Below, piece by piece: positions 1 through 33,930 of a stretch of DNA of 33,930 nucleotides. The stretch's first letter is position 1; each line of letters starts with the position of its first letter. Location of the stretch: positions 1 to 33,930 of the forward strand of contig WGEZ01000084.1 of the NCBI GenBank assembly GCA_015492515.1, read 5' to 3'. The notes beneath the pieces were generated by a model. The model was not told the DNA's origin. It searched no databases and saw nothing but the letters and a program-made list of their open reading frames with translations. Origin of the DNA: Nitrospirota bacterium. Its GTDB lineage: Bacteria; Nitrospirota; Thermodesulfovibrionia; Thermodesulfovibrionales; JdFR-85. A program made the translations under genes and the position numbers.

Positions 1-485
1 ATAGTCAGAAGACAAGGGTCTTGATGGAGAGAGGAGCTACTGCCTTTGTGCTTGATGCCTTCAGTACAGGCAGGGTGGCAAGGGGAGAGAGCCTGCACTT
101 TAAGGAGTACAGGAGCAACACCGAGATAGAGTATGATGGAGAGCTCATCCTCACGGAGAGAGTGGACCTGGAGCCGGACAGGATTGATTACAGCGGTCCG
201 GGTCTGCTGGAGGGGTTTTCTGTAGCGGCTGTTCTATACCTCGTCTTTGATAACCCCTCCATGGAAAGGCCCCTCATCAGCGCACTCCGCAAAACCATAG
301 ATGAGATAGGTGCTGTTGTTGGAGGTGTCTCCACACTTCCGGAAAGGGGTGTGGTAGTGAGGGCGCTCGGGATGAACGCATGGATAATTGAAAATGTCCT
401 GTCACGGTTCTGGTCCGTAGCAAGGAGACTGATCCTCGGCCTTGAGACCACCCTCTCCACGGATCGGTTTCTTTTGTTACATTGA
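1..485 (+). CDS. ureD: Urease accessory protein UreD-like, 3' portion (5' end lies outside the window)
   Basis: Frame is open to the window start (SQKTRVLMERGATAFVLDAFSTGRVARGESLHFKEYRSNTEIEYDGELILTERVDLEP). The GR.ARGE.. / ..R...I...G.L.L.ER..L.P pattern is typical of UreD/UreH. Confidence 0.7.
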   Translation, partial: SQKTRVLMERGATAFVLDAFSTGRVARGESLHFKEYRSNTEIEYDGELILTERVDLEPDRIDYSGPGLLEGFSVAAVLYLVFDNPSMERPLISALRKTIDEIGAVVGGVSTLPERGVVVRALGMNAWIIENVLSRFWSVARRLILGLETTLSTDRFLLLH

Positions 486-503
486 TTCCATCAATCGGTC
501 TTT

Positions 504-619
504 CAAGCTCGTCTCTTTTCCCTCAGCCTCACTTACACTTACGAAGTGGAAGTGGGGGTGGCAAGCTCGTCTCTTTTCCCTCAGCCTCACTTACACTTAC
601 GAAGTGGAAGTGGGGGTGG
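504..619. repeat. Perfect tandem duplication, 2 x 58 bp
   Basis: caagctcgtctcttttccctcagcctcacttacacttacgaagtggaagtgggggtgg occurs at 504-561 and 562-619. Each unit contains an imperfect hairpin CACTTACACTT-ACG-AAGTGGAAGTG. Confidence 0.95.
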
Positions 620-2264
620 CCGGCGGGGAGATCGGCTGTGCCGTGGTCGCGGCGCTCGACCGGGCTGATCCCGACGCCCTGTTCGATGCGTAACCGTCAT
701 CATCCATATAACTTTCGAGTACTTCTAAATCATCCGGCCTTGAAAGGCTGGGGGCGTTCCCGGTATAGATGCCTATCCCTGGATATTCAGAATAATACGT
801 CCAATAGCTCCAGTGGAGGCCGTTGTCCCTCATTATATCGAGGATGTCTTTGAGATAATTGATGACGCTTTCTCTGGATGGATTCGCATGGACTGTGAAC
901 TCACCCACATAGATTGGCACGTCATATCGCCGCTTGAAACTCAAGGCATAATCGAGCCTTTCGATCAGGGCCTTCCTGTCAATTGACTTTATGCTCTTCC
1001 TTTTATGCCAGGACAAGGAGATACGGTTGTCTCCTGTTGCGTCTCTGGATTTGACCCATGCGGTGAGGGAGTAGACACCTCTTTTCACCTCGATGGGGCT
1101 GCTTCTGGCACGGGCGGGTGTCCTGCAATCGATGAAGGAAAGGGAACGCCCCCCGGACCTTGAAACCTCCCTCGTCACCATGGCGCAGCGCCCTTCGGTA
1201 TTCCAGCTTATGCCGGGATAATCGATCTCAAAGGAGTTGTTCGGCACAAGGGGGGCGGGGAGGTCGACGGGATGGCCGTCGACCTCCAAGGAGACGTCAT
1301 CGAACCATACTGCACCATGGTTCCCGTCCGACGATACATTCACCATGAGGATTTCAGCACCTTCCGGAGGTGTGGTCTCGATGACCAGTCTCCTCCAATC
1401 GCTGCTTCCCGTTACGGGTGGTGTTGCCGCTTCACCGATCTTGCCGCCGTAGGTCACCATCTCTCCGGGATAGGTCGTTATCGTCCTATCCGTGGTGGTC
1501 GTGTAAAAGGTGAACCGGGGAGGGTAGAAGAAGTGTATGCTGTATACGGTGTTGTCGTCTTCTATCAGCGAGAGCATCTTCCGCCGGTCGGGCAGGATCG
1601 CCTCCTGGACTATAAGTATGTGGTTTTTGTCATAACGGCGGATCTGTTTCGCCACTCTATTTATGATGTTAAAATACTCATCGGCGTCAGGCGGGACACC
1701 CTCGTTGAGGAGATCATACCCGGCTATTATCCTTCTGTCGGCATACCTCCTTGCGATCTCGGACCACAGCGAGTAGAAACGTTCCTGGTGTTCCTCGCTC
1801 TGCCAGAACTTGTAAGACCTCTCCCTGTGTACTACGAAATCATGCGGGTTCTGTATGCCTGGTGCAAGGTGCATATCGAGAATCACGTAGATGCGGTACT
1901 TCTCGCACCAGTTGAGGATCAGGTCCAGGAGGGAAAAACCCTCGAGGTTATACTCAAGGGGTGATGACTCGAAGTCGCGGTACTCCAGTATCAGCCGGAT
2001 ACTGTTGGCCCCCGTATCGGCGATCTTCCTTATGTCCGACTCTCCGAGCACACCCTTGAAGTCTTTGAAGGCTACGTTGAACCCCTGGAGCAGGACTGGC
2101 TTTGATGCGGCGTCGATGATCCCGTCTCCACGGACCCTGAGAAAGCCGGTTGTGTCGTCACCGCTGAAACCGACGATCAGAAAGAACAAGGGCACGACGA
2201 CCGCAGGGGGTATGATTTTCAGAGATTTCCGCATCTTCCATGGACACCGGAGATTCAGGCTCAT
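597..2264 (-). CDS. Glycoside hydrolase family 5-like (cellulase-fold) protein with N-terminal membrane anchor and internal CBM-like insertion; C-terminus probably chimeric
   Basis: TIM-barrel GH5 motifs: GFNVAFKD, YVILDMHLAPG, GYDLLNEG (acid/base Glu), YSIHFFYPP, PIYVGEFTVHA (nucleophile Glu), WSYWTYY. Start chosen at MSLNLR (2264) with an upstream GAGGAG; the longer ORF start at 2609 overlaps rluB. Confidence 0.8.
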   Translation of the reverse strand: MSLNLRCPWKMRKSLKIIPPAVVVPLFFLIVGFSGDDTTGFLRVRGDGIIDAASKPVLLQGFNVAFKDFKGVLGESDIRKIADTGANSIRLILEYRDFESSPLEYNLEGFSLLDLILNWCEKYRIYVILDMHLAPGIQNPHDFVVHRERSYKFWQSEEHQERFYSLWSEIARRYADRRIIAGYDLLNEGVPPDADEYFNIINRVAKQIRRYDKNHILIVQEAILPDRRKMLSLIEDDNTVYSIHFFYPPRFTFYTTTTDRTITTYPGEMVTYGGKIGEAATPPVTGSSDWRRLVIETTPPEGAEILMVNVSSDGNHGAVWFDDVSLEVDGHPVDLPAPLVPNNSFEIDYPGISWNTEGRCAMVTREVSRSGGRSLSFIDCRTPARARSSPIEVKRGVYSLTAWVKSRDATGDNRISLSWHKRKSIKSIDRKALIERLDYALSFKRRYDVPIYVGEFTVHANPSRESVINYLKDILDIMRDNGLHWSYWTYYSEYPGIGIYTGNAPSLSRPDDLEVLESYMDDDGYASNRASGSARSSAATTAQPISPPATPTSTS

Positions 2265-2490
2265 CACGGACCGCTCCTCATGATTGGATATAGCATAAAA
2301 CATGGAGCTTCCCGGCAGCAAGCCGGGGACGGACGTCTCAGCCTTGCGGGAAACGCGCCGGTCCCGAGATGACAAGGTGGGCGGACTCCTTACTCCCGCC
2401 TCGATATCCGCCTGACGGCGCCCCCACCGCTCCGTTGTTGTTAGAAAGGCTCGCATCCGTGTAAAATAGATACTCTGCAGCGGTCTGGCC

Positions 2491-3219
2491 ATGGAAGAGA
2501 GGCTCCAGAAGATACTCGCGAGGATGGGTGTCGCCTCGAGACGGAAGGCCGAGGAGCTCATCCTTGAGGGTAAGGTCCTCGTCAACGGAAAGGTGGCCAC
2601 CCTGGGCATGAAGGCGGATCCCGAGAGGGATACGATAAAGGTCGGCGGGAGGCTCCTCGTCAGGCCGGAACCGAAGGTCTACATCGCCCTGCACAAGCCG
2701 AAGGGGGTGCTCACCACCCTGGAGGAAGGGGCGGAGATGCCCACGATAAGGGAGTTGATAAGGGATGTGAGGTTCAGGGTCTATCCGGCGGGAAGACTCG
2801 ATTTTCACTCCGAGGGGCTGCTCCTGCTCACCAACGACGGGGAGCTGGCATACAGGCTGATGCATCCGTCGTACAGGATACCGAAGACCTATCTCGTCAA
2901 GGTGAAGGGTGTGATCGAGGACAGGGATATAGAGAGGCTGCGCAGGGGTGTGAGGCTCGAGGACGGTATGACCGCTCCGGCGAAGGTGAGGCGGGTGACG
3001 AGGAGGGGGACGGAGAAGAACTCCTGGCTCGAGATGACCGTACACGAGGGCAGGAAGCGGCAGATAAGGAGGATGCTCGAGCGGGTGGGACATCCGGTGC
3101 TGAGACTGAAGAGGACGAGGATAGACGGGATCGAGCTCGGAGCACTCGCTGCCGGCCGGTGGAGGCGCCTGAGTGAGGATGAGGTGAAAAGGTTGAAACG
3201 AAGTGTTAAAATGTATTGA
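2491..3219 (+). CDS. rluB: 23S rRNA pseudouridine synthase, RluB/RsuA family
   Basis: N-terminal S4 domain ([34 protein letters not shown]) and catalytic [27 protein letters not shown]. Confidence 0.92.
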
Positions 3220-3233
3220 TCCGAGGAGGTGCC

Positions 3234-5039
3234 ATGTATAGAGACAAGGGATGCGGAGAGGTTGGAGAGACGGACATAGGCAGTGAGCTGAGCCTCTCGG
3301 GATGGGTGTTCCGGAGGCGTGACCACGGCGGCCTGATATTCGTGGACCTGAGGGACCGGAGCGGCATAGTGCAGGTGGTCTTCAGCCCGGAGGTCTCCAG
3401 GGAGGCCCACGGCGCGGCCCACTCGCTACGGTCCGAGTTCGTGATCAGGACAAGGGGCGAGGTGCGGAGAAGGCCCGAGGGCACGGAGAACCCCGATATC
3501 GCGACCGGTGCGGTTGAGCTCTACGCCTCGGAGCTGGAGATCCTGAACAGGGCGGACCCCCTGCCCTTCACCATCGAGGAGGCCTCGGAGACCTCCGAGT
3601 CCCTGAGGTTCAGGTACCGTTACCTTGACCTGAGGAGGCGGGAGATGCAGGACAACCTCGCCCTCAGGCACAGGATCACGAAGCTGATCCGTGACTACTT
3701 CGACAGCAAGGGGTTCCTAGAGATAGAGACCCCGATGCTCACTAAATCGACGCCGGAGGGTGCAAGGGACTACATAGTGCCAAGCCGTCTCAACCCGGGT
3801 CACTTCTACGCCCTTCCCCAGTCCCCCCAGCTCTTCAAGCAGATACTGATGATCTCCGGTCTGGAGAGGTACTTCCAGATCGTAAAGTGTTTCAGAGACG
3901 AGGACCTCCGCGCCGACCGACAGCCTGAGTTCACCCAGGTGGACCTGGAGATGTCCTTCGTCCGGCCCGACGACGTCATCACCGTGGTGGAGGGCATGCT
4001 CTCCCTCCTCTTCAGGGAGGTGCTGCAGGTGGAGGTGGAGACGCCGATGGAGCGCCTCTCCTACAGGGACGCGATGGAGCGTTTCGGCAGCGACAGGCCT
4101 GACACGAGGTTCGGCCTCGAGCTGAAGGAGATGGGAGACCTCGCCGGTGAGAGCAGCTTCAGGGTCTTCCTCTCCGCCTTGGAGTCCGGCGGCAGGGTGA
4201 AGGGTCTCTGCGGCAAGGGGATGGCGGGGCTGTCGAGGAAGGAGATAGACGAACTGACGGACCTGGCTCAGTCCTTCGGTGCAAAGGGGCTGGCATGGGT
4301 GAAGGTGAGGGACGGGTTCGACTCACCGATAACGAAGTTCTTCCCCGAGGGGGTGCTCAAGGAGATGGCCGGGAGGCTGGAGGCGGAAGAGGGGGACCTG
4401 ATGCTCTTCGTGGCCGACAGCGAGGATGTGGTCCTTGACGTACTCGGCAGGCTGAGGCTGGAGATCGCCAGGAGGCAGGGGCTGATCCCGGAGGGCTACA
4501 GGTTCCTCTGGGTGGTGGACTACCCGCTCCTTGAATGGAATGAGGAGGAAGGGAGGTTCCAGGCGATGCACCATCCCTTCACCTCACCGAGCGATGAGGA
4601 TATAGAGCGGATGCTCGGCGGCGGGACGGACGACCGCGAGGTGCTGGCCTCCCTCAAGGCGAAGGCCTATGACATAGTGTTGAACGGTTGCGAGATAGGC
4701 GGCGGCAGCATCCGTATCCACAGGCCCGATCTCCAGAGGAGGATGTTCGAGATACTCGGGATATCAGAGGAGGAGGCGAGGATGAAGTTCGGCTTCCTCC
4801 TTGACGCGCTCCGCTTCGGTGCCCCGCCCCACGGCGGCATAGCCCTCGGCCTCGACAGGCTCGTGATGCTGATGGCCGGCGCGGGTTCGATCAGGGACGT
4901 CATAGCCTTCCCCAAGACCCAGAAGGCGGTCTGCCTCCTGAGCGGTGCGCCGTCACCTGTGGAGAGCAGGCAGCTCAGGGAGCTGCAGATCAGGCTCGAT
5001 GTGGTCGCTGAAGGGGACCCCAGCCGCCGGGGTCGGTAG
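3234..5039 (+). CDS. aspS: Aspartyl-tRNA synthetase (bacterial type, with GAD insertion)
   Basis: [99 protein letters not shown]. Start at 3234 follows GAGGAGGTGCC; the track start at 3216 is an upstream TTG. Confidence 0.96.
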
Positions 5040-5254
5040 GCCCCCCGCCTGTACACGGGTTGAACCCGCCATACCCACCCCTCGGGGCGAATTATGCATG
5101 ATTCAAGACCCTTCAGGCCCGATCTCACCCCCCGCCGCCTTATGGCCCCGGGCTTCAGCAGGCCTCTGGTAAACCTTTCAGGACCGAGGGGGTCTAAACT
5201 ACACAGAAGGGCCTGCAGCCGTGCAGGTGGATAGCCACTAAAAGGAGGTCCGTC

Positions 5255-5584
5255 ATGAAGAGGGTTTCTCTTGTCTTGGTGATCGTACTGTCTTCCTTCC
5301 TCTCCGTGCGGTGCGCCACCGCCGACGACCTGAGGGCACCGACCATCCAGGCGAGGATCAACGAGCTGCAGAGGAGGATCGACCAGGGCGTCCATTCAGG
5401 CGAGCTGACCAGGAGGGAGGCCGTCAGGGTGCAGACGGAGCTTGACCGGATCAGGGCGAAGCGTGCGAGGTTCAGGGCGGACGGTTACCTCGGTCCCAGG
5501 GAGAGGCAGATCCTTCACCACGAGCTCGACGTGCTGGAGGGGCTGATCTACAGGCTGAAGCACAACGAGAGGAGGCGGTGGTAG
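5255..5584 (+). CDS. Small exported protein, hypothetical
   Basis: Signal peptide MKRVSLVLVIVLSSFLSVRCATA, then a charged helical region (RINELQRRIDQGVHSGELTRREAVRVQTELDRIRAKRARFRADGYLGPRERQILHHELDVLEGLIYRLKHN). RBS AAAGGAGGT upstream. Confidence 0.8.
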   Translation: MKRVSLVLVIVLSSFLSVRCATADDLRAPTIQARINELQRRIDQGVHSGELTRREAVRVQTELDRIRAKRARFRADGYLGPRERQILHHELDVLEGLIYRLKHNERRRW

Positions 5585-5586
5585 GT

Positions 5587-5614
5587 TAAAGTTTCCCGCC
5601 CTTCTGGCCGATTA
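5587..5614 (+). promoter_or_regulatory. Sigma-28 (FliA)-type promoter upstream of cheW
   Basis: TAAAGTTT-N12-GCCGATTA, compared with consensus TAAAGTTT-N11-GCCGATAA. Confidence 0.8.
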
Positions 5615-5769
5615 GTATCAAGGGACCGGAAGCAGGGCCCTTTCGGACGGGTGCATCATGCTTGCTGCACAGGGATGCGGGACGCCCCGGCAGGAAAGAG
5701 TGCAGCAGGGTGAGCCCCGGTCCGTACGCCCTGCAGAGGTCCGATACACATGGAAGGAGGTCTGCCGTC

Positions 5770-6252
5770 ATGAACGCGGTGCTGGAAGGGGTGAAGGAGA
5801 CGGCGGGAGAGGTCCTGCAGCTCGTCACATTCCGTCTCGGCCGGGAGGAGTACGCCGTGGACATACTGAACGTCCAGGAGATAAACAGGATGGTGGAGAT
5901 AACGAACGTCCCGAACTCCCCGCCCCATGTGGAAGGGGTCATAAACCTGAGGGGAAGGGTGATCCCTGTGGTCAACCTGAGGAAGAGGTTCGGCCTCGAC
6001 GGAAAGGAGTTCGACAGGGATACGAGGATCATAGTGATGGATATCAAGGGGACGGTTGCGGGGTTCATCGTAGACGGCGTCTCCGAGGTCCTCAGGATAT
6101 CGTCCGATACCGTCGAGCCTCCCCCTCCCATAACCAACGGCGTGAACTCGGAGTACGTCAAAGGGGTGGGGAAGGTCGACGACAGGCTCATCATCCTCCT
6201 CGAGCTGGAGAGGCTCCTCTCGGAGAACGAGCTGGCGGCCCCCACTTCCTGA
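5770..6252 (+). CDS. cheW: Chemotaxis coupling protein CheW
   Basis: LQLVTFRLGREEYAVDILNVQEINRMVEITNVPNSPPHVEGVINLRGRVIPVVNLRKRFG. Start at 5770 after GGAAGGAGG. Confidence 0.95.
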   Translation: MNAVLEGVKETAGEVLQLVTFRLGREEYAVDILNVQEINRMVEITNVPNSPPHVEGVINLRGRVIPVVNLRKRFGLDGKEFDRDTRIIVMDIKGTVAGFIVDGVSEVLRISSDTVEPPPPITNGVNSEYVKGVGKVDDRLIILLELERLLSENELAAPTS

Positions 6253-6317
6253 CAGGGGCTTCAACCGCAGGGGTCAGCCGCGGTCCCCGGTACCGCCGCA
6301 GCCCCGAAAAGTCCGCC

Positions 6318-7157
6318 ATGAAGAGGGAGATCATCGAGAAGATCGACGCACTCCGCGACCTGCCTTCGTTCCCAGCGATCCTCAAGGGGTTGATCGAGGT
6401 CTTCGAGAACGAGAAGTCCTCCTTCGTCGATGTGGCGGATGTGGTCAGATACGACCAGTCGCTTACGGAAAGGATCCTCAGGATCGCGAACTCCCCCTTC
6501 TTCGGCCATTCCGGAAGGGTCAACAACCTGGAACAGGCCATAATGCTCATGGGTTACGACCTGGTGAAGGGCGTCTGCCTCAGCGTCTCCGTCTTCAGGT
6601 TCCTCCACTCCGGCGAGCGGCAGAGGGTGGAGAGGCTCTGGCAGCACTCCTTCGAGGTGGCGGTCATCGCTGCGAACATAGCGGACCACGTGGGCAATGT
6701 CGACAGGTCGGTCTCTTTCGTCTCCGGCCTCCTCCACGACATCGGCAGGGTGCTCTTCCTCACCATCGACGGCGAGAGGTATACGGAGATGATGGCAGGC
6801 GTCGACATTGTGGAAGCAGAGGTGAGGGCCTACGGAGGCGACCACGGGATGGCGGGCGGCCGGTTCCTCGAGGATGCCCTGATACCGGAGGAGATAGTAT
6901 GCACCGTGAGGTATCACCACAAGCCCTCGATGTGCGACTGCTACAACCAGTCCTTCTACGGCGAGGTGGCCTCCGTCGTCGCCCTCGCCGAGGCCTTCTC
7001 CAGGAGCTTCTTCCCCAAGATCGAGGACGACGGCGTATGGACGAGTGAGCATGACGCCATCGTGCTCGAGTTCCATCTCGACGAACAGAGGATCGCCGAG
7101 ATCAGGGAGAGGTCCGCAGAGGAGGCGGCTGAAGCGGAGTCGCTCCTCGGTGTCTGA
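6318..7157 (+). CDS. HDOD domain signalling protein
   Basis: LRDLPSFPAILKGLIEVFENEKSSFVDVADVVRYDQSLTERILRIANSPFFG...LEQAIMLMGYDLVKG...GLLHDIGRVLF. The track start at 5658 runs over cheW in another frame. Confidence 0.9.
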   Translation: MKREIIEKIDALRDLPSFPAILKGLIEVFENEKSSFVDVADVVRYDQSLTERILRIANSPFFGHSGRVNNLEQAIMLMGYDLVKGVCLSVSVFRFLHSGERQRVERLWQHSFEVAVIAANIADHVGNVDRSVSFVSGLLHDIGRVLFLTIDGERYTEMMAGVDIVEAEVRAYGGDHGMAGGRFLEDALIPEEIVCTVRYHHKPSMCDCYNQSFYGEVASVVALAEAFSRSFFPKIEDDGVWTSEHDAIVLEFHLDEQRIAEIRERSAEEAAEAESLLGV

Positions 7158-7170
7158 ACCTCCGTTCATC

Positions 7171-7198
7171 TAAAGTCGCCCGCCCTTATGTCCGATAA
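7171..7198 (+). promoter_or_regulatory. Sigma-28-type promoter upstream of the second HDOD gene
   Basis: TAAAGTCG-N12-TCCGATAA. The spacer CCCGCCCTTATG is nearly identical to that at 5595-5606 (CCCGCCCTTCTG). Confidence 0.72.
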
Positions 7199-7204
7199 AG
7201 CATC

Positions 7205-7351
7205 ATGACAGCGGTAAGAAAGTTGTTGAGGTCTTTCCTCATCCTCCCTTCGGCAAGGTTGAAGGGTTGTCACCAACGGTCCGAATCCGCCTGGTATGAC
7301 GAGTTCCTCGGCTACGACGCATATCCCGGCGGAGGGGACGTAAGGTATTGA
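7205..7351 (+). CDS. Candidate small ORF, 48 aa (unverified)
   Basis: ATG...TGA encodes MTAVRKLLRSFLILPSARLKGCHQRSESAWYDEFLGYDAYPGGGDVRY. It begins about 7 nt after the sigma-28 -10 element and has no SD. Confidence 0.25.
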   Translation: MTAVRKLLRSFLILPSARLKGCHQRSESAWYDEFLGYDAYPGGGDVRY

Positions 7352-7428
7352 GGGAAAGGGCATGGGTTTGCTGACAGGGCCTCCCCGCTGCCCGATGTTT
7401 ATGCGGCCCGGGAAGGAGGAAGAGAGAA

Positions 7429-8274
7429 TTGAATCCTGAGATGATCCTCAAGGAATGCACGTTGCCTGCAATGCCCCACGTGGCTGCGCGGATACTGGAG
7501 ATCACCAGCGACCCGAACGCCAGGGTCGAGGACATACAGCGCGTGATCTCCTCTGACCAGGCCCTCGCCTCGAGGGTGCTTATGCTCGCCAACTCCGCCT
7601 TTTACGGCATGCGTCGGAATGTTGACACCATCTCGGACGCCATCTTCGTCCTCGGCTTCGAGGCGGTGAAGAAGATCTCCATCGCCGTGGCGACGAGGGA
7701 GCTCTATCAAGTGCACGGCCTGATCGAGCAGAAGCTCTGGGAGCACACCCTCGGTGTCTCGATCGCCGCCGGCCTTATCTGCAGCAAACAGTCGTTGCAT
7801 GAGATACCGGTGGAAGAGAGTATCGTGGCAGGACTTTTGCATGACATAGGTAAGGCGGTCATGAATCAGAGTCAGCCGGAGAGGTATGCCATGGTGGTCG
7901 AGACCGTTTACGGCGAGAGGATCCCCTTCTACAAGGTGGAGGAGGGGTTCTTCGGGTTCACCCATCAGGAGGTGGGAGAGCTCCTCTTCAAGGAGTGGGG
8001 GTTCACACCGGACCTGATCGAGGTGGCGGGGAAGCATCACAAGCGTCACGAGATTGACGCCGGAGGCAACGCCGGCGGGCTCTGTGACATCGTCCGCCTT
8101 GCCGACTGCATCTGTCTCAGGCTCGGCGTCGGCTACCGCGGCCCCATGCCCGAGCTCTGTCCCGACGATACGGTGAGGATGGAGATGCTGGGCATCGGGA
8201 TTGATGAAGCAGAGGAGATAATAGGGGGGTTCAAGGAGAAGTACATCTCTGAGAAGCTTTCCTTCATGAGTTGA
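7429..8274 (+). CDS. HDOD domain signalling protein
   Basis: LPAMPHVAARILEITSDPNARVEDIQRVISSDQALASRVLMLANSAFYGM...GLLHDIGKAVM. TTG start preceded by GGAAGGAGGAAGAG. Confidence 0.9.
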   Translation: MNPEMILKECTLPAMPHVAARILEITSDPNARVEDIQRVISSDQALASRVLMLANSAFYGMRRNVDTISDAIFVLGFEAVKKISIAVATRELYQVHGLIEQKLWEHTLGVSIAAGLICSKQSLHEIPVEESIVAGLLHDIGKAVMNQSQPERYAMVVETVYGERIPFYKVEEGFFGFTHQEVGELLFKEWGFTPDLIEVAGKHHKRHEIDAGGNAGGLCDIVRLADCICLRLGVGYRGPMPELCPDDTVRMEMLGIGIDEAEEIIGGFKEKYISEKLSFMS

Positions 8275-8275
8275 G

Positions 8276-8440
8276 ATGCCTGTTGAAGGACTGAAGAGGG
8301 TCTACGAGACACCGGTGACCAGGGAACGGCAGGAGGTCGAGAGGGACAAGAGCGGCAGGAGGCAGAAGAGGGGTGTAAAGAGGCAGAAGGAGATGCGGCG
8401 GAAGGATGAAACCCGGGGACGTATCGATATAAGGGCCTGA
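8276..8440 (+). CDS. Small basic protein (54 aa), not in the ORF track
   Basis: ATG lies 1 nt after the HDOD stop. Encodes MPVEGLKRVYETPVTRERQEVERDKSGRRQKRGVKRQKEMRRKDETRGRIDIRA. Codon usage (AGG/AAG/GAG) resembles that of neighbours. Confidence 0.55.
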   Translation: MPVEGLKRVYETPVTRERQEVERDKSGRRQKRGVKRQKEMRRKDETRGRIDIRA

Positions 8441-8461
8441 AGAGGCCCGGAGGAGGTCGAG

Positions 8462-8833
8462 ATGTTGAAGGGTCTGAGGAAAGAGAAGAGGAGGAGCAAA
8501 AAGGTGGACAGGGCCAGCGGGCTGCTCAATGTCGAGCTCTCCGAGATAGAGGAGCTCTCATCGCTCATGATGAGCAGGATAGATGCGAGGTTGAGGACCC
8601 TGAGGGAGACGGAGGAGAGGCTCGAGGGGAAGATGGAGGCCCTGGAGAGGTTGCTTCTGAGGGCGGAGAAGGTGACCCAGGAGCCGGACGGCCTGTTAGA
8701 TTACCGTTACAGGGAGGTGCTGGTGCTCGCCAGCAAGGGGCTGAAGACCGAGGAGATCGCTGGCATCCTCGATATATCAAGGGGTGAGGTGGAGTTCATC
8801 ATCACCATGAATATGCACAGCGAGCGGATGTAG
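8462..8833 (+). CDS. Coiled-coil protein with C-terminal helix-turn-helix-like motif (DUF2802/DUF6115-like, flagellar-locus type)
   Basis: Basic N-terminus, long amphipathic helix, then YREVLVLASKGLKTEEIAGILDISRGEVEFIITMN. AGGAGGTCGAG RBS. Confidence 0.7.
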   Translation: MLKGLRKEKRRSKKVDRASGLLNVELSEIEELSSLMMSRIDARLRTLRETEERLEGKMEALERLLLRAEKVTQEPDGLLDYRYREVLVLASKGLKTEEIAGILDISRGEVEFIITMNMHSERM

Positions 8834-8856
8834 TTGACCTTCCCGGCCTTGCATCT

Positions 8857-8878
8857 GGAAGGCCCGAAGGGGCCTTCC
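8857..8878. terminator. Hairpin, possible terminator after the HDOD/coiled-coil block
   Basis: GGAAGGCCC-GAAG-GGGCCTTCC, 9-bp perfect stem; no clear U-tract. Confidence 0.5.
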
Positions 8879-8961
8879 TCTCACCGAACCAAACGGAGAC
8901 CGTATCTGCGTGCCGCCTTTCAGCCCCCTCCCGCCACCAACCAGACGAAACAGACCAGAAA

Positions 8962-8992
8962 GCCGGGGAAGGAAATTTTTTCCTTTCCCGGC
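8962..8992. promoter_or_regulatory. Inverted repeat upstream of the sigma-54 promoter (candidate activator site or terminator hairpin)
   Basis: GCCGGGGAAGGAAA-TTT-TTTCCTTTCCCGGC, 14-bp arms with a single G.T mismatch, about 105-135 bp upstream of the predicted transcription start. Confidence 0.5.
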
Positions 8993-9069
8993 AAGAAACT
9001 CCCATCCCCTCAACCGGAGGGACGCCCGCCGTTGCCCCTTTCCCCGGCGCCGCCGGGACAGCGGTTTGC

Positions 9070-9085
9070 TGGCACACCTCTTGCT
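9070..9085 (+). promoter_or_regulatory. Sigma-54 (RpoN) -24/-12 promoter of the flgF operon
   Basis: TGGCAC-ACCTC-TTGCT, a near-exact match to TGGCAC-N5-TTGC. Confidence 0.88.
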
Positions 9086-9097
9086 TGATCATTCGGC

Positions 9098-9811
9098 ATG
9101 TACAAGGGTATCTACATAGCCGCCTCGGCAGCCGCGGTGAAGGATGCGGAGGTCTCGGTGATTACGAGGAACCTTGCAAACGCCTCCACGGCGGGTTATA
9201 AAAGTGAGGGCGTAGCCTTCAGTGCCTACATCCTTCCACTGGTCCGGGAGGTCGGTTATCAGGACAGGGTGATGGTGGAGAAGGGGAGGGTGGTCACCGA
9301 TTTCTCGCCCGGCTCCTTCATCCACACCGGCAACCCCCTCCACGTCGCGATCAGGGGGGACGGGTTCTTCACCCTCGAGGGCGGACTGTACACCAGGCGC
9401 GGGGACTTCAGGATCGATGCAGAGGGATATCTTGTGAATGTAGAGGGGAGGAAGGTCCTCGGCGGGGACGGAGAGCCGATCCGCATCCCCCAGGGCGGCC
9501 TCACGATCGGCGCAGACGGCGAGGTGACCGTGGACGGTGCGGCCGTCGGGAGGCTGAAGGTGGTCGACTTTCCAAGGCCCTACAACCTCACGAAGGTGGG
9601 TGACTCCACGTTCATCCCCTCCGGAGCTCAGAGGCCCCGTGAGGTCTCAAGCGGGATCGTCCAGGGAGAGCTGGAGGCCTCCAACGTGAACGTCTTCAGG
9701 GAGATGACGAGGCTGATCAGGACGGTCAGGGAGTTCGAGGCCTACCAGAGGATGATCAGGGCCTTCGACAACGCCGCAGCAAAGGCATTAAACGAGATAG
9801 GGAGGATATAG
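9098..9811 (+). CDS. flgF: Flagellar basal-body rod protein FlgF
   Basis: [42 protein letters not shown]-terminal [24 protein letters not shown]; adjacent to flgG. Confidence 0.88.
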
Positions 9812-9815
9812 AGAG

Positions 9816-10604
9816 ATGATACGTTCGCTCTTCATTGCAGCAACGGGTATGGAGGCACAGAAGCTGAACATCGACATCATCGCCAACAACCTCGCCAACG
9901 CCAACACGCCGGGATACAAGCGGAGCAGGGCCGACTTCCAGGAGCTGATGTACCAGGAGATCAAGAGCCCCGGTGCGACGTCGGCCGGAGGCTCTCAACT
10001 GCCCTCGGGCATTCAGGTGGGCCTCGGTGTTCAGACCGCGGCGGTGCAGAAGATATTCGAGCAGGGAGACTACGTCAACACCGCCAATCCGCTGGATATG
10101 GCGATCGAGGGTGAGGGCTTCTTCCAGATCGTCAAGCCCGACGGTGAGATCGCCTACACAAGGGCGGGGACGTTCAAGCTGGACAGCGAGGGCAGGATCG
10201 TCACCTCCGAGGGCTATCCCCTGGAGCCGGAGATAACCGTCCCGGCCGACACGACCCAGATAACCATCAGCTCCGACGGCCGGGTGAACGTGTTACAGCC
10301 GGGCAGCAACGAACCCACGGAGGTCGGGCAGATCGAGCTCGCAAAGCTGCCCAACCCGGGAGGGCTGAAGTCCATAGGCAAGAACCTCTTCGTCGAGACC
10401 GCCTCCTCGGGTGCGCCCATAACCGGCGCACCCGGCACGGAGGGGATGGGGACGATACAGCAGGGGTTCATCGAGCTCAGCAACGTCGACATAGTTAAGG
10501 AGATGGTTCAGATGATCGCCAGCCAGAGGGCCTATGAGCTGAACTCCAAGGCCGTGCAGGCCGTGGACGACATGCTCCAGATGACGAACAACCTGAGGAG
10601 GTAG
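9816..10604 (+). CDS. flgG: Flagellar distal rod protein FlgG
   Basis: [48 protein letters not shown]-terminal [43 protein letters not shown]. Confidence 0.97.
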
Positions 10605-11237
10605 GTGATGCTCACTCTGCTGCTGGTGTTGAGCCTGGCGGCGGGCTGGACGCCTGCCGACGCGATCAGGGAGTACCTGTTGAAGAGCTACCCCTGGCCG
10701 GAGGTCGAGGTGAGCGAGGTCACGGTGGAGGGTTCCGTGCCGGCCGGGGTGCCGGCGGAGATAACGACCGAGAGGGGGCCTCTCGGGAGGGCCTCGTTCA
10801 TGGTGCGGTTCATCAGCGGCGAAAGGGCCCGCGTGAGGGCCAGGGTCGTGGCGCGGGACGCCACGGTCAGGAGCGTGCGGTCACTGGCCAAGGGAGCCCT
10901 CCTGACGGAGGACGAGGTCTACACGGCGATGATGGATGTACGGAGGATACCGAGGGGGGCCGTCCGGAGCCTGGAGGGGGTTCTGGGGAAGCGGCTGAAG
11001 AGGTCGTTGCCGGCGGATACGGTGATCACCGAATCGATGCTCGAGGAGCCCCCCCTCGTCAGGAAGGGAGAGAAGGTGATCATCCTGTACAGGGGTCCCT
11101 ATCTGAAGGTCACCACCACGGGCATCGCACGGGAGGACGGCAGCAGGGGTGAGGTGATAGTGGTCCTGAACGCAGGCTCCAGGAAGAGGCTCTCGGGCCT
11201 CGTCGTCGGAAAGGGGGTCGTGGATGTCAGCCCTTAG
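10605..11237 (+). CDS. flgA: Flagellar P-ring assembly protein FlgA
   Basis: Signal peptide and SAF-like C-terminus (AKGALLTEDEVYTAMMDVRRIPRGAVRSLEGVLGKRLKRSLPADTVITESMLE...GLVVGKGVVDV), between flgG and flgH. Start could be GTG 10605 or ATG 10608. Confidence 0.9.
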   Translation: MMLTLLLVLSLAAGWTPADAIREYLLKSYPWPEVEVSEVTVEGSVPAGVPAEITTERGPLGRASFMVRFISGERARVRARVVARDATVRSVRSLAKGALLTEDEVYTAMMDVRRIPRGAVRSLEGVLGKRLKRSLPADTVITESMLEEPPLVRKGEKVIILYRGPYLKVTTTGIAREDGSRGEVIVVLNAGSRKRLSGLVVGKGVVDVSP

Positions 11238-11955
11238 GGGAGGGGCCTCAGGGGTGAGGGGCCTTGCAGCCCTTCTGGCATTGACTGCGCTGCCCGGTCT
11301 GTTCTCGGCGGGCTGTTCCTCCACCGCGAGTCTTCCGCCTCCTCCGCCTGCCTACGTCCTGAAGCCCACGGATGAGGCCGCCGGGACCCGGTCGCCGGGC
11401 TCCATATACAGAGAGAGGGCGAGCCTCTTCGAGGACAGGAGGGCCAGGAGGTTGAACGACCTCGTGACGGTCCTGATCGTGGAGAACGTCTCCGGGGCCA
11501 AGAAGGCGGAGACGAAGGCCGGGAGGGACTCCTCCATCGATGCCTCGATCAGCAAGCTCTTCGGCATCCCCCTCGACTTCAACCTCAAGAACCTGTACGG
11601 AAAGGGGAACACCTTCGACCCCTCCCTGGGCAGCTCCATAGAGTATGATTTCCAGGGCTCCGGGGAGACGAGCAGGGAGGGGACCCTCAAGGGCACCATC
11701 ACGGCGAGGGTGGTGGACGTCCTCCCGAACGGAAACCTGATGATAGAGTCGAGGAAGGAGATCACCCTCAACTTCGAGAAGCAGGTCCTCGTGCTGAGGG
11801 GCACGATAAGGCCCGACGACATATCCACGGAGAACACGATAGAGAGTACGAGGATCGCCGACGCCCAGATATTCCTCGTCGGCGAGGGGATCATCGATAA
11901 CAAGCAGTCCCCGGGCTGGCTGGGGAGGCTGGTCGACAGGGTATGGCCCTTCTGA
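11224..11955 (+). CDS. flgH: Flagellar L-ring lipoprotein FlgH
   Basis: Lipobox LFSAGCSS; LYGKGNTFDPSLGSSIEYDFQGSGETSREGTLKGTITARVVDVLPNGNLMIESRKEITLNFEKQVLVLRGTIRPDDI. Confidence 0.95.
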   Translation: MSALRGGASGVRGLAALLALTALPGLFSAGCSSTASLPPPPPAYVLKPTDEAAGTRSPGSIYRERASLFEDRRARRLNDLVTVLIVENVSGAKKAETKAGRDSSIDASISKLFGIPLDFNLKNLYGKGNTFDPSLGSSIEYDFQGSGETSREGTLKGTITARVVDVLPNGNLMIESRKEITLNFEKQVLVLRGTIRPDDISTENTIESTRIADAQIFLVGEGIIDNKQSPGWLGRLVDRVWPF

Positions 11956-11998
11956 TGGAGGCTGTTCAGGTGTCCCATACCTGGAGAGGTGGCGGCGG

Positions 11999-13090
11999 AT
12001 GATAAGGGGTGCGACCGTACTGGCCCTCACCCTCGTGCTGGTCCTGCCCGGCCGCACCGTCGAGGCGGAGAGGCTGAAGGACATAGCCTTCGTCGAGGGC
12101 GTGAGGGAGAACCAGCTCGTCGGCTTCGGCCTCGTCGTGGGCCTGAAGGGGACGGGTGACAAGGGCAACGCCACGATGCAGGGCATAGCGAACATGCTCT
12201 CCAGGATGGGGCTGAAGGTGAAGGCGAAGGACCTGAAGGCGAAGAACGCCGCTGCGGTCATGGTTACGGCCACGCTGCCGGCCTTCCCGAGGGCGGGCAA
12301 CAGGATCGACGCCGTCGTCTCCTCCGTGGGCGACGCCAAGGACCTCCAGGGCGGGACCCTCCTGATGACACCCCTGAAGGGGCCGGACGGAGTGGTGTAC
12401 GGCCTCGCCCAGGGGCCTGTCTCGATAGGCGGCTTCTCGGCTGGCGGCGGTGGAGGGGCGGTGCAGAAGAACCACCCCACGGTGGGCAGGGTGCCCAACG
12501 GCGTGATCATAGAGAGGGAGGTCCCTCTCTCGCTGAGGGGGCTGAGGGAGGTGAAGATAATACTCCGCAGCCCGGACTTCACGGTGGCCTCGAACGTCGC
12601 AAAGGGGATAAACAGGTTGCTGAAGAGCGAATACGCCGAGGCCGTCGACCCCTCTACGGTGATACTCGGGGTGCCCGAGGAGTACCGGGGCAGGGTCGTG
12701 GAGCTGATGAGGCTCGTGGAACACGTCGATGTCGGCGTGGATGCACCGGCCAGGGTGGTCATCAACGAGCGGACGGGCACGGTGGTGATCGGCGACGACG
12801 TGAGGATCTCTCCCGTTGCCATAGCGCACGGAGGCCTGACCATCGAGATAACCACCGAGTTCAGGGTCTCACAGCCGCCCCCCCTCTCTCCTGGTGAGAC
12901 CGTGGTGGTCCCGCAGACCGATATCACGGCGGAGGAGAAGAAGGCCCACCTCATGGAGGTCTCGGGCACGACCCTCGGCGAGGTCGTGAGGGCGCTGAAC
13001 AGGATGGGGGTTACGCCAAGGGACCTGATCGCCATCCTCCAGGCCCTGAAGGCCGCGGGTGCACTCAAGGCGGAGCTGGAGATAATCTGA
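11999..13090 (+). CDS. flgI: Flagellar P-ring protein FlgI
   Basis: RLKDIAFVEGVRENQLVGFGLVVGLKGTGDKGNATMQGIANMLSRMG...LNRMGVTPRDLIAILQALKAAGALKAELEII. Confidence 0.97.
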   Translation: MIRGATVLALTLVLVLPGRTVEAERLKDIAFVEGVRENQLVGFGLVVGLKGTGDKGNATMQGIANMLSRMGLKVKAKDLKAKNAAAVMVTATLPAFPRAGNRIDAVVSSVGDAKDLQGGTLLMTPLKGPDGVVYGLAQGPVSIGGFSAGGGGGAVQKNHPTVGRVPNGVIIEREVPLSLRGLREVKIILRSPDFTVASNVAKGINRLLKSEYAEAVDPSTVILGVPEEYRGRVVELMRLVEHVDVGVDAPARVVINERTGTVVIGDDVRISPVAIAHGGLTIEITTEFRVSQPPPLSPGETVVVPQTDITAEEKKAHLMEVSGTTLGEVVRALNRMGVTPRDLIAILQALKAAGALKAELEII

Positions 13091-13899
13091 TGATCTACCC
13101 CGATCCGATATCCCTCTACGGCATGACCTCTCCCGGGGAGGGGGTGAGGAAGGTCTCCAGGGAGTTCGAGGCCCTCTTCATCTACGAGCTCCTGAAGGGT
13201 ATGAGGGGCATGGCCGGGAAGGGGCTCTTCGGCGAGGGGCTCTCAGGGGATGTCTTCCAGACCCTCTTCGAGATGGAGCTGGCGAGGGTGCTCGCAGAGC
13301 GGGGGACCGGGCTGTCGGAGGTCCTGGTCAGGACCCTCGAGGGAAGGGGCCGTGAGGTGGACGGAGTCTCAGGTGAGGCTCTGCACCCCGGGCCGGAGAC
13401 CGGGACTGCAGTGGATGCCGCCGCCGTTTCAGAGGAGGTGACGGGGGGCAGAACCCCGGCGGTATCGATCGAGCCCCCGAGGGGTTCGAATGCGGTCCCC
13501 GGGGTTGAGGCGGGGGACCGCAGGGGAAGGCTCCCGGTCGAGGGGAGGATTACATCCGGCTTCGGAAGGAGGATCGATCCCATAACGGGTGAGACGAGGG
13601 TCCACAGGGGTGTGGATATCGCCGCAGCCCCCGGGACCGAGGTCTATCCCTTGAGGGCCGGGAAGGTGATCTTCAGCGGGGCCCTGAAGGGGTTCGGCAA
13701 CATCGTCGTCATTGAGCACGACGACGGCATGGTGACGAGGTATGCCCATAACCAGAGGAACCTCGTCAAGGCGGGGGACCGCGTCGCCGGAGACACCCCC
13801 ATAGCCCTGGTGGGGAGCACGGGGAGGTCCACCGGACCGCACCTGCACTTCGAGGTCCTGGAGGGCGGCAGACATGTGGACCCCTTGGAAGTCGTGTAG
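13090..13899 (+). CDS. flgJ: FlgJ-like rod-binding domain fused to M23/LytM metallopeptidase
   Basis: N-terminal VSREFEALFIYELLKGMRGMAGKGLFGEGLSGDVFQTLFEMELARVLAERGTGLSEVLVR (rod-binding). C-terminal TSGFGRRIDPITGETRVHRGVDIAAAPGTEV...TGPHLHFEV with M23 HxxxD and HxH metal motifs. Confidence 0.92.
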   Translation: MIYPDPISLYGMTSPGEGVRKVSREFEALFIYELLKGMRGMAGKGLFGEGLSGDVFQTLFEMELARVLAERGTGLSEVLVRTLEGRGREVDGVSGEALHPGPETGTAVDAAAVSEEVTGGRTPAVSIEPPRGSNAVPGVEAGDRRGRLPVEGRITSGFGRRIDPITGETRVHRGVDIAAAPGTEVYPLRAGKVIFSGALKGFGNIVVIEHDDGMVTRYAHNQRNLVKAGDRVAGDTPIALVGSTGRSTGPHLHFEVLEGGRHVDPLEVV

Positions 13900-13912
13900 G
13901 GCGCCGGCGTAT

Positions 13913-13939
13913 TAAAGTTTTTCGCCTGCCGGCCGATAG
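13913..13939 (+). promoter_or_regulatory. Sigma-28-type promoter upstream of flgM
   Basis: TAAAGTTT-N11-GCCGATAG. Confidence 0.85.
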
Positions 13940-13970
13940 TATAAGTGAAATCCATCACTGGAGGTTCAGC

Positions 13971-14258
13971 ATGAAGATTCACGGTGGAAGGCCTCCCGAG
14001 AGCCAGGATGCCTATCTCAGGGCGCAGAAGACGACGGGCAAGGAGGCGGTCGAGGGCAAGGGGGCCGTAGAGAAGAGGAAGGTCGGTGACAGGGTGGACC
14101 TCACAGGGGCCGGCAGGGTCGAGGAGCTGAAGGCCGAGATCCAGAGGCTGCCGGAGGTGAGGACCGACAGGATCGAGGCCGTGAAGAAGGCCATAGAGGC
14201 CGGCACATACCGGATTGACGCCGAGAAGATACTCTCCAGGATGATCGACGAGCTATGA
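13971..14258 (+). CDS. flgM: Anti-sigma-28 factor FlgM
   Basis: GDRVDLTGAGRVEELKAEIQRLPEVRTDRIEAVKKAIEAGTYRIDAEKILSRMIDEL; SD GGAGG; downstream of a sigma-28 promoter. Confidence 0.93.
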   Translation: MKIHGGRPPESQDAYLRAQKTTGKEAVEGKGAVEKRKVGDRVDLTGAGRVEELKAEIQRLPEVRTDRIEAVKKAIEAGTYRIDAEKILSRMIDEL

Positions 14259-14695
14259 AGGATTCGACACCGATATTGAACATCCTTGAAGAGCAGGTGA
14301 GGTGCTACGGCAGCCTCTACGGGCTGTTGAAGAGCGAGAAGGAGGCCATAGTCTCCTTCGACCCCGCGGTGTTCGAAGAACTCGCCAAGCAGAAGGACAA
14401 CCTCGTCCTGCAGCTCAGACTGCTGGAGGACGAGAGGAAGAGGCTCACCGACGAGTTCTTCTCCGAGGAGGACACGGGCAGGAGCATCTCGGACCTCTAT
14501 GCCGTCACCGGGGACGAGAGGTTCGTCAGGATACGCTCCCGGTTGATGAGTCTGTTGCAGGGCATAGAAGAGCTGAACGAGATAAACAGGCTCCTCATCG
14601 AGAGGGCCTCGCTGCACCTCAGTGCATCAGCAAACTTCTTCCAGACCTTTAACATGGATGCATCGAGGAAGGTCACCGTCTCCAGAGAGGCGTAG
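14255..14695 (+). CDS. flgN: Flagellar export chaperone FlgN
   Basis: Helical ~146 aa protein overlapping flgM by ATGA, followed by flgK; FlgN-like pattern (LEEQVRCYGSLYGLLKSEKEAIVSFDPAVFEELAKQKDNLVLQLRLLEDERKRL). Confidence 0.87.
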   Translation: MKDSTPILNILEEQVRCYGSLYGLLKSEKEAIVSFDPAVFEELAKQKDNLVLQLRLLEDERKRLTDEFFSEEDTGRSISDLYAVTGDERFVRIRSRLMSLLQGIEELNEINRLLIERASLHLSASANFFQTFNMDASRKVTVSREA

Positions 14696-14721
14696 CGCCT
14701 TCCCGGTTTCAGAGGTTTGAG

Positions 14722-16344
14722 ATGGCCATCTTGGGGTTGTTCGATATAGGCAGGTCAGCCATATTTGCGAGCCAGACCGCTCTGGACGTCACGGCGAACA
14801 ACATCGCGAACATCAACACCCCTGGTTACTCACGGAAGGAGGCGATCCTCGAGATATCGGACCCTGTCCGGACGGGTGCCGGGTTCGTGGGAAGGGGGGT
14901 CACCGTGGGAGGGATAAAGCGCTACTACGACCGCTTCCTCCAGGCGCAGATCTCCCTCCAGTACCAGAGGACGGGCAGGGCGAACATACTGGGTGAGCTC
15001 TACAGGGCTGTGGAAGGGGCCTTCAACGAGCAGCAGCCCGGCTTCTCCGAGGCCTTCAGTGAGTACAGGAAGGCCTGGCAGGAGGTTTCGGACAATCCCG
15101 AGGCCCTTCCCCAGCGCTCGGTCCTCCTCCAGAGCGCCCTCAGGCTGGCAGGCCTTGCAAAGGGCGTCGAACGCACACTCACGGACCTCCTCGAGGACGG
15201 TACGGAGAAGATAATCGATGCCGTGGAGAGGATAAACACGACAGCCGCTGAGATCTCCTCGCTGAACGAGATGATAGCCAAGGTGGAGGCCGGCAGCTCC
15301 ACCCAGGCCAATGACCTGAGGGACAGGAGGGACCGGTTGATGAACCAGCTCAGCGAGCTCGTCGACTACTCATACTTTGAGGACGACCGGGGAAGGGTGA
15401 CGGTGATCGTGGGGGGCAGAAACCTGGTATCAGAGACGGGGTACTCCGAGCTCACCGCGGTGGAGAACAGCGACGGTACGGTGGATATCTTCGGAGGCAG
15501 GGTGAGGATGAACGACTACATCTCGGGAGGCCGGCTCTCGGGGCTTCTGGCTGCATCGGAGGAGATAAAGGGCGGTCCCCTCAAGGACTTCCGGAGGCTC
15601 ATCGCCTCCATCGTGAAGGAGACGAACCTGCAGCACAGGGAGGGCTACGGGCTCGACGGCTCAACGGATAAGGACTTCTTCAGCCCCCTCCGGCTCTTCA
15701 CCAAGGACTACTCCGACGGCGCCTCCATTACCGCGGCGGCGATCACAGACTACTCCTCGTTGAATCTCCACGAGTACGAGATCAGGTTCACCGACCCCGG
15801 CACCTACGAGGTCTATGATATCGACGAGGAGAGGCTTGTGACGTCGGGTTCCTACACCTCTCCCCAGACGATCTCCTTCGAGGGGATCGAGGTGGAGATA
15901 ACCGATGACGCCGGCGGCCCCCTCAGGGGCGACAGGTTCTTCATAAGCCCCCTTGAGATGGCGGTCACCGGCCTCTCGCTCAACGTCACAGAGCCCGAGG
16001 AGGTGGCGGCGGCCTCTGCTCCCGACACCCTGCCGTCGGACAACAGGAACGCCCTCTCGATGGCCGAGCTCCTGCAGGGGAGCGTCCCGGACCTCGGCGG
16101 CAGCTTCGATGATCACTACAGGGGTATTGTGGGTGTGACGGGTTACATGAGCAGGGCGGCCCAGGACAGCAGCGACTTCGAAGAGAGCCTCCTGGAGGAG
16201 CTGAGGCTGAGGAGGGAGTCCGTCTCCGGGGTGAACCTCGACGAGGAGGCGGCCAACCTCATAAGGTTCCAGAAGGCCTTCGAGGCCGGCGCAAGGCTCA
16301 TCAGGATGACCGATGAGCTGCTGGAGGAGATACTGAGGCTATGA
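14722..16344 (+). CDS. flgK: Flagellar hook-associated protein FlgK
   Basis: LFDIGRSAIFASQTALDVTANNIANINTPGYSRKEAILE; C-terminal RRESVSGVNLDEEAANLIRFQKAFEAGARLIRMTDELLEEIL. Confidence 0.95.
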   Translation: MAILGLFDIGRSAIFASQTALDVTANNIANINTPGYSRKEAILEISDPVRTGAGFVGRGVTVGGIKRYYDRFLQAQISLQYQRTGRANILGELYRAVEGAFNEQQPGFSEAFSEYRKAWQEVSDNPEALPQRSVLLQSALRLAGLAKGVERTLTDLLEDGTEKIIDAVERINTTAAEISSLNEMIAKVEAGSSTQANDLRDRRDRLMNQLSELVDYSYFEDDRGRVTVIVGGRNLVSETGYSELTAVENSDGTVDIFGGRVRMNDYISGGRLSGLLAASEEIKGGPLKDFRRLIASIVKETNLQHREGYGLDGSTDKDFFSPLRLFTKDYSDGASITAAAITDYSSLNLHEYEIRFTDPGTYEVYDIDEERLVTSGSYTSPQTISFEGIEVEITDDAGGPLRGDRFFISPLEMAVTGLSLNVTEPEEVAAASAPDTLPSDNRNALSMAELLQGSVPDLGGSFDDHYRGIVGVTGYMSRAAQDSSDFEESLLEELRLRRESVSGVNLDEEAANLIRFQKAFEAGARLIRMTDELLEEILRL

Positions 16345-17345
16345 GGCTCTCGAGCTTCATCATATACGACAGGGTCGTAAGGTCGATGCAGGAGAACCTG
16401 ACAAGGCTCGGTGAGAGCCACCTCTCGATCGCCACGGGCAAGAGGATAAACAGGCCGTCACAGGACGTCACGGGAGCCGTGAAGGCCCTCGACTACAGGG
16501 TGAGAATCGACGAGTCGGAGCAGTACATCAGGAACATCGACGATGCCAGGGCGTACCTGGAGCTGACGGAGACGGTCCTTGCAGGCGTCGGTGACGCCCT
16601 CACGAGGGCGAAGGAGCTCTCACTGGCGGCCCTGAACGGTGACGAGAGCGCCGAGACGAGGGCGATCATGGCGAAGGAGGTGGATGGGCTGAGGGAGCAC
16701 CTCCTCGGCAGGGGCAACACGAGGTTCCGCGGCAGGTACATCTTCAGCGGCTTCCTCACCGACACACCCGCATTCGACGGAGGCGGGCTCTACCAGGGTG
16801 ACGGCAACTACATCGAGATAATGACCGGACCGGACCTGAAGGTGAAGGAGAACATAACGGGCGAAGAGGCCTTCGCCTATACACAGGAGGCGGAAGAGAC
16901 GGTCGAGACCGGGGGCGGCGGGTTCATCCACTACATACCCGGCGGAGGGACGACGGTCACTGTGGAGATACGGGCCAGCGACGACACCACGGTGCTGGAC
17001 ACCTTCAGCTTCAGCTCCTTCATCGAGCTGCTCGACATACTGGCCCGTGCACTCGAGGCGGATGACACCGGGAGGGTGAACGCGATCCTGAAGCCCCTGG
17101 ACGACTCCCTCCAGCAGACCCTTGACGTGAGGGCCGAGGTCGGTGCCCGGCTCGACCTGCTTGAGGCCGAGAAGAGGAGGCTGGCCGACGGTGTCTTCAA
17201 CCTCAAGACCGTCCTCTCCGAGACGGAGGATGCAGACATCACGGAGGTGATAGCCGAGATGTCCAGGACAGAGGTGGCCCTCCAGGCCCTCAGGGAGACG
17301 GGCGCAAGGATCCTGAGCCAGTCCCTCATGGACTTCCTCAGGTGA
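16341..17345 (+). CDS. flgL: Flagellar hook-associated protein FlgL
   Basis: Flagellin-type N-terminus (TRLGESHLSIATGKRINRPSQDVTGAVKALDYR...YIRNIDDARAYLELTETVLAGVGDALTRAKELSLAALNG); RGRYIFSGF; overlaps flgK by ATGA. Confidence 0.94.
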   Translation: MRLSSFIIYDRVVRSMQENLTRLGESHLSIATGKRINRPSQDVTGAVKALDYRVRIDESEQYIRNIDDARAYLELTETVLAGVGDALTRAKELSLAALNGDESAETRAIMAKEVDGLREHLLGRGNTRFRGRYIFSGFLTDTPAFDGGGLYQGDGNYIEIMTGPDLKVKENITGEEAFAYTQEAEETVETGGGGFIHYIPGGGTTVTVEIRASDDTTVLDTFSFSSFIELLDILARALEADDTGRVNAILKPLDDSLQQTLDVRAEVGARLDLLEAEKRRLADGVFNLKTVLSETEDADITEVIAEMSRTEVALQALRETGARILSQSLMDFLR

Positions 17346-17377
17346 GCCGCCCTCACGGAAAGGAGTAAGGAGGCAGG

Positions 17378-17608
17378 ATGCTGGTCCTGACAAGGAGGTC
17401 AGACGAATCGATCCGTCTTGGAGAGGAGATCATCGTAAAGGTCGTGGAGATAAAGGGCAATCAGGTGAGGTTGGGGATAGTGGCCCCGAAGGGGCTCAGG
17501 GTCTACAGGGAAGAGCTGTATCAGAGGATCGCCGAGGAGAACAGGCTCTCTGCAGCCTCAGGGCTCGAGGCCTTCGACAGGTTGAGGGGGGTCTTCAGGA
17601 AGGGATGA
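17378..17608 (+). CDS. csrA: Carbon storage regulator / translational repressor CsrA
   Basis: MLVLTRRSDESIRLGEEIIVKVVEIKGNQVRLGIVAPKGLRVYREELYQRI. Confidence 0.97.
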   Translation: MLVLTRRSDESIRLGEEIIVKVVEIKGNQVRLGIVAPKGLRVYREELYQRIAEENRLSAASGLEAFDRLRGVFRKG

Positions 17609-18015
17609 TAAGGTTCGGTACCTCCAGGTTCGGCCAGATCGAGGTGCCCGAGGAGAGGGTGATCATCTTCCCGCAGGGCCTGCTCGGCTTTCCGGAGCTG
17701 AAACGGTACATCCTGATGGATTACAAGGACACGGACGTGAAGTGGCTCCAGGCGGTCGACGACCCGGACGTGGCCTTCATCGTGATCAACCCCTTCCTCC
17801 TGGACCCGGGCTACAGGCTCGAGGTCTCCGAGGAGGTGAAGGAGTTCATCGGACTCGGTGACGCAGAGGCCCTCGCCGTCCTGGTGATACTGAGGATCGA
17901 TGACGCCAGGCTTAAGGCGAACCTGCAGGGACCGATCGTCATCAACTCAATGAACAGAAGGGGGGTCCAGCTGGTACTCGACGGCGCTGGTGCCCAACAG
18001 CGGTTTCGACTGTAG
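17605..18015 (+). CDS. fliW: Flagellar assembly factor FliW (CsrA antagonist)
   Basis: TSRFGQIEVPEERVIIFPQGLLGFPELKRYILMD...WLQAVDDPDVAFIVINPFLLDPGY; overlaps csrA by ATGA. Confidence 0.96.
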   Translation: MIRFGTSRFGQIEVPEERVIIFPQGLLGFPELKRYILMDYKDTDVKWLQAVDDPDVAFIVINPFLLDPGYRLEVSEEVKEFIGLGDAEALAVLVILRIDDARLKANLQGPIVINSMNRRGVQLVLDGAGAQQRFRL

Positions 18016-18030
18016 AGGAAGGGCTCGGTC

Positions 18031-18882
18031 ATGCTCACGATAGTCGGCATAATCGTCGTTTTAGTCGCGGTGGTCGGTGGTTACCTGATGGAGGACGGAA
18101 ACCTCCATGTGCTGTTCCAGCCGGCCGAGGTGGTGATCATATTCGGTGCAGCCACCGGCTCCATAATTATCGCCTCCCCTCCGAAGGCGATCAGGATGAT
18201 ACTGAAGAGCATCGGGAAGATCTTCTCCTCCGGCGGCAGGGGGAAGGCGGGTTATCTCGATCTGTTGGTGCTCCTGTACCAGATATTTTCGAAGATCAGG
18301 AAGGAGGGGCTCATCTCCATAGAGGCCGAGATAGAGAACCCGGAGAGGAGCCCCCTCTTCACGAAGTACAGATCCGTCCTCTCCGATCACCATACACTGA
18401 GCTTCCTCTGCGACAACCTCAAGGTGATCATCTCGACGAACGTCCCGCCCCATGAGCTGGACAGCCTTATGGAGACGGAGATAGAGACCCATCACCACGA
18501 GGCGCTCGTGCCGTATCACAAGATCTCCATGGTCGCCGACGCCCTTCCGGGCCTCGGTATAGTGGCCGCGGTCCTCGGGGTGGTGCTCACCATGGGCAAG
18601 ATGTCAGAGCCTCCGGAGGTCCTGGGTCACAGCATAGGGGCGGCCCTTGTGGGTACGTTCATGGGTGTCCTGATGTGTTACGGCTTTGTGGGCCCCATCG
18701 CAAAAAACCTTGAGTCAAAGATAAAGGATGACGGCGTGGCGCCTCAGATCGTGCGGGTGGCCCTCGTCTCCTTCGTCGGCGGTGCGGCCCCGCAGATGGC
18801 GGTGGAGTTCGGAAGGAGGGCCATCCCCACCTCGGACAGGCCGAGCTTCAACGAACTTGAAGAAAGGATCAGGAAGAGATGA
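18031..18882 (+). CDS. motA: Flagellar motor stator protein MotA
   Basis: MLTIVGIIVVLVAVVGGYLMEDGNLHVLFQPAEVVIIFGAATGSIIIASPP...ALPGLGIVAAVLGVVLTMGKM...IGAALVGTFMGVLMCYGFVGPIA. Confidence 0.96.
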   Translation: MLTIVGIIVVLVAVVGGYLMEDGNLHVLFQPAEVVIIFGAATGSIIIASPPKAIRMILKSIGKIFSSGGRGKAGYLDLLVLLYQIFSKIRKEGLISIEAEIENPERSPLFTKYRSVLSDHHTLSFLCDNLKVIISTNVPPHELDSLMETEIETHHHEALVPYHKISMVADALPGLGIVAAVLGVVLTMGKMSEPPEVLGHSIGAALVGTFMGVLMCYGFVGPIAKNLESKIKDDGVAPQIVRVALVSFVGGAAPQMAVEFGRRAIPTSDRPSFNELEERIRKR

Positions 18883-19700
18883 AGGATGCAAAGGTGGTCA
18901 TAAGGAAGGTGAAGAAGGCAGCCGACGAGGGACATCACGGAGGGAGCTGGAAGGTGGCCTACGCGGACTTCGTCACCGCCATGATGGCCTTCTTCCTCCT
19001 GCTCTGGCTGCTGACCATGGTCTCCGAGGAGAAGCGGATAAGGCTTGCCGCCTACTTCAAGTATTTCAGCCTCTTCGAGGAGGCCGGCAGGTCCTTCATG
19101 AGCCAGTCCAGTGAGGTCTTCAACGAGGGTGGAGAGTCCTATGACAAGGTCTTCTCCCCCCACTATTACCAGTTCGGCGGCACCTCCGGCGCCACGCGCG
19201 ACACCTTCGAGGAGGCGATCAAACGGGCCGTCGAGACCATGCTCGGTGACGTGAAGGACCAGATACTGGTGAAGGTCGTCGACGACGGGGTGAAGATAGA
19301 GATCGTGGACAAGGACGGCTCCTACATCTTCCCCAGGGGGAGCACCGAGCTCACCCCGAAGGCGAAGAAGATACTCCGCGTCCTGGGTGACAAGATCGGG
19401 GAGATCGACAACAGGATCATCATCGAGGGGCATACGGATTCATACTCCTTCTCGTCCAGGAGCAACTACACCAACTGGGAGCTCTCCGCCGACAGGGCGA
19501 ACGCCACAAGGAGGTATCTTGAATCGATCGGGATCGATCCGTCGAGGATTACCAGGGTCGTCGGTTATGCCGACAGGGATCTGCTCATCAAGGACGATCC
19601 CTGGGACCCGAGGAACAGGAGGATCGATCTGGTGATCCTCTTCGAGAAGGACGACGGAGAGGAGCGTAAGAGGATCTACACCCGGCCCGGAGCCGGCTGA
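18879..19700 (+). CDS. motB: Flagellar motor stator protein MotB (proton-type plug/TM sequence)
   Basis: GGSWKVAYADFVTAMMAFFLLLWLL with conserved Asp; OmpA-like domain IIIEGHTDSYSFSSRSNYTNWELSADRANATRRYL. Confidence 0.95.
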   Translation: MKDAKVVIRKVKKAADEGHHGGSWKVAYADFVTAMMAFFLLLWLLTMVSEEKRIRLAAYFKYFSLFEEAGRSFMSQSSEVFNEGGESYDKVFSPHYYQFGGTSGATRDTFEEAIKRAVETMLGDVKDQILVKVVDDGVKIEIVDKDGSYIFPRGSTELTPKAKKILRVLGDKIGEIDNRIIIEGHTDSYSFSSRSNYTNWELSADRANATRRYLESIGIDPSRITRVVGYADRDLLIKDDPWDPRNRRIDLVILFEKDDGEERKRIYTRPGAG

Positions 19701-19713
19701 GCCCGCCCGCCAC

Positions 19714-19743
19714 TTTACCTGCAGAAATACAAGATGCTAAAAT
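19714..19743 (+). promoter_or_regulatory. Possible sigma-70 promoter upstream of the IMP cyclohydrolase gene
   Basis: TTTACC-N18-TAAAAT in the motB/purH intergenic region. Confidence 0.35.
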
Positions 19744-19914
19744 CAATCTGCCGGCCGTGACACCCAGCCCGTGCAAAGCGGTCCCGGACGGGAACACGAA
19801 CGAGGGCCGGCAGGGATCGAGGCCCTCTGAGCCGGCCGGATGGTCCGTCTGCAACACGTCAGGGACCTCGCCTCTGGAAGCGAGGCTATCTCACCTCGAA
19901 AGGGAGGGCTCGAT

Positions 19915-20523
19915 ATGTCAAGGGTAAGAAGGGCCATAGTCAGCGTCTCAGACAAGACAGCCATCGAGGGCTTCGTGAGGGCGCTTCACGATCTCGGCGT
20001 CGAGGTCCTGTCCACCGGTGGAACCGCGGCCAGGCTGAGGGAGGCGGGCGTGCCCGTCATCGAGGTCTCTGCTTATACCGGGTTTCCCGAGATGCTGGAC
20101 GGCCGGGTCAAAACGCTCCATCCGAAGATACACGCCGGGCTGCTGGCCAGGAGGGACGACGAGAGGCATATGGAAGAGTTGAGGGCCAACGGCATAGAGC
20201 CCATAGATATGGTGGTGGTGAACCTCTACCCCTTCGAGAAGGTCGTCGCCAGCCCTGAGACCAGGTTCCATGAGGCGATGGAGAATATAGACATCGGAGG
20301 GCCGACACTGATCAGGGCCGCTGCCAAGAACTTCGAATACGTCGCCGTGGTGGTCGATCCCTCTGATTACGACTCCGTGAGGGACGAGCTGATAAGGCTC
20401 GGCGGAGAGTTGAGCTACAGGACGCGGGTCAGGCTGGCCTGGAAGGTCTTCAACCATACCTTCCACTACGACAGGGCCATCGCCGAGTACCTGTCGAAGA
20501 CCCTGGAGGCCGCTGCGGAATGA
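19915..20523 (+). CDS. purH: Stand-alone IMP cyclohydrolase (N-terminal PurH domain only)
   Basis: RRAIVSVSDKTAIEGFVRALHDLGVEVLSTGGTAARLREAGVPVIEVSAYTGFPEMLDGRVKTLHPKIHAGLLARR...IDMVVVNLYPFEKVV...ENIDIGGPTLIRAAAKNFEYVAVVVDPSDY. Stop after ~203 aa; no AICARFT domain in any frame downstream. Confidence 0.92.
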   Translation: MSRVRRAIVSVSDKTAIEGFVRALHDLGVEVLSTGGTAARLREAGVPVIEVSAYTGFPEMLDGRVKTLHPKIHAGLLARRDDERHMEELRANGIEPIDMVVVNLYPFEKVVASPETRFHEAMENIDIGGPTLIRAAAKNFEYVAVVVDPSDYDSVRDELIRLGGELSYRTRVRLAWKVFNHTFHYDRAIAEYLSKTLEAAAE

Positions 20524-20638
20524 CCGGTACGGAAGGCTCCACAGGGGTGAACACCCGTTACAGCGACCCCCGGGTCTCCTGTCGCCCCTTGAGGGTGGTC
20601 CAGGCTGCAACCCCCTCCGGAGGCGGGGGCCACCGGGT

Positions 20639-21910
20639 ATGAAGGTCCTCGTCATAGGAGGCGGAGGCAGGGAGCATGCGATCGTCTGGAAGCTTGCCCA
20701 GAGCCCGCGTGTGGACAGGATCTACTGCAGCCCGGGCAACGCGGGTATCGCTGAACTCGCCGAATGCATTGATATAGACCCATCGGACCATGAGTCCCTC
20801 AAGGACTTCGTCCGGTACGAGTGGATAGACCTCACCATCGTGGGACCCGAGCTCCCCCTCTCCAGGGGGATCGTCGACGCCTTCGAGCGGGAAGGCAGAA
20901 GATGCATGGGGCCGTCGAAGAGCGCTGCCAGGCTGGAGTCAAGCAAGGTCTTCGCAAAGGAGTTCATGAAGCGGCACGGCATCCCCACCGCCGAGTACAG
21001 GGCCTTCACCTCCTATCTCCATGCAGAGGAGTATGTGAGGATGAAGGGGGCGCCGATCGTGATAAAGGCCGACGGGCTCGCCGCGGGCAAGGGTGTGATC
21101 GTGGCCGGGACGACCGACGAGGCGATCTCCGCCCTGAGGCTGATCATGAAGGAGAAGGCCTTCGGCGCAGCGGGAGAGAGGGTGGTGGTGGAGGAGTGCC
21201 TCGATGGGGAGGAGGCCTCATACCTCGTCTTCTCCGACGGAGAGACCGTCCTCCCGATGGTGAGTTCCCAGGATCACAAGAGGGTGTACGACGATGATCA
21301 GGGCCCGAACACGGGCGGGATGGGCGCTTACAGCCCTGCGCCGGTGATATCCCCTGAGGTTGAGCAGAAGATCCTCGACAGGATCATCAAACCCACCGTA
21401 AAGGGGCTGAAGAGGGAGGGGGTGAAGTACAGGGGCGTCCTCTACGCAGGGCTGATGATAAAGGACGGCGAGCCCTACGTGCTCGAGTTCAACTGCCGCT
21501 TCGGTGACCCGGAGGCCCAGCCCATACTGTCGAGGCTCAAGTCGGATCTCCTGGAGATCTCCCTCGCTGTCACGGACGAGAGGTTGTCGAGGCTCTCCCT
21601 TGAGTGGAGGCCCGAGGCGGCCGTATGCGTCGTCGCCGCATCCAAGGGGTATCCGGGCAGGTACGAGAAAGGGAAGACGATCACCGGCCTGGATAAGCTG
21701 AAGGGGTTGCCCGATGTGATCGTCTTTCATGCAGGTACGGCGTACAACGACGACAGCATAGTGACGGCGGGCGGCCGGGTGCTCGGGGTGACGGCCCTCG
21801 GAAAGGATATCAGGGATGCGAGGCAGAGGGCGTACAGGGCGATCCGTGAGGTCCACTTCGAGGGGATGCATTACAGGAAGGACATAGCCAGCAGGGCGGT
21901 GAAGGGCTGA
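20639..21910 (+). CDS. purD: Phosphoribosylamine-glycine ligase
   Basis: MKVLVIGGGGREHAIVWKLAQSP...VIKADGLAAGKGVIVA...GEEASYLVFSDGETVLPM..SQDHKRVYDDDQGPNTGGMGAYSPAPV...EFNCRFGDPEAQPIL. Confidence 0.97.
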   Translation: MKVLVIGGGGREHAIVWKLAQSPRVDRIYCSPGNAGIAELAECIDIDPSDHESLKDFVRYEWIDLTIVGPELPLSRGIVDAFEREGRRCMGPSKSAARLESSKVFAKEFMKRHGIPTAEYRAFTSYLHAEEYVRMKGAPIVIKADGLAAGKGVIVAGTTDEAISALRLIMKEKAFGAAGERVVVEECLDGEEASYLVFSDGETVLPMVSSQDHKRVYDDDQGPNTGGMGAYSPAPVISPEVEQKILDRIIKPTVKGLKREGVKYRGVLYAGLMIKDGEPYVLEFNCRFGDPEAQPILSRLKSDLLEISLAVTDERLSRLSLEWRPEAAVCVVAASKGYPGRYEKGKTITGLDKLKGLPDVIVFHAGTAYNDDSIVTAGGRVLGVTALGKDIRDARQRAYRAIREVHFEGMHYRKDIASRAVKG

Positions 21911-21947
21911 GAGGCGGGGCCTCCACACCTGAAGGAGCCCTGAGAGA

Positions 21948-22583
21948 TCATGAGGTGCTCTGTTTCCGAACCGCCCGCTCCAGGTGAGGCCTGATCTCGT
22001 TGAAGACGACCTCGATCGGCCTGGAGGCGTCCACCACCTTCACCCTCTCCGGTTCCTCCCCGGCGATCCTGAGATAGCCCCTCCTCACCCTCTCGTGGAA
22101 GGCCATATCCTCCTGCTCGAACCTGTCCCGTTTTTCCGTGAGGCTGTTCCGTCTGAGGCCCTCGCGTACATCGAGGTCGAGGAGGATGGTGAGGTCCGGC
22201 CGGAGACCCATCCTCGATATCCCGTCTATATACCTCAGTACATCGAGGTCGATCCCCCTGCCGTAGCCCTGATAGGATATGGTGGAGTCGCTGAAACGGT
22301 CGCACACCACCACCTCTCCCCTCCGGAGCGCGGGCGCTATGACCCGGTGTACATGCTCCGACCTGTCGGCGAAATAGAGCAGCAGCTCCGTGAGGGGGTG
22401 CATCCCCTTGAGATGCGGATCGAGGAGGACCCTCCTCAGCTCCCTGCCCGCCTCGGTGTCGCCAGGCTCGTGGGTGAGGACGACGCTGAAACCCCTCTGC
22501 CTCAGATACTCCGAGGCCATCCTGGAGAGGGTGGACTTGCCCGAGCCCTCGATACCCTCAAAGGTTATGAAGACGCCTTTCAT
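21948..22583 (-). CDS. tmk: Thymidylate kinase
   Basis: GVFITFEGIEGSGKSTLSRMASEYLRQRGFSVVLTHEPG...VVCDRFSDSTISYQGYGRGID. Confidence 0.95.
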   Translation of the reverse strand: MKGVFITFEGIEGSGKSTLSRMASEYLRQRGFSVVLTHEPGDTEAGRELRRVLLDPHLKGMHPLTELLLYFADRSEHVHRVIAPALRRGEVVVCDRFSDSTISYQGYGRGIDLDVLRYIDGISRMGLRPDLTILLDLDVREGLRRNSLTEKRDRFEQEDMAFHERVRRGYLRIAGEEPERVKVVDASRPIEVVFNEIRPHLERAVRKQSTS

Positions 22584-23596
22584 CCTCTTACTGCCTCTGC
22601 AAGGGACTTCAGAAGGGCGAAGGCCCTCCGGGCCTCCTCCTCGCCCATGCCCCCCGCACCGCAGGAGGGGGTGAGGAGGGAGCGCGCCCTCAGCGTCTCT
22701 TCCGGAATCCGTGCCGAGAGGCCCTTTATCTCGGAGAGGAGCCTGTCCTTCAGCCCCTGGAGGTCCTCCCCGGCTATGGCACCAGTGGTGGGCACGATCC
22801 CCCAGGCGAGGTGACCGCCCCGTTGAAGGAACCCTGCCAGCTCATCAGCATAGATTCCGAGGGTGTCGAAGTACTCATAGGCGTCGAAGTTCAGTATGTC
22901 CACTCCGGTCCGGATCAGCATGCCCCAGTCGGCCCTGCCGCAGCAGTGAACCCCTGCCACGCCCCCCTCTGCCTTTATCGCCGATGCGGTCTCCCTGATG
23001 AGCCTCTCCACCTCGTCCGGTTCGACCCCGAGGTAGCTGCTGCTGCCTATAGCGGTCAGTATGGGCTCGTCGATGAATATCACCACCCTTTCGGCGAGCT
23101 CGGAGAGCCTCTCCACCTGCCACCGGGCCTTCTGCTGAAGGAGGAGGAGGGCCACCTCCCTCAGCTCTTCGTCGAAGTATATGTGTCTGCCCCTGTCGTC
23201 CTTCAGACCGAGGGTGAAGGTGAGCGGCCCCGTTATCTGCCCTTTGAGGGCCCTGTACCGTCTTCCCCTCAGTGCATCGACGAAGGCGTGGAAGCCGCTT
23301 GAGAACTCGGGGGAGATGGGGAAGGGGGCACCCCTGGAGACCTGTTCGTAGAACCTGTTCAGGGCCTCCTGTCCAGGGCCCTCCACCAGAACCGTCTCCC
23401 TCTCGGGATCGAGCCTGAGCCCCGGGAGACCCTCTGCATACTGAGGGATCATCAGCTCCCTGAAGGAACGGCGCGGCAACTGGGGCCAGAAGGGTATGTC
23501 ACAGTATGAGACCACGAGGTCGACCGCCTCGAGGGGATCGATGAACGGAAGGCTCCCTATGCCGGTCGTCTCAAAGGGCTTGAAAAGGGGATGCAT
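22580..23596 (-). CDS. MetE-like core (folate-independent type) methionine synthase / methylcobamide:homocysteine methyltransferase family
   Basis: TTGIGSLPFIDPLEAVDLV..., LKGQITGPLTFTLG, VVIFIDEPIL, zinc-type GVHCCGRADWG and LLTPSCGAGGM. ~338 aa, so it lacks the MetE N-terminal half. Overlaps tmk by 4 nt. Confidence 0.78.
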   Translation of the reverse strand: MHPLFKPFETTGIGSLPFIDPLEAVDLVVSYCDIPFWPQLPRRSFRELMIPQYAEGLPGLRLDPERETVLVEGPGQEALNRFYEQVSRGAPFPISPEFSSGFHAFVDALRGRRYRALKGQITGPLTFTLGLKDDRGRHIYFDEELREVALLLLQQKARWQVERLSELAERVVIFIDEPILTAIGSSSYLGVEPDEVERLIRETASAIKAEGGVAGVHCCGRADWGMLIRTGVDILNFDAYEYFDTLGIYADELAGFLQRGGHLAWGIVPTTGAIAGEDLQGLKDRLLSEIKGLSARIPEETLRARSLLTPSCGAGGMGEEEARRAFALLKSLAEAVRG

Positions 23597-23805
23597 TTGC
23601 GGTTTATGATACACGATCCGCAGAGGTTGAGACAAGGGTCGTCACCGCTGTGGAGGCCGTATCCCCGAGACATCGCGGGCTGTGAGACTGCACCGGCTGC
23701 TGCTGGAAAGCCCCGATTGACAGCGCCTTACAGGGCATCGATCCGGATGCAGGGATGAAAAGATGCGTCTTCGCCCTGCATATCCGGAGGGGGTGTGAAA
23801 AAAGT

Positions 23806-23834
23806 TTGCATTTTATGTTGGAATACTGTAAAAT
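23806..23834 (+). promoter_or_regulatory. Sigma-70-type promoter of the HU gene
   Basis: TTGCAT-N17-TAAAAT in a locally AT-rich stretch about 40 bp upstream of the HU start. Confidence 0.7.
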
Positions 23835-23870
23835 TATGCAGTAAATACCATAATCTTCAAGGAGGTCTAT

Positions 23871-24155
23871 ATGAACAAGGCAGAGTTGATCGAAAAGGTG
23901 GCGGCGTCGTTGAAGACATCGAAGGCAGAAGCCTCGAAGACGGTGAGCGCGGTCTTCGACACCATCACCAAGACCCTGAAGAAGGGACAGAAGATAACCA
24001 TCGCCGGATTCGGTACGTTCAGCGTCGTGAAACAGAAGGCAAGGAAAGGGAAGAACCCAAGGACGGGCGAGACCATAAAGATACGCGCCAGGAAGGCACC
24101 GAAGTTCAAGGCCGGAAAGGCCCTGAAAGACGCCATCGCGGGCAAGAAGAAGTAA
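23871..24155 (+). CDS. hup: DNA-binding protein HU family
   Basis: MNKAELIEKVAASLKTSKAEASKTVSAVFDTITKTLKKGQKITIAGFGTFSVVKQKARKGKNPRTGETIKIRARKAPKFKAGKALKDAI. Confidence 0.97.
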   Translation: MNKAELIEKVAASLKTSKAEASKTVSAVFDTITKTLKKGQKITIAGFGTFSVVKQKARKGKNPRTGETIKIRARKAPKFKAGKALKDAIAGKKK

Positions 24156-24181
24156 TCATAACGAGCCTCTTCACGATCACC

Positions 24182-24222
24182 TTAGAGAGGGCATGCGTGG
24201 TTCCGCGGCATGCCCTCTCTAA
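24182..24222. terminator. Strong hairpin between HU and convergent cheB, possible bidirectional terminator
   Basis: TTAGAGAGGGCATGC-N11-GCATGCCCTCTCTAA, 15-bp perfect stem; no long U-tract on the plus strand. Confidence 0.65.
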
Positions 24223-24345
24223 TATCGGGAGCGAAGGGATTGTCCGCCTTCGGCGTCTCGATGCAAGGAATCCGGGATCGTTGCGTCCGTCGCCCGCGGC
24301 CCGGTCTTGCCCGGGGCGTCTTCCCCGATGCCCGCGTCATCTGTA

Positions 24346-25389
24346 TCAGGTCCGTACATGCCTGAGGATGATGTCCGGTATCTCCTCGAGAGAGGCGACC
24401 CGGTCCACGGCGTTCATCTCTATCGCCTTCTTCGGCATGCCGAAGACCACGGAGGAGGTCTCGTCCTGGGCTATTGTGAAGGCCCCGGCATTCTTCATCT
24501 CCAGCATCCCCCTTGCACCGTCCTCACCCATCCCGGTCAGGATCACGCCGATGGCGTTCTTCCCCGCATATCTCGCAACGGAACTGAAGAGGACGTCGAC
24601 GGAAGGTCTTACATAGTTCACCCTCGGTCCGCCCCTCACCTCGGTGTAGTACATCGCACCGTTCCGTTTTATCGCCGTGTGCTCGTTGCCCGGCGCTATC
24701 AGCACCGTACCCCGCAGGACCCGGTCACCGCTGCCCGCCTCCTTCACATCCAGCCTCGAAAGGGAGTTCAACCTTTCGGCAAAGGAACGGGTGAACTGGG
24801 GCGGCATGTGCTGGACTATCACGATGCCCGGCGTCGATTCCGGCAGCGCCGTTATTATCTCCGTTATCGCCTGCGTCCCTCCCGTCGAGGCTCCGATGGC
24901 CACTATCTTGTCCGTCGTGGATATCACGGGCTCCGTCCGTGGTCCCGGGGCCGGAGGTCTGCTCCTGAACCGATGTCTCACCTTCGCCTTTGCAGCGATC
25001 CTCACCTTCCTGACGATCTCCTCACCGAGATCGACGATCCCCTTTGAGACGTCGATGCCCGGCTTGGGCACGTAATCGATGGCTCCCAGCTCCAGGGCCC
25101 TCAACGTGGTCTCGCACCCCTTCCGTGTCAGGGCGCTGACCATCACCACAGGGACGGGATCGGTCTTCATCAGCTCTTCCAGAAAGGTGAGGCCGTCCAT
25201 CCTCGGCATCTCCACATCGAGGGTGATCACGTCCGGTCTGAGGCTGCTGATCTTCTTCAGGGCGAACACCGGATCCTGCGCGGTGCCGACGACCTCTATG
25301 TCGTCGGAGTCGTTCAGTATCTCGGTGAGAAGGTGCCTGATGACCGCTGAATCATCTATGATCAGGACCTTTATCCTGTTCTGCACCAT
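24346..25389 (-). CDS. cheB: Chemotaxis-specific protein-glutamate methylesterase CheB
   Basis: Receiver IKVLIIDDSAVIRHLLTEIL..VITLDVEMPRMDGLTFLEELM; catalytic VAIGASTGGTQAITEIITALP..IVIVQHMPPQFTRSFAERLN..GVILTGMGEDGARGM. Confidence 0.97.
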   Translation of the reverse strand: MVQNRIKVLIIDDSAVIRHLLTEILNDSDDIEVVGTAQDPVFALKKISSLRPDVITLDVEMPRMDGLTFLEELMKTDPVPVVMVSALTRKGCETTLRALELGAIDYVPKPGIDVSKGIVDLGEEIVRKVRIAAKAKVRHRFRSRPPAPGPRTEPVISTTDKIVAIGASTGGTQAITEIITALPESTPGIVIVQHMPPQFTRSFAERLNSLSRLDVKEAGSGDRVLRGTVLIAPGNEHTAIKRNGAMYYTEVRGGPRVNYVRPSVDVLFSSVARYAGKNAIGVILTGMGEDGARGMLEMKNAGAFTIAQDETSSVVFGMPKKAIEMNAVDRVASLEEIPDIILRHVRT

Positions 25390-25392
25390 ATC

Positions 25393-25851
25393 CTATTGCA
25401 CCTCCTTCAGTGTTTTTGCAAAGGCATTCCCCGTGGCCGTGTAAAAGACCACCTTGATGCCGAAGTCCTTCCCTGTACACTCCCTGATGACGGGGATGCC
25501 GTACTGCTTCAGGACCTCCTTCGCCACCCTGATGTTCTCCCTCCCCACATCGAGGCTCTGGTTGAACTCCCTGATCACCCTTCCGCCTCCGAAGACCTTG
25601 GCCCTGAGACGGTGGATGTCGGCGCCCGTCCTCAGAAGGGTCTTGATCAATCTGGAGGTTGACTCGGCGCCGCAGAGTTCGGGCACTCTCACGGCGCTGC
25701 CTGCAAGGGGCAGCATGAAGTGGTTCATCCCGCCTATCCTCAACCCCTCGTCCCAGAGGCAGACGGAGACGCAGGAGCCGAGGACCGTCTCGAGTATCGA
25801 CGGCTCCCTTGAGACGACGATGTCACCGATGTTCAGTACGGTCTTCTTCAT
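25393..25851 (-). CDS. cheD: Chemoreceptor glutamine deamidase CheD
   Basis: VLGSCVSVCLWDEGLRIGGMNHFMLP...KVFGGGRVI...GRENIRVAKEVLKQYGIPVI. Confidence 0.96.
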   Translation of the reverse strand: MKKTVLNIGDIVVSREPSILETVLGSCVSVCLWDEGLRIGGMNHFMLPLAGSAVRVPELCGAESTSRLIKTLLRTGADIHRLRAKVFGGGRVIREFNQSLDVGRENIRVAKEVLKQYGIPVIRECTGKDFGIKVVFYTATGNAFAKTLKEVQ

Positions 25852-26717
25852 CTCTTCCTGTACACCGTGATGTAGACCGGTTCGAACTGCTCCCTGCCGA
25901 ACATCGTCTCCGAATGGCCGAGGAAGAGGTATCCCCTCTCCGACAGATGACGATGGAACATGGACAGGACGTGCCTCCTCATCTTTTCGTCGAAGTAGAT
26001 CATCACGTTCCTGCAGAAGATGACGTCGAAGGCCCTCCTGAAGGGGTATCTCTCATCCTTGAGGTTGAGTCTCCTGAACCTTATCATCTCCTTTACGAAG
26101 TCCCTCACCTTGATCCTTCCTGCGTCAGCCCTGACGCCTTTCAGGAAGTACCTGCCCACAACCTCCGGAGGGATCTGCACCGGGATCTGGTCGTACTCGT
26201 AGACCCCGGCCTCGGCTGTCTGCAGCACCTGTGTTGATATATCGGTGGCAAGCACCTTTACGTCCCAGCCTGCCCAGACGCCGCCCTGCTTGATCTTCGC
26301 CCCCTCCCACCTCAGCGCCTCATGGACGGCGATCGCGATGGAGTAGGGTTCCTCACCCGTGGAGCACCCGGCACTCCATATCCTGATGACCTTCTCGGAA
26401 CGCCTCTCCCTCAACAGCTCAGGGACGACGGCATTCTTCAGATACTCGAAATGATAGCCTTCCCGGAAGAACTTCGTCGTGTTCGTCGAGATGCAGTTGA
26501 GCATCTCTATCAGCTCTTCGTTGTCGCCCTTCACCAGGAGGTAATACTCGTGGAAGTTCCTGAGGCCGTGCATCTTGAGCCTCTTGCCTAACCTCGAGAT
26601 GAGAAGGCCTTTCTTCTGCATACCCAGCTTGATCCCGGCGGTCCGGTATATCAGGTCCGTGAAGAGGGTGAAGACCTCGTCACTGATTTCAAGGTCGGGG
26701 CTCTTCAGGACCTTCAT
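25848..26717 (-). CDS. cheR: Chemoreceptor methyltransferase CheR
   Basis: ISTNTTKFFREGYHFEYL...IRIWSAGCSTGEEPYSIAI...FDVIFCRNVMIYFDEKMRRHVLSMFHRHLSERGYLFLGHSE. Confidence 0.97.
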   Translation of the reverse strand: MKVLKSPDLEISDEVFTLFTDLIYRTAGIKLGMQKKGLLISRLGKRLKMHGLRNFHEYYLLVKGDNEELIEMLNCISTNTTKFFREGYHFEYLKNAVVPELLRERRSEKVIRIWSAGCSTGEEPYSIAIAVHEALRWEGAKIKQGGVWAGWDVKVLATDISTQVLQTAEAGVYEYDQIPVQIPPEVVGRYFLKGVRADAGRIKVRDFVKEMIRFRRLNLKDERYPFRRAFDVIFCRNVMIYFDEKMRRHVLSMFHRHLSERGYLFLGHSETMFGREQFEPVYITVYRKR

Positions 26718-26735
26718 CCCCCCTTTGCCTTCTCT

Positions 26736-27530
26736 CTATCTGTAGATCTCGTTGATGACGTCGACACCGCAGCTGAGGCCTGAAAACCATTGGAAGAACC
26801 CATCCACGTACTCCTTCCCGAAGATGGCACCGTGCTGGGGAGCGATCATCTCTATCTCGTACTTCGATATCGTCTCCAGATATTTCCTGCAGACCGAGTT
26901 GGACGCCATGTATCTCTTGTGGAACCCTTCCATCAGCTTGAGGTGGCTGTCGAAGTCCCTGACGAAGGAGTATCTCTGCCCCTTCGGGAAGACCGCTGCT
27001 CCGAGATCACCGGAGAAGAGGATCTTCGAGCGGGGGTCGTACAGATGGAGGTTGCCGACGGAATGGAGGAAATGGGCCGGGACTATCTCGAGACAGTCCC
27101 CTGATGGGAACTGGATCCTTCCCCCCCTGTCCTCGACGGGCACTATCCTGCTCATGTCCAGGATGCCGTAGTGGGGTATGAACCTCACCCACCACTTCGA
27201 TATGTGTATCTTCGCCGGGGTGACGCCGAGCCAGAGCGTCGTGCCCGAAGAGACGTCCGGGTCCTGGTGGGTGAAGAATATGTGCTCGATCCTCTCGAGG
27301 TCGATGTGTCTCGACGTGCTGGCAACGACACGGGGGAAGACATGGATGCCGCCGGGGTCGAGAAGGACCCCCACGCCCTTGTTCTCGATGAGGTACTGAT
27401 TCACCTGGACCAGTCCCTCCTCCTCATGTTCCTCCCACCCAAGCCATATGAACCGATGCTCTCCGTCGTCGAAGAGGACCTCTCCCTTGATGATATCGAC
27501 CTCCCTCTCTGCGATCATCGTATCTGTCAT
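26736..27530 (-). CDS. Metallo-beta-lactamase-fold diiron protein, FDP/ODP-like (candidate O2/iron chemotaxis sensor)
   Basis: QVNQYLIENKGVGVLLDPGG, IFFTHQDPDVSSG, IVPAHFLHSVGNLHLYDPRSKILFSGDLGAAVFP, IEMIAPQHGAIFG: flavodiiron-type MBL motif order without a flavodoxin domain. Embedded in the che operon. Confidence 0.82.
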   Translation of the reverse strand: MTDTMIAEREVDIIKGEVLFDDGEHRFIWLGWEEHEEEGLVQVNQYLIENKGVGVLLDPGGIHVFPRVVASTSRHIDLERIEHIFFTHQDPDVSSGTTLWLGVTPAKIHISKWWVRFIPHYGILDMSRIVPVEDRGGRIQFPSGDCLEIVPAHFLHSVGNLHLYDPRSKILFSGDLGAAVFPKGQRYSFVRDFDSHLKLMEGFHKRYMASNSVCRKYLETISKYEIEMIAPQHGAIFGKEYVDGFFQWFSGLSCGVDVINEIYR

Positions 27531-27568
27531 GGTAACCTCCTGGTCCTTAGGGTTACAGGGTGTCTTCG

Positions 27569-29254
27569 CTAAAACTCCTCAAAGTCTCCGTCGTTTTCAA
27601 GGGCTCTGCCGGGCCCGCACGCAGCGACGAGCTGGGGCCTCCCTTCCGTTGATTCCGGCCTCCGGACGACCCCTCCTTCCGCCGGTGAGCCCCTCTGCTC
27701 GACACCGTATCGGAGGGCCGCCGCATCGTCCACCTTGAAGAACGCCACCAGGTTCAACAGCTCCTTCGCCTGGGCCGCAAGCTCCTCCGCCGACGCCGAC
27801 GTCTCCTCCACGAGGGAGGCGTTCTGCTGCGTCACCTGCTCTATCTGGGACACGGCGGTGTTCACCTGATTGATCCCGCTCGCCTGTTCTTCCGCCGCGG
27901 CTGCAATCTCGTCCATCAGCTCCGCAGCCCTCGTCACACTCGTCACTATGGACTCGAGCCTGGCGTTAAGCTCCCGTGAGAACCTCATGGCCCTGCTCGT
28001 CCTCTCAACGCCCTCTCTCACCACGGTGGTTATCTCCTTTGCAAACTCCGAGGTCTTCTGTGCCAGGCTCCGTATCTCCGAAGCTATGACGCCGAACCCC
28101 TTCCCGTGCTCGCCGGCCCTCGCCGCCTCGACGGCCGCGTTCAGGGCGAGGAGATTCGTCTGGAAGGCGATCTCCTCGATGACGCCGGAGATGTGGGCTA
28201 TCCTGCCGGAAGACCTCGTCAGCTCCTCCATGGCCTCGATGGTCTTCTCCATCGTTGACGTGCCTGACTTCGCGAGGCCCTTCGTGTTCTGCGACAGCCT
28301 GTTGACGTCCTTGACGCTATCGGTGGTCTGCCTCACCGAGGCCGACATCTCCTCCATCGCGGCTGACGTCTCCTCCACGGATGCCGCCTGTTCCGTTATC
28401 CTCTGGGAGAAGTTCTGGTTCGCCTCTGCTATCTGATCCGCGGCCGTGGAGACCTGGCCCGAGGCCTCAATGGCCTGGGTGAGTATCCTCTTGAGGTTCC
28501 CGGCCATCCGGTTCAGCGACTCCATCATCCGTCCCGTCTCGTTCCTTGACGTCGCATCGAGTGCGACCCTCAGGTCACCGTCCGCCATCCTTTCAGCCGC
28601 CTCAGCGACCTTCCCCATGGGCCCGGTGATGGAACGGGTGAGGAAGAACCCGAAGAGGACAAAGAGGGCGATGGAGACAGGGATGACCGCTGTCAGGAAG
28701 ACCGTCACCTTCCTGACGAGGCTGCTCAGCGCGTCGGAGCGGCGGGTCGTCGCACGGTCAAGTTCAGCGGAGAGGGCGGAGAGGGCCTCCAGGTACGGTC
28801 CGTCGTCGATCTTGACGGCCCGATCGATCTCCTCGACGGTCTTCCCCTCCTTCAGGAGCTGGCGTGTCCGTTGTATTGCGTCCCTGTAGACCTCGGTCAG
28901 CTCCTCCACCCGCTTCAGGGAGTCCTCTTCAACGGGAGAGAGGGACCCCGACGACCGGTAGGCGGAGACGGTGGCGAGTATCTCGTCGGCCCTCTCCTGG
29001 TAGCTGTCGAAGTATCCCTGTTCCCCGCGGAGGACGTAGTTCTTGAAGGCGTGGATCCCGCCTCCGTACCCCATCAGGGACCGGATCCTGGAGAGGTGCT
29101 GCTGTCTGAGATTGACAACGTTGAGATAACCCGACCAGTCGTCCTTGACCCTGCCGAGGCTCAGAACGGCGGTTGCTCCGATGAGGACCAGGAAGATCGA
29201 CCCGAGCCCTATACCCAAGGCGAGTTTTCCTCGAATCGTGATATTCTTAAACAT
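27569..29254 (-). CDS. Methyl-accepting chemotaxis protein (transmembrane, helical-bundle sensor, HAMP)
   Basis: Two TM helices, HAMP ([23 protein letters not shown]), signalling hairpin [51 protein letters not shown]-terminal FEEF. Confidence 0.96.
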
Positions 29255-29271
29255 GGCTCTCTCTCCTTCTT

Positions 29272-30951
29272 TCAGAACTCCTCGAAGCCTCCGTTGGTCT
29301 TCCCGCCGTCTCCGTCCTCCAGTGATGTGGCGGCCGTCGTGACCGGCTCCGATCCTCCGGGAAGGGCATCATCCCTCTTGAGGCTCCGCCCCGCCCCTTC
29401 AGCTCCCCGAGCATGCCGGGCCTGGTCCCTGTCATGATCCCCGTCTATCTTGAAGAAGGAGACCAGGTTCAGGAGCTCCTTTGCCTGGGCCGCCAGTTCC
29501 TCCGCCGATGCAGCCGACTCCTCCACAAGGGAGGCGTTCTGCTGTGTGGTCTGGTCGATCTGTGATATTGCGGTATTCACCTGGTTTGTCCCTGACGACT
29601 GCTCTGCCGCCGCTGCCGCCACCTCATCCATCAGGTCCGTGACCTTCTTGACGCTCGTGCCGATCTCCTCGAGCTTCCTGTTCAGCTCATGCGCCAGATT
29701 CACGCCCCTTTCCGTCTTCTCCACGCTCTCCTCTATGAGGCCTGTTATCTCCTTTGCGGACTGGGAGGCCCTCTGGGCAAGGTTCCTTATCTCTGATGCG
29801 ACCACCGCGAACCCCTTCCCGTGCTCGCCCGCCCGTGCAGCCTCCACCGCTGCGTTCAGGGCGAGGAGGTTCGTCTGGAAGGCGATCTCTTCTATAACGT
29901 TGGAGATATTGGCTATCTTGGAGGAGGACCTGTTTATCTCGTCCATCGCCTCGATTGTGTCCTCCATCACGCGGCTGCCCGCGTCTGCCGATGCCTTTGT
30001 CGCTTGAGCGAGCTTGTTCGCCTCCCGTGCGTTCTCCGCCGTCTGCCTAATGGAGGCCGACATCTCCTGCATCGTGGCTGACGTCTCCTCAACGGATGAT
30101 GCCTGCTCCGATATCCTCTGTGAGAAGTTCTGGCAGGCCCCTGCTATCTGGTCAGCCGCGGTGGAGACCTGCTGTGAGGCCTCTATGGTCTGGGTGAGTA
30201 TCCTCTTGAGGTTTCCGGCCATCCGGTTCAGCGACTCCATCATCCGCCCCGTCTCATCCCTTGACGTCGCATCGAGCGTGACCATCAGGTCTCCCTCGGC
30301 CATCCTCTCAGCCGCTTCAGCGACCTTCCCGACGGGCCCGGTGATGAGTCGGCCGACCAGGAGCCAACCCGCTCCAAAGGCCGCCATTGAAAGAACGACC
30401 GCGGCGACGAGGACCCAGATGAGGCGGCTGACCTTCCTCGAGGCCTCTGTCTCGTACATCTTCACCGCCCTGTTCATCTCGTTAAGGAGCGGCACGTTGT
30501 TGTCCGTGATGAAATCCAGGGCCTTCCCGTAGGCCGGGTCGTCAGGTTCAGAGGTGAGGATGACCTCGATCCTCTCCCTGAAGGCCTTCCAGAGCCTGCC
30601 GACGTCCTGCAGCTGAGCCAGTATCGCGGGATCGGTGGTGGGCTCCAGCCCCAGCTCCTCATCTCCCTTGATAAGCCCTCTCAGTGAGGTGTCGAAGAGT
30701 CCGGCGGTCTTTCTGAGGCCCTCTTTCAGCCCCTCTACATCGTCGACGGCGCCGTCTCCATACCTGCGGGTAATGCCGAGGACCTCCTTGGCCATCTTCT
30801 GGGTGAGCATCCTCTGTCGTCCTGCGATGTTTATCACCGCGGCATCCCCCTTCTGGAGCGAGATCGTGTAAAGGGTGGCGCCTGTGGCCGTGAGGACTAT
30901 GAGGAAGAACGCCCCCAGTATGAGACCCAATTTGCCTCTGATGCTTTTCAT
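29272..30951 (-). CDS. Methyl-accepting chemotaxis protein with PilJ/NarX-like N-terminal sensor
   Basis: [18 protein letters not shown] sensor motif, [55 protein letters not shown]-terminal FEEF. Confidence 0.96.
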
Positions 30952-30969
30952 GATACATCCCTCCTTGTT

Positions 30970-31479
30970 CTATGTATCCTTGAAAGGCTCGGCCTCTTCT
31001 ACGGCGGCGAATTCATCATCGGAGAGGACCCTCTCGACGTCGAGGACTATCACCAGATCGCCGCCGACCCTTCCCATCCCTCTGACGAAGTCGGTCCTTA
31101 TCCTGCTGCCGAGGGACGGAGGGGCTGCAATGGATTCCTCCGGGATCTGGATGACATCGGATACGGCATCCACGATGAGCCCCATGATCCCGCCCGAGAA
31201 CTCGGTGACTATGATACAGGCGTGCTTCCTGTAGCCGTCGGACCTCATGCCGAACTTCAGCTTCAGATCAACGACGGGCACTATGGTTCCACGAAGGTTT
31301 ATCACGCCCCTGAAGTGCTCGGTCAGTTGCGGGACCTTCGTTATGTTCGTCAATTCTATGATCTCTCGGACGTTACGGGCCGCCACGGCGTACTCCTCGT
31401 CGTTCAGGCTGAAGGTCACGTACTGCTGCTCCTCTCCCGTGGTGTCTTCGGTCTCCTTCACCAATGACCTCTCCGTCAT
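30970..31479 (-). CDS. cheW: Chemotaxis coupling protein CheW
   Basis: QYVTFSLNDEEYAVAARNVREIIELTNITKVPQLTEHFRGVINLRGTIVPVVDLKLKFG. Confidence 0.95.
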   Translation of the reverse strand: MTERSLVKETEDTTGEEQQYVTFSLNDEEYAVAARNVREIIELTNITKVPQLTEHFRGVINLRGTIVPVVDLKLKFGMRSDGYRKHACIIVTEFSGGIMGLIVDAVSDVIQIPEESIAAPPSLGSRIRTDFVRGMGRVGGDLVIVLDVERVLSDDEFAAVEEAEPFKDT

Positions 31480-31508
31480 ATCGGCACCTCCTCACTTGTG
31501 CAGGGGAG

Positions 31509-33545
31509 TCATCGGATGACCCGCCTCATTGTTCTTTCGATGATCCCCGGCACATCAAGGACCAGCGCCACCCTGCCGTCGCCGAGGATCGTGCCTCCGC
31601 CGATCCCCCGCACCTTCGGCAGGGCCGTGCCGAGGCTCTTTATGACGATCTGTTGCTCTCCGATGAGGTCGTCCACGAGGAGACAGCACCTCTTGTCCTC
31701 GTGTGACACAAGGACCACGATGGCCTTCCAGGGGTCCCTCTTCCGAGGCGTTACCCCCAGCTCCTCATAAAGCCTTATAAGCGGGATGAACTCTCCCCTC
31801 ACGCCTATGACCTCGTCCCTCTCGTTGAGGGTCTTGACGTTCTCCCTCCCCGGACGGAGGGACTCGATGACCGATGAGATGGGGATGACGAAGACCTCAC
31901 CGCCGATCAACACCGTCAGCCCGTCTATGATAGCCAGGGTTAGCGGCAGCTTGATGGATACCGTGGTCCCCTCGCCCGGCCTCACCCGTATGAAGACCCT
32001 CCCGTTGAGGGCCTCTATGTTCCTCTTGACCACATCCATGCCCACCCCCCTGCCCGAGATGTCCGTCACCTTCTCCGCGGTGGAGAACCCGGGCATGAAT
32101 ATCAGGTTGTATATCTGGTCGTCCGTAAGCCCTGACGGGCTCTCAACGATCCCCTTCTGGACGGCCTTGTTCAGGATCCTCTCCTTGTCGAGGCCCCGTC
32201 CGTCGTCCTCCACGTCGATAAAGACGGAGTCACCCATCTGGTAGGCGCTGAGACGGATCGTGCCATGGGGAGGTTTCCCCCTGGAGGTCCTCTCTTCGGC
32301 GGTCTCGATCCCGTGGTCTATGGCGTTTCTGATGAGATGGACGAGGGGGTCTGTTATCTTTTCGAGGACCCCCTTGTCGAGCTCGGTATCCTCGCCCGTG
32401 ATGACCAGCTCGATCCTCTTGTTCTTGCTGCTCGACAGCTCCCTCACGAGCCTCGTGAACCTGTTGAAGACCTCTCCCACGGGAAGCATCCTCAGGGACA
32501 TGACGCTCTCCTGTATATCCTTCCCTATCCTCTGGAGCTGGGATAGGACGGCGTCCGTCCTCTCAGAGTCCCCGTTGTCGTTGCCCTGGACCGCCTGCTG
32601 GAGCATGGAGTGTATTATCACCATCTCTCCCACGATGTTCACCAGGTGGTCGAGCTTCTTGAGGTCCACCCTGATCGTCGATGATATGGATTTCTTCAGT
32701 GACTCGACCTTTCTCTGGCTCTGCTTCTCCACCACCTTCTCTATGTCCTTCGGCGAGACCTTGCCTTGTTTGACCAGGATCTCTCCCACCCTCTTCTGGC
32801 TCTTCAGCGCCTTCTCCACATCCTCCGGTCCCACGACGCCCTCCTCCACGAGTAACTGTCCGAGGAGCGGGACCTCCTCCTCAGAGGCCTCAACAGGGAT
32901 TATCTTTACATCGCCGCCGTCCATCGCGAATTCGAAGACCTTCTCGATCTCCGCAGGGTCCCTCTCGGTCTTCAGCTCCATCTCCCACCTCAGGTAGAGC
33001 TCTTCGGGGTCCATCTCGGACAGCGGGGGAACGGCGTCCGTGTCGGCCCTCATCGTGACCTCTCCGATCTCCCTGAGGCCATCCAGTATCACCAGCGGGT
33101 CCAGACCTCTCCTGAAGAGGTCAGGTCCCGGCCTGAAAAGGACCCTGTAGGTCCTCTTTGTCTGCAGCCTCTTCAGCTCCTCCATCTCCGTCACCAGCCC
33201 CTCGCACTTCGTGGAGTCGAAGTCACTCCCGGAGGCCACGGCCTCGATCATCTCCTTTATGAGGTCGGTCGCCCTGAGGAGGACGTCGATTGTCTCCCTC
33301 TCCACGGCGAGCCTCTCCTGGCGCATCAGATCCAGCAGCTCCTCCATCACATGGGTGAATCTGGAGATGTCGGTGAAGCCGAGGGTTCCGCTGGCGCCCT
33401 TTATGGTATGGATGGACCTGAAGATGGTGTTGAGGAGTTCCTTGTCCTGGGGAGACTTCTCGATCTGGAGCAGCCCCTCCTCAAAGACGGACGCCTGCTC
33501 CATCGCCTCATCGATGAAGATGCTCCGGAGTTTCTCTAAATCCAC
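31509..33545 (-). CDS. cheA: Chemotaxis histidine kinase CheA
   Basis: HPt FRSIHTIKGASGTLGF; H-box LDHLVNIVGEMVIIHS; HLIRNAIDHGIE; DDGRGLD; GFSTAEKVTDISGRGVGMDVVKRNIEALNG; CheW-like C-terminus. Confidence 0.97.
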   Translation of the reverse strand: MDLEKLRSIFIDEAMEQASVFEEGLLQIEKSPQDKELLNTIFRSIHTIKGASGTLGFTDISRFTHVMEELLDLMRQERLAVERETIDVLLRATDLIKEMIEAVASGSDFDSTKCEGLVTEMEELKRLQTKRTYRVLFRPGPDLFRRGLDPLVILDGLREIGEVTMRADTDAVPPLSEMDPEELYLRWEMELKTERDPAEIEKVFEFAMDGGDVKIIPVEASEEEVPLLGQLLVEEGVVGPEDVEKALKSQKRVGEILVKQGKVSPKDIEKVVEKQSQRKVESLKKSISSTIRVDLKKLDHLVNIVGEMVIIHSMLQQAVQGNDNGDSERTDAVLSQLQRIGKDIQESVMSLRMLPVGEVFNRFTRLVRELSSSKNKRIELVITGEDTELDKGVLEKITDPLVHLIRNAIDHGIETAEERTSRGKPPHGTIRLSAYQMGDSVFIDVEDDGRGLDKERILNKAVQKGIVESPSGLTDDQIYNLIFMPGFSTAEKVTDISGRGVGMDVVKRNIEALNGRVFIRVRPGEGTTVSIKLPLTLAIIDGLTVLIGGEVFVIPISSVIESLRPGRENVKTLNERDEVIGVRGEFIPLIRLYEELGVTPRKRDPWKAIVVLVSHEDKRCCLLVDDLIGEQQIVIKSLGTALPKVRGIGGGTILGDGRVALVLDVPGIIERTMRRVIR

Positions 33546-33611
33546 TGATCTTGCCCCCTCTGTGGATCGGTGTGTCGATGTCTCAAGCCTCGGTGATCGA
33601 TCCTGTCGGCA

Positions 33612-33930
33612 TCACCTCACGAACTTCCTGACGATCTCGATCAACTGTTCGGGCGTGAAGGGCTTCACTATCCAGCCGCTCGCCCCCGCCTGTCTGCCCT
33701 GCTGTTTTTTGGCTTCCTGGGATTCGGTGGTGAGCATTATTATGGGTGTGAACCTGTAACCGGCCCTCTTCCGCAACTGTTTTATGAACTCGATGCCGTC
33801 CATCTCTGGCATATTCAGGTCTGTTATCACCATATCTATACCTGCGCCGTTCAGTTTGCTCAGTGCATCCCTTCCGTTAACTGCTGCAACCACTTCATAC
33901 CCTGCATCCTGAAGGGCGAATGTCACGAGC
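33612..33930 (-). CDS. cheY: CheY-type response regulator, partial (N-terminus outside window)
   Basis: VTFALQDAGYEVVAAVNGRDALSKLNGAGIDMVITDLNMPEMDGIEFIKQLR...IIMLTTESQEAKKQQGRQAGASGWIVKPFTPEQLIEIVRKFV. Frame remains open to the window edge, so the GTG at 33926 is probably internal. Confidence 0.93.
   Translation of the reverse strand, partial: LVTFALQDAGYEVVAAVNGRDALSKLNGAGIDMVITDLNMPEMDGIEFIKQLRKRAGYRFTPIIMLTTESQEAKKQQGRQAGASGWIVKPFTPEQLIEIVRKFVR

Follow-up and report, generated by a model that had tools for sequence, protein, structure and literature searches.

The 33,930-nucleotide stretch of DNA analysed here (the window), from a draft genome of the phylum Nitrospirota, encodes an intact oxygen-binding diiron protein (ODP) in a chemotaxis operon beside transmembrane (TM) receptors, and the soluble receptor that accompanies almost all of its relatives was not found anywhere in the assembly. 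How an ODP passes on its signal is unsettled, the choice being between a dedicated soluble receptor and direct action on the receptor array or the kinase. Among more than 100 close relatives this is the only case in which an intact ODP and a che operon with membrane receptors occur with no soluble receptor, and it therefore forms a natural experiment on ODP signal transfer. Should CheA still be under the control of this ODP, the soluble receptor would be dispensable and the ODP would be a plug-in input module for ordinary arrays; such a module could also serve in engineering chemotaxis that responds to O2/iron.

The genes of the operon follow the order cheY-cheA-cheW-MCP1-MCP2-ODP-cheR-cheD-cheB:

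33612..33930, minus strand: CheY, truncated at its 5' end by the contig boundary (contig C73 completes it in frame, 10-bp overlap)
31509..33545, minus strand: CheA histidine kinase (Pfam Hpt, H-kinase_dim, HATPase_c, CheW)
30970..31479, minus strand: CheW (Pfam CheW, 136.5 bits)
29272..30951, minus strand: MCP1, 559 aa, two TM segments, PilJ-type N-terminal domain, HAMP, MCPsignal, C-terminal FEEF (Pfam, hydropathy)
27569..29254, minus strand: MCP2, 561 aa, two TM segments, CHASE3-like N-terminal domain, HAMP, MCPsignal, C-terminal FEEF (Pfam, hydropathy, alignment)
26736..27530, minus strand: ODP, oxygen-binding diiron protein, 264 aa (Pfam PF19583, PDB identity, AlphaFold model)
25848..26717, minus strand: CheR methyltransferase (Pfam CheR)
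25393..25851, minus strand: CheD (Pfam CheD)
24346..25389, minus strand: CheB methylesterase (Pfam CheB_methylest, Response_reg)

The first-pass annotation had placed the ODP between cheR and two MCP genes, co-directional and closely spaced, and had given both adjacent receptors two TM helices and sensor domains of their own. Both points were borne out: 38 bp separate the ODP gene from MCP2 and 18 bp from cheR, all on the same strand, and each receptor has two hydrophobic segments and an N-terminal domain, PilJ-type in MCP1 and CHASE3-like in MCP2 (the latter a match below the Pfam cut-off). An AGGAGG ribosome-binding site precedes the ATG of the ODP, and no terminator-like sites were found on the minus strand in the MCP2-ODP-cheR junctions. 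Since their HAMP domains are 83% identical, MCP1 and MCP2 are probably tandem duplicates; their C-terminal FEEF resembles a CheR/CheB tether. The Pfam assignments bring cheA, cheW, MCP, cheR, cheB, cheD and cheY together in a single operon of a flagellated organism, whose genome also contains a flagellin gene. The pairing of MCP and ODP is not due to chance, because the adjacent genes form a complete che operon. Elsewhere the window contains a second cheW (5662-6252) and, by inspection, HDOD-like genes and a cluster of flagellar rod, ring and hook genes together with motA/motB (9098-19700), on the plus strand. It also has an open reading frame for a cellulase-family (GH5) glycoside hydrolase of 670 aa (597-2609).

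Judged by its sequence, the protein encoded at 26736-27530 is a genuine ODP. It matches the Pfam ODP profile PF19583 over its entire length (positions 1-194 of 194) with 255.4 bits against a cut-off of 27.2, and it is 60% identical to the ODP of T. maritima (TmODP; 6qrq/6qwo) and 56% identical to that of T. denticola (TdODP; 6qnm/6r9n). The only Pfam matches are ODP and Lactamase_B, making it a stand-alone metallo-beta-lactamase (MBL) domain with no flavodoxin domain. All ligand positions are intact, in the motifs H88, Q89-D90-P91-D92, H153, D175 and Q232-H233; across 54 ODPs, H88, D90, D92, D175, Q232 and H233 are invariant and H153 is conserved at 90% or more. In TmODP a glutamine in motif 5 stands in for the third histidine of motif 2 (PMC7785958), and Q232 is the equivalent of that glutamine. 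The AlphaFold model (mean pLDDT 93) superimposes on TmODP (6qwo_B) with a TM-score of 0.93/0.97 and an rmsd of 1.0 Å, compared with TM-scores of about 0.66-0.74 for flavodiiron proteins (FDPs). An ordinary MBL hydrolase or FDP is thus ruled out by Pfam, by the sequence and fold matches in the PDB and by the motif-5 glutamine, and the earlier reading of an ODP-like diiron MBL protein lacking a flavodoxin domain stands after the profile and structure comparison with TdODP, TmODP and FDPs that it had called for.

Over the alignment columns conserved to 90% or more in its 106 relatives, the window ODP shows 0 deviations (set median 1, maximum 5); the protein is therefore fully constrained, and relaxed selection was not seen. 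Its GC3 (0.81) is the same as that of its operon, so that base composition lends no support to a recent foreign acquisition.

To place this arrangement among its relatives we surveyed ODP neighbourhoods drawn from 80 GTDB-based loci, 44 regions of the window's own phylum and 77 regions of Spirochaetota, Thermotogota and Aquificota. After removal of identical sequences this yielded 112 ODPs with 51.5% or higher identity to the window ODP, itself included; sampling followed similarity and phylum without being exhaustive, and a simple hydropathy window served to call TM segments. In 107 of these the next co-directional gene encodes an MCP without TM segments, typically of 280-320 aa. Three apparent exceptions have simple explanations: in L054 the soluble MCP is interrupted by N (counting it, 108 of the 112 have a soluble MCP), in L244 the ODP sits at a contig end, and in L257 the ODP itself is truncated. 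The fourth, L255 from Aquificota, has a PAS/coiled-coil-like, non-MCP neighbour when read by eye. The window ODP has cheR downstream and a TM MCP upstream, with no sensor-less soluble MCP adjoining it, and is the only one of the 112 flanked by TM MCPs alone. The first-pass annotation had suggested that the pairing departs from the paradigm of an ODP with a soluble receptor, and had proposed a neighbourhood survey for ODPs beside TM MCPs; the departure is upheld by the survey, and extends to the absence of the receptor gene from the assembly.

More distant ODPs occur in other settings. In another genome of the same phylum, an ODP-domain protein of 389 aa (29% identical) is followed by a TM MCP of 681 aa (L150:5420-8662), which is an independent ODP-like/TM-MCP neighbourhood from a different ODP subgroup. 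In Methylobacter a che operon with TM MCPs is followed at a distance of 334 bp by an ODP (L103:2174-10771), which overlaps a downstream gene for a 746-aa protein, a size found in the ODP followers of its relatives (GGDEF-EAL/histidine kinase type); this is probably not a receptor pairing. In the window's own order an ODP is fused to a GGDEF domain in two loci (L138:8599-10350 and L139:9490-11268), in Oceanospirillales tandem ODPs precede an HD-domain protein (L061, L070, L071), and a single Aquificota genome (G378, L045) has six ODP genes.

Partners evidently change: distant ODPs adjoin GGDEF-EAL, HD or histidine-kinase proteins, and there is the Aquificota relative with its non-MCP neighbour. 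Such cases would fit an explanation by which the window ODP no longer signals to chemotaxis, serving O2/iron handling or some other pathway while its position in the operon would do no more than determine its expression. We consider this quite unlikely, as the gene is set inside a complete che operon with spacings of 18-38 bp, and the protein lacks the flavodoxin domain needed for FDP-type catalysis.

The absence of the soluble receptor was followed through the order Thermodesulfovibrionales. Of the 178 genomes, the window genome and 18 others have an ODP (at 69-80% identity in these others), and a soluble receptor (at least 63% identity) is found in exactly the same 18, leaving the window genome as the only one with the ODP alone. 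A search of all contigs of the window genome with the soluble receptor of family f3, the nearest ODP lineage (L033, L113-L115), retrieved neither a soluble MCP nor a remnant of one; its only matches were eight membrane-anchored MCPs at 25-34% identity, apart from a short conserved stretch at 58% in a 391-aa protein on contig C73. Read individually, all eight MCPs of the genome have hydrophobic segments and are membrane-anchored. Two chemoreceptors of the genome (L163:11890-13797 and L164:11242-14094) have PF12974, a substrate-binding domain of the phosphonate type (201-228 bits), attached behind their cytoplasmic signalling domain, which is an unusual position for a binding protein of the periplasmic type.

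With a draft genome in 148 contigs, it could be argued that the soluble receptor exists within an assembly gap, so that the ordinary route from ODP through soluble MCP to CheA operates and only the gene order differs. A candidate site is at hand. In family f3 the ODP gene stands behind cheB of another che cluster, with the soluble MCP gene after it; a counterpart of that cluster exists in the window genome on contig C140 (cheR, two cheY, cheA and cheB at 47-67% identity). C140 breaks off about 300 bp past cheB, at the place of the ODP and the soluble MCP in f3. Up to the contig end this cluster holds no ODP, cheW or receptor. However, the assembly is 100% complete by markers, the search described above found neither the receptor nor a remnant, and in all intact relatives except one the receptor comes immediately after the ODP, a position taken here by cheR, 18 bp away. 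A receptor hidden in a gap is therefore unlikely in our view.

A different substitute could be sought at the head of the operon. The last 10 bases of contig C73 (L165) are the first bases of the window's reverse complement, and joining the two gives a full-length, in-frame CheY. Upstream of cheY, C73 encodes the 391-aa MCP-like protein (L165:10311-11486), which by Pfam and reading of the sequence has an MCPsignal domain and a hydrophobic membrane hairpin, with no HAMP or sensor domain. Being sensor-less and membrane-anchored, and joined to the operon by an in-frame overlap, this protein might replace the soluble receptor as the partner of the ODP. Yet its counterpart stands likewise directly upstream of cheY in the sister genus G311 (L177:5107-6321), which has no ODP. 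In addition, proteins of this type (391-404 aa) show a weak Pfam CheZ match (21.6-32 bits) and a CheZ-like DxxxQ stretch, QFQDITRQR, suggesting a phosphatase-type role instead; they are possibly receptor-phosphatase hybrids. We consider a partnership between this protein and the ODP quite unlikely.

Comparison with the closest genomes may indicate how the arrangement arose. Of the 16 genomes searched in the window's own family, no other one carries this ODP. The sister genera G311 (L177) and G314 (L176) have an orthologous che operon without an ODP, in which CheR is 67-70% identical to that of the window and the last MCP overlaps cheR; the window operon differs from these by one ODP gene and one MCP. 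The ODP may thus have been inserted at the MCP-cheR junction, or alternatively lost from the sister operons, and an MCP appears to have been duplicated. Transfer may have been the source of the ODP, or there may have been multiple losses in the sister genera. In a tree of 95 ODPs the window ODP is sister to family f3 (98/87), followed by family f6 (100/99), inside the group with soluble MCPs, and the loss of the soluble receptor is therefore derived. Apparently, then, a known sensor entered an operon of TM receptors and its own receptor was lost, an arrangement seen in one genome of its genus.

Other components accompany the che clusters of this group. HEAT-repeat proteins of 613-670 aa are encoded directly before cheR in two che clusters (L184:7623-9464, L164:15839-17851, L114:2164-4029); Pfam confirms the repeats for L184 and L164, both from the window genome, and the L114 protein is 47% identical to that of L184. 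In the ODP-bearing che cluster of related Thermodesulfovibrionales we found a CheW-CheZ domain fusion of 392 aa (L033:3761-4939).

On balance we favour an explanation in which a functional ODP has lost its dedicated receptor, is encoded in the main flagellar che operon beside TM receptors, and in its oxygenated form alters CheA. For the identity of the ODP, its ligands, the operon, the absence of the receptor and the difference from the sister operons this rests on sequence comparison; we infer the binding, the contact and the effect on CheA. By analogy with TdODP, the protein would bind Fe(II) and O2 at its diiron site. The oxygenated form would then dock on the TM receptors themselves or on the core of CheA and CheW, the docking would change CheA output, and the operon's array would read cytoplasmic O2/iron in addition to whatever MCP1 and MCP2 sense. 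Muok et al. 2019 (PNAS) reportedly found that iron-peroxo ODP lowers the stability of phosphorylated CheA. Most likely the window ODP retains CheA as its output, via the TM receptors or the CheA-CheW core. More tentatively, and with somewhat less than even confidence, we suggest that it can signal without a dedicated soluble receptor, having left the second che cluster, in which its nearest relatives work, for the main flagellar operon, where it would act directly on the TM receptors or CheA.

In T. denticola, TdODP (TDE2498) is a chemotaxis oxygen sensor genetically coupled to the sensor-less receptor TDE2496; this soluble receptor is thought to sit in membrane-bound arrays, and deleting the ODP alone alters CheA ordering in those arrays (PMC7666581). 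With the soluble receptor probably already part of membrane-bound arrays, ODP input into TM-receptor arrays is no novelty in itself; the novelty lies in the missing dedicated soluble receptor. According to the TREND paper (PMC7319448), ODP genes share operons with MCP genes, in two orders, or with other signalling genes, and ODPs also occur as fusions. No ODP lacking its receptor in an operon of TM receptors is described in the literature searched, which excludes the operons listed by Muok et al. 2019, where similar cases might occur.

The window ODP thus shares with the TdODP and TmODP systems the same sensor (56-60% identical), the same fold, the same ligands including the ODP-specific glutamine, and the chemotaxis setting, but it has no soluble sensor-less receptor beside it or in the assembly, and is adjoined by two TM receptors and cheR. 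The nearest ODPs, those of the Thermodesulfovibrionales loci L033 and L113-L115, are 76-79% identical and likewise belong to a che cluster with TM receptors, whereas they follow cheB of another che system and precede a soluble MCP. FDPs (1vme, 4dik) have the metallo-beta-lactamase diiron fold in common with the window ODP (TM-score ~0.7); they differ in their ~20% identity, in their flavodoxin domain, lacking here, and in motif 5, which is Q-H in the window ODP and G-H in TmFDP. Aerotaxis receptors of the Aer and globin types also bring O2/redox information into the array, with the sensor inside the receptor polypeptide, whereas the window ODP is a separate soluble protein.
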